64,000 bases of DNA, from positions 1,194,790 through 1,258,789 of the forward strand of contig NZ_NESD01000001.1 in NCBI RefSeq assembly GCF_003063545.1, read 5' to 3'. This DNA comes from Limnohabitans sp. Jir61. GTDB taxonomy: Bacteria > Pseudomonadota > Gammaproteobacteria > Burkholderiales > Burkholderiaceae_C. Positions 1-64,000 of this stretch are shown piece after piece. The notes beneath the pieces were generated by a model that saw only the letters and a list, made by a program, of their open reading frames with translations, made no database searches and was not told the origin of the DNA. A program made the position numbers and the translations under genes. Within the stretch, counting starts at the first letter, position 1. Each line of letters opens with the position of its first letter.

Positions 1-1310
1 AGCAAGACAAGATTGCGCATTTGCAAAAGTTCATTGCGCGCTTCAAGGCCAAGGCCAGCAAAGCCAAGCAAGCACAAAGCCGCGTCAAGGCTTTGGACCG
101 CATGGAAAAGATTGCGCCGTTGTTGGCCGATGCCGACTTCAGCTTCGAGTTCAAAGAACCTGCCAACTTACCCAACCCCATGCTGAGCATGCAAGGCGTG
201 AGCGTGGGCTACCCTGCCCCTGCCGACGCGCCTGCGGGCACGCCACCCACCGTCATCGTGCAAAACGTCAGCCGCTCGGTGTTGGCGGGTCAGCGCATTG
301 GCATCTTGGGTGCCAACGGCCAAGGTAAATCCACGCTGGTAAAAACCATTGCGCGTGATTTGCAAGCTATTGGCGGCGACATGACCGAAGGCAAGGGCCT
401 GAATATCGGCTACTTTGCGCAGCAAGAACTCGACGTGCTGCACCCCGCAGACAACCCGCTGCAGCACATGATTGACTTGTGCAAAAAGCTCACGGCCGAC
501 GGCAAGCTGGCAGGCCAAGCCACACGCGAGCAAGACTTGCGCAGCTTTTTGGGCCAGTTCAACTTTGGCGGCGACATGGTCAAGCAAGCCGTGGGCAGCA
601 TGAGCGGTGGCGAAAAAGCCCGCTTGGTGCTGTGCATGTTGGTGTGGCAACGCCCCAACCTCTTGCTGATGGACGAGCCTACCAACCACTTAGACTTGGC
701 CACCCGCGAAGCGCTGAGCATGGCGCTGAATGAGTTTGAAGGCACCGTGATGCTGGTCAGCCATGACCGTGCTTTGTTGCGTGCTGTGTGTGATGAGTTC
801 TGGATGGTGTCACGCGGTGGCGTAGAGCCGTTTGACGGCGACTTGGATGACTATCAGCGCTACCTACTGGAAGAAGGCAAACGCTTGCGTGCGGAGGCAG
901 TGGCTGCGGCCAATGCAGCGGCACTCAAACCTGCGGTGGCTGTGGCAGATGTGGCAGCTCCGGTTGTTCAAGCTGCAGCACCCGTGGTGAAAGCTACTGC
1001 GCCTGCAGCGAAGGCGGCTGCGCCTATTGCTTCGCGTGACCAACGCAAAGAAGACGCGCAGCTGCGCAAGGAGATCAACGAGAAAAAACGTCCGTTGAAA
1101 AAAGAGTTTGATAGCGTGGAAAAAAACATGGCCACGTTAGAGGCAGAAAAGACAGTGCTGCACGACAAACTCGCCACGCCCCTGCCCCCTGCTGAGATTG
1201 CCGAAGCAGGCAAACGCCTCAAAGTAGTGGAAGACGAGCTGGCCGAGCTAGAAGTGCGTTGGTTGGAACTGACCGAAGCGATGGATGCGATTGAAGCCGC
1301 AATGGCTTAA
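1..1310 (+). CDS. yheS: ABC-F ATPase, YheS-like, 3' part (5' end outside window)
   Basis: The reading frame is open from the first complete codon (position 3) and begins inside the ABC-F inter-domain linker (RFKAKASKAKQAQSR), so the first ATPase domain lies outside the window. The second ABC domain shows Walker A GANGQGKST, signature SGGEKARL, Walker B plus D-loop LLLMDEPTNHLD and the switch histidine VSHDR. It has no membrane segments, as expected for the cytosolic ABC-F family, which acts on ribosomes in translation rescue or antibiotic protection. After the ATPase comes an Ala/Val/Pro-rich low-complexity stretch (about 905-1025) and then a basic/acidic coiled coil typical of YheS and Uup C-termini. 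The linker sequence and NHLD context favour YheS over Uup or EttA. The gene is convergent with the HTTM-like gene. Confidence 0.88.
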   Translation, partial: QDKIAHLQKFIARFKAKASKAKQAQSRVKALDRMEKIAPLLADADFSFEFKEPANLPNPMLSMQGVSVGYPAPADAPAGTPPTVIVQNVSRSVLAGQRIGILGANGQGKSTLVKTIARDLQAIGGDMTEGKGLNIGYFAQQELDVLHPADNPLQHMIDLCKKLTADGKLAGQATREQDLRSFLGQFNFGGDMVKQAVGSMSGGEKARLVLCMLVWQRPNLLLMDEPTNHLDLATREALSMALNEFEGTVMLVSHDRALLRAVCDEFWMVSRGGVEPFDGDLDDYQRYLLEEGKRLRAEAVAAANAAALKPAVAVADVAAPVVQAAAPVVKATAPAAKAAAPIASRDQRKEDAQLRKEINEKKRPLKKEFDSVEKNMATLEAEKTVLHDKLATPLPPAEIAEAGKRLKVVEDELAELEVRWLELTEAMDAIEAAMA

Positions 1311-1328
1311 ATCGCTGGCTGATGTCGT

Positions 1329-2177
1329 TTAAACAAAGCGCGCACTGAACTGCGCGCTGCACCAAATAATGGCGGGGAACGCACACATCCACGCCCAGAA
1401 GAATCGGTTCAAGCCAAAGAACCAAAACACCAAGAAGTGAAACAGCGCCGCCACGGCGCAAAACACGGCGGCGAGTCGCGGGTCTAGCAAGCTGAAGGGA
1501 AACAAAATTTCCCACACGATGAAGCCCCACGAGCCCAGCATGGCTAACCATTTATTGCGCAGCGGATGCGTGGCAGACAGTGGCCCATAAATGGCCCCAT
1601 TCAAAAAGATGGTCATGGCCGAGCCATTGCGCCATTCAGGGCGTAGCAGCTTCACCGCCCCCGACATGAAGTACGAGGTGATGGCTTGAATGGCGATATA
1701 CCAAAAGCCTGCTTGCCAGCCCAGCTCTGCATTGCCAAACGCACCCACCACTTGCGAGATGAACAAGCCTGTGAGCACCACGAGCGTTAAGAAATCGCTG
1801 CCACCGTTGAACGCACCGCGCCAACGGATGAGGATGAGCAAGTTGCCCACAAACAAAAAGCCAATTAACGGCAACGATGCACCATGCACTGCCAACGCCG
1901 CAGCCGCACAGAGGCGCAACACCAAATGCAACTGATGCATGTGAGGCTTGAACAGCACGTCCAGCACAGCACGGATAGGCGCATTGGGAATATCAGCCCG
2001 CTGCAACTGCCAAGACCAAAACGCATCGTTGGCGGTGTACTTGCCCATGCGCAAGTATTCGAGCGTTTGAATGGTGAGGCTCCAAGCAAACACAAGCTCG
2101 GTGGCGCGAATCGCCATGAGCATGGGCGCTTCCACCCCCGCTTCTATCCAAGCTTGAATGAATGCGGCACTCAACAT
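1329..2177 (-). CDS. HTTM-like multi-pass membrane protein
   Basis: 282 residues with several hydrophobic helices spread along the chain (for example ATELVFAWSLTIQTLEYL, LIGFLFVGNLLILIRW, FLTLVVLTGLFISQVVG, AAVFCAVAALFHFLVFWFFG). The pattern resembles the HTTM (horizontally transferred transmembrane, vitamin-K-carboxylase-like) superfamily. That family call is made from overall appearance and not from a decisive motif; catalytic Lys residues of true carboxylases were not identified. The ATG start at 2177 overlaps the stop of the upstream gene by 7 bp, so the two are almost certainly co-transcribed and translationally coupled. An 8-bp GC-rich inverted repeat lies at the very 3' end. Inner-membrane location is expected; the substrate is unknown. 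Confidence 0.6.
   Translation of the reverse strand: MLSAAFIQAWIEAGVEAPMLMAIRATELVFAWSLTIQTLEYLRMGKYTANDAFWSWQLQRADIPNAPIRAVLDVLFKPHMHQLHLVLRLCAAAALAVHGASLPLIGFLFVGNLLILIRWRGAFNGGSDFLTLVVLTGLFISQVVGAFGNAELGWQAGFWYIAIQAITSYFMSGAVKLLRPEWRNGSAMTIFLNGAIYGPLSATHPLRNKWLAMLGSWGFIVWEILFPFSLLDPRLAAVFCAVAALFHFLVFWFFGLNRFFWAWMCAFPAIIWCSAQFSARFV
1337..1358 (-). terminator. Putative terminator at the 3' end of the HTTM-like gene
   Basis: AGCGCGCA (1337-1344) and TGCGCGCT (1351-1358) form a perfect 8-bp stem with a 6-nt loop. Read on the minus strand it is followed by TTTGTTT and lies within the last codons before the stop at 1329-1331. On the plus strand, after the ABC-F gene, there is no T-run, so it is best read as a minus-strand terminator. 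Confidence 0.45.
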
Positions 2178-2689
2178 GCGGCAGCCTCCACAGGCGAGGT
2201 CATCATCACTTGCGTGTCTACGTTCTCGGTGCGGCCATCCAAGACCATGCGCAGCTCAAACTGGCGGTGGGTGAAGTTCACATCGCGGGCGCGCAGCACT
2301 TGGTCGCACAGGCGCTGCATCATCTTGTAGCTCACCAGTCCGCGTGGATCGACGCCTTCTGGCAAATCGTGCAGGTCGGCCCAAAAGTGGTCCACCATGT
2401 TTTGTTGGCCTAGACCAATGTTGGTGTCGGGGTTGTGAACGAGATGACTCAAACGTCGCAGACGCCGTGGGTAAATCAAAACCCAATCTGACCATTGCAT
2501 CTCGCCCGAAGCCAGCTGCACGGCCGAGCGCGCATAGAGGTGAGGCACATAGCCCACCGCATGAAAGAACTTCCAATTCGGGAAAAACGCGCGCAGCAAG
2601 AACAGCCAAGGGCCCCTAATGATCGGGGTCTTGATGACAAGCGTGGCCGCCAGCACCAAAAAATACAAAACGAACAGGGCTTCTGTCAT
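2171..2689 (-). CDS. Conserved hypothetical protein with N-terminal membrane anchor, partner of the HTTM-like protein
   Basis: 172 residues. The N-terminus (LFVLYFLVLAATLVI) is one hydrophobic helix, then a basic patch and a soluble domain rich in Arg, His and Trp (YPRRLRRLSHLVHNPDTNIG). I do not recognise the family. It is the first gene of a two-gene operon: its TGA (2171-2173) overlaps the HTTM-like start. The coupling suggests the two proteins form one membrane system, but no catalytic motif is visible. The start at 2689 is the only good ATG preceding the hydrophobic segment. Confidence 0.65.
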   Translation of the reverse strand: MTEALFVLYFLVLAATLVIKTPIIRGPWLFLLRAFFPNWKFFHAVGYVPHLYARSAVQLASGEMQWSDWVLIYPRRLRRLSHLVHNPDTNIGLGQQNMVDHFWADLHDLPEGVDPRGLVSYKMMQRLCDQVLRARDVNFTHRQFELRMVLDGRTENVDTQVMMTSPVEAAAC

Positions 2690-2779
2690 AGCTATCTATT
2701 TTGCATGAAGGCGGTGACTCAAGTTTTACCAAGTTCGTGCCGATTCAAAGACTGTGATGTTCTTTTCTAGTCAACTGCC

Positions 2780-4540
2780 ATGAGCTTGCTTAAGCCTGCC
2801 AGCGGTTCTCCATTCCCGTACACACCACCAAGCCCAATTAACCCTGCGCTGGTGGGGCCTTACTGCGTCCAAAACATCAAGAGTTTCACGTCGCTTCAAA
2901 TTCAAAAAATTCCGGTCAGAGAATTAGTCAATTTCACCACTGATCAAATACAGGCCTTCACAACAACGCAAATTCCTTGGTTCTCGACGGATCAAATCAA
3001 AGCACTCACGGCGGAAAATTTCAACGCCATGACTAGCAAACAGATCAAAGCCATCAGCTTTGCGCAATGGAATCGAATTTCTCCCCAAGTCTTTGCTGGC
3101 ATCAGCAACCAGCAAATCTCTCTCATCTCGACCACAACCATTGGATCTATCAGCACAGAGCATGTCAGCGTATTAACCAAGCCACAAATTACGGCACTCA
3201 CGACCGATGAGATGGCTCATTTATTCGCGGATCAACTAAACGCATTTTCATCGTCGCAAGTCAAATCATTGACTGCCAAGCAGGTTGAGAAAATTAGTAC
3301 GGAACAAATCGGTAGTTTGTCCACTGAATTTGTTTCAGCACTTTCAGCATTACAAGTGAGAGCGCTCAGTACCGTGGCACTATCCGCCATGTCAACTGAG
3401 CAAATTCAGGCATTGGATGCAGAAGATGTGGCAAATCTCACCGCCTATCAAATCAAATCATTGAGCATTGAAACTGTCCAGTCATTTACAACCGGACAAA
3501 TCCAAGGATTAAACAAAGCCGACATCACTGAATTCAGCACGACACAAATTGCGAATTTAACGACGGATCAAATAGCCGCTATTCGGACCGACAGTCTGGC
3601 TGGCTTAACCAAGGCGCACTTAGACGCCTTGACGACTGATCAAATCGCCGCTTTGACAACAACGCAAATTGCAACCTTATCAAGTAACCAAATAAGAAAT
3701 TTAAGCACCGATGACGTTGTAGCTTTAGGAACATCGGGCATCAAGGCCTTGTCAAACGGTCAAATCACAGCACTCACTGCCAGCCAAATCGACCATATGA
3801 CGGATGAGCAAATTGCAACGATCAGCAGCAGCCAGTTCAATCGATTAGCAAACCATCAAATTCGCGAATTAACGGGTCATGTGATCGCAGCGCTGAGTAA
3901 CGATGTAGTTAAAAATTTAACCCAATCCCAAAGTCGTTTGTTCTCGCAAGAGCAAATAGCCTCGTTGACAACAACACAAGTTCAATCGCTGAGTCAACAA
4001 ACCATCAATCAACTCAGTCGTGCCCAGGTTTCAGCATTCACAACCGATCAACTCAATGCGTTTTCTGGGGCGCAGCTCCGTCAATTGAATCTCAACGCCG
4101 TGAAAGGTTTGACCGCAGAGCAGCTGGATTCAATGTCGAACACGCAGTTTTCTGCGCTCAATACGTCACAAATTAATGCATTTGGCGTGTCTCAAGTTGC
4201 GCATCTGGGTTCTGAGTTTGGACAATCACTCACCGCTGGCACTATCAACACACTGAATGCCAATATTTTGAATGCGATGGGATCTGATGCGATTCAGGCG
4301 ATCAACCAGACCGTGATCTCTGCAATGTCTGTAAAACAAGTCGCTTTGATCAATGCGACATTTGTTTCACGCATGCATGATGAACAATTTCAAACGCTGT
4401 CACCTGAACAAATCAGGTCAATATCGGTTCGCGCGTTAAGTGGACTGAGTTCTAGCCAATATGCCACGCTCACAACAACACAACAAGCAGCGTTCACCCC
4501 TAGCCAAATTCGAACCTTAAAAGCCAATGGTTTGATTTGA
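2780..4540 (+). CDS. Free-standing octapeptide-repeat protein (68 perfect octads)
   Basis: 586 residues: a Pro-rich head (1-35), 68 consecutive 8-residue repeats (36-579) and a 7-residue tail. The consensus is [LIMF]-[ST]-x-x-Q-[IVLF]-x-x, with Leu/Ile-type residues at positions 1 and 6 and Ser/Thr at position 2. There is not a single insertion or deletion over 544 residues, while codons vary freely, which indicates selection on the protein. An in-frame TAG lies 12 nt before the ATG, so no upstream signal peptide can be added, and none is visible at the N-terminus. No clear Shine-Dalgarno sequence is present. The gene is convergent with the giant exoprotein gene (16-bp gap). Related octads form part of the C-terminus of TpsA2. 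Function unknown. S/T-x-x-Q resembles a helix N-cap box, so a solenoid of very short helices is plausible (inference). Confidence 0.85.
   Translation: MSLLKPASGSPFPYTPPSPINPALVGPYCVQNIKSFTSLQIQKIPVRELVNFTTDQIQAFTTTQIPWFSTDQIKALTAENFNAMTSKQIKAISFAQWNRISPQVFAGISNQQISLISTTTIGSISTEHVSVLTKPQITALTTDEMAHLFADQLNAFSSSQVKSLTAKQVEKISTEQIGSLSTEFVSALSALQVRALSTVALSAMSTEQIQALDAEDVANLTAYQIKSLSIETVQSFTTGQIQGLNKADITEFSTTQIANLTTDQIAAIRTDSLAGLTKAHLDALTTDQIAALTTTQIATLSSNQIRNLSTDDVVALGTSGIKALSNGQITALTASQIDHMTDEQIATISSSQFNRLANHQIRELTGHVIAALSNDVVKNLTQSQSRLFSQEQIASLTTTQVQSLSQQTINQLSRAQVSAFTTDQLNAFSGAQLRQLNLNAVKGLTAEQLDSMSNTQFSALNTSQINAFGVSQVAHLGSEFGQSLTAGTINTLNANILNAMGSDAIQAINQTVISAMSVKQVALINATFVSRMHDEQFQTLSPEQIRSISVRALSGLSSSQYATLTTTQQAAFTPSQIRTLKANGLI
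2885..4516 (+). repeat. 68 tandem octapeptide-coding units (24 bp each)
   Basis: 1,632 bp = 68 x 24 bp with unbroken phase. Typical units are LTTDQIAA, LTTTQIAT and MTDEQIAT. The DNA copies are diverged (different codons for the same residues), so this is an old expansion and not a recent slippage product. Confidence 0.9.
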
Positions 4541-4555
4541 GGTTGCCCGATCTAG

Positions 4556-7500
4556 TTATTTACCGAAATTCTCCTGAATCACCATCAAGGTTTCCACGCC
4601 GCCAATACCCACCTTCAGTTGTAATGGGAAGGCGCCGGGCGGAATAGTCGTAGCCACAAACGTTTTGGTACCCGGCTCATAGCGTAACCACTCTGGCAGT
4701 GGCTTGCCATCGACTTGTGTCACTTTCACTTCTGTATTAGCAACAGCAGGCACATGCGACTCAATTGAGAACGAGAAGCTACGACCGGGTGTTGCCACTT
4801 CAGATGAGACAGCGACTGAGATCACGCCAGTTTGGTTACCAGAAGCGGGTCGTGCGACAGAAATTGAAATGGAGCCATCGCCATTTGTTGCAGCTGCTGC
4901 AGACGCGCTGACTGCGACAGAACCTAACAATGGCGCGCTCACTTTGGCGGGTTGGACCACAGATGTTTCGACACGTACCACCAAGGTACCAGCATTTACC
5001 GCATTCATCAACTGCGGATGGTTGATCATCACCACGCCACCTTTGTAGAGGATAGAGCCAGACCACTGATTTTTCGGATTGAACAAATCAATCTTGGCAT
5101 TGCCTGCATCAAAGTTTGAATTACCGCCTACTTTGATGGGGCCACTTTGAATGATGTCAAAGCCACCACTGTTCACATTCACTTTGGCGCCAAAAATGGA
5201 TGTGCCTAAGTCAATCTTGCCGTGGCTATTGAGTACGGTGTCACCCACAGTCTTTACTTCACCCAAGGTCAATGGACCTGCGCTAGTCAAACTCAAGGTA
5301 CCTGAGGTGTCCGCGGATACTGTTCCCACAAAGCTGTTAGCAGCATCGGTCAGCGTGACGTTGCCCGCGCTTGTGATGATGTTGCTTGTCCCACCCACGG
5401 TAAGCGGACCGACTTGCGTCACATCACCCGATGCCACGTTGGCCAACAAATTCCCCGTCACGGTGCTGGCGCCCAGTGTCAATGCTGTTGCCGTGTTCAG
5501 CGTGGCATTGATGGCATCCACCACCACGGGCTGCGCGAAGGTATTGGCTTGTGCCAAGATCACATCACCTTGCGCGGCAGTAAAGGTGCTTACACCTGCC
5601 ACATTCAATGGACCTGTTTGCGTGATGTTGCCTGTAGCCGCTGTCACCGCCAACGTGCCCGTGACAGCACTGTTGCCCAGTACCAACCCGTTGCTACCCA
5701 CCAATTCGACGCTGTTGGCTAGCAAACTGACTGCGCCACCAAACTGGTTGGGCACATTGGGCAAAGTCACGTTGCCTGTGCCTGCATTCAGCGTGCTGGT
5801 ACCTGCAACTCGCAAAGCAGAATTAGGTGATGTGCTTTGCACGATGTTACCACCTTGCGTTTGCACCAACAGACTACCGCCCACATTGGCAGAGCCCAAG
5901 TCCACCAGTTGACCTTGTGTTGCAGCAGTCAGATTGCCCGTTACCGTGGCCTGTCCAAATGACACCGTGCCTGCTGTACTACTCATATCCAAACTACCCG
6001 TGATATTGGCACCACCCAAGTTCATGTTGCCCAAGCTTTGCAAGGTTAAGTCACCGCCAGTGATAAAAGCCGTACCCAAGTCAATCGAACCACTCGGCGC
6101 GCGCAAGGTCATGGGGCCGCTGTTGGTCACACTGGCCAATTGCAAATTACCGCTGGTCGCCACCGAGGTCGACACACCTTGTAAGCCCAAAGTGCCGCCA
6201 AACGAGTTCAATACGTTATCCAGTGTGATGGTGCCTGAGCCTGCTGTGACCGCTGTGTTGCCCGTCACCACAAACTGTCCAGTTTGTGTCACGTTACCGT
6301 TGGCACTTTGCACAATCAGATTACCCGATACAGTGGTTGCGCCCATCGTCACTGCGCCGCCGCGGCTGTTAACCATCACATTACCAGAGGCTGTGATGCT
6401 ACTGCTGTTCAACGCTCCTTGCGTTTGCAAACTCACCGTACCCGCACTTTGCAAAGGTGCCAACGTCAAAGAGGTGTTGGTGATGACAGACACATTAGCC
6501 CAAGAACCTCCGTTGATTTGGTTGAGCGTCAGCACGCCTGAGAATGTATTGTTTGCACTCGTCAGCGCAGCCACTTGTAAGGCACCCGTGTCAGCAGTGA
6601 AGGTGGTTGTACCGCCCACATTCAAATTGCTGCCAGCCAATTGCGACACGCCACCAGCCTTCGTTGTGATGTGCAAATTGCCACCGACATCAATCGGTGC
6701 CAACACCTGAGTTGAGTTGCTCTGCAAATCTAGGTTGTAAGAAGCCGCTGCATCTGAAATATGGGTGAAGTGAAGGGTGTTAAGCGACGAAGTCAAGCTC
6801 GTATCGGCACCCAACGTGATGGCGGCGGCATAGGTTTGCCCCTGCGTGGTAGACACAACGCCGCCTGAATGCGTCGATGCGCCAGTCACAGAAAGGCTTC
6901 GCACGTTGACCGCACCCGCTAAGTCGGTCATGCCACTGGTATCCACCGTCAAGTCAAAACCACCATCAATAGCGCGGGCAAAGTGAATGGCTGCACCCAT
7001 GCTGCTTGTCAGTGTCGTGTTAGCCCCTAAAGTCATGGCATCGTCGTAGCGTTGCGCACCCGTGGTGGTTACTGCGTTGCCGTTCATCAACACATGGCCA
7101 CCCGCGTTGGTATGCAAACTACTCAAGCCACTCACAATGCCATCAAATCGTGTGTTGCCGATGGTGTTGATGATCAAGTCGTAAGCACCACCCAGGGTGC
7201 TAGCAAACACAATATCACCTGCATTTGTGCTGTCGAGTGTGGTGTGCGCACCCAAGCTCACGGCACCACTGTAGCTCTGGCCTAATGTGGTGCTGATGCT
7301 GCCACCATTGAGGTTGGTGTTACCCACCAAATGCAAATAGCCAGCGCCACTGACCGAATCGTCAAAGGTCACAGTCGTTGCGGTCAATGTGGTGTTACCC
7401 AACATATTGACCTTGTCGTGGTAAGTCTGTCCGCGCGTGGCCTGAACAGTCGTGCCATTGATTTCTAATTTGCCGCCCCCGCTGACTGTGATGTCGCGCA

Positions 7501-10500
7501 ACGTACTACCCACTGCTACACCCACAGCGCCATTCCATCGGGTTACTCCACTACTGACAATCGTCAAGTCCCGGGTACCGTTCAAGGTAGAACCAAACGT
7601 TAAATCAACACCTGAAAAAATAGCATCGCCTATCCAACTCACAGCACCGCTGTAGTTTTGTGAATGCCCAAATGTGTTGGTAGCTGAAGACGCTCGGATG
7701 AAGGGGGCCAGAACGGAAAAATCTGCATCGCCCATCACCTCGCCGTCAAAGGTAACTTGAGATGCAGTGAGGATGGTAGAAACATCTAAATTCACGCGAC
7801 CGCCATATGTTTGGGAGTGCGAATGTGTATTCACAACTCCTCCCATGAGGAACGACTCAGCCTGCAGATTTAAATCATGGTCGCCATCCACGGCACCCAT
7901 GAAATAAATCTGAGAACCCGTCAGCGTGGCATTTTGTCCAAACGCAAAATTATTGACATAAGTTTGTCTATGCGTCCCTGTGTTTAGGGTTGCACCGCCA
8001 AATGTCATGTCACCTATCACGTAGAGTTCATGATCTCCACTGACATTTCCAGCGATGGTCACACTTGATCCCGTCAGTGCAGTGTCCGCTCCCAAAGTCA
8101 ATGTACCGTTGTAACTCTGGGCATGATTCACAGTATTCACATTGCTGGCATTAATGACCGTATTACCTTCAATGTGAAGTGAGTAATCTCCGCCAAGTCC
8201 ATTACCGATCGTCACTGTAGTGGCTGTCAGCGTTGTGTTGTCACCCAATGTAATCATGCCACTGTAGTTTTGCGATTTGCCTGAAGTCGTGACCATACGT
8301 CCATTGATAAAGGCATCACCAACAATGTTTAAATCATGCGGACCACTCACCACATCTGCAAAAGTCACTTGAGACGCCGTCAATGTCGTGTCCGCGCCTA
8401 AGGTCACAGTACCGCTGTAGTTTTGAATGGCGCCTGTTGTCGTGATTTGGCTTGCATTGATGATGGCATTGCCCACCACGCTCAAACCACTACTGCTTGT
8501 GACATTTCCACCCAAGCTCACCGTTGAACCGGTCAATGTTGTGTCTTGACCCAACGTGACTGCGCCGCTATAGCTTTGTGCTTTGCCTGTGGTCGTCACA
8601 CTGCCGCCATTGATTGCGGTGTTACCCAACACGCTCAGGCTATGTGCGCCACTCACCAGATCTGCAAACGTCACTTGAGACGCCGTCAATGTCGTGTCCG
8701 CGCCTAAGGTCACAGTACCGCTGTAGTTTTGATTGGCGCCTGTTGTCGTGACTTGGCTTGCATTGATGATGGCATTGCCCACCACGCTCAAACCACTACT
8801 GCTTGTGACATTTCCACCCAAGCTCACCGTTGAACCGGTCAGTGTGGTGGCCTGGCCCAACGCCACCGTACCGCTGTAGGTTTGTGCAAACCCTGTGGTC
8901 GTCACACTGCCGCCGTTGATTGCGGTGTTACCCAACACGCTCAGGCTATGTGCGCCACTCACCACATCTGCAAAAGTCACTTGAGACGCCGTCAATGTCG
9001 TGTCTGCACCCAAGGTCAAAACTTCACCATAAATCTGTGCACCTGTCGTGATCACAGTTGCACCGTTGATCTCCACCGTGCCATTGGCATTGGTTTGCAG
9101 GCTTGTCACTTGTACTGGTGCAGAGAAGCGTGTGATGCCACCGCTGTTCACCGTCACATCGCTGATGAATCCATTGCTGCCACCTAACGCACCTCCGAAT
9201 ATCACATTGCCTGCACCTGAGTCCACCGTCAGTGTGCGTGGGCTTGTCGCGCCCTGTACGGTTGAACCAAAACTCACACCTACACCTGTCAATGTCGTGT
9301 TCTGACCCAACGTGACTGCGCCGCTATAGCTTTGTGCTTTGCCTGTGGTCGTCACACTGCCGCCATTGATTGCGGTATTACCCAACACACTCAGGCTATA
9401 TGGGCCACTCACCACATCTGCAAACGTCACTTGAGATGCCGTCAATGTCGTGTCTGCACCCAAGGTCAAAACTTCCCCATAAATCTGTGTACCTGTCGTG
9501 ATCACAGTTGCACCGTTGATCTCCACCGTGCCATTGGCATTGGTTTGCAGGCTTGTCACTTGTACTGGTGCAGAGAAGCGTGTGATGCCACCGCTGTTCA
9601 CCGTCACATCGCTGATGAATCCATTGCTGCCACCTAACGCACCTCCGAATATCACATTGCCTTCACCTGAGTCCACCGTCAGTGTGCGTGGGCTTGTCGT
9701 GCCCTGTACGGTTGAACCAAAACTCACACCTACACCTGTCAATGTCGTGTCTTGACCCAAGGTGACTGCGCCGCTATAGCTTTGTGCTTTGCCTGTGGTC
9801 GTCACACTGCCGCCATTGATTGCGGTGTTACCCAACACGCTCAGGCTATGTGCGCCACTCACCACATCTGCAAACGTCACTTGGGATGCCGTCAATGTCG
9901 TGTCTGCGCCTAAGGTCACAGTGCCGCTGTAGTTTTGATTGGCGCCTGTTGTCGTGACTTGGCTTGCATTGATGATGGCATTGCCCACCACGCTCAAACC
10001 ACTACTGCTTGTGACATTTCCACTTAAGGTCACCGTTGAACCGGTCAATGTCGTGTCTTGACCCAACGTGACTGCACCGCTATAGCTTTGTGCAAACCCT
10101 GGGGTCGTCACACTGCCGCCATTGATTGCACTGTTACCTGTCACGCTGAAAGCATAATTTCCAGAGACAGGTGCATTCAATGTCAACAATGAAGCGCTCA
10201 CCGAGCTTGTACCGCTCAAGCCAATCGGGTGTCCTGTATTGCCTAACGTGATAGATCCACTGCTTACGAGGTTGCCTGATAAATCAATACCAATAGGCGC
10301 CATGGCTGTCATGCCACCTGTAAACGCGAAGTTGTCGCCGCCATTGCCCAAGGTCAGCACACCTGTGTTGTTGAAAATACTCGAAGCCGTAAATGCATTA
10401 CTGGCGCCGGTCATGCTCACGCTGTAGGGTTTTGCATATGTGATCAAAGACGCTGTTTGCAAATTACCAACAAATGAATAACTTGCGGCATTGGTCAATG

Positions 10501-13500
10501 TCATTACATTCACGCCAGTCATTGACGCCATCACATTCACAAGGCCACCTGTACCTGCATTAAGCGTGACTGAATAACCTGAAGCAGCGACTTCTTTTTC
10601 AAATGTGATGTTGGCACCAGCCTGCAAGGCTCCGTTGTTCGTCGTGTCAAATGTGGTGTCGTTCGTCAACTGCACTGCACCGTGGAAAACGATGGAATGA
10701 TCACTGCTGGTGCGCACCAAACCTCCGCCTAATGTGGTCGTGCCAACGCTGTTCACTTCAAAATGCAAGGGGGCTGTGACATCACCAATCGCGCCGGCAA
10801 ACACAGCATTACCTGAATCATTCACTACCAAACGATAAGGGCCGTTGATAGAACTACCAAAATTGATATTCTGCCCCGTGACTGCTGCATCCACTAACAA
10901 AATAATAGGTGCGTTATAGGTTTGTGTGCCGCTGGTGCTCACGCTAATCAACGGCAACGCAGCAGCTTTGAGGCTTAAATCATGCGCACGCAAAACCGAC
11001 ATTTGACCTGCAAAGGTATTACCCGTGTTATTCAACACAATGTCTGCATCTGCTTCGTCCGTTTGTGCAGATAGGCTTGTGGTGCTGCTGGCATTCATTG
11101 ATGTGCCAGCAGCCTGGGTGATCGCGCCGCCTGTGCTGGTGATGCTCAATGCCCCTGTGCTGCTGAAATTACCCAACACCACGCCCGCATTGCTGCTGCC
11201 AATATTGCTAGAGCCTGCCACACTCAAGCTACCCGCACTGCCTTGGGTAAAACCTGCAGTGGTACTGAAGTTACCGCCCACAGTGGTGGCGCCACCTGTT
11301 TGTGTGAAGGTACCCAAATTCACATTTCCAGTGGTTCGCAAGGTGCCATCGCTTTGAATCAGGGTGGCACCTGCCGCACTAAGGCTGGTGAGTTGCACCA
11401 TACCAAGTTCGGGCGTCACACTGGGTACGCTGGTGTAGTTGGTAGCGATGTTGTTGAAATTGACGGTCGTACCTGCGGGGATCACAACCGCAGCCACGTT
11501 TGACAAATCGGGCACTGCGTTGCCAGACCAGTTGATCGGATTGAGCCAATCACCCGAAGTACCGCCTACCCATGTGACCGATGCCAAACGGTTCACCGTC
11601 GCAGAAGTACTACCCATGGCCGCCACGGTGTAGTTGCTTGCGTCAATGCGTCCAACTGCAGGGTCGCTCAAACTCACACCCGTCACGCTGATCGGCTTAG
11701 CGATACCCACGTTCTTGTTGTTGAAATTGGCAGTCCAATTGATGTCCAACTGATCACCTGACACACGATCATCACTCGTCGTGACCGCAGCAACCGTTGT
11801 GCCGTTGTAGTCACGACTCACGCCTGTGTAGGACACAGTCAATGTGCGCGGTGTGATGCTGGCCACACCTGTGGCCTGCGTTGGCAAGATGTAATTGCTA
11901 AGCGTGGTGCCACTATTTTCTACATAGTCAGTGACTGCCAAATTGGCCAAAGCACTGCTGGCTTGCATCACGTTGCGGCTGTTATAGGTACCAGCAGCTT
12001 GTCTGATGCTCGTGCCTTCACTCACACCACCTGTGCTGATGAAACCAGTGAATACATAGTTGCTGTTGTTCAACACCGCATTCGTGTCTCCGTCATACAC
12101 CTTGGTGATGCTGCCAACCAAACCGACACTCAAAGATTTGGGGATCACTTTGGCTGTGGTTGTACCAGTTGCGAGCACGGTGTAGTTGGCTGCATCAATG
12201 CTGCTGACACCCGATGGATCTGTCAGGCTCACGCTTGTCACGTTCACAGTTTTAGTGGTCACGTTGCTACCGTCATAACGAGCAATACCAGCTGTGTATG
12301 CCACGTCTGAATTCACAAACGCCGCAGTGCGATTGATGGTGAACACATCACCACTCACTCGGTTGTCAGTGGTAGTGACCGTGGCTACAGTGCTACCGTC
12401 GTAAATGCGATCGACACCTGTGTAGCTCACACTCAAAGCGCGTGGTGTGATGTTGGCTGTTGTATTGCCTGTAGCCACCACGCTGTAGTTGTTGGCATCG
12501 GTATTGGTCAAGTACACACCACTCACGCTAACGGCTTTACCGTTACCTACGTTCTTGTCTGCAAACGCTGCAGTTGCGTTGATCGTTAACACGTCATTGG
12601 TCACGCGATCATCCGAAGTGTTCACCGTAGCCACTGTGCCACCGTCGTATATGCGGTTGATGCCGGTGTAATACACATTCAGAACCCGTGGTGTGATGTT
12701 GGCAGTTGTTGTGCCTGTCGCTGCAACCGTGTAGTTGGTCGCATCGATGGTATTGACACCTGCTGGATTGCTGAGGCTCACACCCGTGACACTGATGGTT
12801 TTGGTGTTGGCCGCATCTTTATCGGCAAAACTGCTCGTGCGAATGATGTCAAACACATCACCCGTCACACGATCATCGCTGGCAACGACCGTCGCCATCC
12901 TGCCACCGTCGTACACGCGGTTGTTGCCTGTGTATGTCACATTCAATAAGCGCGGCGTGATGGTTGCGGTGGTCGTGTCAGCACTTGGCACGCTGTAGTT
13001 GATGGCATCTGCGCCTGAGAGACTCACGCCTGTCACATTGACGGTCTTGGTCATGACATTGCCACTGCCGTCAAATGCCACGTTTTTATCGGTGAATGCC
13101 GTTGTTCGATTGATGTTAATGGTGTCGCCTACAACACGTGTATCGGTGGTGGTGACGGTTGTTGATGTGTTGCCGTCGTACACCTTGTTGGTACCGAAAT
13201 ACCTGATGGTCAAGGCTTGAGGCGTTACCTCACCATTGGTACCACTACCCGTGCTGCCATTGATCAAGTAGTAGTTGCCGATGTCTGCACCGTCTAAACG
13301 AAGATTCGTTAGGTTGTAGGGTTTGTTAGCGCTGCCCGTGACGTTTTTATCAACATAGCGGCCATCACCTAACACGTCAACCAAATCAGTTGCATACCCA
13401 GTGACTGGAGTAACTAGGCCTACTGGAGAAAGTTGCAAACTGCTCATCACAGTGTTGCCGTCATAAACCTTAGACAAGCCTGCGGCGTTAACTGTCAAAC

Positions 13501-16500
13501 CTTTGGCGTTGACTTGATAGGCACCCACCACATTGATGTGGTTATCAAAGTCATCTGTGCTTCGGCTCACCATCGTGGCACCTAACAGGTAACTACCCAC
13601 TGTCAAATGATGTGCAGAACTCAAATTGCCATTCACTGCACCTAAATTAAATAAACCTGTCGTAGCGCCATTGGCATCTACCACCGTGACCTGTGAGCCG
13701 CTCACACTCACAAAGCCCTGCCCTGTCAAATCAGTAATCGCTAAAGACTGGCCATTCACAGCAGCCTGTGTCATGAACTTGGCGCTGCTCACCACATAAG
13801 TTGGCGTGTCACCATAGGTGGTGGTCACGTTATTTACACGCACCAGCAATTGGCCCACTGGCACGATGGTGTAGTTGCCATTCACAGGTGTGATGGTGTA
13901 GTTATTGGCAGTTACCGTAGAGGGCACCAATGAACCTGCGTAGCTACCAGAAGGGTCAGCAGCGTCTAAACCAGTCAACGCAGTGCGGTCGCGCGAAACA
14001 CTTGGCACAGCCGACAAACCTGCAGTAGCCGCAGTTTGCCCACCGACAAACCCGCTGTAGCGCACACCTGCATAACCAGGCGTGTCAGACTCTGAATAAA
14101 ATTTGGCATCGTCATTGGCAGTGATGGTCAGCAGTGCTGGTGTGATGATGCCACTGCCATTGGTCCACACTAGGCGGTAGTTGCCTGCGCGTGAACCACT
14201 CAAGGCCACTGTGCCCTGTTGCACCAAACGTGTATTGCCAGTTGCTGGCACGTTAGCGCTGTCAAACACAGCAACACCGCTGATGGATAAGCCACCAACA
14301 CGCGCTATGTCGGTAGCCAATACTGCTGCGTTTGCGCTACTCAAACTGCCGTAACCCACATTACCTGTGGGCATGGCAGTGGTCGCGTCATACACCTTCG
14401 ACACGCCAGTGGTGTTACCACTGAGAGCCACATCCAAAGGCGCGATGTTGGCAGTCGCGCTAGTTTGGTTGGTGATGGTGTAGTTGCGTACATCATTACC
14501 CGTGTAGCTGCTACTCAGCGTTACTGTTTTGCCATTAGACACATTTTCGTCGCTGAACAAACCCGTTGCAGCCACTGTCACATCATCACCAGAGACCAAG
14601 CCTGTTTTATTGGCAGTCAAGACATTCTGCAACGTGGCGCTTCTATCTCCGTCATAAGTTTTAGACAAAGCAGTGATGCCGCTGATGACCAAGTCCTTCG
14701 GCGTGATATTTGCGGCGCTGCTTGTTTGGTCAGTGATGGCGTAGTTATTGAGATCATTACCCGTGTAGGTATTGGTTAGCGTCACGCCTTTGGCAGTGCC
14801 GACGTACTTATCAGCGAAAGTACCAACGCTCGTCAAAACACTCAAACCATCGCCAACCAGCTTGCCTGTGAACGCTACCGTGCTGGTGTTCACAGTAGCA
14901 GCAGTGCTGCCGTCATACACACGGCTATTGGCTTGAAGACCAGAAACTGTCACAGCTTTTTGTGTGATCTTGGCACTTGCTGTTGCTTGGCTGATGATGG
15001 TGTAGTTGGCCACATCAGCCCCACCATAGCTGCTGACCAAGTTGACAGTTTTTAAAGCTGCGGCATTGTTGACCCAATTGACATTTTTAGTATCAAAGGT
15101 ACCCGTGGCAGACAACGTGAGTACATCACCCGACACCATGCCATTGAACCTTGCGTTGTTCAAATCTAGTGTTGCAAGGGTATTACCGTCGTAAACCTTA
15201 TCGTTCGCGGCAATACGATCAACATTGATGCTGAGAGGCGTGATGTTTGCCGTGGTCGAAGGATTTGCAACGATCGCGTAGTTATTAGCAGCACTACCCG
15301 TCAATCCCAGACTAGAAGCCAACACCGTCACGGCTTTGCCATTGGCCACTTGCTTGGTGGCAAACGAGGCACTAGCCACTGCAGGTGTAACCAAGGTCAC
15401 TACATCACCACTCACCACACCTGTTAATGAGCCATAAGTTTGAATCGTGGCTGTTAAACCACCGTCGTAGACCTTGTTGTTAGCAACCAAGCCTGTCAAC
15501 GTCAACGATTTGGGTGTGATGTGTGCTGTAGCACTGGTTTGAGGCGTGATGGCGTAATTCCCCACATCACCGCCCGCATAATTAAATGCACTCAAGGCCA
15601 CCGAGTTGGCTTGCAGCACATTGGCATTGTTGAATGTGCCAGTGGCTGCTGTAACGGCAAACGCATCCCCGGTCACCAAACCTGTGTAAATTGCATTGCC
15701 AAAGTTCAAGCCCGTGTTGGTGGTGTTGCCGTCATACACCTTGTCGTTGGCGGTGATGCCTGAGATCGTCAGTGCTTTTTGTGTGATGGTGCCGTTCGTA
15801 CCGTTGAGCATATTGCCGCTACTGGCTGTGCTCAAAACATAATTGATTGCATCTGTGCCCGTCAGGTTTAAACCTGTCAGTGTGTAGGTCTTGTTTGCAT
15901 TGCCTACAGTTTTGCCGTTGGTGTAGCTGCCAGCACCGTTGAGGCTCACCACATCACCTGCCATCAAACCGGTAGGTGTGTACGAGAAGGCTGCAATATT
16001 GGTAGTGCCGTCATACACACGGTTAATGATGGGCGCTGGTGTGATGGTTTTAGCAGTCACGGTTTGACTACCCAACACGGTGATGGTGTTGTTGAAGTTC
16101 ACAGCGTTCACGGTACTGATGCTGGTGCCACTGATTTGGTAGCTGCCCACATTCAAATACCCCGAGGTGGCGTAAATACCACCCGTCGGTGTAATGGTGA
16201 AAGTGGCCGATGCGTTGCCTGTGTCCGTCACAGTCACGACACCCAAGGCTGACACAGAAGCCCGGCTGATCAAATCCACGATGCCGCCACTACCAGGCAC
16301 GCCTGCCACCACTGGCAACATGTACTTGGCTTCACTCACGGTGTATGTGGGTGCGCTGCCGTACGTACGGTCAGGTGTGCTGACGCGCACCAAAAGCTGA
16401 TTGGCGCCTACGATGGTGTACTTGCCATTCACATAAGTGAAGTCGTAGTTGATAGCAGCAGCCCCGGTCGCACGCATGACGCCTGTATAAACACCCGCCA

Positions 16501-19500
16501 CGTTGTCTGCACCACTGTTGAAGCGTGACACGGTAGGTGCCGTGGTCAAACTTGCCGCTGTGTCATTGCCTGCAAAGCCTGCGTAACTGATGCCGTTATA
16601 GGTGGCTACATCACTTTGGCCTGCAAACTTGGCGTCGTCGTTTGCAGTGATGGTCAACATCTTTTTGGTGATGCTGCCCAACAATCCTGTAGGTGCTGTC
16701 AGCGTGTAGTCGCTGGCAGCGCTGTTGTTGGTGCTGCTGGTAATTACAAATCTGCTGGTCGCTGTGACAGCCTTAGCTGTGCCAACCGTGGCGTTGTTAA
16801 ACACACCTGTTTGTGTGAGTGAGAGCACGTCACCACTGACCACACCATTTAAGCTGCCGCCGCTCAAGGTGGCAGCAGTGCCTGCGTCGTACACCTTGGC
16901 GTCGACCACGGTGTTATCTACAGTCAAAACCTTAGCAGTGATCGTGACCGGTGCATTCGTGGCATTCAATGTGGGCGCAGCATAGTTACTGGCCAACCCA
17001 CCCGTACCATCGGCCAAGGTGATGCTGCTGATGTATTTGCTGAATGTGCCAGCGTGTGCATCATTTGCCGCAGCGCTGCTGATGCTCAGGCCCTCGCCCG
17101 CAACGCCTGTACCAATCGTCACCTGCCCTGCTGTAAGTGCTGCAGTGCCATCGTATGTTTTAGAAGCCGACAGCGTGACTGCCTTAGGTGTGATGTGCGC
17201 TGTAGCTGGTGACTGCACGATGAGTGTGTAGTTGGCAGCTTGTGCACCAGTCAGACTTAAACCCGAGAAGGTCACGCTGTTGGCCTCGGCCACATTCTTG
17301 CTATTGAACGTGCCCACAATGGTAGGTGTGGGTGGGCCTGTGATGCTGATAGCGTCACCTGCATACCACTTGCCATCGTTTGCACTGCCCGCCCCTGCTG
17401 CCACGCTGCCAGTAAATACAGGTGTGCCCACCACTGTGGCGGTGGTGTTGCCGTCGTACACCTTGTCATTCGCGCTCAAGCCTGTCATGGTGATGGACTT
17501 GGGGGTGATGTTGGCGATCAGCCCTGTAGGCTGTGTGAGGCTGTAGTTGCTGGCCTGTGGGCCGCTGAGCGAGTCAGCCGCTGTCACACTGATGCCATTG
17601 GCGACATTCTTGCTGGTGAAGCTACCGGCTTGCACCAAGCTCACCGTGTCACCGTTAATCACACCGCCTACGGCAAACGTGCCACCGCTCAGCGTGGCCA
17701 CCAAGCCACCGTCGTACACCTTGCTGGCCGCGGTGGTGCCTGTGACCGTCAACGCTTTGGGCGTGACCGTTACCGTACCAGGTGTGTTGTAAGTCACGGT
17801 GTAGCCCGTGCGTGCTGTACCTGGTGCGACAGTGATGGCATATGGCCCACCATTCACACTGGCTGTGCTGGCAAAACCGCTAGACGCAGCCGTAGGCAAT
17901 GCGCTGAACACATCAGTCAAGGTAGGCAGTGTGAACACACTGCCACCGCTTGCACTGCTGCTGAGGCTCAACACATCGGCAGAGGTGAGCGTGTTGCCAT
18001 ACACCTTGGTACCACTGGCGGCCACTGCCACCGTGGGCGTGGTGGAAAACACATAGCGCTTACCCGTCACCGCCACAGCGGATGGCGCTTGCGACGCATA
18101 GGTTTGGCCCCACACCGGTGCGTTGGCGCTGTTCAAACCACCGTCGGTCACCAGCGCGGTAGGCGATGTGAGGTACACCAACCAACGGCCACTGGTACCC
18201 GTGGTGGTGAGCGCAGAAGCCCCTGCACTGTTGATGAAGTTGCCACCGGCGGCCAAAGCGATGTAGTCATCGGTTTGTGTATCGGTGATGGTGGCACCTG
18301 AGTTGAGAGTGAGGTTGCCGCCCGTCAGCAGTGTGACGTTGTCCACAAACGTGTTAGTTCCGCCTACGGTGATGGCGCCTGCGTCAGACGCGCCCAACAC
18401 GATGGAACTGAAGCCGTCTTTGAACACCGATGTACCACTGAACAAACTGTTGGCCAAGCTCAAAGTACCTGAGCCTGAGCCCACACCGATCGTGGCACCT
18501 GTGGTGGCGGGCTTGAGCACCAAGCTGCCTGTGCCGTACACACTGGTAGTTCCCAATGCAAACGACAAGCTATCGGCACTCAGGGTAATCGTGCCTGAGG
18601 TGAGCGTACTGCCGTTCTTACCAAGGGTGATGCTGCCGTTGTTATTCAAAATACCCGTGGCTGCGCTTGCACCCATGCCAGTGAGGTTGATGGCCCCAGT
18701 GGTTGAATACACATTCAATCCACCACCATCCAAAGCAATGCCGGCTTTGAGGCGCGATGTGCCTGTGCCAGCTGTACCGATGAGGTTGATGGCCCCGTTG
18801 GCCGTGCTAATGGTATTGGCCGTGCCATTGGTGTAGAAGTTGATACCGACTGAATGCGTGTCGATGTCATAGTTCACGCCCCCTACACCGTTGACAGTGA
18901 TAGCACCGTCACCGTTGGTTGTGAGCGTGGTGCCACCGTTGTAGCCCACCATGTCAACGCCAATCGCATAGAAATTGGGCACGCCGTTGTTCCAGTCTGC
19001 ACCTTGCCAGCCTTTACCTTTGATAGAAATATTGCCGCCCGAGGTGGTGCCTCCAGCATTCAAAGTCACCGCATTCAAAAACACACCTTTGTATTTGGTG
19101 CCATCGACAAGACCTGTGACGTTTGAAGTGGGGGTGCCCACCGCATAGTCAGTGCCGTTGATACCACCACCCATCGTGATGTTGCCGCCGCCACTCAGCA
19201 CGGTCATGCGGTCCAGGTCAATCGAGCCACCCGCGCCTGTGACGTTAGAGTTAAACAAGATGGGGCCACCCGCCGTTTGCACCGTCAGGCCTGTGGCCGT
19301 GGTGTTGATGTTGGTGGTGGCGTACAGCGAAATGCGGCTGTTAAGCCCTGTGCTGCTCAAGCCTGCGCCCAAGTAAATATTGCCTGCATACACATTGATA
19401 GGTCCAGCAATGCTGGTGTTGCTACCAATCGTCACCGTGTCAGTGTGTGCAGTGGTACCCGTGTCTTTACCAATCGTTAAGCCACTCACATCTGAACTCA

Positions 19501-22500
19501 GACTAAAACCCGTGATAGGCCATGACAACGCGCTGCTGAAAGAAGTTGAGCTCGGTTGCAAAGTCACTGTGCCGATGGTGCTCGTGTTAACGCCGGTGCT
19601 TGGCAAAAGCTTGTCGCCTATCAGCGTGATGTTGGCGGTGGACGTCGTCACCAAACTACCAGCGCACGTCGCCACAGCGCACCGGCCTATGGGGGTGACT
19701 GCTAATGTGTAGCCACCTCCTACGTAGGTGGCAAATGAAATACCTGTCGTGCCACCATCAAAAACAATCGGGCCACTAGCGGACAAGAAACCCGTGCCGT
19801 TGGTGCTGATACCCTCAAACGTTCCTCCAATGCCGGTGATGCTTATGCCCCCTGCACCGGTGGCTTGAATGAGGCTTCGACCTTGCGTTGTGGTGTTGTT
19901 ATAAAAACCAAAAAACACGCCTAATCCAGTGCCTTGACCATAGAAGCTAATGGCAGGTGTACTGGCACTGCCGCCACCTGCAACGACAGAAATGGGTGAG
20001 GCCTCGGGTAGGTCAAAACCGTAACCATTAGTCGAAATAGCAGACAAGCTGATAGTGCCAGCACCCGCATTGAGCTGCATGCCTGTGCCCCAGAAAGCAG
20101 TGGAGCCAGTCGATTTGCCGCGCATCAAGATATTGCCGCCACCCGAATAGATAGAGGCTGTGTTCAAGTCGATGCCACGCGTACTAGACGAAATCGCATA
20201 GCCATCGGGTATGCCGTCGTTCGCTACACCACCGTTGGTGCCGTCATCAGGGCCACCTGCCAAAGTGATGTTCCCGCCACCAGTCAACGTGGTGCTGGCA
20301 GCACTGACACCACCACGGCCCGTATTGGTGCGAGAGTCAATCACGGCTGTGGTGCCCACAGAGATGTAGCCATTACCACCCGAAGCGCTATTGGCCCAGT
20401 AGGTGATGTCGCCGCCATTGGTTTTCACTGTCGTGTTGGCAGCTTGACTGATAGAGCCCGAGGCTTTGACCAATATTCCTGAACCTGACCCAGTAGATGT
20501 TATCGACTGGTTGATGGCGATGTCACCACCGTACAGTTTGATCGGGCCTGCTGCCGTGATGGCACTAGCCAAAGTGATGTTGGCCGTGTTGGTGGTTTTG
20601 CCAATCCGAACACTTGAAGAACCACCTGAAATGGCCAAAGATGAAGCATCTAAAGCATCTGTAAATATGGTGCCAACTGATTCAACGACCACATTGCCCG
20701 AAGTAACCGCATTTATTCTGTTGACACCTTCAGCCACAAAGCCAACTTTGTCAGACTGAATCGTGATGTTTGAGGAACTGGCGGTTGACGTGCCAGACAG
20801 CACGGTCGTTCCATCGCTTCCGTAGTAATGCGGCCCAGTGCTGTTGGCTCTCAAGTACATGCCGTAGTAAGAGCCCGTTGTGCCTGCAGGCTGAATGTCT
20901 TTCAAGGTAATAGCACCGCTGGCAGAAAGAATGCTGAGAGCTGAGGTTTGTGCCACGATGCCGCGTGAGTTGCCATTGAGTTTGCCCGCAGTACCGGTCA
21001 GTGTGATCGCGCCGTTTTCTGTCTGAATCAGACCAGTACCGGCTGTGGCCGTATTTAAACCAATGGCCCAGACGTCTGTACCAGCGCCATTGCCGTTGTT
21101 AGAACCATCACTTGTGATCGTGATAGTGCCAGCACCTCTGGTTTTGATGCTCGCGTTATCGAGCTCAACAAGCCTGTCATAGCCACCCGAAGTGCCCGTG
21201 GTGGCATAGCTGGCAGTCATAGACACATTGCCACCTGCAGCATTGAGGGTGGCTTTGTTTGCGGATGTACCCGAGAGATAAATGCCGAAATCTTGTACAG
21301 AGGTCCAAGGGCTGTTGGTCAATGCGTAGGAGATGTTTGCGCCGTTTGTGTTGACGTCAACCCCAGCCGCCTGAACGATTTGCGTGCCTTGCAGCAAGAT
21401 GCCACTACCCGTGGTGGCGCCAGTTGTTACGTCAGCATTAAGCGTAATTTTTCCGCCATAGATCGAAATAGGACCCGCGATGTCGACAGCACGATCAACA
21501 GTGATGGCTGCTGTATTGAGGGTTTTACCAATAGTCAAACCAGTCACACCAGAACTCAATGTGAAGGTAGATGACAAAGTTTGCGCAGTAGCAAAGCTAT
21601 TACTAGCATCCAACGAATAAATGCCCACCGTACCTGTGGTGTTCACGGCTGTGGTGCCATAGCCAATTCGGTCTGCCTTGAGCGTGATCGCGCTGCTGGA
21701 CGTCAGCACATTGCTACCCGCCTTGAAACCCAACGTGACGTTACCGAAATTGATACCCACATTAGCGGTGTCGTTGGTGCCAACAATATTGATGGGACCC
21801 GACTTGGCCAAGATGCTGCCACCCAAGGTTGTCGCCACATCAACACCGGTTGCTGTACCAGATGAGCCCGAAATGCTGATGCCACCACCAGTGCCCGTGG
21901 CTTCCATGCTGCCGGAGAAGTTGATACCCAAGCTGCTGTTGGTGCCATTCACCCCAGAGGCATCACCCACGATGGAGATAGCTTCTGCCGTGGTGTTTGC
22001 TGAGCGCAGGGTAAAACCCGAACCGTAATTAGAAACGGCTTGTGCGTTGATACCTCCTGAGCCCGTAGCTTTACCCGCGATAGAAATTTTTCCTGTCCCA
22101 GAATCGACGATGACGCCACCACCCATGACACCAAACGATATGACAGAGGTTGCCCCCCCCCAGTTTTGACCTCGCAATGTGATGTCACCACCGCCAGAAG
22201 ACAGAGTGGTGCCCGACTGCAAGTTCACACCTGAGATGTAGAGGTCATAAGTGGGCTCTGTCACCGTATCTTTTGTGGCTTCGCCGATGGCATAGCCTGT
22301 GGTGATGTCCGTGCCGCCACCCAGTTTGATGGCACCGCCGCCGGTGGTGATCGACGAGTTTGTCAGCATCTGGGTATAACCCGTGCCGTTGCCATCGCTA
22401 TCAGCCCAAAACGTCACAGCACCACCATTGGTGGTGATGCTCTTGCCACTGGCCAACGAAATATTGCCCCGCCCTTTCAACATCACCGCACTGGCCGTGG

Positions 22501-25500
22501 CGGCAGTGGATGTGTTGAGGTTTTGGTTAACTGTGATGGCCCCGCCATAAATACTGATGGGGCCTGCAATGCCAATGGCTGTGTTGAGTGTGATGTTGGC
22601 TGTGTTGGTGCTGCTTCCCAACGTCAAACTAGTGATGGAGTTGGTGTACGAGTAATTCGCCGTATAAGCACTGCTAAAAGTACTGCTCGCTAATGGCTGC
22701 ACCACCACAGGGCCCATCACGTCAAAACCGCTGGTGCTGGTTGGGGTGTTATTGGTGAAAGTGACGCCCGTGCTGAGGGATTTGGTAAGGCCCGTGTAAC
22801 TGGCTACACCGGTTACCGTGAGGAACCCAGCGCCACTGTTCGTCAAACTGCTACCAGCACCAGAGATGTTGCCAGTGAGGGTGTAAGCGTTGCTGGTGTT
22901 GAGGTTGAGGTTGCTCAAACCCGAGGTGTTAGAGCTGAACGCCAAAGTGCCAGCACCGGAGACCACCTTAAGCGTGGTGCCTGCTGTGCGGGTGGCGTTG
23001 GCAAGTGCATGGCGAATGATGACCACACCATTAGCAGCTTGTGCATTTCCATAACCTGCCGCGCCACCACCATATCCATATTGCCCTGCAGACACTGATG
23101 TGTTGTATGTCGCACCTACGCCATAAGTCACATTCGAGCCAGAAATACTCGAGGAGACGCCTGCCCCACCTAAATAACTGTTGGCATCACCCCCAGCGCC
23201 ACCGCCGCCGCCGCCAACGTTGATGATGCCGCCACTTGCACCACCAGAGCCACCAGTTCTTACCGTACCTGTGCCACCTGACTGGCCGTTGCCTGTATTA
23301 GAGCCCGCACCGCCACCGCCGCCACCTGCGGCATATGCCGCACCGCCCGTACCTACGTTGCCACGGTCAGCGTTGTAGTTACCACCATAACCGCCACCGC
23401 CAACCAAAATTGAACCAAAGCTTGAGTCTGCGCCTTGAACATGCGATCCACCGCCTGCTCCGACTGTCAGGTTGGTGAATGGGCCGCTTATGGAAGTAGT
23501 GCCAGTGGCCACACCGCCGCCGCCGCCATCACCACCCGTATAGTAGCCAGGCCAACTGCCACCCCCACCACCGCCACCGCCAACAACTAAGTAATCAACA
23601 GATGACACACCATACGGCGTGTAGTATGTGTCAGCACCTGTGGTGGTGAATTGATAGAGTAAATAATTTGAGCCACTGATGCCACTCACACTCAAATTGC
23701 TGCCCGTGGCCGACTTACTCTTATTTAAGCTCAAGGTCGCATAGTCAGCCAGTGTGCCGATGTACCCTGAGACAGTACCGCCGGTCAACGTGATGTTGCC
23801 CCCACCAGAGTCAAAAGTCAGCGGAGTTGCGACTGGATCGGAACTTAGGTTGGCCACCTGAACATTGCCTGTCACGCTGATGGCGTTCGCCACTGTCGTC
23901 ACGTTGCCAGCCAAATAAATTGTGCCAGCGCTCAGAGTCACACCACCAGCAGCACTGATGGTTGATCCCACACCTGTGGCGTAGTTCGTGCCCATGACAA
24001 AACTATATGCAGCACCAGCCGTACCGCTGAAAGAACCAGTTGTGGACACATTCCCTGCAACCACTACATCGCCTGAGCCTTGCAAGAGCAAATTACTACC
24101 ACTTCTAGATATCAAATCGCCACCGACATACAAGCTACCGCCATAAACGCTGATGGGGCCGGCAACACTCAATGAATAGGGCAATGCAATATTGGCTGTA
24201 TTACCCGACTTGCCCAAAGTTAGGCCAGTCAAAGTGCTGGGTAAAGCGTAACTAGGATTAAACGCGGTGGTGAAGCTGGTTGTGGGCTCAATTGTCAATG
24301 CGCCCGTGCCACTGATGCTGCTGGTGCTGGGCAAGACATTATTGGTAAAGGTCAAGCTACTGGGGGTTGCTGTAGATGACAAGCTGGTAGCCCCCGCATA
24401 GGTTGCACCACCTGTTAACGCAAGGCTTCCCGACTCCACCTTCAACGCACCAGAACCGCTGAACAAACCTGAATAGCTCAACGCACCGCTGCGATTAAAT
24501 ATGAGCGTGCCATTGTTAATTACTGCAGCCGTTGTAGCGCCTAGCGAACCAGCAGCGCCTGAGCCGACTTGTAAAGTGCCAGCACTGAGCGTGGTGCTAC
24601 CTGCATAAGAGTTATTGGCTGTGAAGGTGAACTTGCCGCCAGCTGAAGGGTTAAGAACAAATGATCCCGTGCCGCCAATGACACCGCTGAATGTGGCGGC
24701 CAATGGATTGAGTGTGAGTGTGTTGGCGCCTGTTGTGGTGAACGTATGCAGGGTGTAGCCGACCGCCAAGCCTGTGCCTGCGGTTTCTGTTCCACCCGTG
24801 GCCGCATCTCCGCCCATGTAGCGAACAACCACAAGGCCCGAGCCACCTGCAGCACCGGGTGTTCGATAGCCAGTGCCATCACCTGCACTTGATGGTAAGT
24901 AACTGGCCGTGCCCGCACCGCCACCGCCACCCGTATTGGCTCTGCCCGCCGCAGCCCAAGCCGTGGGTACATCGTTAGCTATGGTTGTGCCTGCACCGCC
25001 ACCGCCAGCGCCACCAGCGCCACCAGTAAATACGCCTGAGTTGGTGAACGTCACGCCGCCGCCGCCGCCGCCGCCGTAATTGGTTAAAGTGCCTGTGATG
25101 TTAGAAGTTGGGCCAGTGCCACCACTTAAACCTGTGTTGCCTGCAGTGCCAGCGCCACCTGCACCGCCGTTGCTAGTGGACTGATTGCCAGAGCCGCCAG
25201 CCCCACCTGGTCCATTTGGATAGACAGTGCCGCCCGAACCACCCGTGGCGATATCGGTTGTAGAACCGAAATTCAGCCTTGAGTCACCTCCTGCAGTAGC
25301 ACCAGCACCTGCCCATGCCCCAGCAGTGCCACCGCCGCCCACTGTGGCGGTCAGAGCCAAAGCCGCGCCAATGTCGATGCCTGTTTTACTTACGATGGCA
25401 CCACCTCCACCGCCACCACCCCCATCACTGCCACCACCGCCACCGCCGCCGACCACGAGGTAGTCAATCTTGTTGTCATACGCAACAGTCACCGCGCCAT

Positions 25501-28500
25501 TGAGGGTGATGTTGTTGGTCAGGCCAGTGATGGTTCGTCCCAGCAACAACGTGGTGTTGTTTTCAGCTATCAACGCACCAGGGCTGATGGCCGCCATGTT
25601 GTAAATGCCCAAAGTGCCGCCACTGACCGTGGTGCTACCTGTGTAGGCGTTGGCGTTCATCAACGAAATCTTGCCGCCCGTGGCGTTATTGACCATCGAG
25701 CCAGCGCCACCAATCGTGCCGCTGAGCATGACATTTAAAGCGTTGAGTGAAATGCTTCCAGAACCGGCACTCGTAAAGCTGTGCAAGGTATATCCGCTAG
25801 CTGCGTCTGAACCCGAAGTGACAGTACCGCCTGAACCGGCAGCGCTACCGAGGTAGCGAACCACAACAAGACCCGAGCCACCAGCACCGCCATAACTGTT
25901 GATGTATGCGGCGCCACCACCTGAACCACCGCCACCGCCACCGGTGTTTGCTTGGGCGGACTCACCCCTACTTGTTGAGCCGGTGGTTGTAGATGTCGTT
26001 TTCGTAAAGGGCGTTCCGTCACCGCCACCGCCTAAACCACCTGCACCGCCAATGGCACCGTAGACGTTGGCAGTATCACCGTGTATGCCGCCGCCGCCGC
26101 CGCCACCGTAGTAAGTGAGGGTGCCGGTGATGGATGAGGACAAGCCATTGCCACCTGCACCACCAATAGCACCGGCAGTCACATTCGGAGTTTCGACTCC
26201 ATTACCGCCCTGACCACCTGCACCGCCACCGCCACCAGCGGCGTGAGGGCTTGTTCCATTTCCGCTACCGCCCGAGTACCCCTGATTGGCTGTACCACTG
26301 CCACCGGCTACCGGTGAACCACTGCCACCGCCTCCTGAAGAGACCGCTGTACTGGAGTTGACATTGACCGCTTGGGAAGACCACGAGGCACCGACACCAC
26401 CACCCAGAGCATTGATGGTGTTCAGTGTGGTGGACGACAGCGACGAGCTACCACCGTTAGAACCTGGGACAAACACTTGAGATGTGGGATAACTTGCACC
26501 CGAACCACCGCTACCCACGGTGACCGCAAAAGTGGTGTCGCTCAATGTGTCGACACTGTTTGTAAATACCCCGCCGCCGCCGCCGCCGCCGCCAACCCAA
26601 GCGCCGCCGCCACCGCCACCGCCAACGACGAGATAGTCGATCGATGAGTCAAGGTCAAACGTCACGCTGCCCGTGAGCGTCATATTGTTGGCAAAGTTGT
26701 TAACGCTACGACCAAACAAAAGAGTTGTGCCGTTTGCCGCGATAAGCGATCCAGCACTTGCAGCGGTGTTGTTATAAATACCTAGAGTGCCGCTGTTAAG
26801 TGTGGTGGTACCTGCATATGTATTGGCGCTGGTGAGCGAAAACTTGCCGCCAGCGGCATTAGCCACCATCGACCCAGAGCCACCAATGGCACCACTCAGC
26901 ACAACATTCAAAGGATTGAGTGCAAGCGTTCCACCAGATGTAAATGTGTGTAGGGTGTAGCCCGATGCTGTGCCAGATCCAGAACTAATGGTGCCCCCAG
27001 CCCCGGCGCTGCCACCCAAGTAGCGGACCACAACCACACCTGCTGCACCTGCACCGCCATTGGTAGCACTTGAGCCTGAGGCTCCCATACCGCCACCGCC
27101 ACCCGAACCAGTATTGGCCGCACCAGCGATACCTGCTGTGCCGTAAAGGCCACCGTTACCACCGACCCCCGAGCCACCTGAACCCCCTGCAAAACCGCCA
27201 CCACCACCGCCTGCAGCATAGAAAGCACTGCTGCCTGAGATGCTATTTGCAAGGCCTAAACCGCCTGCTCCGCCGTTACCTAACGTGCCTGAACTTACAA
27301 AGTTAGAGCCTGGACCGCCGGCACCGCCGCCACCGCCAGCCGCCGCATCAGAAGATGATGCACTGCTGGCTGATCCACCCGAGTTTCCTTGGGTTCCAGT
27401 AGCACCTGCGCGATATGCAGCAGTAGCACTAATTGCACCGCCGCCACCAGAAGCACCAGTTGTTGGCGCACCAGAGTAAGTTCCGCCACCGCCACCGCCT
27501 GATGCGCTGATGTTGTTAAACGTTGAGGTGCCTCCCGTGCCGCCAATGCTTGTGTTGGCGACACCTGCCGTGCCCGCTGCACCAACATTAATGCTGAATG
27601 TGGTCACATCAAGAAGGTCAGAACCCCCCGACTGCACTTCGCCGCCACCGCCACCGCCACCGCCGGACTGAGGAGCCTTACCACCGCCACCCCCACCGCC
27701 ACCACCAACAACTAGGTAGTCCACCGCAGTGTCAAGGTCAAACGTAACGCTGCCGTTTAGGGTGATGCTGTTAGCAAAATTTGTCACGCTGCGACCAAAC
27801 AGCAGCGTGGTGCCACCAGCACCGACAAGAGTGCCAGAGCCAAGAGCTGAGTTGTCGTAAATGCCTAAGGTACCTGAGCTGACCGTGCTGCCACCGCTAT
27901 AAGTATTGACATTGGTCAGCGAGGTGTTGCCAGAGCCAACTTGGGTGATGCTGCCTCCGCCCGAAATGAGGTTGCTCACAACATAGGTGTTGCTGCGTTT
28001 GAAAGAAAGTATTCCGTTATCGACCACGTTGCCCGTGCCCAAAGTACCGGTGGTGCCGCCTGTGCCTATTTGCAAGGTACCAGCACTGATGGTGGTCACC
28101 CCAGTGTGGGTGTTGTTCGCCATCAAAGATAACAAACCGCCCGCGCCACCGTTGTAGGTCAGACCCAAAGCACCCGTGAGGGTGCCTGTGATTTGACTTG
28201 CCGCATGGGTCGAATTAACGACAAGGCTGCCCAAGTCACTTGCGCCACCAGTGAGGTTGAATTTGCCTGAGCCCGCATTGATGGTGAGCGTTTTAGCTGC
28301 ATTGTTAACAAACACGGCAGCACCCGCTTTACCGTTACCGCCGCCCATGGTTTGACCGGCTACGGCACCATAGCCGCCACCACCACCACCACCATAGTTA
28401 GTAGCGCTGCCACCAACCACGTTCAAACCGAAATTTGTGCCAGAGGACGCACCTGCTCCTGCGCCAGTGCCTGCAACACCACCGCCGGTTGTGCCGACAC

Positions 28501-31500
28501 CGGCTGCGTAACCATAACCAGAGCCACCACCACCACCACTGCCATAGGTATAAGCTGTACCTGAATAGAGTGAAGATGTGATGCCAGCACCGCCAGTACC
28601 ACCTGCCGAGTTCCAACCGCCAGCACCACCACCGCCATTGGTGCCGCTGGCACTTGTTCCAACGCCGCCGCCTGAGCCTGCGCCCGAATTGCCGCCGCTT
28701 CCACCAGCGCTGCTACCTGCGGCACCACCAAAACCGCCAACAGCAGTGACTGTGGTAATGCCTGTCCCACTCAATTGCGATGTGCCGCCGCCAGAACCTG
28801 CGCCCCCAGTAGTTGCGCCATTGCCACCACTACCAAGGCTGAGGCTGTAGGAGGTTGATGCGCTAAATGTTTGTGATGATGCGGTGACTTGACCGCCGCC
28901 ACCTCCGCCACCACCGTTGCTGCAACCACAAGCAACCACACCGCCGCCGCCGCCGCCACCAACCAACAGGTAGTTGAGCGTTTGCGCGGTAGGTACCGTA
29001 AAGGTGTAGTTTGTGCCGTTCCAGTAAAGCAGCATGTCGCCCACCATCACGCCGCTAGACGTGGCAATGCCAGTAAAGCCCAAAGATGACTCGTAGGCAC
29101 CACCCGAAGCAAGCCTGACCGAGTTGAGCGCGTAAATGTTGCCGGTTACCGTCACATCACCGTTGTTAGAGGTGAGCGCAACCGTGTTGCCCCCCACATA
29201 AACGTTGCCGTTGTAGGTTTGTAAGCCCGTGGTGGTGACGTTGGCCGCTAACGAAATGGTTCTGGCCGTTAAGCTGAGTGAAGAGCTAGTTGTGATGGCT
29301 CCTGCCACCAGTAAATCATTAGTGGACGTGTTGAGTGACACCGCTCCCGATGCACTGATACCGCTTGAATTGACTGTCAAAGCCTGGCTATTTGACAGCG
29401 TGAGTGCACTTACGTTGCTGGCTTGGATGTTCGTAATGTAATTATTTGCAGTCGTGAGGGTCACGCTAGGTGGGTTTGCGTACGTAGTCGCACCAGACAA
29501 ATTGGACTTGCCTAGTATGAGAGTTTTGGCATAAATAGAACCTGATGCGTTTTGCTCGACTGTCGTTCCTGCTAACAGCTCCAATGTGCCACTGGGCAAA
29601 TTAATTTTGTCGGCTATCCATATGGAGCTACCGGCTTGCAACGAGAGTTTGTTCGTCGTGTTTGAGTTGGTGTAATAGTTCGCAGTTCCTTGCGTACTCC
29701 AACCACCTGCATCAATCGAATTTGTTGCAACAACACTGACGTTGCCGCTGCCCAAGGCGCTAACGATAGTGTCTGTTCTAACGACGCTGGTACCACCGCC
29801 ATAGGAGGTCGTGTCGAAGCCTGAAACCTTCACAGTGCCTGACAGCGTAGGCTGTAGCGCCGTATAGGTGGTGGTGTTACCAGAGACCGAATCGGTGTAG
29901 TTGTAGCCCGTCCATGATGGGTCTCGAATCCAAATATCGTAGGGGTCTAACAGCCAAAGACCGTCTTGGCCTAGGGTTGCTTTTGAGGAAACGTGAATGT
30001 TGTTAAAGCTCAGTACATGCCCAGAAGTTTCGACCCGGCCACCGTTACCCTCATTCACACCACCTTTGGCGTAGATGCTGCCGTCCACGACAGTCATCGA
30101 GTTGGCGTTGTGTACATCGCTCCACAACACCACCTCGCCGCCGTTCCCGTTGTCTGTGGCACTGGCGTCAATGGTGCTATCAGCGCTCATGGTCACGGTG
30201 GTGGCGTGGCGCAGCGGGCCGCTGCCCTGCCAGCCGCCGCCTATCCACACGGTGCCGCCTGCGGTGGCGCCTTTGGCTTCTATCAGGGTGCCAGTGTCTA
30301 GGGTGATGTCGTCGCCCTCCACTTCCACGCGGCCAGCTTGACCACGCGGGCTGTTGACGCGCAAGACGGTGTTGGTGCTGAGCAGCACGGCGCCTTTTAT
30401 CGGTTGGTTAACTGGCGCCTGAGCTGGGTTATCTGTTGGCGTGGGCACGCCGTCGGCCTGAATGTGAATGCGCCCAGCCCCGCCCTCGCCCGATGCGTCC
30501 AGCACGGCGGTGGTCAGGTCTACCCGGCTGGTGGTTTGCAGTTGGATGCTGCCGCCCAAGGCGTTGGCCACGATGTGGGTTGGGTCGGTCACCACGCCGT
30601 TGGCAAAAATGCGCCCGCTCAGGGCAATAGCCTGCGCGGCTGCAATGTCAATATTGCCCGCTTGGGCTGCAATGGCAGACACATCCAACAAACCTGTGGA
30701 GGTTTGGGTGAAGGTGTCGGCTTGAATGCTGATGCGGCCATTTTCTGCCGCTAGGCTGCCACTTTCGGGGAAAGAACTTGCCGCTAAGTTAGTGGCTGAT
30801 AACGTCCCGCTGTTCTGAACGTCTGGCGCGGCCAGTGTGACACTGCCCGCTGGCCCCGCGTTAAGGCCCGCTGAGGCATCGGCTTTGATGGAGCCAGTGT
30901 TGAAGATGCTGCTGCTGGCTTCTAGCAAGATGCGGCCTGCTCGCCGCACCAAACCAGCGGCTTCGATGGTGCCGCTATTGTTGACGACGCCGCTTTGCAG
31001 GCGGCTGGCGGCTTGGGCGGACAAAACAATCAGGCCGCCCGGGGCCTTGATGGCGTTTTTGTTTTCGACCAAAGTGTTGATGGCAGCCGCCGTCACGATG
31101 ACGCGGCTCAGCGCCCCGCCACCGTCAAACTTCAGCTCAAAGGCTTCACCTGCGGCCAAGGCCGCAGTGCCCAGGTTGGCCACAATCACGCCGTTGTTGC
31201 GCACTTCAGGCGCGAGCAAGGCGATGTAGCCGCCCAGTGCGGCGCGTAGTTCGCCGTCGTTTTGCACCTTGCCAGTGGCGCCATTACGGGTGAGCTTGAG
31301 TTGCCCATCCATGAAATCTTGGTTCGTAGTGTTGTGCGTGGTGGCTACTAATCCACCCACATCGACACTGGATGACTTGCCAAAGTACACACCTTCAGGG
31401 TTAACCAACACCACCGAGCCCGGCGCGGTGATGCGCCCCAAGATTTGGCTGGGCTGGGTGTCGGTCACGCGGTTGAGCGTGGAAGACTGGGCATTGGGCT

Positions 31501-31864
31501 GCTGGAAGTTGACCGTGGCGTCTTTGCCCACGTTGAACGTGTTCCAGTCAACCACCGCCCTTTGGCTGGTTTGGTTGACGTTGAGCGTGCTGCCCGATTG
31601 GCTGATGGTGGCTTGGCCCGCATTGACCTTGCCGCCCGAAGGCAGCTGGTTGTTAACCACGGGCGCTGGTGTCGTGGCCAGTGTTTGGGCAATCGCGGGT
31701 GCAGACAGAAGCCCCGCCCCCAGAGCAAACACCAGCGCACATATACATACACGCACGGCTGTGCTCAGACGTGCAAGAACGTCTGAATCAGAGGGGCGTG
31801 TTTGTACAAAGCGCGGCATAGCCATTCCGATTCGGAACGGCGAAGATTTTCTGAAGGGCTTCAC
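4556..31864 (-). CDS. Giant two-partner-secretion exoprotein (TpsA1, FHA-like adhesin, 9,102 aa)
   Basis: An intact 27.3-kb frame. Approximate residues: signal peptide ending AIA|Q near 59; FHA-type TPS domain about 64-330 with NPEGVYF and WNTFNVG motifs; beta-helix to about 640 closing with GLWLLDPYDI; five Gly-rich DYLVVGGGGG cassettes about 950-2945; five AGPI.YGG modules about 2555-4600; about 18 YDG/MBG repeats about 4600-6760; a DWxNxxNW..P element near 6765; about 19 copies of a 50-residue beta-helix repeat about 7240-8375; an Ig/cadherin-like end (LPEWLRYEPGTKTF). The only cysteines seen outside the signal peptide are two close pairs. There is no beta-barrel, so export must use the TpsB1 encoded 18 bp upstream. 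The start is uncertain: GTG at 31864 or ATG at 31825 or 31819; the last gives a more usual signal length. No classical ESPR is seen, unlike TpsA2. The expected role is surface adhesion, aggregation or biofilm; the ligand is unknown. Confidence 0.92.
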   Translation of the reverse strand: MKPFRKSSPFRIGMAMPRFVQTRPSDSDVLARLSTAVRVCICALVFALGAGLLSAPAIAQTLATTPAPVVNNQLPSGGKVNAGQATISQSGSTLNVNQTSQRAVVDWNTFNVGKDATVNFQQPNAQSSTLNRVTDTQPSQILGRITAPGSVVLVNPEGVYFGKSSSVDVGGLVATTHNTTNQDFMDGQLKLTRNGATGKVQNDGELRAALGGYIALLAPEVRNNGVIVANLGTAALAAGEAFELKFDGGGALSRVIVTAAAINTLVENKNAIKAPGGLIVLSAQAASRLQSGVVNNSGTIEAAGLVRRAGRILLEASSSIFNTGSIKADASAGLNAGPAGSVTLAAPDVQNSGTLSATNLAASSFPESGSLAAENGRISIQADTFTQTSTGLLDVSAIAAQAGNIDIAAAQAIALSGRIFANGVVTDPTHIVANALGGSIQLQTTSRVDLTTAVLDASGEGGAGRIHIQADGVPTPTDNPAQAPVNQPIKGAVLLSTNTVLRVNSPRGQAGRVEVEGDDITLDTGTLIEAKGATAGGTVWIGGGWQGSGPLRHATTVTMSADSTIDASATDNGNGGEVVLWSDVHNANSMTVVDGSIYAKGGVNEGNGGRVETSGHVLSFNNIHVSSKATLGQDGLWLLDPYDIWIRDPSWTGYNYTDSVSGNTTTYTALQPTLSGTVKVSGFDTTSYGGGTSVVRTDTIVSALGSGNVSVVATNSIDAGGWSTQGTANYYTNSNTTNKLSLQAGSSIWIADKINLPSGTLELLAGTTVEQNASGSIYAKTLILGKSNLSGATTYANPPSVTLTTANNYITNIQASNVSALTLSNSQALTVNSSGISASGAVSLNTSTNDLLVAGAITTSSSLSLTARTISLAANVTTTGLQTYNGNVYVGGNTVALTSNNGDVTVTGNIYALNSVRLASGGAYESSLGFTGIATSSGVMVGDMLLYWNGTNYTFTVPTAQTLNYLLVGGGGGGGVVACGCSNGGGGGGGGQVTASSQTFSASTSYSLSLGSGGNGATTGGAGSGGGTSQLSGTGITTVTAVGGFGGAAGSSAGGSGGNSGAGSGGGVGTSASGTNGGGGAGGWNSAGGTGGAGITSSLYSGTAYTYGSGGGGGSGYGYAAGVGTTGGGVAGTGAGAGASSGTNFGLNVVGGSATNYGGGGGGGYGAVAGQTMGGGNGKAGAAVFVNNAAKTLTINAGSGKFNLTGGASDLGSLVVNSTHAASQITGTLTGALGLTYNGGAGGLLSLMANNTHTGVTTISAGTLQIGTGGTTGTLGTGNVVDNGILSFKRSNTYVVSNLISGGGSITQVGSGNTSLTNVNTYSGGSTVSSGTLGIYDNSALGSGTLVGAGGTTLLFGRSVTNFANSITLNGSVTFDLDTAVDYLVVGGGGGGGGGKAPQSGGGGGGGGEVQSGGSDLLDVTTFSINVGAAGTAGVANTSIGGTGGTSTFNNISASGGGGGGTYSGAPTTGASGGGGAISATAAYRAGATGTQGNSGGSASSASSSDAAAGGGGGAGGPGSNFVSSGTLGNGGAGGLGLANSISGSSAFYAAGGGGGGFAGGSGGSGVGGNGGLYGTAGIAGAANTGSGGGGGMGASGSSATNGGAGAAGVVVVRYLGGSAGAGGTISSGSGTASGYTLHTFTSGGTLALNPLNVVLSGAIGGSGSMVANAAGGKFSLTSANTYAGTTTLNSGTLGIYNNTAASAGSLIAANGTTLLFGRSVNNFANNMTLTGSVTFDLDSSIDYLVVGGGGGGGAWVGGGGGGGGVFTNSVDTLSDTTFAVTVGSGGSGASYPTSQVFVPGSNGGSSSLSSTTLNTINALGGGVGASWSSQAVNVNSSTAVSSGGGGSGSPVAGGSGTANQGYSGGSGNGTSPHAAGGGGGAGGQGGNGVETPNVTAGAIGGAGGNGLSSSITGTLTYYGGGGGGGIHGDTANVYGAIGGAGGLGGGGDGTPFTKTTSTTTGSTSRGESAQANTGGGGGGSGGGAAYINSYGGAGGSGLVVVRYLGSAAGSGGTVTSGSDAASGYTLHSFTSAGSGSISLNALNVMLSGTIGGAGSMVNNATGGKISLMNANAYTGSTTVSGGTLGIYNMAAISPGALIAENNTTLLLGRTITGLTNNITLNGAVTVAYDNKIDYLVVGGGGGGGSDGGGGGGGGAIVSKTGIDIGAALALTATVGGGGTAGAWAGAGATAGGDSRLNFGSTTDIATGGSGGTVYPNGPGGAGGSGNQSTSNGGAGGAGTAGNTGLSGGTGPTSNITGTLTNYGGGGGGGVTFTNSGVFTGGAGGAGGGGAGTTIANDVPTAWAAAGRANTGGGGGAGTASYLPSSAGDGTGYRTPGAAGGSGLVVVRYMGGDAATGGTETAGTGLAVGYTLHTFTTTGANTLTLNPLAATFSGVIGGTGSFVLNPSAGGKFTFTANNSYAGSTTLSAGTLQVGSGAAGSLGATTAAVINNGTLIFNRSGALSYSGLFSGSGALKVESGSLALTGGATYAGATSLSSTATPSSLTFTNNVLPSTSSISGTGALTIEPTTSFTTAFNPSYALPSTLTGLTLGKSGNTANIALPYSLSVAGPISVYGGSLYVGGDLISRSGSNLLLQGSGDVVVAGNVSTTGSFSGTAGAAYSFVMGTNYATGVGSTISAAGGVTLSAGTIYLAGNVTTVANAISVTGNVQVANLSSDPVATPLTFDSGGGNITLTGGTVSGYIGTLADYATLSLNKSKSATGSNLSVSGISGSNYLLYQFTTTGADTYYTPYGVSSVDYLVVGGGGGGGGSWPGYYTGGDGGGGGVATGTTSISGPFTNLTVGAGGGSHVQGADSSFGSILVGGGGYGGNYNADRGNVGTGGAAYAAGGGGGGAGSNTGNGQSGGTGTVRTGGSGGASGGIINVGGGGGGAGGDANSYLGGAGVSSSISGSNVTYGVGATYNTSVSAGQYGYGGGAAGYGNAQAANGVVIIRHALANATRTAGTTLKVVSGAGTLAFSSNTSGLSNLNLNTSNAYTLTGNISGAGSSLTNSGAGFLTVTGVASYTGLTKSLSTGVTFTNNTPTSTSGFDVMGPVVVQPLASSTFSSAYTANYSYTNSITSLTLGSSTNTANITLNTAIGIAGPISIYGGAITVNQNLNTSTAATASAVMLKGRGNISLASGKSITTNGGAVTFWADSDGNGTGYTQMLTNSSITTGGGAIKLGGGTDITTGYAIGEATKDTVTEPTYDLYISGVNLQSGTTLSSGGGDITLRGQNWGGATSVISFGVMGGGVIVDSGTGKISIAGKATGSGGINAQAVSNYGSGFTLRSANTTAEAISIVGDASGVNGTNSSLGINFSGSMEATGTGGGISISGSSGTATGVDVATTLGGSILAKSGPINIVGTNDTANVGINFGNVTLGFKAGSNVLTSSSAITLKADRIGYGTTAVNTTGTVGIYSLDASNSFATAQTLSSTFTLSSGVTGLTIGKTLNTAAITVDRAVDIAGPISIYGGKITLNADVTTGATTGSGILLQGTQIVQAAGVDVNTNGANISYALTNSPWTSVQDFGIYLSGTSANKATLNAAGGNVSMTASYATTGTSGGYDRLVELDNASIKTRGAGTITITSDGSNNGNGAGTDVWAIGLNTATAGTGLIQTENGAITLTGTAGKLNGNSRGIVAQTSALSILSASGAITLKDIQPAGTTGSYYGMYLRANSTGPHYYGSDGTTVLSGTSTASSSNITIQSDKVGFVAEGVNRINAVTSGNVVVESVGTIFTDALDASSLAISGGSSSVRIGKTTNTANITLASAITAAGPIKLYGGDIAINQSITSTGSGSGILVKASGSISQAANTTVKTNGGDITYWANSASGGNGYISVGTTAVIDSRTNTGRGGVSAASTTLTGGGNITLAGGPDDGTNGGVANDGIPDGYAISSSTRGIDLNTASIYSGGGNILMRGKSTGSTAFWGTGMQLNAGAGTISLSAISTNGYGFDLPEASPISVVAGGGSASTPAISFYGQGTGLGVFFGFYNNTTTQGRSLIQATGAGGISITGIGGTFEGISTNGTGFLSASGPIVFDGGTTGISFATYVGGGYTLAVTPIGRCAVATCAGSLVTTSTANITLIGDKLLPSTGVNTSTIGTVTLQPSSTSFSSALSWPITGFSLSSDVSGLTIGKDTGTTAHTDTVTIGSNTSIAGPINVYAGNIYLGAGLSSTGLNSRISLYATTNINTTATGLTVQTAGGPILFNSNVTGAGGSIDLDRMTVLSGGGNITMGGGINGTDYAVGTPTSNVTGLVDGTKYKGVFLNAVTLNAGGTTSGGNISIKGKGWQGADWNNGVPNFYAIGVDMVGYNGGTTLTTNGDGAITVNGVGGVNYDIDTHSVGINFYTNGTANTISTANGAINLIGTAGTGTSRLKAGIALDGGGLNVYSTTGAINLTGMGASAATGILNNNGSITLGKNGSTLTSGTITLSADSLSFALGTTSVYGTGSLVLKPATTGATIGVGSGSGTLSLANSLFSGTSVFKDGFSSIVLGASDAGAITVGGTNTFVDNVTLLTGGNLTLNSGATITDTQTDDYIALAAGGNFINSAGASALTTTGTSGRWLVYLTSPTALVTDGGLNSANAPVWGQTYASQAPSAVAVTGKRYVFSTTPTVAVAASGTKVYGNTLTSADVLSLSSSASGGSVFTLPTLTDVFSALPTAASSGFASTASVNGGPYAITVAPGTARTGYTVTYNTPGTVTVTPKALTVTGTTAASKVYDGGLVATLSGGTFAVGGVINGDTVSLVQAGSFTSKNVANGISVTAADSLSGPQASNYSLTQPTGLIANITPKSITMTGLSANDKVYDGNTTATVVGTPVFTGSVAAGAGSANDGKWYAGDAISITGPPTPTIVGTFNSKNVAEANSVTFSGLSLTGAQAANYTLIVQSPATAHITPKAVTLSASKTYDGTAALTAGQVTIGTGVAGEGLSISSAAANDAHAGTFSKYISSITLADGTGGLASNYAAPTLNATNAPVTITAKVLTVDNTVVDAKVYDAGTAATLSGGSLNGVVSGDVLSLTQTGVFNNATVGTAKAVTATSRFVITSSTNNSAASDYTLTAPTGLLGSITKKMLTITANDDAKFAGQSDVATYNGISYAGFAGNDTAASLTTAPTVSRFNSGADNVAGVYTGVMRATGAAAINYDFTYVNGKYTIVGANQLLVRVSTPDRTYGSAPTYTVSEAKYMLPVVAGVPGSGGIVDLISRASVSALGVVTVTDTGNASATFTITPTGGIYATSGYLNVGSYQISGTSISTVNAVNFNNTITVLGSQTVTAKTITPAPIINRVYDGTTNIAAFSYTPTGLMAGDVVSLNGAGSYTNGKTVGNANKTYTLTGLNLTGTDAINYVLSTASSGNMLNGTNGTITQKALTISGITANDKVYDGNTTNTGLNFGNAIYTGLVTGDAFAVTAATGTFNNANVLQANSVALSAFNYAGGDVGNYAITPQTSATAHITPKSLTLTGLVANNKVYDGGLTATIQTYGSLTGVVSGDVVTLVTPAVASASFATKQVANGKAVTVLASSLGLTGSAANNYAIVANPSTTANITPLSINVDRIAANDKVYDGNTLATLDLNNARFNGMVSGDVLTLSATGTFDTKNVNWVNNAAALKTVNLVSSYGGADVANYTIISQATASAKITQKAVTVSGLQANSRVYDGSTAATVNTSTVAFTGKLVGDGLSVLTSVGTFADKYVGTAKGVTLTNTYTGNDLNNYAITDQTSSAANITPKDLVISGITALSKTYDGDRSATLQNVLTANKTGLVSGDDVTVAATGLFSDENVSNGKTVTLSSSYTGNDVRNYTITNQTSATANIAPLDVALSGNTTGVSKVYDATTAMPTGNVGYGSLSSANAAVLATDIARVGGLSISGVAVFDSANVPATGNTRLVQQGTVALSGSRAGNYRLVWTNGSGIITPALLTITANDDAKFYSESDTPGYAGVRYSGFVGGQTAATAGLSAVPSVSRDRTALTGLDAADPSGSYAGSLVPSTVTANNYTITPVNGNYTIVPVGQLLVRVNNVTTTYGDTPTYVVSSAKFMTQAAVNGQSLAITDLTGQGFVSVSGSQVTVVDANGATTGLFNLGAVNGNLSSAHHLTVGSYLLGATMVSRSTDDFDNHINVVGAYQVNAKGLTVNAAGLSKVYDGNTVMSSLQLSPVGLVTPVTGYATDLVDVLGDGRYVDKNVTGSANKPYNLTNLRLDGADIGNYYLINGSTGSGTNGEVTPQALTIRYFGTNKVYDGNTSTTVTTTDTRVVGDTININRTTAFTDKNVAFDGSGNVMTKTVNVTGVSLSGADAINYSVPSADTTTATITPRLLNVTYTGNNRVYDGGRMATVVASDDRVTGDVFDIIRTSSFADKDAANTKTISVTGVSLSNPAGVNTIDATNYTVAATGTTTANITPRVLNVYYTGINRIYDGGTVATVNTSDDRVTNDVLTINATAAFADKNVGNGKAVSVSGVYLTNTDANNYSVVATGNTTANITPRALSVSYTGVDRIYDGSTVATVTTTDNRVSGDVFTINRTAAFVNSDVAYTAGIARYDGSNVTTKTVNVTSVSLTDPSGVSSIDAANYTVLATGTTTAKVIPKSLSVGLVGSITKVYDGDTNAVLNNSNYVFTGFISTGGVSEGTSIRQAAGTYNSRNVMQASSALANLAVTDYVENSGTTLSNYILPTQATGVASITPRTLTVSYTGVSRDYNGTTVAAVTTSDDRVSGDQLDINWTANFNNKNVGIAKPISVTGVSLSDPAVGRIDASNYTVAAMGSTSATVNRLASVTWVGGTSGDWLNPINWSGNAVPDLSNVAAVVIPAGTTVNFNNIATNYTSVPSVTPELGMVQLTSLSAAGATLIQSDGTLRTTGNVNLGTFTQTGGATTVGGNFSTTAGFTQGSAGSLSVAGSSNIGSSNAGVVLGNFSSTGALSITSTGGAITQAAGTSMNASSTTSLSAQTDEADADIVLNNTGNTFAGQMSVLRAHDLSLKAAALPLISVSTSGTQTYNAPIILLVDAAVTGQNINFGSSINGPYRLVVNDSGNAVFAGAIGDVTAPLHFEVNSVGTTTLGGGLVRTSSDHSIVFHGAVQLTNDTTFDTTNNGALQAGANITFEKEVAASGYSVTLNAGTGGLVNVMASMTGVNVMTLTNAASYSFVGNLQTASLITYAKPYSVSMTGASNAFTASSIFNNTGVLTLGNGGDNFAFTGGMTAMAPIGIDLSGNLVSSGSITLGNTGHPIGLSGTSSVSASLLTLNAPVSGNYAFSVTGNSAINGGSVTTPGFAQSYSGAVTLGQDTTLTGSTVTLSGNVTSSSGLSVVGNAIINASQVTTTGANQNYSGTVTLGADTTLTASQVTFADVVSGAHSLSVLGNTAINGGSVTTTGKAQSYSGAVTLGQDTTLTGVGVSFGSTVQGTTSPRTLTVDSGEGNVIFGGALGGSNGFISDVTVNSGGITRFSAPVQVTSLQTNANGTVEINGATVITTGTQIYGEVLTLGADTTLTASQVTFADVVSGPYSLSVLGNTAINGGSVTTTGKAQSYSGAVTLGQNTTLTGVGVSFGSTVQGATSPRTLTVDSGAGNVIFGGALGGSNGFISDVTVNSGGITRFSAPVQVTSLQTNANGTVEINGATVITTGAQIYGEVLTLGADTTLTASQVTFADVVSGAHSLSVLGNTAINGGSVTTTGFAQTYSGTVALGQATTLTGSTVSLGGNVTSSSGLSVVGNAIINASQVTTTGANQNYSGTVTLGADTTLTASQVTFADLVSGAHSLSVLGNTAINGGSVTTTGKAQSYSGAVTLGQDTTLTGSTVSLGGNVTSSSGLSVVGNAIINASQITTTGAIQNYSGTVTLGADTTLTASQVTFADVVSGPHDLNIVGDAFINGRMVTTSGKSQNYSGMITLGDNTTLTATTVTIGNGLGGDYSLHIEGNTVINASNVNTVNHAQSYNGTLTLGADTALTGSSVTIAGNVSGDHELYVIGDMTFGGATLNTGTHRQTYVNNFAFGQNATLTGSQIYFMGAVDGDHDLNLQAESFLMGGVVNTHSHSQTYGGRVNLDVSTILTASQVTFDGEVMGDADFSVLAPFIRASSATNTFGHSQNYSGAVSWIGDAIFSGVDLTFGSTLNGTRDLTIVSSGVTRWNGAVGVAVGSTLRDITVSGGGKLEINGTTVQATRGQTYHDKVNMLGNTTLTATTVTFDDSVSGAGYLHLVGNTNLNGGSISTTLGQSYSGAVSLGAHTTLDSTNAGDIVFASTLGGAYDLIINTIGNTRFDGIVSGLSSLHTNAGGHVLMNGNAVTTTGAQRYDDAMTLGANTTLTSSMGAAIHFARAIDGGFDLTVDTSGMTDLAGAVNVRSLSVTGASTHSGGVVSTTQGQTYAAAITLGADTSLTSSLNTLHFTHISDAAASYNLDLQSNSTQVLAPIDVGGNLHITTKAGGVSQLAGSNLNVGGTTTFTADTGALQVAALTSANNTFSGVLTLNQINGGSWANVSVITNTSLTLAPLQSAGTVSLQTQGALNSSSITASGNVMVNSRGGAVTMGATTVSGNLIVQSANGNVTQTGQFVVTGNTAVTAGSGTITLDNVLNSFGGTLGLQGVSTSVATSGNLQLASVTNSGPMTLRAPSGSIDLGTAFITGGDLTLQSLGNMNLGGANITGSLDMSSTAGTVSFGQATVTGNLTAATQGQLVDLGSANVGGSLLVQTQGGNIVQSTSPNSALRVAGTSTLNAGTGNVTLPNVPNQFGGAVSLLANSVELVGSNGLVLGNSAVTGTLAVTAATGNITQTGPLNVAGVSTFTAAQGDVILAQANTFAQPVVVDAINATLNTATALTLGASTVTGNLLANVASGDVTQVGPLTVGGTSNIITSAGNVTLTDAANSFVGTVSADTSGTLSLTSAGPLTLGEVKTVGDTVLNSHGKIDLGTSIFGAKVNVNSGGFDIIQSGPIKVGGNSNFDAGNAKIDLFNPKNQWSGSILYKGGVVMINHPQLMNAVNAGTLVVRVETSVVQPAKVSAPLLGSVAVSASAAAATNGDGSISISVARPASGNQTGVISVAVSSEVATPGRSFSFSIESHVPAVANTEVKVTQVDGKPLPEWLRYEPGTKTFVATTIPPGAFPLQLKVGIGGVETLMVIQENFGK
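8388..10050 (-). repeat. Near-identical ~150-bp units, three copies
   Basis: Blocks at about 8388-8548, 8692-8845 and 9897-10050 share long identical runs with only scattered substitutions; each encodes the GNVTSSSGLSVVGNAIINAS segment. They lie within the 50-residue repeat region and indicate recent amplification or gene conversion. Confidence 0.8.
8990..9750 (-). repeat. Near-identical direct duplication with a 450-bp period
   Basis: The segment at about 8990-9300 reappears at about 9440-9750 with only a handful of substitutions (for example Thr/Ala and Gly/Glu changes in the encoded protein). The period is exactly 150 codons, so the reading frame is kept. It encodes the long repeat variant with VSFGSTVQG...FISDVTVNSGG. 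Confidence 0.85.
11590..18060 (-). repeat. About 18 YDG/MBG-type repeats in TpsA1
   Basis: Units of about 85-100 residues follow the pattern KVYDGxTxAT...GDxVxLxxxGxFxxKNVGxxKxVxVxGxxLxGxDAxNYxL....ANITPK. I counted 18 occurrences of the V/I/TYDG-like signature, including YDA and YNG variants, interspersed with MBG-like segments (TITANDDAKF...Y.G..Y.GF). These Ig-like beta modules are usual stalk domains of large bacterial adhesins. Confidence 0.85.
18060..24200 (-). repeat. Five AGPI.YGG beta-helix modules in TpsA1
   Basis: Five copies of a NTANITLxxAxxIAGPISIYGGxIxxNxxL motif, around 24150, 22550, 21460, 20540 and 19395, each followed by Gly/Asn/Thr-rich coils ('GGGNITLRG'). Spacing is roughly 0.9-1.6 kb. 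The pattern fits long FHA-like parallel beta-helix modules. Confidence 0.75.
23030..29010 (-). repeat. Five Gly-rich cassettes (DYLVVGGGGG) in TpsA1
   Basis: Each cassette begins with (D/N)YL(V/L)VGGGGGGG and runs through about 200-300 residues of Gly/Ser/Ala/Asn-rich sequence. Except at the ends, it closes with a GYTLHTFT...SGTLGIYN...LFGRS segment leading to the next cassette. Cassette heads lie near 28970, 27715, 26635, 25460 and 23590. They resemble the glycine-rich domains found in some bacterial surface proteins. Confidence 0.8.
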
Positions 31865-31882
31865 TCGCTAAAAATTCACCCG

Positions 31883-33667
31883 CTAAAAAGGTAAGGTAAC
31901 TTGTAGCCAGTAGCGGTTGCGGTCGCGCGTGCCGTCTTGGTCGTTGCCTGTTTGCGTGGGGTTGGGGTTGTTGCCCTGTTTACGCGCCCAGGTGGCTTTG
32001 ATGTTCAAACCGTCTTCAAAGGTGTAACCAATACTGGCGCCAAAGCCTTTGTAGGTATTGCGGTTATGCATCGGTCCGCCCGGGTATGACGGGTCGTGCT
32101 GAAGCCAGACTTGACCCCAGTCATAGAAAGCAGCCATATTGATGCCAGATTCCAGCTGCTGCCTGAGTTCAAGCTGAATGAGCTGCGCGTCCGAGCCCGA
32201 ACCTTCGCCCGTGGGGTAAGCGCGCACGCCATTCATGCCGCCCAACTGCATCTTTTCAGACGAGTCGAGGTTTTTGTCTGACAACTGCCCCGTGAATGAG
32301 ACAAAGGCTGAGGTTTGCGTGGTCAACGCTTGCTGCCATGAGCCATTCAAACGAATTTTGTTGAACACGCCCTCGGTGTGCACAGTAGTGGCATCGGTTT
32401 GCTGGCTCAATGAGCCGTCTAGGTTGATGCCGCCGTGTGATAGTTGTAGTGAATAAGTACCCGTACCACCACCAGGATTGAGGTCGCGGTAAAAGCCAGA
32501 GACCTGCGCAGCCATGACTTTGGCCTCGTAGTCAGACATCAGCAGGCCTTGGGCTGAGGTGTTTTGGAATTTTTTGTTGTCTGCCGTGAGGGTGACGGTG
32601 GCGCTTCTGTCATCTGCACGCAGCAATGGGTAAACCCATTCAAGGCCTTGGGTTACGGCGCGACCGACAGCGCCCACCATGCCTTGCTCACCCACAACCA
32701 CCTCATAGCTCATGGCTGAAACGTTCACGGCCATGCGCCAACCATCGGTGCCAACGGGCAAGCTGTAGGCCAAACGGGCGTAATTGCTGCCGCTGGTATG
32801 CACGGCCACGATATTGATCAAATCACCCAAGTCGCTGGGGTTGAACCAGTTCACCGAAATGAGTGTGCGCAGGACGCCAGTTGAACGTGATCCGCCGTTG
32901 TCAAACGTCAACTCTTCTTGGCGCGTACGACCTTGATACAACTTAAGAAGTAACTCAGTCTCGCCCGGGTCGCGCCCTTGGCGCAGCGAGCCTTGTACGC
33001 TCATGCCTGGTACATCGTTGGCCAAAGCTAAGGCGCGGTCCAACGACTTGGTGTTCAAGGGATCGCCAGGCTTTTGCTGCGCCTCGATCAGGGCGGTCAC
33101 ATGCTCTTGGGTGTTGGGCAAGTCGGCAAGCTCCTGCTCGATTTCGATTTTGGAGAACACGGATTCAATGACATCGACCAGCAAAACGCCCTCAGTCAGG
33201 TCTTGAGGCGGCAGGATGACGCGGGCAAGGTAGTTGTTTTGACGGTAGTAAGACTCAACCGTCATGCCAATTTCGAGCATTTGCTCGTAGCTCATTGGAA
33301 TGCCGATGTAGGGCTCTACGATGCCTTTGAGCTCCATGTCGCCAAGTATCGTGACGCCTTGGAATTGAATAGATTTGAGAGTGATGCGCTCTTTGGCAGC
33401 CTCGGCCACCTCTTTTTCTTCCACCATTTTCTCCATGGCAGCCCCCACGGTGCCAGGCGCATAGGGCTTGCGCACGGCGGTTTGGGGGATGGGGGTGCCC
33501 GTGATGGCCTCGACCCAATCGGACACTGGATGCTCAGTTTTTTCCTCGATCGCACGCAGGACTGTGCCTGCGTCTTTGGGCGTAACAGGGTCGTAGATTT
33601 CCAACGACCCAGCCAAAAGACACAGGAACGCAATCGCAGCAATGATTCGCGACCGAGTAATTTTCAC
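31883..33667 (-). CDS. TpsB1: FhaC/ShlB-type outer-membrane transporter
   Basis: 594 residues. A hydrophobic N-terminus (IIAAIAFLCLLAG) is followed by a charged helical linker, then two POTRA domains (about 95-250, starting ITLKSIQFQGVTILG and containing DVIESVFSKIEIE). A 16-stranded barrel with the conserved L6-tip motif VRAYPTGEG at residues 481-489 follows, and the chain ends in a C-terminal Phe as required for BAM insertion. It should recognise the TPS domain of TpsA1, encoded 18 bp downstream, and export it through the outer membrane. The start codon is GTG (33665-33667) without a strong Shine-Dalgarno sequence. A sigma-54-like promoter and a small hairpin lie in the 130-bp gap upstream. 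Family assignment is firm; the pairing with TpsA1 is inferred from gene order. Confidence 0.93.
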   Translation of the reverse strand: MKITRSRIIAAIAFLCLLAGSLEIYDPVTPKDAGTVLRAIEEKTEHPVSDWVEAITGTPIPQTAVRKPYAPGTVGAAMEKMVEEKEVAEAAKERITLKSIQFQGVTILGDMELKGIVEPYIGIPMSYEQMLEIGMTVESYYRQNNYLARVILPPQDLTEGVLLVDVIESVFSKIEIEQELADLPNTQEHVTALIEAQQKPGDPLNTKSLDRALALANDVPGMSVQGSLRQGRDPGETELLLKLYQGRTRQEELTFDNGGSRSTGVLRTLISVNWFNPSDLGDLINIVAVHTSGSNYARLAYSLPVGTDGWRMAVNVSAMSYEVVVGEQGMVGAVGRAVTQGLEWVYPLLRADDRSATVTLTADNKKFQNTSAQGLLMSDYEAKVMAAQVSGFYRDLNPGGGTGTYSLQLSHGGINLDGSLSQQTDATTVHTEGVFNKIRLNGSWQQALTTQTSAFVSFTGQLSDKNLDSSEKMQLGGMNGVRAYPTGEGSGSDAQLIQLELRQQLESGINMAAFYDWGQVWLQHDPSYPGGPMHNRNTYKGFGASIGYTFEDGLNIKATWARKQGNNPNPTQTGNDQDGTRDRNRYWLQVTLPF

Positions 33668-33682
33668 AAAACGAGAACTAAA

Positions 33683-33699
33683 ACAACCATAGAGGTTGT
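33683..33699 (-). promoter_or_regulatory. Small hairpin in the tpsB1 leader
   Basis: ACAACC (33683-33688) and GGTTGT (33694-33699) pair around a 5-nt loop; on the minus strand a TTTT run follows. It lies just upstream of the GTG and at the expected transcription start. It could be a weak terminator for transcription from the orphan POTRA gene or a leader structure of tpsB1. Confidence 0.35.
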
Positions 33700-33704
33700 C
33701 TTAA

Positions 33705-33720
33705 TGCAAGTTTCATGCCT
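33705..33720 (-). promoter_or_regulatory. Sigma-54-like (-24/-12) promoter upstream of tpsB1
   Basis: The minus strand reads AGGCATGAAACTTGCA. Against TGGCAC-N5-TTGCA this matches 9 of 11 positions, with the invariant GG (33719-33718) and GC (33707-33706) correctly spaced. The start would fall near 33694, giving a leader of about 27 nt before the GTG. Similar sites precede tpsB2 and the TPR gene. Confidence 0.5.
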
Positions 33721-33797
33721 TGCCGTTTTATTGACGCTTTTCCTAGCTTGGCGAAGGTTTTGGCTCTCTAGGCCTTAATTTATATAACTTTGAAAAG

Positions 33798-34241
33798 TTA
33801 GCGTAGAGATTTATTAGGCGGAATGCTCTCGATGACTTGGACTGTGATTTCCCCATTCGATAAGTCTTGTCGCGGGATATAAGCCTGCACCAGCCAGCCA
33901 GCTTGGCGATAAGCAGCAGAGACGGCATCTGTCAAATGCTTCAAATCATGCTGATTCAGGGGGCGATTGGCATAACCTGCGACAACCGATTGCAGTTGCT
34001 CGGCCGTAAAAAGCTGATTGCCGCTAAATTTGAAGACTTGAACCGTCAGCAAAGTCGATTCGCTCATCACCATGGCGGGCGGCAAGGCCTCACGCATTTG
34101 CGAGCTGCGTTGCATCTGACTTTGCCGCATCATTTGCTCGGTTTGGCGCATCAAAGCGCCGGCGTCGGGTATGGTTTGAGCCCAAACGCTAGGAACCGCG
34201 ATGAGCGCAATGCATAAGAACTCATACTTAGAATGTTTCAC
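33798..34241 (-). CDS. Orphan POTRA-domain protein (TpsB N-terminus without barrel)
   Basis: 147 residues: a signal peptide (LCIALIAVPSVWAQ), a Gln/Met/Arg-rich linker, then one POTRA_2-like domain (VQVFKFSGNQLFTAEQLQSVV...AYIPRQDLSNGEITVQVIES). The chain then stops. The arrangement is the same as the start of TpsB2 (DAGSLLRQSEQ..., FNFIGNTLISSDALTQPL, AYLPKQEIDEGIVTIQVVEA). It starts with GTG (34239-34241) after an AAAGG Shine-Dalgarno. It is the first gene before tpsB1/tpsA1, 130 bp upstream of tpsB1. Because TpsB1 has its own POTRA pair, this is either a remnant of a third TpsB or a periplasmic accessory protein that helps the giant substrate. The intact signal peptide and clean end favour a functional protein, but this is not proven. 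Confidence 0.8.
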   Translation of the reverse strand: MKHSKYEFLCIALIAVPSVWAQTIPDAGALMRQTEQMMRQSQMQRSSQMREALPPAMVMSESTLLTVQVFKFSGNQLFTAEQLQSVVAGYANRPLNQHDLKHLTDAVSAAYRQAGWLVQAYIPRQDLSNGEITVQVIESIPPNKSLR

Positions 34242-34272
34242 AACAAATACCTTTGCGAATGAGAAAACTTTT

Positions 34273-34689
34273 ATGTTGAACGTCTATTTTGCCGTGGCTG
34301 CCAATCGGGTGATTGTGGACTCGGTGACCAACCAGGTGTCGATCATTGATCTGTTTGAAAACCTTAAATCTACAGATTTTCCGGTTCTTGTGCCGAAGCT
34401 GAGTTTCTTGTTTTACGTGTCGCGTGAAAAACAAGATGCACCAGTTCACGATTTGAACCTCGTTTGCGAACTGGAAGACAAGTCAATTTTTGAGGTGTCC
34501 GTTCAACTCGAGTTTAAGAATGAAAATACGACACGCTTAGTTTTAGGTGTTGATGGTCTTACCCTGCCACACGCGGGCGTTCTGAAAGCCCGATTGATGG
34601 ACAAAACTGTCGAACTTGGCGCATTAGATTTAGCCATCGAGCAGATGCAGTCATTAGCGACCAACACAAAACCAGGACTTGCGCACTAG
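34273..34689 (+). CDS. Small conserved protein of unknown function (DUF6941-like)
   Basis: About 138 residues from the ATG at 34273 (an in-frame ATG at 34201 would overlap the divergent POTRA gene by 41 bp). The N-terminus LNVYFAVAANRVIVDSVTNQVSIIDLFENL, followed by a beta-rich middle, resembles the DUF6941 type of small cytosolic beta-proteins; this is recognition by pattern and not certain. No signal peptide is present. It is divergent from the orphan POTRA gene and convergent with tpsA2: its TAG (34687-34689) and the tpsA2 TAG on the other strand overlap in a CTAG palindrome. Its position between two TPS operons may be accidental. Confidence 0.6.
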   Translation: MLNVYFAVAANRVIVDSVTNQVSIIDLFENLKSTDFPVLVPKLSFLFYVSREKQDAPVHDLNLVCELEDKSIFEVSVQLEFKNENTTRLVLGVDGLTLPHAGVLKARLMDKTVELGALDLAIEQMQSLATNTKPGLAH

Positions 34690-37600
34690 GCTAAGCGGAA
34701 ATCGAGTTTCCATCCGTCCAGTTGGGTGAGAAGAATTTCTTGGCCTTCTTCTCTTGATGCATTAATGGTTTCTAGTGCCGCTGTTAAAACGAGTGGCATT
34801 TCATCGCGAACCATGTCTTTGGCGTCATCGTTTTGCACCACGATGACAATGTGATTGTTTTCAAGTCCCCCTTCAAACTCCACAAATTTGCCGCTGCTGC
34901 TCAGCACGGTAAAGCTACTGAAGACCTCGGGCAAGCTCTCCATGGCGCCGGTATTAGCGACCATAACTAAGGTGAGCTTAGATTTTGAAGGCTCTCGATC
35001 TGGAGATCGAGGGTTTGACTCTGTCGACTCCGGTTCCTGCACGGATTCTTCAGGGGCATCAATACTTGATTCATTTGACTCATTCAACGCAACATCAACC
35101 GGCACAAGTATTTGGCGTTGGCGCTGGCTCATCACCGATAACTGGGCGGGCGTGATTGCCACCACCTGTGTAGGAGACAAGGCTGACAACTGTTGGGTTG
35201 TCAGGGCTTGTAGCTGAGAGGGTACCAAGGCTTTGATTTGCTCGGGCGTCAATTCGCTGAGTTGAGCAGGTGTGATCTGTCGAACCTGAAGTCCAGACAT
35301 TTGGCGCAATTGCCCCATCTGAGTGGCCGCATCGTTTGCCGTGGGTGTCTTGCCTATCAAGGCCAATTGCTTAGGTGTCATCGCTGCCAACTGCTGCCAG
35401 CTGAGTGCAGCAATTTGTTGGGGCGACATTGCTTTGAGCTGCGGTTCAGACATGACAGCAACTTGCGCCAAGGTCATGGCTTGTAGTTGTTGCGGCGTGA
35501 AATTGGCAAATTGCTCTGCCGATAAATTTTCAATTTGCGTTGTGGTGAGGAATGCAACTTGCGATGGATCAATGCCAGCAACTTGAGCTTGACTCAAGCT
35601 GTTCAGTTGATCAACGCTCAGGCCTGCGAGCTGCTCTGAACTGAGCGCATTGATAATTTCTGGCGTAAACACCTGTAATTGCACCGTATCAAACAAGCCA
35701 ATTTGCGCTGCGGTGAGTGCCTTGAGCTGACCACCACCAACCAACACAGAGGTTTCTGCCAAGGTGAGCGGCTGCACATTGATGCGGGCTGTATCAACGA
35801 CGTTGACAGTGCCACTGGCGCCTGCGAGTGTGTAGTTGGGATTGTCTAAAGTGAGCGAATTGAAATCGACAACGCCTTGATTTCCGGGGGCAGCACTGGC
35901 CAAGGTAGCACGACCGACCACATTGACCGACGTGTTTGCCACTGCATTTCTGACGCTTAAGGTGCTGCCCGTCGCAGATGTATTGAGCAAACTGGTGCCA
36001 TCAAAGTTTTTTGTGCCGGATAAAGACACCGGCAAAGGATGGATGGTCAAGCTGTTATTCACCGTGCTAATGTTGTAATTGCTCAATGTGCCAACACTCA
36101 GGCTATCTGCATACGTTCCAACATTTGTTCCGCTTGCAAGGCCTGACAGACTTAGACCAATCGAGTTAGCGGTGTCTGTGCCTTGCAGACCGTTGACCGA
36201 ATAGGTGTTCATTTGGCTTAAGCCGTTGTAAATCTGTGTGGAGCTGTCTCCCGTCACGGTTAGCGGTGCTTTGTTGATGGTGCTGTGGGTATTGGCCGCA
36301 TAACTGACGGTGTAGTTGCCCCCCGCATTACCGTCACTGACGGTGATTCCAGAGACACTAACTGTTTTGTTATTAGTGCCTGCATTCGCATCTGTTAACG
36401 TAAATGTGCCGCCGCTGATCGAATCCAATACCCCGCCATTTGATGCGTTGTTATACAAGGTGCCACTGGTTACCACTAAGCTAGGTGCTGTGCTTGCGCC
36501 GGCCACCGAGGTGGTGCCGTCGTAGACCTTCACCACATCTGAGGTGGTCAAAGTCAGCGGTGCTTTGTTGATGGTGCTGTGGGTATTGGCCGCATAGCTG
36601 ACGGTGTAGTTGCCCCCTGCATTGCCATCACTGACGGTGACGCCAGACACACTCACGGTTTTGTTGTTGGTTCCGGCGTTCGCATCTGTGAACGCAAATG
36701 TGCCGCCGCTGATGGCATCTGTCACGCCACCGTTGGAGGCGTTGGCATACAAGGTGCCGTTCGTCACCACTAAACTGGGGGCTGTACTTGCACCCACTAC
36801 CGAGGTGGTGCCGTCATACACCTTGACCACATCTGAGGTGCTGAGCGTCAGTGGTGCTTTGTTGATGGTGCTGTGGGTGTTGGCCGCATAGCTGACGGTG
36901 TAGTTGCCCCCTGCATTGCCATCACTGACGGTGACGCCAGACACACTCACGGTTTTGTTGTTGGTTCCGGCATTCGCATCTGTGAACGCAAATGTGCCGC
37001 CGCTGATGGCATCTGTCACACCACCGTTGGAGGCGTTGGCGTACAAGGTGCCGCTCGTCACCACCAAGCTAGGTGCTGTGCTTGCACCTGCCACCGAGGT
37101 GGCGCCGTCGTAGACCTTGACCACATCTGCGGTGCTCAGCGTCAGTGGCGCTTTGTTGATGGTGCTATGGGTGTTGGCCAAATAGCTGACGGTGTAGTTA
37201 CCGCCTGCATTGCCATCGTTAATGGTGACGCCAGACACACTCACGGTTTTGTTATTGGTTCCGGCGTTCGCATCTGTGAACGCAAATGTGCCGCCGCTGA
37301 TGGCATCCGTCACGCCACCGTTGGAGGCGTTGGCGTACAAGGTGCCGCTCGTCACCACCAGGCTCGGTGCTATGCTTGCCCCTGCCACAGACGTGGTGCC
37401 GTTATAGACCTTCACCACATCTGAGGTGGTCAAAGTCAGCAGAGCTTTGTTGATGCCCCCCGTCATTCCTGTTGGCTCAATCAATGAATAGTTGGCAGCT
37501 TTTGTGCCTGAAATTGCATACGCTGGGGTCACAGCAATGCCAGTTCCCGCATTGGCGGAGGCAAACGTTCCCGTCAATGTTGAAAGACTGACGAATGAAG

Positions 37601-40600
37601 CATCTGCTGCGATCACGCCGTTCAATGTGCCTGTCAATGCGGCCGTGGTTGTGCCGTCATACACCTTAGTTGTCACCAGAGGATTTGAAATAGTCAGATC
37701 TTTTGTGACGATCGTGCCCGTCATGCCTACAGGCTGCGTCAATGAATAGTTGCTGGCTTTGGTACCCGAGATTGCATAACTGGGGGTCACTGCAATGCCG
37801 CTTCCTGCATTGAAGGACGCGTAGGTGCCTGTGAGCGTTGAAAGATTCACCAACAACGTGTCTGCAGGGATCACACCATTCAAAGTTCCCGTCAATGCAG
37901 CCGTGGTGGTGCCGTCATACACCTTGGTCGTGACCAAAGGAGACGAAATGGTCAATGCTTTGGCGGTGATGGCGCCGCTGAGGCCCGTTGGCTGAGTCAA
38001 TGAATAGTTCGCAGCACCTGTACCGGTGATGGCATAACTCGGTGTGACTGCAATGCCATTGCCCACATCAGACGAGGCAAATGTGCCACTGAGTGTGCTC
38101 AGACTCACCACATCGGCGCCTAAAACGCCGTTCAACGTGCCCGTCAAGCTCGCGCTTGTGGTGCCGTCATAGACCTTGCTGGTCACAGCACCACTTGAGA
38201 TGGTTAGCGCTTTACGTGTCAGTGTGAGCGTATTCGTGGTGTTGGTACTCGGCGTGGTGTTTGCGCCGACATTCAACTGGTAGTTGGCCTGAGAACTATT
38301 GGACAGCGTCAGTGAGGTGATGCTGCTTGCGCTGGCTACGCTTGCGCTGTCGATCACCATGCTGCTCACTGTGGCAGCGGCATCTATCGGTACTAAGCCA
38401 TACAACGTGGCCGACGTCGGCGTAACCGTTGTGGAATTGGCGTAGACCGCGCTGGCAGATATGCCCAACGGCGCTTTTGTGATAGAGCCGCTGTACGTTT
38501 GAAGTTTATAGTTTGAACTACTCAAACTGAGTCCGCTCAAGGTGATGGTGTTTGCGCTTGCCACCGTCGCTGCGTTGTAATTTGCCGCTAAAGATGAAAC
38601 ACTCAGAATGACAGCATCACTGGTGTACGGCACACCATCAGCGCTTGAACCGGTGCCTACTGCCTCGCTAGCCAATAACGCAGGAGTTCCTGTGACACTG
38701 GCGCTTGTTGTGCCGTCGTAGACCTTGCTGTTGGCGACAGTAGCCCCCGTCAAACTCAATGCTTTTTGACTTAAGGTGACAGTATTAGTTGTGTTGTTGC
38801 CTGCAGGCGTATAGGCTGATGAATTCAACGTATAGTTTGCTTCATCACCGGTTGAAAGCGTCAATGAACTGATGCGGTTTGCAACGCCAACGTCCTTGCT
38901 ATTCATAGTGACGTTACTGGCGGTTGCCCCTACATCGACGCCTACCAAACCGGTCATCGTGAGACTTGTTGGGGTGATCACGGTGGATCCAGAATACACG
39001 GCCGTCGCCGAGACACCCAGCGGCGCTCGGCTCAGCGTCACTGTGTTGGTGGTATTCGTCCCAAGAGAAGTATTGCTTGAGGTGTTCAGAACATAGTTAC
39101 CTTGCGCACCATTGGAGAGCACCAAAGAGCTGACGAGATTGGCAGATGACACGTTTTTGTTGTTAACCACCACACTCGTCAATGTGGCCGCGGCGTCTCC
39201 CCCCACTAACCCCGTCAATGTGTAGCTGGTGGGCGTGACGGTGGTCGCACCTGAATAGACGGCTTGCAAAGAGATGCCCAATGGTGCCGCTGTGATGGTT
39301 CCGTTGCTTCCCGTAATGCTTGTACTCGCCGATGGCAAATAGTAATTTGCAGCATCTGCACCACTGAGCGTCAAGCCCGACAGTGTGTATCCAACGTTTG
39401 CAGCCCCAAGGGTCTTGCTGGCAAACAGTCCCGTACCGCCCAGTGAAACGACATCGTTTGGCACCAAGCCAGACAAGTTGAATGACAGGTTGTTGAAGTT
39501 AAGTGTGCGGGCGCCGTCGTAGGCTTTGCTCGGTGCTTGGGTCAAGCTTGGTGTGATGGCCGTCGGCATAACCGTCAAGCTACCAATTACCGTTGGGCTA
39601 CTCAAGGTCGAGCTATTAGAAATACCGCTGGCACCTAATTGATAAGTGCCTGTGACCAGGGAATGCGAGGCACTGCTGGTGTTCGGAGATTGCGGGACCA
39701 AAGAAAATTGTTCGCTCCCACCATTGGGATCTGTGACGGTAACCACACTGCCACTGAGACTCGCACGAGACGTTAAATCAACCGTGCTTTGCGATACAGA
39801 GTCAAAGTATTGAACCGAACTTAAAGAGTATGTGGGTGTGCTGCCGTATGAAGCGGTTTGGTTTGCAACTCGGACCACCAATTGATTGGCTGGAAGAATT
39901 TGATAATTTCCGGGCACATAGGCGAAGTCATAGTTTTTTGAGGTGAGTCCAGACGCTGTCAGTGCCCCTGTGAATGTGCCTATCGATTCACTGTTGGGTG
40001 AGCCGTTAACGACCGTGCTGCCATCAGGAGGGTTCGTGTTGCGCGCAATGGCGAGCGTACCGCCAAGCGCCGCGCTAGACTGACCGTTGACAAAACCACT
40101 GTAGGACACACCGGCATACCCTGGTGTGTCGACCTGCCCTTGAGCTTTGGCATCGCTATTGACGCTCACTTGCAGCGGTGCTTTTTGAATTGTGTAGGTG
40201 CTTGGGTAGGCGTAGAGCGAATAGCCTGAGGACATCGTCCCGCCCAAAACTAGTCCCGATACATATTTGATGCTGTAGGTACCGGCGTCGGTGCTGTTGT
40301 TGATGTTGTACGCGGCAACACCGCTCACGTTCAGACTAGGGCCTTGAACCACTTGGGTCAAGCTACCGTCATAGAGCGAATACGAAAACGTCAGGTTTCC
40401 ATAAAAACCGTTTGTGACTGTTTCATACACATAGATAGGGACGCCAGGAGCAGGCGATGGCACGGGCAAGTTTTTTAAGACGATGGCACCACCGCTGAGC
40501 TGCCAATAACTTGCATCCAAACCAGGAAGCAAAGTGTTGTTTCCGGTCAGACTCGTGCCGTAGTAAACATGCGTACTTGAATTCGAGCTGGCGTTGCTGC

Positions 40601-43121
40601 CGTAGGTTGAGTAGCTGTTGGTGAGCGTTAACGAGGGGGCCCATCCCATGAGTCCACCCACCGAGATCGTGCCTGATGTGCTGGTCAGTGAGCCCGGTTC
40701 AAAATAGGTGTACGAGTTATTCGCCACCACTGGCGTGCCATACGCCTGCCCAATCAAGCCACCCACGCCCCAGTAGCCCGCTTGCTTCACTTGAATATTG
40801 CCGGACACGTAGGTGGAAGAGATGTTGATCTGACCTCCGCTCCCCGGCGCAGAGCCACTGGTTGATGCGCTGGCATCACCCACGATGCCACCTATCGATG
40901 ATGCAGTGATGCCTAAGACGTTCGTGTTGTTGACGTTCAAGCTTGCGACGCTGTTTGAAATTTGGCTGTAGACAGCGCTTGCGCCATAAGTCTGGCCAAT
41001 GATGCCCCCGCCCCAGTAGCCATTGATGCTCAGCGTTGACACGTTGCTTGTGTTTTGCACAAACGTGATGCCGTTGCCAGAAAACGTATTGGGTGCCGCG
41101 CTCGTACCGCCCGTGACGCGCCCGACCAAACCACCGACAGCATAGTTAGAGTAAGTGGCCGAACCTGTGGACGGCCCCGTCAGCGTGAATATCTCATTGA
41201 GCAACAGGTTGCTAATTTTGGCCCCGTTGGATGCTTGTGCAAAAAAACCAATGTTGCAGGTGCTTGTGCAGCTATTGACCAAACGAATACCGCTGACGGT
41301 ATTGCCCAACCCATCAAAACTGCCTTGGAAATTACCTGCATACACAGCGTTTGTATATGTTGCAGGTGTATTCAAACTCTGACCCAACGCGTAATAACCG
41401 CCCGTGGCGGCCATTAGCTGAAGGTCTGCAATGGATTGAAGCAAGGTGTAAGACTGATTGCCAATCTTCAACTGCGCGCCACTGCCCGTCATAGAGATGT
41501 AGTTGCTGCCGGCATTGGTCATGTCCAACCGGTAATAGGTGCCAGCGCTGGGCGCTGAACTGGCGGTAGAGCCGCCATAGAACAAGTTCAAGCTAGCCGT
41601 TGTACCGCTGGAGGTGATGGGGGCTGCGATGTAGATGTTGTTGCTTGCCGATAGCGTGAGCGATGCATTGGTGGTCCATGTCAGCGGAGCATTGACATAC
41701 AAATTACCACCGCCTGCCACTGTGTTGGTACAGCTCACCGTACATGTGGCGACTGTGCTGGCTTGTACGCTCACTGCAGTGTTTGCTTCGAGGGCAGAAT
41801 TGATGACGTTGGCAGTAGACGCATCGACCGTTAAGTCGATGGGGTCAATGAGCCAATGGCCTTGGTTGCCTGCTTGAAATTGGCCCTTGAGCTCCAAGTG
41901 ATGGCCAGAGGTTTCAATGTGACCACCCTGCCCACCTTGTGCCCCCGCTTGCGTAGAGATAGCGCCTGCGACAACTGTTTGGGCGTTTTCATTTTTGACA
42001 TCGCTCCAAAGCACCACTTGTCCGCCATCGCCTTGGTTGATCGCGTTTGCATCAATGCGTGAACCGGCTTCCATCGTCACCTTGGTGGCTTGACGAAGCT
42101 GACCACCGCCCTGCCACTCGCCACCGACAAGCACGGTGCCTCCGCCGGTTGCGCCGGATGCGTCTATCTTGCTGTTGGTGGCTAGGGTGATCTCATCACC
42201 CTCTAAAACAATCTTGCCCCCTTTGCTGACCAAGCTGTTGGCTTCTAAGGTGCCGCTGTTTTTGACAACGCCCGCTTGAAGCTTGTTCAACGCCACAGCT
42301 GACAAAATAATTTGACCATCGGGGGCTTGTACCGCCAGTTTGTTTTCAACCAAACTGGCAATGGTGGTTGGCGTTGTAGAAATACCGGCTAGGCTATTGC
42401 TGCCCGAAAAGTTAAGGGTGACGACCTCGCCTGCAGCCATGGCCACTGTGCCAGCTTTGGCAATCACAACGCCTGAGTTTTGTACTTGCGGTGCGAGCAA
42501 AGCGATGTAGCCACCGAGTGCTGCAGTGAGTTTTCCTTCATTGACCACCTTGGCTGTTGTACCGTTTCGCTCAAACTGGTACTTGCTCGTCATGAAGTTG
42601 TCGTCACTGATGCTGTGGGTCGTGGCCGTCAGTGACCCAACATCGACCTGGGCAGAGGGTGCGAAATACACCCCACTGGGGTTGACCAAAAACACTTGCC
42701 CATTGGAAGTTATTTGCCCAAAGATTTGGCTTGGATTTGAGCCTGTGACACGGTTGAGTGTCGTGCTAGTGCTGCTTGGAAGGTTGAAGTTAACTTGTGC
42801 ATTGGCCCCAACATTAAATGTGCTCCAGTTAACAACAGCATTTGACGTGGTTTGATTCACCACCATCGTTGCCCCTGTTTGCGTGATGCTTGCCGCGCCT
42901 CGCATCACGCTCGCACCAGTCGGGAGTTGTGTTGTCGGTGGCGCTTGCTGAGCGTGCGATAGCGTAGCGACTCCGCCTAAGGTTACAAGGGCTAACGCCC
43001 CTACAAAAGCCGCAGCGGCGCGTTTAGCCCCACCACCCTTGCCTGAGCGGCGAGCTGTCTCTGGCGCAACGTGCCAAGATTGGGTGATGTACGACCAAAC
43101 GTGCCGATAGTTCCGGTTCAT
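34686..43121 (-). CDS. Second TPS exoprotein (TpsA2, FHA-like adhesin, 2,811 aa)
   Basis: Residues 1-36 are an ESPR-type extended signal (MNRNYRHVWSYITQSWHVAPE), then a hydrophobic core and cleavage near A57|Q58. The TPS domain is about 60-330 (NPSGVYFAPS, WSTFNVG), followed by a beta-helix ending GHWLIDPIDLTVD. GLUG-like repeats (VGGLVG, IGGIVG, VGGLIG) occupy about 560-880, and MBG/YDG repeats about 980-2400, four of them near-identical. Twenty-three octads (2469-2671) follow, then a Ser/Glu-rich linker and a unique C-terminal domain (LTLVMVANTGAM...LDGWKLDFRLA). Cysteines occur as two CxxxC pairs. It starts 3 bp after tpsB2 stops, so the operon is tpsB2-tpsA2. The expected role is a secreted surface adhesin. 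The octad link to the gene at 2780-4540 is unusual. Confidence 0.92.
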   Translation of the reverse strand: MNRNYRHVWSYITQSWHVAPETARRSGKGGGAKRAAAAFVGALALVTLGGVATLSHAQQAPPTTQLPTGASVMRGAASITQTGATMVVNQTTSNAVVNWSTFNVGANAQVNFNLPSSTSTTLNRVTGSNPSQIFGQITSNGQVFLVNPSGVYFAPSAQVDVGSLTATTHSISDDNFMTSKYQFERNGTTAKVVNEGKLTAALGGYIALLAPQVQNSGVVIAKAGTVAMAAGEVVTLNFSGSNSLAGISTTPTTIASLVENKLAVQAPDGQIILSAVALNKLQAGVVKNSGTLEANSLVSKGGKIVLEGDEITLATNSKIDASGATGGGTVLVGGEWQGGGQLRQATKVTMEAGSRIDANAINQGDGGQVVLWSDVKNENAQTVVAGAISTQAGAQGGQGGHIETSGHHLELKGQFQAGNQGHWLIDPIDLTVDASTANVINSALEANTAVSVQASTVATCTVSCTNTVAGGGNLYVNAPLTWTTNASLTLSASNNIYIAAPITSSGTTASLNLFYGGSTASSAPSAGTYYRLDMTNAGSNYISMTGSGAQLKIGNQSYTLLQSIADLQLMAATGGYYALGQSLNTPATYTNAVYAGNFQGSFDGLGNTVSGIRLVNSCTSTCNIGFFAQASNGAKISNLLLNEIFTLTGPSTGSATYSNYAVGGLVGRVTGGTSAAPNTFSGNGITFVQNTSNVSTLSINGYWGGGIIGQTYGASAVYSQISNSVASLNVNNTNVLGITASSIGGIVGDASASTSGSAPGSGGQINISSTYVSGNIQVKQAGYWGVGGLIGQAYGTPVVANNSYTYFEPGSLTSTSGTISVGGLMGWAPSLTLTNSYSTYGSNASSNSSTHVYYGTSLTGNNTLLPGLDASYWQLSGGAIVLKNLPVPSPAPGVPIYVYETVTNGFYGNLTFSYSLYDGSLTQVVQGPSLNVSGVAAYNINNSTDAGTYSIKYVSGLVLGGTMSSGYSLYAYPSTYTIQKAPLQVSVNSDAKAQGQVDTPGYAGVSYSGFVNGQSSAALGGTLAIARNTNPPDGSTVVNGSPNSESIGTFTGALTASGLTSKNYDFAYVPGNYQILPANQLVVRVANQTASYGSTPTYSLSSVQYFDSVSQSTVDLTSRASLSGSVVTVTDPNGGSEQFSLVPQSPNTSSASHSLVTGTYQLGASGISNSSTLSSPTVIGSLTVMPTAITPSLTQAPSKAYDGARTLNFNNLSFNLSGLVPNDVVSLGGTGLFASKTLGAANVGYTLSGLTLSGADAANYYLPSASTSITGSNGTITAAPLGISLQAVYSGATTVTPTSYTLTGLVGGDAAATLTSVVVNNKNVSSANLVSSLVLSNGAQGNYVLNTSSNTSLGTNTTNTVTLSRAPLGVSATAVYSGSTVITPTSLTMTGLVGVDVGATASNVTMNSKDVGVANRISSLTLSTGDEANYTLNSSAYTPAGNNTTNTVTLSQKALSLTGATVANSKVYDGTTSASVTGTPALLASEAVGTGSSADGVPYTSDAVILSVSSLAANYNAATVASANTITLSGLSLSSSNYKLQTYSGSITKAPLGISASAVYANSTTVTPTSATLYGLVPIDAAATVSSMVIDSASVASASSITSLTLSNSSQANYQLNVGANTTPSTNTTNTLTLTRKALTISSGAVTSKVYDGTTSASLTGTLNGVLGADVVSLSTLSGTFASSDVGNGIAVTPSYAITGTGAANYSLTQPTGLSGAITAKALTISSPLVTTKVYDGTTTAALTGTLNGVIPADTLLVNLSTLTGTYASFNAGSGIAVTPSYAISGTKASNYSLTQPVGMTGTIVTKDLTISNPLVTTKVYDGTTTAALTGTLNGVIAADASFVSLSTLTGTFASANAGTGIAVTPAYAISGTKAANYSLIEPTGMTGGINKALLTLTTSDVVKVYNGTTSVAGASIAPSLVVTSGTLYANASNGGVTDAISGGTFAFTDANAGTNNKTVSVSGVTINDGNAGGNYTVSYLANTHSTINKAPLTLSTADVVKVYDGATSVAGASTAPSLVVTSGTLYANASNGGVTDAISGGTFAFTDANAGTNNKTVSVSGVTVSDGNAGGNYTVSYAANTHSTINKAPLTLSTSDVVKVYDGTTSVVGASTAPSLVVTNGTLYANASNGGVTDAISGGTFAFTDANAGTNNKTVSVSGVTVSDGNAGGNYTVSYAANTHSTINKAPLTLTTSDVVKVYDGTTSVAGASTAPSLVVTSGTLYNNASNGGVLDSISGGTFTLTDANAGTNNKTVSVSGITVSDGNAGGNYTVSYAANTHSTINKAPLTVTGDSSTQIYNGLSQMNTYSVNGLQGTDTANSIGLSLSGLASGTNVGTYADSLSVGTLSNYNISTVNNSLTIHPLPVSLSGTKNFDGTSLLNTSATGSTLSVRNAVANTSVNVVGRATLASAAPGNQGVVDFNSLTLDNPNYTLAGASGTVNVVDTARINVQPLTLAETSVLVGGGQLKALTAAQIGLFDTVQLQVFTPEIINALSSEQLAGLSVDQLNSLSQAQVAGIDPSQVAFLTTTQIENLSAEQFANFTPQQLQAMTLAQVAVMSEPQLKAMSPQQIAALSWQQLAAMTPKQLALIGKTPTANDAATQMGQLRQMSGLQVRQITPAQLSELTPEQIKALVPSQLQALTTQQLSALSPTQVVAITPAQLSVMSQRQRQILVPVDVALNESNESSIDAPEESVQEPESTESNPRSPDREPSKSKLTLVMVANTGAMESLPEVFSSFTVLSSSGKFVEFEGGLENNHIVIVVQNDDAKDMVRDEMPLVLTAALETINASREEGQEILLTQLDGWKLDFRLA
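35109..35717 (-). repeat. 23 octads near the C-terminus of TpsA2
   Basis: Fifteen consecutive octads (LTAAQIGL ... MTPKQLAL), a 19-residue linker, then eight more (MSGLQVRQ ... MSQRQRQI). The length, 609 nt = 203 residues = 23 x 8 + 19, shows no other phase break. The consensus is the same as in the free-standing protein, with more Pro at position 3. Confidence 0.88.
36268..37443 (-). repeat. Four tandem 294-bp repeats in tpsA2
   Basis: The marker GCTTTGTTGAT recurs at 36268, 36562, 36856, 37150 and 37444, exactly 294 bp apart. Each unit encodes 98 residues (APLTLSTSDVVKVYDGTTSV...GGNYTVSY..NTHSTINK). Copies differ by only a few bases, which indicates recent amplification or ongoing homogenisation. 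Confidence 0.92.
37444..38220 (-). repeat. Three YDG repeats of about 86 residues in tpsA2
   Basis: Three consecutive units read TTKVYDGTTTAALTGTLNGV...STLTGTFAS...GIAVTP.YAISGT.A.NYSL..P.GMTG. They are closely related to one another but more diverged than the adjoining 294-bp units. Confidence 0.8.
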
Positions 43122-43124
43122 GCC

Positions 43125-44873
43125 TTAAAAGTTGACGCTTGCATTGAGCCAAATTCGATTGATTTTTTTAGTACCGTCTGTGTCTTGTCCGCTAGGCTGA
43201 GCCAACGGATTGCTGCCAATACGCTTGGCCCATGTCACTTTTAAATCGATACCGTTTTGGCTTTGCCAGTTCAACGTGGCGCCATAACCTTGAAGGGCGT
43301 GGCTGTTCACGACCGCGTTGTCACCGGTGCCATCTGCCCTCGCGTTGTTCTTGAATGCGTTGGCATGGCCATAGTCGTAAAAACCAGTCAACACGAATTC
43401 ATTGTGCAGGCGCTGTCTGAGTTCAGCGGTCAGCGTGTGTCCCGTTGAACCACCACCTTCGCCAGAGGGATAAGCGCGAACACCACTCACGCCAGATAGG
43501 TAAAGCTTTTCTGAAGAGTCGAGGTTTTTATTGGCCGTTTGAAATGCCATGCCGACGAATGCATTCAATGATGGTGTCAATGTCTGTATACGGCTTAAGT
43601 TCAAATTGAGCTTGTTGTATCGACCTGCTGTGTTTGGGCCACCTGCATCTGACGGTTGGTTAGCCGATCCATCTAAATTGACACTGCCTTGCGATACACC
43701 TACCGACGCATTGCTTGAGCCTGCGCCTTGCCAACTATCTGTTTGGTTAACGCTTAAGTTGATGTTGTAAACATTGAGCTTGTAGGTGGAAACGGGGCCA
43801 GAAGAAATGAAGTTGTCAAAGCGCTTGTCGTCGTAGCTCAGTGCCAGATTGATGTTTTGTTGTTGTCCTCGTAGCAATGGATAGGCAGCATCCAAGCCTG
43901 TGGTTTTTGCAGCACCGTATCCGCCAGAGATGGCAAACTTATCTAACAAGTGGTAATTCAAAAGCGTGGTGTGAATACCTGTTCGCCAACCTTCGCTGCC
44001 TGTGGGAGCTGAATAGGCCAATCGGCTGTAGTCGCTGCCTTGTGTTTTCAAAAAGTTAGTCGTTAAAGCATCACCGAGGCGCAAAGGACTGGCCACCGAT
44101 AGGTTCAGATTGAGGCGTTCGGTCCCCGTTGAGATGCTTCCGTTGTTATCAAAAGAGGCGTTACCCGACAACAAAGGCTCTTCGGTCACGCTAAGTAGCA
44201 AGTCCGTTTCGCCATGCTTTTGACCTTCCACCAAGTGGCCCGCCACCTGAATGCCCGGCAAATCGTCAAGTAGCAAAAGTGCTCGATCAATGCCCGACGC
44301 GCTCATGGCTTTGCCCGCAGGCTGAGCAGCATCCACCATGCGAATTAAGGTCTCAGTTGGCACACGATCGGGCGAAGCTTTGGGCAAAATGACTTTGCCA
44401 AAAACAGCTTCTACAACTTGAATGGTGACGATGCCTTCATCGATTTCTTGCTTAGGTAGATATGCACGCACAGTCCAACCTGCATCACGGTAGGTATTGA
44501 TCACAAGATCAACGGCCTCTTTCAATTGTGCAAATGTGAGTTTGCGGTTGCCATAAGCAGCCAACGGTTGAGTTAGAGCGTCGCTGCTGATGAGCGTGTT
44601 GCCAATGAAGTTAAATCCTTTGACAAACACCATTGCTTGATTTGCAGGCGCAATAGGACTTGGGTTTGTGGGAGCTGCTAGAGTGTTAGGTGCTTGTTTT
44701 AGTGCTTTCAAATTTTGTTCACTTTGACGCAGCAATGAACCTGCATCTACGTTTAAATTCGCAGCTTGAATCGACAAACAAGTGAATACCGCGACTCCAG
44801 CCGATATGGCGTGTTTATCAATGCATCGCAGCATTGAGTGCTTAAACTTATTACGGACAATCTTGTTAGGCAT
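43125..44873 (-). CDS. TpsB2: FhaC/ShlB-type outer-membrane transporter
   Basis: 582 residues: signal sequence (ISAGVAVFTCLSIQA), a linker with a DAGSLLRQSEQ segment, POTRA domains about 75-230 (VKGFNFIGNTLISSD..., VTIQVVEAVFGKVIL), then the barrel with the L6 motif VRAYPSGEG (465-473). It ends ASVNF, a C-terminal Phe that marks an outer-membrane barrel. It should translocate TpsA2, encoded 3 bp downstream. The ATG is at 44871-44873, and a sigma-54-like promoter lies 31-46 nt upstream. The sequence is clearly diverged from TpsB1, so the two transporters are not recent duplicates of each other. Confidence 0.94.
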   Translation of the reverse strand: MPNKIVRNKFKHSMLRCIDKHAISAGVAVFTCLSIQAANLNVDAGSLLRQSEQNLKALKQAPNTLAAPTNPSPIAPANQAMVFVKGFNFIGNTLISSDALTQPLAAYGNRKLTFAQLKEAVDLVINTYRDAGWTVRAYLPKQEIDEGIVTIQVVEAVFGKVILPKASPDRVPTETLIRMVDAAQPAGKAMSASGIDRALLLLDDLPGIQVAGHLVEGQKHGETDLLLSVTEEPLLSGNASFDNNGSISTGTERLNLNLSVASPLRLGDALTTNFLKTQGSDYSRLAYSAPTGSEGWRTGIHTTLLNYHLLDKFAISGGYGAAKTTGLDAAYPLLRGQQQNINLALSYDDKRFDNFISSGPVSTYKLNVYNINLSVNQTDSWQGAGSSNASVGVSQGSVNLDGSANQPSDAGGPNTAGRYNKLNLNLSRIQTLTPSLNAFVGMAFQTANKNLDSSEKLYLSGVSGVRAYPSGEGGGSTGHTLTAELRQRLHNEFVLTGFYDYGHANAFKNNARADGTGDNAVVNSHALQGYGATLNWQSQNGIDLKVTWAKRIGSNPLAQPSGQDTDGTKKINRIWLNASVNF

Positions 44874-44890
44874 GTTGGGGACTCAGTCAA

Positions 44891-44909
44891 TTTGCATTTC
44901 TTATGCAAA
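44891..44909. promoter_or_regulatory. Inverted repeat overlapping the -12 element of tpsB2
   Basis: TTTGCAT (44891-44897), spacer TTCTT, ATGCAAA (44903-44909) is a perfect 7-bp inverted repeat. It includes the -12 element (TTGCA on the minus strand). It might be a repressor site or coincidence. Confidence 0.35.
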
Positions 44910-44919
44910 AAAAGTGCCC
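44904..44919 (-). promoter_or_regulatory. Sigma-54-like (-24/-12) promoter upstream of tpsB2
   Basis: The minus strand reads GGGCACTTTTTTTGCA, matching TGGCAC-N5-TTGCA at 10 of 11 positions, with GG at 44918-44917 and GC at 44906-44905. A start near 44893 gives a leader of about 20 nt before the ATG. Confidence 0.6.
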
Positions 44920-45177
44920 GCCAAGATTTGTTTAGTAAAGCATTCATTTACGAAATTTTTCGGTAAAAGCCTGCCTCTAAATACTTTTAAAATTCTTTCT
45001 TCTTAAGTTAACTCTTAAGAATTCACAGAATCACTACTTATAAAAAAATCTTGGATGACACCGCTTAATCGTCACCAAAAACATATACTTAAGGAAAAAT
45101 AAACGAAAATAAAAATACTTTTGAATTAATTTTTAAAAATAAATTGCTTATGAAATCGTCTACATGTGGATACATAA

Positions 45178-45222
45178 AGCGGCAAAGAAACGTCATATGT
45201 CTTATTCTTTGACATTGCCGCT
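45178..45222 (-). terminator. Stem-loop after the small secreted-protein gene
   Basis: An 8-bp perfect stem (AGCGGCAA / TTGCCGCT) with a 29-nt interior, followed on the minus strand by TTTATG. The long loop and weak T-run make terminator function uncertain. Confidence 0.35.
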
Positions 45223-45231
45223 CCACAACCA

Positions 45232-45711
45232 TTAATTCATTGACGCCTTCTTTTTAAATTGTTCAGGTACGTTGCACTCTGCCAACTCTGACTCGAGCTG
45301 GGTATCTCCCACGATGTATTCACCCCGTTTGGCAAAGTTGTCGCGCATACGTTTGCTGTACACCTCAGACACATTGGCCACGTTGCGGCTCACGGTTTTC
45401 ATGGTTTCTTTGCTCTTCATGCCGCGTTTTTGGTCGATTTCACGCTCATTCTCTTCAGACAGCACCATGAAATGCTGAGCGAGGTTTTCAAAATCTTGCG
45501 CTCCCTTTTTTTGCCCTTTACGCTGTAGCAGCGCAGAAACATTGAGCTGCAGTGCCGCACAGCGGTTGTACAGGTAAGACAAACGCGTCGGGTCACGATA
45601 GTTTTGGTATTGCGACCGAATATCGTCAAATGTAGATAGATCGGCCGCCTTGGCGCAGCCAAAGTTCAACACCATCAAGGTTGACACAGCCAGTAAAGTG
45701 ATTGGTTTCAT
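45232..45711 (-). CDS. Small secreted hypothetical protein
   Basis: 159 residues with a signal peptide (ITLLAVSTLMVLNFGCAKA). A Cys follows Gly, but the -3 residue is Asn, so a lipobox is poor and cleavage at AKA|A is more likely. The mature part is charged and probably helical (QRKGQKKGAQDFENLAQ, NEREIDQKRGMKSKETM) with two further Cys (NRCAAL, AECNVP) that could pair. I do not recognise the family. It is divergent from the TPR gene across a 78-bp gap and lies upstream of tpsB2 on the same strand, but the 358-bp AT-rich gap suggests separate transcription. Confidence 0.7.
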   Translation of the reverse strand: MKPITLLAVSTLMVLNFGCAKAADLSTFDDIRSQYQNYRDPTRLSYLYNRCAALQLNVSALLQRKGQKKGAQDFENLAQHFMVLSEENEREIDQKRGMKSKETMKTVSRNVANVSEVYSKRMRDNFAKRGEYIVGDTQLESELAECNVPEQFKKKASMN

Positions 45712-45740
45712 TTATTTAAGTGCAAGTGTCAATTTATATC

Positions 45741-45756
45741 TGGCACAAATTATGCA
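45741..45756 (+). promoter_or_regulatory. Sigma-54-like (-24/-12) promoter upstream of the TPR gene
   Basis: TGGCACAAATTATGCA matches TGGCAC-N5-TTGCA at 10 of 11 positions, with GG (45742-45743) and GC (45754-45755) correctly spaced. A start near 45767 gives a leader of about 23 nt carrying AGGAG (45778-45782), 7 nt before the ATG. Confidence 0.6.
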
Positions 45757-45789
45757 TCTATCCATGCAAACATATTCAGGAGTTGACAC

Positions 45790-46071
45790 ATGTCTAACCA
45801 TTTTCATTCTGGCGCTAAGCAAACAAGCTTCACACTCAGTGAGCTAACGCAAGCTGCGGAAACGTTACAAGCCTCTGGCAAAGTACAAGAAGCCATTGAC
45901 CTTTACCGCCAATGGCTGCAACACGGCAAAGACGAATGCAAACATGTGGCGTGGTTCAACTATGGCTGGCTGCTACAAAAGCAAAACAAATTTGATGAAG
46001 CCGCTCAAGCCTACGACCAATTGACTCACAACTACGCCAACTATCTGTCTGGCAACTCGGCCATGGCATAA
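45790..46071 (+). CDS. Short TPR protein, like the N-terminus of SPINDLY/OGT-type TPR glycosyltransferases
   Basis: 93 residues with about two TPR units (AAETLQASGKVQEAIDLYRQWL and VAWFNYGWLLQKQNKFDEAAQAYDQL), ending shortly after the second. The wording AIDLYRQWL...HVAWFNYGWLL resembles the start of long TPR proteins with C-terminal O-GlcNAc-transferase-like domains in Comamonadaceae. The catalytic part is absent and a clean terminator follows. It has a strong Shine-Dalgarno and a sigma-54-like promoter, so it is probably expressed. It may be a stand-alone TPR adaptor or a truncated glycosyltransferase. Related enzymes modify TPS adhesins elsewhere (HMW1C with HMW1A), but a link here is only a guess. 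Confidence 0.7.
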   Translation: MSNHFHSGAKQTSFTLSELTQAAETLQASGKVQEAIDLYRQWLQHGKDECKHVAWFNYGWLLQKQNKFDEAAQAYDQLTHNYANYLSGNSAMA

Positions 46072-46103
46072 ACACGCCTCGATTTCGGTTTTCACCAAGG
46101 TTT

Positions 46104-46130
46104 AAGAGTTTCTATGAAACTCTTTTTTTG
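46104..46130 (+). terminator. Rho-independent terminator after the TPR gene
   Basis: AAGAGTTTC (46104-46112), loop TAT, GAAACTCTT (46116-46124), then a run of T. Perfect 9-bp stem. Confidence 0.85.
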
Positions 46131-46211
46131 CCCAATTTATTTACATAAGATTAATCGTATTTTTAATTAAATGGATAATTAATTGAATTTTGTCGAATCG
46201 GCAATGCTAAA

Positions 46212-46243
46212 AAGAAAAAAGGACTTAGATTGCTCCAAGTCCT
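46212..46243 (-). repeat. Left copy of the duplicated tRNA-Lys-type terminator
   Basis: This 32-nt block is 30/32 identical to 48055-48086, 1,843 bp away in direct orientation. On the minus strand it folds as a 10-bp stem with a GCAA loop followed by TTTTTTC. Of the two differences, one turns an A-U pair into a G-U wobble and one changes the loop from GAAA to GCAA, so the hairpin is preserved. It is a candidate left boundary of the small element. Confidence 0.75.
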
Positions 46244-46341
46244 CGGTCAATCCAACAGACAAGGACTCAAAGAAAAATGCCCTTGCCGAGATTGATAAAT
46301 TCATCGGCAAAGGCAGTTGTGATGTGGTGGTGATTCGTAAC

Positions 46342-46367
46342 TGACACCAGTGTCAATACGGTATGAT
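46342..46367 (+). promoter_or_regulatory. Palindrome and promoter in front of the winged-helix gene
   Basis: TGACACCAGTGTCA (46342-46355) is an inverted repeat of TGACAC. CTGACA (46341-46346) and TATGAT (46362-46367) could serve as -35 and -10 with a short 15-nt spacer. The palindrome overlaps this -35, so it may be the operator of the downstream regulator. Confidence 0.45.
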
Positions 46368-46410
46368 TTGTTAAAAAAATAACATCGCACCACACACCAA
46401 GGAATAAATT

Positions 46411-46740
46411 ATGAAAGAGGCATTCATCAGATTCTTAAATCTAAAGAATACCCTAGCGATTAAAGCAGATTGGTTAGATTTAACTTCCATGCAGTTGCTT
46501 GAAATTTGCATGGTGCGTTCCGATGCTGGACAAAGACTAACAATAACTGAAGCAATGGGTTTAACTCATGTCGCTTCACCTGCAACCATCCATAGAAAAC
46601 TGTTTCAATTGCTTGACGCTGGTTACGTAACATTTGAATACGAAAGCAATAACCGACGTACCAAGTACCTAACTCCAACAGCAAAGAGCGACGAACACTT
46701 TGCCAAATTAGGTACTCTGTTGTTACAAAGTGCTACTTAA
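46411..46740 (+). CDS. Winged-helix (MarR-like) DNA-binding protein
   Basis: 109 residues. Helices precede a winged-helix core: recognition-helix region SPATIHRKLFQLLDAGYVTF and wing ESNNRRTKYLTPTAKS. It is shorter than classical MarR proteins and has an N-terminal helix (FIRFLNLKNTL). The Shine-Dalgarno AAGGA precedes the ATG. The gene is followed after 11 bp by the membrane-protein gene, so they form an operon. The palindrome 55 bp upstream suggests autoregulation. Base composition is richer in A/T than that of the flanking core genes, consistent with a mobile origin. Confidence 0.75.
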   Translation: MKEAFIRFLNLKNTLAIKADWLDLTSMQLLEICMVRSDAGQRLTITEAMGLTHVASPATIHRKLFQLLDAGYVTFEYESNNRRTKYLTPTAKSDEHFAKLGTLLLQSAT

Positions 46741-46751
46741 TGCATTAGAAA

Positions 46752-47333
46752 ATGCTTAGGACAGAGGAACTCTTTAAGTTTGCGAGAGACAAGATTGCTA
46801 TTGTCTTGTTTTTCACTATTTTTTACATCCTCGTCTACCTCGCTTCTAAAGAGGTAGGTCTTGCAAACGCAATTAAAAGTAGTGGCGCAATAATTTTTCT
46901 TCCCGCAGGAGTCAGACTTCTTGCCTGCTTAGTTGGACGTGCGTGGGGTGCACTTGGAATCTTCATTGGATCTTTCTTTATCGTAGTTCCAAGCGTCTAC
47001 CCCAATGAAGCGAGTTCTTTTCATTTAGCAGTTTCATTAATTAATACTTTATCAGCATTCTTAAGTGTTGTTCTTGCTTTGAAGTTCTTCAAAATCTCAG
47101 ATGATTTATCAAATTTAAGATTTACTCAATTGCCATTTATAGACTTGATTGCAACGTTCTCACAAGCAACTTTCTACTACTTATTCTTGTACTCGGTTAA
47201 TCACGTAGAAGAGTCAGAGTTGTTGCCTAAATTTGTTTCGCAAATGACAGGTAACTTCCTTGGAGGAATGATTTTCATGCTCTCCTTTTTAGTATTTGTG
47301 AACGTTATGAAACGAAGAAACACCATCAGATAA
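46752..47333 (+). CDS. MASE1-like multi-pass membrane protein
   Basis: 193 residues with about six hydrophobic segments (IVLFFTIFYILVYLA, AIIFLPAGVRLLACLVG, LGIFIGSFFIVV, LINTLSAFLSVVLALKFF, LIATFSQATFYYLFLYSV, LGGMIFMLSFLVFV). The IFLPAGVRLLACLVGRAWGALGIFIGS stretch resembles MASE1-type sensor membrane domains, but no histidine kinase, GGDEF or other output domain follows. It ends RRNTIR. Paired with the winged-helix protein, it might form a membrane-linked regulatory unit. Family similarity is by eye. Confidence 0.65.
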   Translation: MLRTEELFKFARDKIAIVLFFTIFYILVYLASKEVGLANAIKSSGAIIFLPAGVRLLACLVGRAWGALGIFIGSFFIVVPSVYPNEASSFHLAVSLINTLSAFLSVVLALKFFKISDDLSNLRFTQLPFIDLIATFSQATFYYLFLYSVNHVEESELLPKFVSQMTGNFLGGMIFMLSFLVFVNVMKRRNTIR

Positions 47334-47340
47334 CGAACGA

Positions 47341-47446
47341 TTTCTAACAGTCTGCCAATAGACCTCACAGAGTGTTAGAAACCTAGTGCTTGCCATTCCT
47401 AACGGGACCTTTATGGTGACAGCGTTTTCTAACAGCGCAAAGGTCA
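47341..47446. promoter_or_regulatory. Repeated TTTCTAACA sites in front of the serine recombinase
   Basis: TTTCTAACA occurs at 47341-47349 and 47426-47434, and in inverted form (TGTTAGAAA) at 47373-47381. The last direct copy sits between GGTGAC (47415-47420) and GGTCAC (47441-47446). Clustered inverted and direct copies directly before a serine-recombinase gene fit a res/crossover site or an operator. Confidence 0.45.
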
Positions 47447-47449
47447 CAA

Positions 47450-48028
47450 ATGGCAGTTTTTGGATACGGACGAGTCAGCACATCGTCACAACACACATCA
47501 AACCAAAGACTTGAACTTGAATCTGCTGGATTCAAACTTGATTACTGGTTCTCAGACACAGGCATCAGTGGCAAGACCTGTGCGTCACAACGAGCAGAGT
47601 TCTCCCTGCTCTTAGACAAGATACGTGATGGCGAGACACTTGTTGTCTCAAAACTTGACCGTCTTGGTCGTGATGCCGTTGATGTGCTTCAAACAGTGCG
47701 TTTGCTTGCGTCAAGAGGCATCCAAGTCATCGTTCTGCAACTAGGTAAGGTGGACCTTGCGTCTGTTGCTGGCAAATTGCTGTTGACAATGCTGGTCGCA
47801 GTTGCAGAGATGGAACGTGATTTGTTGGTGGAACGCACTCAGGCAGGTCTACAACGTGCAAGGTCTCAAGGAAAGATACTTGGACGACCGGTCAAGACGA
47901 CTGATGACCAAAGACAAGAAATTCGTGCGTTACTTGCAGCAGGACGTTCTGTGAGCGACGTTGCTCGTCAGTACAGTGTGTCTCGTGTGAGCATCATTTC
48001 AATACGTATTAAGTCAGAAAAAGTATAA
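47450..48028 (+). CDS. Serine recombinase (resolvase/invertase family)
   Basis: 192 residues. The N-terminal catalytic domain has FGYGRVSTSSQ with the nucleophile Ser at about residue 10, DTGISGKT, LVVSKLDRLGRD (conserved Arg/Asp) and AEMERDLLVERTQAGL leading into the long E helix. It ends with a Hin-like helix-turn-helix (AGRSVSDVARQYSVSRVSIISI). Length and layout match small resolvases/invertases and not large integrases. It is the only recombinase in the 1.84-kb element bounded by duplicated terminators, so it is the candidate for mobilising or resolving it. Putative binding sites lie immediately upstream. Confidence 0.92.
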   Translation: MAVFGYGRVSTSSQHTSNQRLELESAGFKLDYWFSDTGISGKTCASQRAEFSLLLDKIRDGETLVVSKLDRLGRDAVDVLQTVRLLASRGIQVIVLQLGKVDLASVAGKLLLTMLVAVAEMERDLLVERTQAGLQRARSQGKILGRPVKTTDDQRQEIRALLAAGRSVSDVARQYSVSRVSIISIRIKSEKV

Positions 48029-48048
48029 AACTATGCACTTTTATACTT
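48021..48048 (+). terminator. AT-rich hairpin straddling the recombinase stop codon
   Basis: AAGTATAAAA (48021-48030) and TTTTATACTT (48039-48048) form a perfect 10-bp stem with an 8-nt loop; the TAA lies inside the left arm. It is weak thermodynamically (almost no G/C) but symmetric, so a transcript-end or recombination role is possible. Confidence 0.4.
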
Positions 48049-48054
48049 TCAGGC

Positions 48055-48086
48055 AAGAAAAAAGGACTTAGATTTCTCTAAGTCCT
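48055..48086 (-). terminator. Rho-independent terminator of tRNA-Lys (right copy of the duplicated element)
   Basis: On the minus strand, 18 nt after the tRNA, AGGACTTAGA - GAAA - TCTAAGTCCT is followed by TTTTTTC: a perfect 10-bp stem with a GNRA loop and a U-run. A near-identical copy lies at 46212-46243. Confidence 0.9.
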
Positions 48087-48104
48087 TGATTACATTATGT
48101 TTTT

Positions 48105-48180
48105 TGGTGGGACCAGCGGGGGTCGAACCCACGACAAACGGATTAAAAGTCCGCTGCTCTACCAACTGAGCTATGGTCCC
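48105..48180 (-). tRNA. trnK: tRNA-Lys (anticodon TTT)
   Basis: Minus strand: the acceptor stem GGGACCA pairs with TGGTCCC, followed by an encoded CCA. The D-arm GCTCAGTTGGTAGAGC, anticodon loop CTTTTAA (TTT, Lys) and T-arm GTGGGTTCGACCCCCGC complete a 76-nt cloverleaf. It reads away from tcdA, with its own promoter and terminator. Confidence 0.97.
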
Positions 48181-48227
48181 ATCACGCAGAGCATTTAACG
48201 TTTGTTTTGTACCCTGCGAAGCCTAAA

Positions 48228-48257
48228 AGTATAACGCATTTTTTAGTGTTTTGGCAA
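48228..48257 (-). promoter_or_regulatory. Sigma-70 promoter of tRNA-Lys
   Basis: On the minus strand TTGCCA (48257-48252) and TATACT (48233-48228) are separated by 18 nt, each 5/6 to consensus. The start would be near 48221, about 40 nt before the mature tRNA. The -35 box lies within the end of tcdA. Confidence 0.7.
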
Positions 48258-49013
48258 TGGGCGTGAAGAAATTTGATCAAAAACCCATCCCGCTGCGCAC
48301 TGCCCAAATGTGGCTGTGACGCTGACCACAGAACCATAACCACTGCAGTTCAAAGTGCCGTCGCCTTGCCCGTTGCTTGAAATGTTGCAGCTTGCATCTG
48401 GTGGCGCGACAGCTTCACGACTGAACACGCACGCAACACCTATTTTTTTACTGTCACGCGCAGCGCCATGCTGGCGGCGCAGGTTGTAACGTAGCTTGGC
48501 TAGCAACGGATCGTGGCTTGTATTTGCCAAATCATCAATATCCACTTTGTGGGCCAAGCGTTTGCCACCTGCTGCACCCACGGTGATAAACAACACCTTG
48601 TGTTGCAAGGCCCATGCGGCCATCGCAGTTTTAGCTTTGACCTGATCGCATGCATCTATGACAGCGTCAACCTGCTCACCCTTCAGCATGGCGGGCCAGT
48701 TGTCGGGCTCCACAAAGTCTTCAATGCAAGTTACCAAGCATTCGGGGTTGATGTGCGCAATGCGCTGGCGCATGGCCTCGACTTTAGCCATGCCAACAGT
48801 GTCATCCAACGCATGAATTTGTCGATTGATGTTGGACTCGGACACGTTGTCGAGGTCAATCAGGGTCAAGCGCCCCACCCCACTACGGGCTAATGCTTCT
48901 ACCGTCCACGAGCCCACACCACCTACACCCACCACCACCACATGCGCGGCACGAATGCGTGCTGCACCGCTTGCACCATACAAACGGTCTAAGCCGCCAA
49001 AACGGCGATCCAT
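48243..49013 (-). CDS. tcdA: tRNA threonylcarbamoyladenosine dehydratase TcdA
   Basis: E1/ThiF-like enzyme that cyclises t6A37 of tRNA with ATP. It shows MDRRFGGLDRLYGA, the nucleotide-binding GVGGVGSWTVEALARSG, the DLDNVSESNINRQ motif, the DACD loop and a Cys-containing crossover loop, ending with the GYGSVVSVTATFG helix. I chose the ATG at 49013 (256 residues): it gives the usual family N-terminus and lies 22 bp after the upstream stop, while an in-frame ATG at 49094 would overlap the transporter gene by 59 bp. It is the last gene of the tolB-pal-cpoB-transporter run. Confidence 0.93.
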   Translation of the reverse strand: MDRRFGGLDRLYGASGAARIRAAHVVVVGVGGVGSWTVEALARSGVGRLTLIDLDNVSESNINRQIHALDDTVGMAKVEAMRQRIAHINPECLVTCIEDFVEPDNWPAMLKGEQVDAVIDACDQVKAKTAMAAWALQHKVLFITVGAAGGKRLAHKVDIDDLANTSHDPLLAKLRYNLRRQHGAARDSKKIGVACVFSREAVAPPDASCNISSNGQGDGTLNCSGYGSVVSVTATFGQCAAGWVFDQISSRPLPKH

Positions 49014-49035
49014 GACTGAAAGGGTTGACGTGACC

Positions 49036-50118
49036 TCAGGCACAGGCTGTACGCTCCAAGCGCGCAGCTTGTTGACGTAAAGACACCACTGCACCGAGCA
49101 CGATCGCGGCTAAGGCCACAGCAGAGTTTAGGCTCAGCGTAGAGATACCACTCAAGCCCTGCCCAAATGTGCACCCCATGGCCGTGACGCCGCCAACGCC
49201 CATCAACACACTACCCAAGAGGTGTTGCCCCAAATCACGCGAGTCAGCAAAGCCTTCCCAGCGAAAAGTTTTGGTTTGCACAGCAGAAAAAGCAGAGCCC
49301 ATGAGCACACCAGCCACCGAGGCTATGCCTGCACTCAGCACCTTAGAAGCGTCGCTGTAAAACATCAGCCAATCAAGCGTGTAGGCGGCAGGCGCTACAA
49401 AATTCAAGGCTTCAATGCGTCCTGAGTTGGTGGCTAAGTAAACCGCGTCTAAGGTTTCAGGGTGCTCGGACACAAAGCCCAAATGCCCACTGATCCACCA
49501 CATGGCAACCACCAAGCCTCCCACGCCTAGGCTTGCTAGAAGGTTTTCAAATGTCCAGAAGTCTTTGTGGCGAATCGCCGACAGCAACAAAACAGCGCCG
49601 AGGATGTAACCCAATCCAGGAATGCCCAACACACTCAAGTTGGCACCTGCAGGCATATCCCAAAAAACTGTGTCCACTGTCCTGGCTCGCAACACCGCTG
49701 TGATGCCTTTGAGTGTGGCAAAAGCGCTTATCCCCATCACCACAAACACGACCACTGATTTGAGGTTGCCGCCGCCAATGCGGACCAAGGTTTTGTTGCC
49801 ACATCCCGAGGCGATGACCATGCCATAGCCAAACATGACACCGCCAACCAAGGTGGATAACCACATGAGTCGCGCACTGGCGTAAAGTGTTTTGGTGGGA
49901 TTGATCAAATTCAAATCAACCAGTGCAGCAAAACCAATCATGGCTAAGCCAATGGCGCATATCCACTGACGGGCACGAGTCCAGTCACCCATATGAACCA
50001 CATCCGAAATAGCACCCATGGTGCAAAAGTGTGTGCGCTGGGTGATGCTGCCTAAAAGCAATCCACCTAAAAAAAAGGCCCCAAGGACCTCTTTGGTGAG
50101 CGCTGCTAACTCTGTCAC
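49036..50118 (-). CDS. YeeE/YedE-family sulfur-compound (thiosulfate-type) transporter
   Basis: 360 residues, about ten hydrophobic helices. The three family Cys motifs are present: RTHFCTMG near the N-terminus, ASGCGNKTLVR in the first half and AMGCTFGQG in the second. In this family they line the pathway and relay thiosulfate across the inner membrane. It is a fusion-length protein covering both half-repeats. Its start overlaps the cpoB stop by 4 bp (ATGA), so it is translationally coupled to the Tol-Pal genes; this neighbour is positional and probably unrelated in function. Confidence 0.9.
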   Translation of the reverse strand: MTELAALTKEVLGAFFLGGLLLGSITQRTHFCTMGAISDVVHMGDWTRARQWICAIGLAMIGFAALVDLNLINPTKTLYASARLMWLSTLVGGVMFGYGMVIASGCGNKTLVRIGGGNLKSVVVFVVMGISAFATLKGITAVLRARTVDTVFWDMPAGANLSVLGIPGLGYILGAVLLLSAIRHKDFWTFENLLASLGVGGLVVAMWWISGHLGFVSEHPETLDAVYLATNSGRIEALNFVAPAAYTLDWLMFYSDASKVLSAGIASVAGVLMGSAFSAVQTKTFRWEGFADSRDLGQHLLGSVLMGVGGVTAMGCTFGQGLSGISTLSLNSAVALAAIVLGAVVSLRQQAARLERTACA

Positions 50119-50846
50119 TTGAGTTTCGCCAAACGTTCGTTGGCAGCACTTGCGGCTTCGGTGTGCGGATAGGTTTTCACCACATCGCCCAATGTTTTAC
50201 GCGCAGCCTTGAGGTCTTTGAGCTCGAGTTGACAATTAGCCACCGACAGCATGGCGTCTGGCGCACGCATATGGTTAGGGGCTTTGCTGAGCAACGTGTT
50301 GAAGTTGCTGATGGCGTTGGTGTAGCTGCGGTTTGCGTATTGGGCGTTGCCTAGCCAAAACAAGGAAGGCACCACATAGCCGCTCTTGGGGTAACGCTTG
50401 ATGAAGTCGTTAAAAGCGGTGCTCGCAGGGCCAAAGTCACCCTTGCGGAAAAGTGCCAAGGCATCTTCATAGGCTTTGGTTTCTGATGGATCAGCCACAA
50501 ACTCAACGCCATCGACTTTGACAGCGCTTGGCTCAAACCTTTTCAAACGGTCGTCCACACCTTGTGAGAGCTCTTGAGCTCGACGCAGCTCTTGAGACAA
50601 CTCTTCTTTTTCGCCACGCAAACGCGCAATTTCAGCACGCAAGGTTTCAAACTGGTTTTGCTGCTCAAGCAACCCACGTTGGAAATTTTGAATTTCTTCA
50701 CCTTGGCGATCCACGCGCTGGCGTAAATCCAAAATGGCGCGACGTGCCTCGTCATCTTCAAACAAACCAGCATTGGCACCGATGCTCAGCAGCAAGCCTG
50801 TGGCCAAAGCCACAGCGCGTTTCGAAAAAGAAGTGTTCAATGTCAT
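50115..50846 (-). CDS. cpoB: Cell division coordinator CpoB (YbgF)
   Basis: 243 residues: signal peptide (GLLLSIGANA), a coiled-coil trimerisation segment (RRAILDLRQRVDRQGEEIQN...LSQELRRAQEL) and three TPR-like units at the C-terminus (AYEDALALFRKGDFGPASTAFNDFI, PSLFWLGNAQYANRSYTNAISNFNTLL, DAMLSVANCQLELKDLKAARKTLGDVV). It is periplasmic, interacts with TolA and coordinates peptidoglycan synthesis with outer-membrane constriction. It overlaps pal by 4 bp, the standard operon position. Confidence 0.95.
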   Translation of the reverse strand: MTLNTSFSKRAVALATGLLLSIGANAGLFEDDEARRAILDLRQRVDRQGEEIQNFQRGLLEQQNQFETLRAEIARLRGEKEELSQELRRAQELSQGVDDRLKRFEPSAVKVDGVEFVADPSETKAYEDALALFRKGDFGPASTAFNDFIKRYPKSGYVVPSLFWLGNAQYANRSYTNAISNFNTLLSKAPNHMRAPDAMLSVANCQLELKDLKAARKTLGDVVKTYPHTEAASAANERLAKLK

Positions 50847-51355
50847 TGGTAGTTCAACGCTGCACGGCGGTTTTGTGAATAGGCTGATTCATCAGAGCCT
50901 TGGGCCACTGGTTTTTCTTTGCCAAAACTCACTGATTCCATTTGGCCTTCAGGCACGCCCAAAGCGCTCAAAGCACGACGCACTGCGTCCGAGCGCTTTT
51001 GACCCAAGGCCAAGTTGTATTCGCTGCCACCACGCTCATCGGTGTGGCCTTCGAGGTTGACACGACGGTTGCGGTCAGCGCGTAAGAAACGCGCATGGGC
51101 CTCAAGGGCGCTTTGGTACTCGGCTTTGACGGTGTAGCTGTCGAGCTCAAAGTAAATGATGTGGTCCACGCCCACAGGCCCTTGCTTGATGCCTTGCATC
51201 GCAGCCAAGTTACGGGCATTCAAGCCATTGGTGCCGCCCATTTGTCCAGTGGCGCTGCCTGAACGGTCATCCACTTGCACGTCACTGAGTTTGACGCCAG
51301 ATGCACAACCCGATAGCACCGCAGCAATAGAGAGGAGTAAAAGAAGTTTTTTCAT
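50843..51355 (-). CDS. pal: Peptidoglycan-associated lipoprotein Pal
   Basis: 170 residues. The lipobox LSGC (AAVLSGCASG) gives lipidation at Cys. The C-terminal OmpA-like domain contains IIYFELDSYTVK, NLEGHTDERGGSEYNLALGQKRSDAVRRAL and the diaminopimelate-binding Asp/Arg residues. It anchors the outer membrane to the wall and works with TolB. It lies 29 bp after tolB and overlaps cpoB. Confidence 0.97.
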   Translation of the reverse strand: MKKLLLLLSIAAVLSGCASGVKLSDVQVDDRSGSATGQMGGTNGLNARNLAAMQGIKQGPVGVDHIIYFELDSYTVKAEYQSALEAHARFLRADRNRRVNLEGHTDERGGSEYNLALGQKRSDAVRRALSALGVPEGQMESVSFGKEKPVAQGSDESAYSQNRRAALNYQ

Positions 51356-51384
51356 GGCAGATGTTTCGTTAAAGGGACAAAAAA

Positions 51385-52686
51385 TTAAGGCAAGATTTTA
51401 TTGAAAGGGCCCCAATTGGGCTCGCGCAAGTCGCCGCCTTGACCAGACAAGCGGGCTTTGATGCGTCCATCGAGCGTGGTGGTCATCAAGGCCTCACGAC
51501 CATCTTGGATGGTCGCGTACACAATCAGGCGGCTGTTCGGAGCAAAACTGGGGCGCTCGTCGCGGCTGCTGTCGGTGATGGCGGCCACGTTACCGCTGGC
51601 AATGTCCATCACATGCAATTTGAAAGCTCCACCAATGCGAGAGATGTAGGTCAACCAACGTCCATCAGGGCTAATTGCAGGCGAAATGTTGTACGTGCCG
51701 TTGAAAGTAACACGGTTAACGGGACCACCTGACGCGGGCATGCGGTAGATCTGCGGTGCGCCGCCACGGTCACTCACAAAGTAAATGGCCGTGCCATCTG
51801 GGGAGAAGACAGGCTCGGTATCAATGGCAGCCGATTGGGTCAAACGACGTGGTTCGCCACCATTGGCGTCAATCACAAAAAGTTGCGATCCGCCATCGCG
51901 GCTGAGTGTGACCGCCAAGCTGTGACCATCGGGTGACCAGCTGGGCGCGCTGTTAGAGCCACGGAAGTTGGCGACCACACGGCGCTTACCAGTGGATACA
52001 TCGTGTACATATACAACGGGCTTGCGCGATTCAAACGACACATAGGCTAGCTGACCGCCAGAGGGCGACCAACTGGGCGAAATGATGGGTTCAGGGCTGG
52101 CCAAAGCAGATTGGGCATTTTCACCATCAGAATCAGCCACCCACAGGTTGTAACGAGCCCCCGCCTTGGTCACATAAGCGATGCGGGTGGAAAACACACC
52201 CTTGTCGCCTGTGAGTTTTTCGTACACAAAGTCAGAAATTCGATGTGAAGCCAAACGTAAATCACCCGTCACCACGGTGTAGCTCATGGCACCTAAGTCT
52301 TGGCCTCGAACGGTGTCCCAAAGGCGAACACGCACGTCATAACGGCCATCGGACATTCGACTAATGCTGCCAGTCAACAAAGCATCTGCGCCCTTTTGGC
52401 GCATGGCGCTGATGTCTGGACGTTGTGTTTCGTCAACCACCACACCAGCTGTGACACCACGAAACTGACCACTGCGCTCTAAGTCGGCTTGAACAATGTT
52501 AGAAATTTTCTGAGGCGATGCCTCTTCGCCACGCAGCGGAGCAAAGGCAATTGGCACTTGGGTCAAACCCACGCCTGACACTTCCACGCGGAACTGGGCC
52601 CATGCTGGTAAGGCCAACAAACCAGCGGTCAAGAGTCCGAGTGAAAATCGCAAAAAGTGACGGGTCATAGTAAGAATGGTTGCCAA
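51385..52686 (-). CDS. tolB: Tol-Pal system protein TolB
   Basis: 433 residues: signal peptide ([15 protein letters not shown]), an N-terminal domain ([20 protein letters not shown]) and a six-bladed beta-propeller of WD40-like repeats ([92 protein letters not shown]). A periplasmic partner of Pal and TolA. It is divergent from msbA. Confidence 0.97.
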
Positions 52687-52761
52687 ACGAATCCAGTCAT
52701 TTTAAGGCTGAACCAGTGGCGATAATGCTCTGTATTGCGATTGTTGCCACTCTCAGAATTT

Positions 52762-54558
52762 ATGACCACCACTACCCCATCCACACCGTCTGATTCTTTG
52801 TTTCAAAGGCTCAAACGCGTGGCCCCTTGGTTTGCTGGTCATCCAGGTGCCTTGGTACTGGGCATCGTGGGCATTTTTGTTGGGGCTGCGACTGAGCCCG
52901 CCATTCCTGCGTTGATGAAACCACTGCTCGACAGTGGATTTGATCGCGGCACGCTAGAACTGTGGAAGATTCCTGTTGTGTTGCTGCTGCTATTTGGCAT
53001 ACGCGGTTTTGCGGGTTTTGTGGCCGCTTACTGCTTAGCGCGTGTGACCAACTATTCAATGGAGTTGTTACGCCAGCGCTTGTTTGAAAAACTTCTGCGC
53101 GCTGACCCACAACTATTTGCGGACAAACACACCAGTGGGCTGACCAACACCATGGTGTACGAGGTGAACAACGGCGCCAACTTGCTTGTCACCACCATGC
53201 TGGCGTTTGCCAAAGATTTGGTAACCCTGCTCGCCCTGCTCGGCTACTTGTTGGTACTGAACTGGAAACTCACGTTGATTGTGTTTGCCATCTTCCCCCC
53301 CATCGCTTGGGTGGTAAAGAACTTGTCTCGCCGTCTCGACCACGTGACGCGCGCCAGCCAAGACGCCACTGACGAACTGGCCTATGTGGTGGAAGAGAAT
53401 GTATTGGCGTATCGCATGGTGCGATTGCACAACGCGCAAAGCAGCCAAGCGCATAAGTTTTCAAGCTCTAACCAAAAGCTACGCGCACTCTCACTTAAGG
53501 CTGTCATTGCCAACTCGGTCATGACGCCGCTCATTCAAATGTTTGCAGCCTTGGCTTTATCAGCCGTCATCATGGTGGCGCTGTACCAAAGCTCGGGCGA
53601 TGGCGCAACTCAAGGCGTGACGGTGGGCAGCTTTGCGGCCTTCATCACGGGCATGCTGATGCTGATTTCGCCCATCAAACACTTGTCCGAAGTGGCGGGT
53701 ACGCTGACTCGCGGCGTCACTTCGCTAGAGCGTGGTTTGAACCTGCTCGATCTCGCGCCCGACGAAACCCAAGGCACGCACACCAGCGCTCATGCGAAAG
53801 GCGAAATTTGCTTTGACCAAGTCACCCTGCAATACCCTTCTGCCACTTCACCTGCTCTCAACGGTGTCAGCCTGACCATCCAGCCCGGCCAAACCGTGGC
53901 CTTGGTTGGTCCATCAGGCTCTGGCAAAACAACGCTCGCCAACTTACTCCCGCGCTTCCTTGACCCCTCATCGGGTCAAGTGCACTTAGACGGTATGCCC
54001 CTCCAAGACTGGTCGCTGGCTAGCCTTCGCAGCCAAGTGGCCTATGTGAGCCAAGACGTGGTGATGTTCAATGACACAGTGGCACAAAACATCGCCTTAG
54101 GCGAAACCGTCGACACTGCACGCGTCTGGAGCGCCCTAGTAGCCGCCAACTTGGGTGACTTTGTGCGCAGCCTGCCACATCAAGAAAACACGCTTGTAGG
54201 CCACAACGCCACCCAACTCTCTGGCGGTCAACGACAGCGCTTGGCCATTGCCCGAGCCATCTACAAAGATGCGCCCATCCTGATCTTGGACGAAGCGACC
54301 TCGGCCTTGGACACGACCTCCGAGCAAGCCGTCAAAGACGCGCTCAATGTGTTGATGCAAGGCCGTACCTCACTGGTCATTGCGCACCGTTTGTCCACCA
54401 TTGAACATGCAGACCTGATTGTGGTCATGCAAGGTGGCAGCATTGTGGAAACCGGCACACACGGCCAGCTCATGGCCCAAAACGGCGCTTACGCCGCGCT
54501 GTACAAAGTGGCAGCACAAAACACAGACAACCATTTTTCTGACGCCACACCTCTATGA
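52762..54558 (+). CDS. msbA: Lipid A export ABC transporter, MsbA-like
   Basis: 598 residues from the ATG at 52762 (a TTG extension to 52735 adds nine unlikely residues). The N-terminal exporter domain has six helices (LGIVGIFVGAATEPAIPALMKPLL, FGIRGFAGFVAAYCLARV and others). The ATPase domain has Walker A GPSGSGKTTL, Q-loop YVSQDVVMFND, signature LSGGQRQR, Walker B ILILDEATSALD and H-loop IAHRLST. It flips lipid A-core across the inner membrane. It overlaps the following glycosyltransferase by 4 bp (ATGA), supporting a lipopolysaccharide role. Confidence 0.93.
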   Translation: MTTTTPSTPSDSLFQRLKRVAPWFAGHPGALVLGIVGIFVGAATEPAIPALMKPLLDSGFDRGTLELWKIPVVLLLLFGIRGFAGFVAAYCLARVTNYSMELLRQRLFEKLLRADPQLFADKHTSGLTNTMVYEVNNGANLLVTTMLAFAKDLVTLLALLGYLLVLNWKLTLIVFAIFPPIAWVVKNLSRRLDHVTRASQDATDELAYVVEENVLAYRMVRLHNAQSSQAHKFSSSNQKLRALSLKAVIANSVMTPLIQMFAALALSAVIMVALYQSSGDGATQGVTVGSFAAFITGMLMLISPIKHLSEVAGTLTRGVTSLERGLNLLDLAPDETQGTHTSAHAKGEICFDQVTLQYPSATSPALNGVSLTIQPGQTVALVGPSGSGKTTLANLLPRFLDPSSGQVHLDGMPLQDWSLASLRSQVAYVSQDVVMFNDTVAQNIALGETVDTARVWSALVAANLGDFVRSLPHQENTLVGHNATQLSGGQRQRLAIARAIYKDAPILILDEATSALDTTSEQAVKDALNVLMQGRTSLVIAHRLSTIEHADLIVVMQGGSIVETGTHGQLMAQNGAYAALYKVAAQNTDNHFSDATPL

Positions 54559-55427
54559 GCCAAGCATCCATCAGCGGTTTTACCTTCATTCGCAACGGCG
54601 TAGAACTGGGCTTCCCGTTTGAAGCCTCCATTCGCTCACTCCTGCCCTTGGTCGATGAGTTTGTGGTGGTCGTTGGCAAGAGCAATGACGATACGCTTGC
54701 ACGCATTCACGCCATTGGCTCACCCAAAATTCGCGTGATCGAAACCATCTGGAACGAACGCATGGCCGACCGTGGCTTTGTGTACGCCCAGCAAAAAATG
54801 ATCGCTCAATACGCCTGCACAGGCGACTGGGCGTTTTATCTGGAAGGTGATGAGGTGGTGCACGAGGCTGAGTTGGCCAACATCCGCGCCAGTGTGGACA
54901 AGCACCACAACAACCCCGCTGTCGAGGCCTTTGTTTTTGACTACTTCCACTTCTACGGCACGCCTGAATTTGTGGCTAACAGCCCTGCTTGGTATCGCCG
55001 CGAGTGCCGCCTGATTCGCAACACCATCCGCTCGTATGCGCCAGATGGTCAGTATTGGCTCATCACGGCTGACCACAAAAAAGGTCGCAACCCACAAGCT
55101 GCCTTGGCCAACGCGCACATCTACCACTACGGCTGGGTACGCAGCAACGAGGCGATGCAAAAGAAGCTGGATCAAGTGAGCAAGTTTTGGTCGCACGGCG
55201 CGCCAACCATTCGCTACAGCCAGTTTGATGCACAGGTGTTGCAGCCGTTCACAGGCACACACCCTGAGTTGATCAAGCCTTGGCTTGAAAGCTCGGCAGA
55301 AAAAAGCTTCACGATTGACCCAGACTACAAGCTGACCAAGCGTGAGAAGCGTCACCGTTGGTTGATGAAACTTGAGAAGGCGTTTGGGCTGGACTTCAGC
55401 CGCAAGCACTTTAAGCTCGTTGCTTAG
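54555..55427 (+). CDS. Family-2-like glycosyltransferase, probably LPS core
   Basis: 290 residues with the start of a GT-A fold (SGFTFIRNGVELGFPFEASIRSLLPLVDEFVVVVGKSNDDT), the LEGDEVV acidic motif in place of the usual DxD, and a HIYHYGWVRS segment. No signal peptide or membrane helix. Translationally coupled to msbA. Domain similarity to glycosyl transferase family 2 is clear; the acceptor is unknown, and lipopolysaccharide inner core is inferred from the neighbour. Confidence 0.82.
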   Translation: MSQASISGFTFIRNGVELGFPFEASIRSLLPLVDEFVVVVGKSNDDTLARIHAIGSPKIRVIETIWNERMADRGFVYAQQKMIAQYACTGDWAFYLEGDEVVHEAELANIRASVDKHHNNPAVEAFVFDYFHFYGTPEFVANSPAWYRRECRLIRNTIRSYAPDGQYWLITADHKKGRNPQAALANAHIYHYGWVRSNEAMQKKLDQVSKFWSHGAPTIRYSQFDAQVLQPFTGTHPELIKPWLESSAEKSFTIDPDYKLTKREKRHRWLMKLEKAFGLDFSRKHFKLVA

Positions 55428-55436
55428 TTCAACCGT

Positions 55437-56936
55437 TCAGAGCAAGACAATGTCGTACTGCTCTTGCGACATCGCACCTTCAGCCTGCAAAGAAATAGGC
55501 TTACCAATGAAGTCACTCAAGCCAGCCAAGTGCTGGCTTTCTTCATCCAACAGGATGTCAATCACATCGGGCGATGCAATCACACGGAACTCGCGTGGGT
55601 TGAACTGACGGGCCTCGCGCAAAATCTCGCGCAAGATGTCATACGTCACCGTGCGTGCGGTTTTCACGCTGCCTTTGCCGTCACACACAGGGCATGGCTC
55701 GCACAGCATGTGGGCCAACGATTCACGGGTGCGCTTGCGCGTCATCTCGACCAAGCCCAACGCCGAATAGCCGCTCACCATCGTCTTCACGCGGTCACGA
55801 GCCAGCTGCTTGCGAAACTCGGCCAACACCGCTTCGCGGTGGTCTTCACGCGTCATGTCGATGAAGTCGGCAATCACGATGCCACCTAAGTTGCGCAGGC
55901 GCAGTTGGCGGGCTATCGCGCCCGCAGCTTCTAGGTTGGTTTTGAAAATCGTTTCGTCAAAATTGCGCGCGCCCACAAAGCCGCCGGTGTTCACGTCTAC
56001 CGTGGTGAGAGCCTCGGTTTGGTCAACGATCAGATAGCCGCCAGACTTCAAATCAACGCGGCGGCCTAAGGCCTTTCCTACTTCTTCGTCGATGTTGAAG
56101 AGGTCAAAAATAGGGCGCTCGCCTTTGTACAACTGCAGCTTGTCCACCGCGCTGGGCATGAACTCTTGGCCAAAGGTTTGCAGCTTTTTAAACTGCTCGG
56201 CCGAGTCGATGCGGATGGTTTGTGTGGTCTCGCTTACTAAGTCGCGTAGCACGCGTTGCAGCAGGCTCAGGTCTTGGTGCAACAGGGATTTAGGGGGCAA
56301 GCGGGTAGAAGCTTCTTTGATGCGTGCCCAAGTTTTACGCAGGTAGGCAATGTCTTCACCCAGCTCAGTATCGCTGGCGTCTTCGCCGTTGGTACGCAGA
56401 ATAAAGCCACCCGTTTGGTTGCCTGTTTTGCCGTCTTGCGCGGCGGCATCTGCCAAGGCTTGCAGACGTTGGCGCAAAGCCTCACGCTGCTCAAACGGGA
56501 TTTTTTGCGACACACCAATGTGCTGGTCTTGCGGCAAAAACACCAGCAAGCGGCCCGCAATGCTGATTTGCGAAGACAACCGTGCGCCTTTGGTGCCAAT
56601 TGGGTCTTTGATGACTTGCACCAACAGTGACTGGCCTTCAAACACTTGCTTCTCAATGGGCACGACGGGCGCTGGCTCGCCTTTGTCATCGGCGTGACGA
56701 GCTGCCACGCTACTGATCAGGTCAGCCACATGCAAAAACGCGGCACGCTCTAGGCCAATGTCGATGAAAGCCGATTGCATACCTGGCAACACACGCGCCA
56801 CCTTGCCTAAGTAGACATTGCCCACCAAGCCGCGCTCAAGCGTGCGCTCAACGTGCAGCTCTTGCACCGCGCCGGTTTCGACAATGGCCACACGGGTTTC
56901 TTGGGGTGACCAGTTGATGAGGATGTCTTGTTGCAT
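55437..56936 (-). CDS. rng: Ribonuclease G
   Basis: 499 residues from the ATG at 56934-56936 (MQQDILINWSPQETRVAIVE). The longer open frame runs into maf and has no family similarity. It has an S1-like domain (ERGLVGNVYLGKVARVLPGMQSAFIDIGLERAAFLH), catalytic Asp residues in LTTVDVNTGGF and IADFIDMTRE, and the Zn-link motif CPVCDGKG. It lacks the long C-terminal scaffold of RNase E. It processes 16S rRNA 5' ends and degrades mRNA. It starts 25 bp after maf and ends the operon. Confidence 0.95.
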   Translation of the reverse strand: MQQDILINWSPQETRVAIVETGAVQELHVERTLERGLVGNVYLGKVARVLPGMQSAFIDIGLERAAFLHVADLISSVAARHADDKGEPAPVVPIEKQVFEGQSLLVQVIKDPIGTKGARLSSQISIAGRLLVFLPQDQHIGVSQKIPFEQREALRQRLQALADAAAQDGKTGNQTGGFILRTNGEDASDTELGEDIAYLRKTWARIKEASTRLPPKSLLHQDLSLLQRVLRDLVSETTQTIRIDSAEQFKKLQTFGQEFMPSAVDKLQLYKGERPIFDLFNIDEEVGKALGRRVDLKSGGYLIVDQTEALTTVDVNTGGFVGARNFDETIFKTNLEAAGAIARQLRLRNLGGIVIADFIDMTREDHREAVLAEFRKQLARDRVKTMVSGYSALGLVEMTRKRTRESLAHMLCEPCPVCDGKGSVKTARTVTYDILREILREARQFNPREFRVIASPDVIDILLDEESQHLAGLSDFIGKPISLQAEGAMSQEQYDIVLL

Positions 56937-56961
56937 GTGAAGGTCCGCAAGTAAAAGGGAG

Positions 56962-57588
56962 TTAGACCTTGAATCCAAACGCGCGCAACAGCTGCGCGGT
57001 TTCAAACATCGGCAACCCCATGATGCCAGAGTAGCTGCCGCTGATGTGCTCGATGTAGGCCGCAGCCCTGCCCTGCACCGCATACGCACCGGCTTTGCCC
57101 ATGGGCTCGCCGCTGGCTACGTAGGTTTGAATTTGTGTGCGCGTCAACTTTGCAAAGCGCACGTTGGACACGCTGAGGGCCTGCTCAGTTTTGAGCGACT
57201 TGCCTGCTTTAGACAGCGTGCCCATAGCGACTGATGTCAACACGCGATGGGTTTGCCCGCTCAGAGCGCCAAGAATTTGAGCGGCATGTTTAGCGTCATC
57301 GGGTTTGCCCAAAATGGTTTTACCCAAGGCCACGGTGGTGTCGCTGCACAGCACAGGCGCGAATGGCAGGCCACGGCGCTTCATGCGGTCCAGTGCGGCT
57401 TCAAGTTTGAGCAAAGTCACACGCTGAACGTAGGCCCGTGGGGCTTCGTTAGGCAGCACCACCTCTAACGCTTCTGCGTCTTCATGCTCGTCGGCCAACA
57501 GCAACTCGTAGCGAATACCCAGCTGCTCAAGCAATTGGCGGCGGCGTGGGCTTTGCGAGGCGAGATAAACAAATTTGGAATCAGGCAT
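56962..57588 (-). CDS. maf: Maf-family nucleotide pyrophosphatase (YhdE/YceF type)
   Basis: 208 residues. It starts with [19 protein letters not shown] (the SxSPRR phosphate-binding motif) and has [11 protein letters not shown] with the catalytic Asp, [13 protein letters not shown] and [25 protein letters not shown]. It hydrolyses non-canonical or canonical nucleoside triphosphates (dTTP/UTP type) in the cytosol. It lies 18 bp after rlmH. Confidence 0.95.
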
Positions 57589-57606
57589 AAATAGAACTGT
57601 GTGGGT

Positions 57607-58074
57607 TCACTCGCGGTGATATGGGTGGTTGGCGTTGATCGACCACGCACGGTACAACTGCTCTACCAACAGCACGCGCACCATGGCGTGCGGCAGGGTC
57701 AGGTCTGAAATGCGGATGCGCTCATGCGCTTGTTTCTTGAACTCGGGGCACAAGCCATCAGGCCCACCAATGACCAAGGCCACATCGTCCGCTTCGAGCT
57801 GCCAATGCTTGAGCTTGGCGGCCAAGGCCACGGTGGTGAGGTTGGTCCCGCGCTCATCCAAAGCCACGATGCGACAGCCACGCGGAATGGCAGCTTCAAT
57901 GCGCTCGCGCTCGGCTGCGTAGATGGTGTCTAGGGTTTTAGAGCTGCGAGGCTCGGTTTTGACAGCCTTGAGCTCGACCTTCAGCTCAGACGGAAACCGC
58001 TTGGCGTAATCGTCCCAAGCGGTTTGCGCCCAGTCGGGCACTCGTTGGCCGACTGCGACGACCCACAGCTTCAT
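57607..58074 (-). CDS. rlmH: 23S rRNA (pseudouridine1915-N3)-methyltransferase RlmH
   Basis: 155 residues, the normal SPOUT length. Characteristic KLWVVAVG start, [17 protein letters not shown] (SAM-binding knot) and C-terminal NHPYHRE. It methylates pseudouridine 1915 in helix 69. It overlaps rsfS by 4 bp, an arrangement widespread in bacteria. Confidence 0.97.
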
Positions 58075-58853
58075 GCTTTGCGGGCGGTGGTCTTTTTAGC
58101 GGCTGGTGGACGCTTGCCCGCTGGCTTGCCGGCCGTGGTCGAAGCACTGCGTGCTGCGGCTTTGGCGGTTGACTTAGCGCCTTTAAGGCCCACAGTCTTG
58201 ACTGGCAACTTGGCTGGTGCTGCAGCTGGCTTTTTAGCCGCTGCAGTTTTGGCCGGTGCGCTCTTTGCAGCGGTTTTTGCAGGTGCTGCTTTGACGGGGC
58301 CGCGAGTCGAGGTGCTGCGTGTGGCCGGTTTGGCTGCATCGCTACGTGAAGAAGAGCTGCGTGAGCCAGAAGCACTGCGTGCAGCAGGCTTTTTGTCACC
58401 TGCAGCAGCTTTCTTGGCAGCTGGCTTTTTGCCAGCCGATTTCTTGGCTGGTGCTTCTTCTGGTTCTGCCGCTTTGACAGGCTTTGGTGCACCAAACTTC
58501 AAACGCACAGGCTTCTCGCCCCAGATTTCTTCGAGGTTGTAGTAACCACGGATGGTGGGCTGCATGACGTGCACGACCACAGCGCCGCAATCCACGATGA
58601 TCCATTCGCCGTTGTCTTCGCCTTCAATACGGGGCTTGCCAAAACCGGCGTCGCGCACTTTGTCTCGCACGCTGGCTGCCAAAGCTTTGGTTTGACGGTT
58701 AGATGTACCTGAAGCCACGATGACACGCTCAAACAGCGAGGACAGGTGCTCGGTGTCAAACACCACGAGGTCTTGGGCTTTGACGTCCTCCAACGCATCC
58801 ACGACGGTGCGTTGCAATTTTTGGACATCTTTTTTGGCGGAGGTTTCGGTCAT
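58071..58853 (-). CDS. rsfS: Ribosomal silencing factor RsfS with long Lys/Ala-rich C-terminal tail
   Basis: 260 residues, against about 105-135 for most family members. Residues 8-118 are the RsfS domain ([41 protein letters not shown]..., [32 protein letters not shown]), which binds ribosomal protein uL14 and blocks subunit joining in starvation. Residues 119-260 are low complexity and basic ([21 protein letters not shown] and similar), resembling histone-H1-like bacterial tails, and probably disordered. The tail keeps the frame and ends 4 bp into rlmH, so it is part of the gene. It may bind rRNA or nucleic acid (inference). Confidence 0.93.
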
Positions 58854-58858
58854 CTGTT

Positions 58859-59476
58859 TTATCGGTAAAGGCTGTGTTTTTCAATGTAGTGCTGCACAGC
58901 GGCAGGCAACCACGCGTGCATCTTGGTGTCTGCATGTGTGCCATGAGCAACGTGCGCACGAATCTCGGTGGCACTCACATTCAGGCTTGGCATATCCAAG
59001 CGTTGTACGTCGGGGGATACCGCATTGTGCCACTGACTGGGCATGCCGCCCTGCCCCTCGTTGGGACGTTCAGCCACCACCACGGTGGCGAGGCCCAAAA
59101 TTTCTTGCCAACGATGCCATGTTTTGAAGGCATTCGCTTGGTCTGCACCGATGAACAGGTACAAATCGGTATCGGGTTGCTCTGCTTTCAGTTCTTCAAG
59201 TGTGTCCAGGGTATAGGTTGCGCCATCACGATCAATCTCGCGGCTATCCACAAACGTCTGCGACACATCAACAAAAGCCAAGCGTGTCATGGCCAGTCGG
59301 TGTGGCGAGGGTGTGAGTGTGCGGGCCTTGTGCCAGGCGTCACCCGTGGGGATGATGCGCAGCTCGTTCAGGTGAAACTGCTCGATCGCGTGCTTGGCTA
59401 GCGTGATGTGCGCAATGTGCGGCGGGTCAAACGAACCACCAAAGATGCCTAGGCGCTTGGCGTGATTCAAAGCCAA
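58859..59476 (-). CDS. nadD: Nicotinate-nucleotide adenylyltransferase NadD
   Basis: 205 residues. The nucleotidyltransferase motif is [15 protein letters not shown], followed by [17 protein letters not shown] and [11 protein letters not shown] (ISSTxIR-type). It makes NaAD from nicotinate mononucleotide in NAD synthesis. It lies 5 bp before rsfS and overlaps the end of hemF by 10 bp. Confidence 0.96.
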
Positions 59477-60411
59477 TTTCGCGGCACCAAAAAGTCATGC
59501 AACAACGCATGCTCTGGTGTGCCCGCCTCTGGCTGATGCTGGTAAGCCCAACTCACAAGTGGTGGCATAGAGAGCAAGATGGATTCGGTGCGCCCGCCCG
59601 ACTGCAGACCAAAGTGCGTGCCACGGTCCCACACCAAGTTGAATTCCACATAGCGGCCACGGCGGTAAAGCTGATGCTCGCGCTCGCGCTCGCCATAAGG
59701 TGTGTTCACTCGGCGGTCCACGATGGGCAAATACGACTCTAAGAAAGCATCGCCCACGCTTTTGAGCATTTCAAAACTGCGCTCAAAGCCGAGTTCAGAA
59801 AAGTCGTCAAAGAAGATGCCGCCAATACCGCGCTGTTCGTTGCGGTGCTTGTTGCAGAAGTACTCGTCGCACCAAGTTTTAAAGCGTGGGTAAAGCTCGT
59901 CACCAAAGGGCTGCAGCGCGTCGTGGCACACCCGATGGAAATGCTTGGCGTCTTCGACAAAGCCGTAGTAAGGCGTCAGGTCCATACCGCCGCCAAACCA
60001 CGCTACGGGTTTGCCGTTAACGGGGGTGGCCACAATCATGCGCACGTTCATGTGCACAGTGGGCACATAGGGGTTGCGCGGGTGAAACACCAGCGACACG
60101 CCCATGGCTTCAAAAGGTGCACCTGCCAGCTCCGGACGGTGTTGCGTGGCCGAGGGTGGCAGCTTTGGACCGTGCACATGCGAGAACCCACAGCCTGCGC
60201 GCTCAAACACAGGGCCGTTTTCTAAGATTTGCGTAATGCCATTGCCCTGCAACTGTTCACCGGGGCCCTTTTCCCATTTGTCCACCAAGAACTTGGCTTG
60301 GCCATCTTTGGCTTCAATCGCGCTGGTGATGCGGCTTTGTAGGCCAATGAGGTAGTCGCGCGCGGCGGCTACAACGTGTTCGTGGCTAGGGTAGTGGGTA
60401 GTGGCGGTCAT
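59467..60411 (-). CDS. hemF: Oxygen-dependent coproporphyrinogen III oxidase HemF
   Basis: 314 residues, the usual length. Recognisable segments: [67 protein letters not shown] and [31 protein letters not shown]. It performs the aerobic oxidative decarboxylation of coproporphyrinogen III in haem synthesis. Confidence 0.98.
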
Positions 60412-60423
60412 CGTGGGGTGAAG

Positions 60424-61071
60424 TTAGCGGGTTGTCTGAGTGTCGCCATTCGCAGTCGTACGTGCTGGCAAAGGGCGAATTGGGGCGGCTTGGTTCACAT
60501 GAAAGCCCTGCACGCCTTCGTACACCTTGGCAATATGCGCATAGTCAGCTTGCACATCACCCGTCAAACGCATGAAGTCGGTCACTTTGGCCAGCTTCTT
60601 GCCGTAATCAATGTGCAACATCAGCAAGGGCACATCAGCACCCAAAGCCAGTTGGTAAAAGCCACTACGCCAGCCGTCGGTCAGCTTGCGTGTGCCCTCA
60701 GGCGACAAACCAATCCAAAGGATTTCGTCGTTTTGCTTGTGTCGTATCAAAGAATCCACCATCTCGCCCACCACACCCTTGGGCGAAGAGCGATCAATCG
60801 GCACAGCACCAATGAATCGAATCCAGCGACCAAACAGTGGAATGCGAAACAAACTGTGTTTGGCAAAGAATTGAATCGGCAAACCCATTGCCCACTTCGC
60901 CGGCATCATCGTGATGAAGTCCCAGTTGCTGGTATGCGGATAGCCAATGAGCACGCCTTGTTTGGTGGGCAGCCCATCAAACTCGATCCTCCAACCCATC
61001 AGCTTGACCAACCAAGCGGCCCACGCTTGAGGTTTGCATTGCACGGCCATCGGTTTGGTGAATTCGGTCAT
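60424..61071 (-). CDS. PlsC-like 1-acyl-glycerol-3-phosphate acyltransferase family protein
   Basis: 215 residues. The acyltransferase motif I HTSNWD (HxxxxD) is present, with FGRWIRFIGAVPIDRS (motif II region) and LSPEGTRK (motif III EGTR). There is no clear long membrane anchor, only a hydrophobic N-terminal region. It probably transfers an acyl chain to lysophosphatidate or another lipid. The actual substrate is unknown, since this small subfamily differs from the housekeeping PlsC. It lies between purD and hemF on the same strand. Confidence 0.85.
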   Translation of the reverse strand: MTEFTKPMAVQCKPQAWAAWLVKLMGWRIEFDGLPTKQGVLIGYPHTSNWDFITMMPAKWAMGLPIQFFAKHSLFRIPLFGRWIRFIGAVPIDRSSPKGVVGEMVDSLIRHKQNDEILWIGLSPEGTRKLTDGWRSGFYQLALGADVPLLMLHIDYGKKLAKVTDFMRLTGDVQADYAHIAKVYEGVQGFHVNQAAPIRPLPARTTANGDTQTTR

Positions 61072-61126
61072 CTGTTTTTATGAGCAATCGGTTGAACGAG
61101 GACTGGCGTGGGCGTTATTGAAACGT

Positions 61127-62419
61127 TCAGCGCGAAATCGCGCGGTAGCCAATGTCGGTGCGGTACTGCACACCATCAAAGTGAATACCCTTGATGGTGT
61201 CATACGCCTGCTGCTGCGCCAAACGCAATGTGCCGCCCAAAGCCGTCACGCACAACACACGGCCACCGCTGGTGACCACTTGGCCGTCTTGCATTTGCGT
61301 GCCGGCGTGGAACACCACCACATCGTCTGTGTCTTGCGGCAAGCCAGTGATGGCGTCACCCTTGCGGGGGCCCATGGGGTAGCCGTGGGCGGCCAACACC
61401 ACGCCAATGGCAGTGCGGCGATCCCACTCAAGCTCGAAGTCGTCAAAGCGAGTCTCAGCATTGGTGGCAGTGGCCGCCATCAGCACATCGACCAAATCGG
61501 TTTTCAGGCGCGCCATGATGGGCTGGGTTTCGGGGTCGCCCATGCGGCAGTTGAACTCAAGTGTTTTGACGTGGCCTTGTGGGTCAATCATCAAACCTGC
61601 GTACAAGAAGCCGGTGAACGGAATGCCGTCTTTTTCCATACCCTTGATGGTGGGCAAAATGATTTCGCGCATCGCACGGGCATGGACCTCAGGCGTGACC
61701 ACGGGGGCTGGCGAATATGCGCCCATTCCGCCTGTGTTGGGGCCAAGATCTGCATCGAGCAAGCGCTTGTGGTCTTGACTGGTGGCCAGTGGCAACACGG
61801 TTTTGCCATCGCACATGACGATAAAGCTGGCCTCTTCGCCTTGTAAAAACTCTTCAATCACCACGCGCGCGCCGCCTTCGTTGTGGCTCACGCCCAGCTT
61901 GTTGTCGAGCAACATGAAGTCAATCGCTTCATGGGCTTCGGCTGCGGTCATCGCCACCACCACGCCCTTGCCTGCTGCCAAACCATCGGCCTTCACCACA
62001 ATCGGCGCGCCTTTGGCGTTCACGTAGTCGTGCGCAGCTTGTGCGTCGGTGAAAGTTTCGTATTCCGCAGTGGGAATGTTGTGGCGCTTCATGAACGCTT
62101 TGCTGAAAGCCTTTGAGCTTTCCAGCTGCGCTGCGGCTTTGGTGGGGCCAAAAATGCGCATGCCGTGGGCGCGGAACTCATCCACTACACCGGCTGCCAA
62201 TGGGGTTTCTGGGCCGACGACCGTCAGCTCCACACTGTGGCTTTGAGCAAACTCACGCAGAGCTTTGACACCGGTGATGTCAATATTGTCCAAGCGCTTG
62301 TCGCGTGCTGTGCCACCGTTGCCGGGGGCCACAAACACTTTTTGCACCTTGTTGGATTGGGCAATCTTCCACGCCAAAGCGTGTTCGCGGCCACCGCCGC
62401 CAATAACTAATACGTTCAT
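61127..62419 (-). CDS. purD: Phosphoribosylamine-glycine ligase PurD
   Basis: 430 residues with [52 protein letters not shown] (ATP-grasp), [17 protein letters not shown] and [19 protein letters not shown]. It catalyses step two of purine synthesis. It overlaps yebC by 4 bp. Confidence 0.98.
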
Positions 62420-63135
62420 AGTGCTGCGTTGTGATAGACCTCTTGCACATCGTCAAGGTCTTCTAGCGCGTCCAATATTTTTTGCATCTTCACAGCGTCA
62501 TCACCCTCGAGTTCGATGGTGTTGTCTGCACGGTAAGTCACCTCGGCTACCTCAGGCTTGAGGCCCGCAGCTTCCAAAGCGTTTTTGACAGCCTCAAAGC
62601 TGGCAGGTGGCGTCAGCACTTCAATTGCGCCGTCGTCATCGGTGATCACATCGTCCGCGCCCGCTTCGAGCGCAATTTCCATGATTTGGTCTTCATTGCT
62701 GCCCGGTGCAAACACCAGTTGGCCGCAATGCTTGAATTGAAACGCCACTGAGCCCTCAGTGCCCATGTTGCCGCCGTTTTTGCTGAAGGCAAAGCGCACT
62801 TCAGCCACGGTACGCACGCGGTTGTCGGTCATGGTGTCCACGATGATGGCGGCTCCGCCCACACCGTAGCCTTCATAGCGAATTTCGTCGTACACCACGC
62901 CGTCGAGGTTGCCTGTGGCTTTGTCGACGTTGCGTTTGATGTTGTCGGCAGGCATGTTGGCCGCCTTGGCTTTTTCAATGGCCAGACGCAAACGGGGGTT
63001 CAGGCTCAGGTCGCCGCCGCCCAAGCGGGCAGACACAATGATTTCACGCGTGATGCGTGTCCAAATCTTGCCGCGCTTCTCGTCTTGACGCCCTTTGCGG
63101 TGTTGAATATTTGCCCATTTACTGTGGCCAGCCAT
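62416..63135 (-). CDS. yebC: YebC/PmpR-family protein
   Basis: 239 residues, complete family length: [98 protein letters not shown] and the acidic C-terminal half. Cytosolic; older work calls it a transcription regulator, newer work links it to relief of ribosome stalling. First gene of the yebC-purD operon; divergent from the HerA-like gene. Confidence 0.95.
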
Positions 63136-63203
63136 CAGAAATCCTCTTGAATTGAATTAACCTTATCCGGTTATTTTACTTTTCAAGTGACGGAGAACTT
63201 TCG

Positions 63204-64000
63204 ATGGCCGAACCGATGCTGATTGCACGCCGCAATACGACTGAATGCCACATGTTGCCAGCCTTGGCCAACCGCCACGGTCTCATCACGGGGGCTACCG
63301 GCACAGGCAAAACAGTCACGCTGCAAACGCTCGCTGAAAGCTTCTCCAAAATCGGCGTGCCCGTGTTCATGGCCGACGTCAAAGGCGACTTGGCCGGCAT
63401 CAGCCAGCCTGGCAACATTCCACCCAAGCTCGCAGCCGCCATCCAAGAACGTGGCCTGCCCACCCCTGAGCCTATTGGCTGTCCCACCACACTGTGGGAT
63501 GTGTTTGGCAAGTCTGGCCACCCCGTGCGCACCACCATCACCGACATGGGGCCACTCTTGCTGGGCCGCATGCTCAACCTGAACGACACGCAAGCTGGCG
63601 TGCTCAACATGGTCTTCAAAATTGCAGACGACCAAGGCCTGCTGCTGCTCGACCTCAAAGACCTGCGCGCCATGCTGCAACACGTGGGCGAACACGCACG
63701 CGACTTCACCACCGAATATGGCAACGTCAGCGCTGCCAGCATTGGCGCGATTCAGCGTGCCTTGCTAGAGATCGAAGCCCAAGGTGGCGATGTGTTCTTT
63801 GGCGAGCCCATGCTCAATATCCAAGACTTCATGCAAACCGACTCGCGCGGCATGGGCGTGATCAACCTCTTGGCGGCAGATAAGCTGATGAACGCCCCTC
63901 GCCTATACGGCACGTTCTTGCTGTGGATGCTCTCGGAAATGTTTGAACAACTGCCTGAAATTGGAGACGTCGAGAAGCCCAAGATGGTGTTCTTCTTTGA
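63204..64000 (+). CDS. yjgR: HerA-like ATPase, YjgR/DUF853 family, 5' part (continues beyond window)
   Basis: The frame starting at the ATG 63204 is open to the last base (265 codons). It begins [41 protein letters not shown]: Walker A GATGTGKT, followed by [31 protein letters not shown] and a [15 protein letters not shown] segment, all typical of the YjgR group of HerA/FtsK-type P-loop NTPases. A GGAG Shine-Dalgarno lies upstream (63192-63195). No membrane helix is visible. Cellular role uncertain. Confidence 0.9.

Follow-up and report, generated by a model that had tools for sequence, protein, structure and literature searches.

The octad gene and its locus

The stretch of DNA analysed here, the window, is 64,000 nucleotides long. 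At positions 2780..4540 (+) an open reading frame with an ATG start encodes a free-standing ALTTAQ-repeat (PF20080) protein of 586 residues, with an orthologue in another genome of the genus (G028, locus L014). An in-frame TAG stop lies 12 nt 5' of the ATG (2768..2770, +), as the first-pass annotation had reported. The protein consists of an N-terminal 35-residue Pro/Ser-rich tail (2780..2884, +), 68 phased units of eight residues, or octads, each with about one predicted mini-helix (2885..4516, +), and seven C-terminal residues (4517..4537, +). The tail is identical to that of the orthologue at 29 of 35 positions and the C-terminus at all 7. A hydrophobic signal-peptide core is absent from the tail by eye, consistent with the earlier statement that the protein lacks a signal peptide. 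Its charge is near neutral (32 K/R, 38 D/E). A simple scan of the coding strand of the gene found no promoter-like or terminator-like sites.

The octad gene is flanked by genes on the opposite strand. On one side are p172 (172 residues, 2171..2689, -) and p282 (282 residues, 1329..2177, -), neither of which has a Pfam match at E 0.001 or an NCBIfam match at E 0.1. On the other side, convergent with the octad gene and with 15 bp between the stop codons, is the gene for a 9102-residue TpsA-like exoprotein (4556..31864, -), whose TpsB lies at 31883-33667. A second two-partner secretion (TPS) pair consists of a 2811-residue exoprotein (34686-43121, -) with TPS, ESPR, YDG and PF20080 matches, the last marking an octad module at 35076..35831 (-), and its TpsB partner (43125..44873, -; ShlB, POTRA_2). 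Between the two pairs, a 147-residue ORF (33798-34241, -) matches the second TpsB and looks like a TpsB remnant. No match to GT41, flagellin, HlyD or OEP was found in the window or beside the G028 orthologue.

The octad gene is absent from the p172 site in all ten congeners examined. In seven of them the site is cleanly empty, with 29-43 bp between the TpsA stop codon and p172; the surroundings of p172 are different in G074 and G071. Since these congeners lack the gene at this site, in the source genome (G000) and G028 it is, judged by sequence comparison, inserted antisense between the TpsA gene and p172. The topology of a p172+p282 tree does not resolve whether the two genomes share a single gain. 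Three other ORFs fill the site in G003 (L146, 4814-7670), and the site may take up genes repeatedly. The p172 and p282 genes themselves (1329-2689, -) form a conserved pair directly downstream of TpsA in 7/10 congeners, with p172 abutting the TpsA 3' end, and are a possible unrecognised TPS accessory pair.

The octad array and its conservation

The central observation of the first-pass annotation, an array of 68 phased octads without an indel whose DNA copies have diverged, is confirmed. Residues 36-579 divide into 68 octads with zero indels. Position 1 is L/I/M/F in 68 of 68 octads, position 2 is S/T in 52, position 5 is Q in 42 and position 6 is I/V/L/F in 62; shuffling the sequence 10,000 times with its composition preserved gave at most 33, 31, 18 and 36, respectively. 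At the DNA level two copies agree at a mean of 9.5 of 24 bases (best pair 21/24), and Tandem Repeats Finder did not report the array. Autocorrelation of the protein sequence gave no clear support for a 16-residue (two-octad) period.

We surveyed 84 genomes of the genus, including the source; many of the assemblies are incomplete, and 16 candidates were scored per genome where more were found. Some octad match was present in 52 of the 84, and among the matches scored in the 83 other genomes the G028 protein was the only full-length orthologue. The two proteins align without gaps, with 455 of 586 residues identical (78%). For the gene pair dN is 0.136 and dS 1.61 (near saturation), giving a dN/dS of about 0.085. 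Position 5 is the most conserved octad position (identical in 64/68), and where either orthologue has a residue other than Q there, that residue is shared in 23 of 27 octads. For 64 of the 68 octads the best match in the orthologue is the octad with the same number, and octads inside the protein share a mean of only 1.9 of 8 residues with each other; there is therefore no sign of array turnover since G000 and G028 split. The low dN/dS, the lack of indels and the individual conservation of octads show, at the level of codon and residue comparison, that the phase and the single octads are under purifying selection, bearing out the proposal that selection maintains the phase. Indel-free alignment is not special to this protein. 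The alignment of one pair of giant octad proteins (2061/2046 residues) is likewise free of internal gaps, at 74% identity; two further pairs have 3 small gaps (2437/2439 residues, 61%) and 12 gaps (1589/1454 residues, 46%).

Family assignment

The statement that no named family could be recognised was wrong, because both Pfam and PDB entries match the protein. It scores 219.8 bits against the PF20080 ALTTAQ repeat (curated cut-off 26.4; E 2.1e-66; 23 stretches), and the tandem L[ST]xxQ[IVL]xx eight-residue units of that family are present, 68 of them in phase, which establishes family membership and octad phase from the sequence. No NCBIfam model reached its cut-off. PDB entry 9zem (HeliScrew4) matches the protein by sequence with E 1.1e-14. 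A profile search with octads gave the same PDB match with E 6.2e-30; the profile was built from 21 nine-octad pieces, 8 from the 586-residue protein and 13 from a 2061-residue giant. HeliScrew4 (120 residues), whose name suggests a designed protein, has octads in matching register but, compared by sequence, is short and very regular; 9zem was not among the rows of the fold searches with octad models.

Two other kinds of match call for caution. Octad proteins exceed the Pfam cut-off of CAAP1 (PF15335, an apoptosis inhibitor family), the 586-residue protein with 51 bits against 25, likely a cross-match that could mislead annotation. We take the leucine-rich-repeat rows among the PDB matches to be cross-matches as well, fitting the 24 = 3x8 period.

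No paper on the ALTTAQ repeat family was found in the literature searched, which left subscription journals and preprints mostly outside. The family is thus already named, and what is new is a short, strongly conserved, free-standing member. Most of the complete PF20080 relatives encountered were either giants (about 700-6,300 residues) or exoprotein modules, whereas this protein has 586 residues, stands alone, is near neutral and carries a conserved Pro-rich N-tail.

Predicted structure

When 30 octads were folded alone (AlphaFold, single sequence), the model reached a pLDDT of 88 and showed roughly one short helix in each octad, spanning mainly positions 3-7. The idea of a solenoid of mini-helices with a capping box thus holds as a prediction, because the model places S/T of position 2 at the N-cap and Q of position 5 at N3. 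Full-length models were weaker: pLDDT fell below 50 in residues 1-25, 151-196 and 473-521, and four of five models averaged below 60. Neither the full-length nor the 30-octad model contained strands.

Armadillo and HEAT repeats are about 40 residues long with two or three helices; the octad model has about one mini-helix per 8 residues, so the protein was not assigned to this class. Leucine-rich repeats have a strand in each 20-24 residue repeat, and strands are absent from both models. For the 30-octad model, Foldseek listed mesothelin in its top five rows (probability 0.99-1.00), with a TM-score of 0.41 at most and an rmsd of about 10-13; the octad profile matched no mesothelin sequence up to E 10. 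The receptor-binding protein of C. difficile phage CDHS-1 (7qlr) shows 8% identity and was not among the 50 Foldseek matches listed for the 30-octad model; its resemblance may be one of like arrangement only. ARM and PUF folds were also among the structural look-alikes of the octad models.

Genomic settings of octad proteins

A survey of 398 genomes from across the phylum gave PF20080 matches in 28, of which 25 exceed the cut-off. Among 14 control genomes only that of Caulobacter vibrioides had a match, and it is also among the 2/14 with GT41. In a two-row alignment search, 72 of 299 genomes of the taxonomic family matched at 1e-20. We examined 30 of these 72 for GT41 genes, which encode glycosyltransferases of the O-GlcNAc-transferase type. 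A GT41 gene lay within 35 kb of the octad match in 17 of the 30, with 0.92 expected, counts in which related genera are not independent. In the remaining cases the two genes were on different contigs (nine), more than 400 kb apart (two) or at 35.5 and 57 kb (two). This strong association of the ALTTAQ family with GT41 and export genes is also new.

Four settings recur. In the first, giants made entirely of octads, whose N-tails are short and lack an evident signal peptide, stand beside flagellins. It accounts for 9 of 52 loci in the genus, including both giants on contig C2 of G000 (2061 and 2437 residues), and is also seen in Pseudorhizobium flavum; a Rhodovastum locus has flagellar export genes. 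A flagellin within 35 kb of the octad match was found in 2 of 30 genomes of the taxonomic family against 0.63 expected in this control, and therefore proximity of octad giants to flagellin is no general rule. An unusually large flagellin-like ORF of 1339 residues adjoins an octad giant in G000 (C2:351688-355707). Near a flagellar-cluster octad giant of G028 lies a gene (L036:8783-11353) for an 856-residue matrixin/serralysin-like metalloprotease (by Pfam; NCBIfam below cut-off), with matches in G000, G027, G064 and G010.

In the second setting, octad giants accompany GT41, often together with ABC, HlyD and OEP genes for type I secretion. The full cassette was present in 7 of 9 family loci, chosen for nearness of GT41. 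Nine of 57 plasmid records with an octad match were examined, and GT41 stood beside the octad gene in five, two of them near-copies. Three Shinella plasmid loci had neither GT41 nor a type I cassette, and one Rhizobium plasmid had only a cut GT41-like end some 8 kb away. At 15 chromosomal loci outside the genus, GT41 occurred in 4, ABC plus HlyD in 4 and either in 6 within the stretch examined; for the 52 genus loci, many on short contigs, the counts were 10 for GT41 and 5 for ABC plus HlyD. G028 has OEP, ABC and HlyD genes in a row (L196, C1:27847-32579); in G000 HlyD stands with a remnant of the ABC gene some 65 residues long (L194-L195, C3:101663-102949). A second, more distant ABC-HlyD pair is present in both genomes. 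Six giants linked to type I secretion (L172-L189) end in PLI, most of them after an acidic stretch, and this ending may be an export signal. The similar C-terminal GLI of the 586-residue protein was given no weight.

In the third setting, octads are modules of two-partner exoproteins with an adjoining TpsB (7 of 52 genus loci, including that of the 2811-residue protein). The fourth is a MetG-ApbC site in G000, G028, G021 and, at a distance of a few kb, G063.

A tentative model and its alternatives

A precedent is HMW1C, a GT41 enzyme that glycosylates the HMW1 adhesin in the cytoplasm prior to export, carrying an AAD domain instead of TPRs and making N-links on a Sec/TPS adhesin (PMC3983070); SPINDLY-type GT41 genes are found in flagellin glycosylation islands of enterobacteria (PMC4875605). 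An octad system would resemble HMW1/HMW1C in cytoplasmic GT41 glycosylation of an adhesin ahead of export. It would differ in that the octad-linked GT41 proteins scanned, five in number, carry TPRs and in that the giants have no Sec signal by eye. The ability of GT41 enzymes to act in the cytoplasm, the N-tails without an evident Sec signal and the one-step exporters nearby together suggest that octad giants are glycosylated on Ser/Thr and then exported as surface rods.

Our preferred reading, held tentatively and at somewhat less than even confidence, is that the short PF20080 solenoid is an orphan form of a family of cytoplasm-glycosylated, Sec-independent surface binding rods. Each octad would form one short helix that lies mainly at positions 3-7; S/T at position 2 would cap its N-terminus, Q at position 5 would complete the capping box, and the core would be built from L/I/M/F at position 1 and I/V/L/F at position 6. 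Family members would be long, stiff, screw-like rods. They would be made in the cytoplasm, receive their sugars there from GT41 enzymes and exit without Sec, through type I secretion or the flagellar apparatus; alternatively, octads would ride as modules in two-partner exoproteins. Outside the cell they would act as putative surface binders, and in the 586-residue protein the residues outside the core would present a fixed binding surface.

Several results weigh against this reading. GT41 and ABC plus HlyD occur at a minority of the 15 non-genus and 52 genus loci, the Shinella plasmids lack both, the flagellin count is 2/30 against 0.63, and G000 has only a reduced form of the type I locus seen in G028. 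Where GT41 genes stand in flagellar clusters, flagellin may be their only substrate, and the full-length models are weak, with low-pLDDT stretches. The GT41 genes of G000 stand between the C2 giants, not beside the 586-residue gene, which therefore falls outside the group of GT41-linked, putatively secreted giants. The lack of an adjacent GT41 or exporter gene and the near-neutral charge, unlike that of the three acidic giants of G000, place the surface rod only slightly above its nearest rival.

That rival, a distinct possibility though a less favoured one, is that the short orphan is an intracellular rod that is never exported and binds a partner along its surface, like armadillo or PUF proteins. 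In favour of such a cytosolic scaffold are the missing export neighbours, the charge, an N-tail unlike the flagellin-like starts of the giants (by eye), the conservation of each octad in its own right, which would suit a dedicated binding surface, and the ARM and PUF look-alikes. Yet wherever PF20080 proteins have a telling neighbour the setting is one of export, no partner candidate lies beside the gene, and the gene is accessory, missing from its site in 10/10 congeners.

It is rather improbable that the protein is a detached module of a TPS exoprotein, kept beside the TpsA gene and perhaps still acting with TpsA. The gene ends 15 bp from the TpsA stop, but is antisense to TpsA. TPS exoproteins of the genus, one of them in the window, carry octad modules, and the octad make-up of the protein lies between the TPS and all-octad classes; yet it has no TPS or ESPR match up to E 10, both of which the 2811-residue protein has, and lacks the TPS domain and signal peptide that define a TpsA. 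A comparison of octad order was topped by the TPS array G024a (z 4.7), with the TPS array G014 at z 3.8, and both take the same register with the orthologue; they are, however, the top results among 91 arrays, each compared as concatenated runs with 30 shuffles, and z 3.8 is attained by non-TPS arrays too.

A decaying, functionless fragment of a giant octad gene, which would fit its full-length presence in only 2 of 84 genus genomes (source included, among matches scored) and the lack of a clear ribosome-binding site before the start (by eye), is very unlikely, already disfavoured by a dN/dS of about 0.085 and 586 codons free of indels at a dS of about 1.6.

Returning to the surface rod, we regard a broader proposal as evenly balanced: that ALTTAQ proteins form a widespread class of rod-like surface proteins that has gone unrecognised, helix-screws that can reach several thousand residues, receive their sugars in the cytoplasm from dedicated TPR-containing GT41 enzymes and are released in one Sec-independent step through whichever machine is available, a type I system or the flagellar gate, with the 586-residue protein as a minimal natural rod. 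A natural member of this size, which has an orthologue and whose 30-octad core is predicted with confidence, gives practical access to a fold that is mostly encountered in proteins of unmanageable size. The association with GT41 and export genes gives the ALTTAQ family a testable function and, if the proposal is true, the HMW1C idea of cytoplasmic GT41 glycosylation of an adhesin would be extended to giants with no evident Sec signal.
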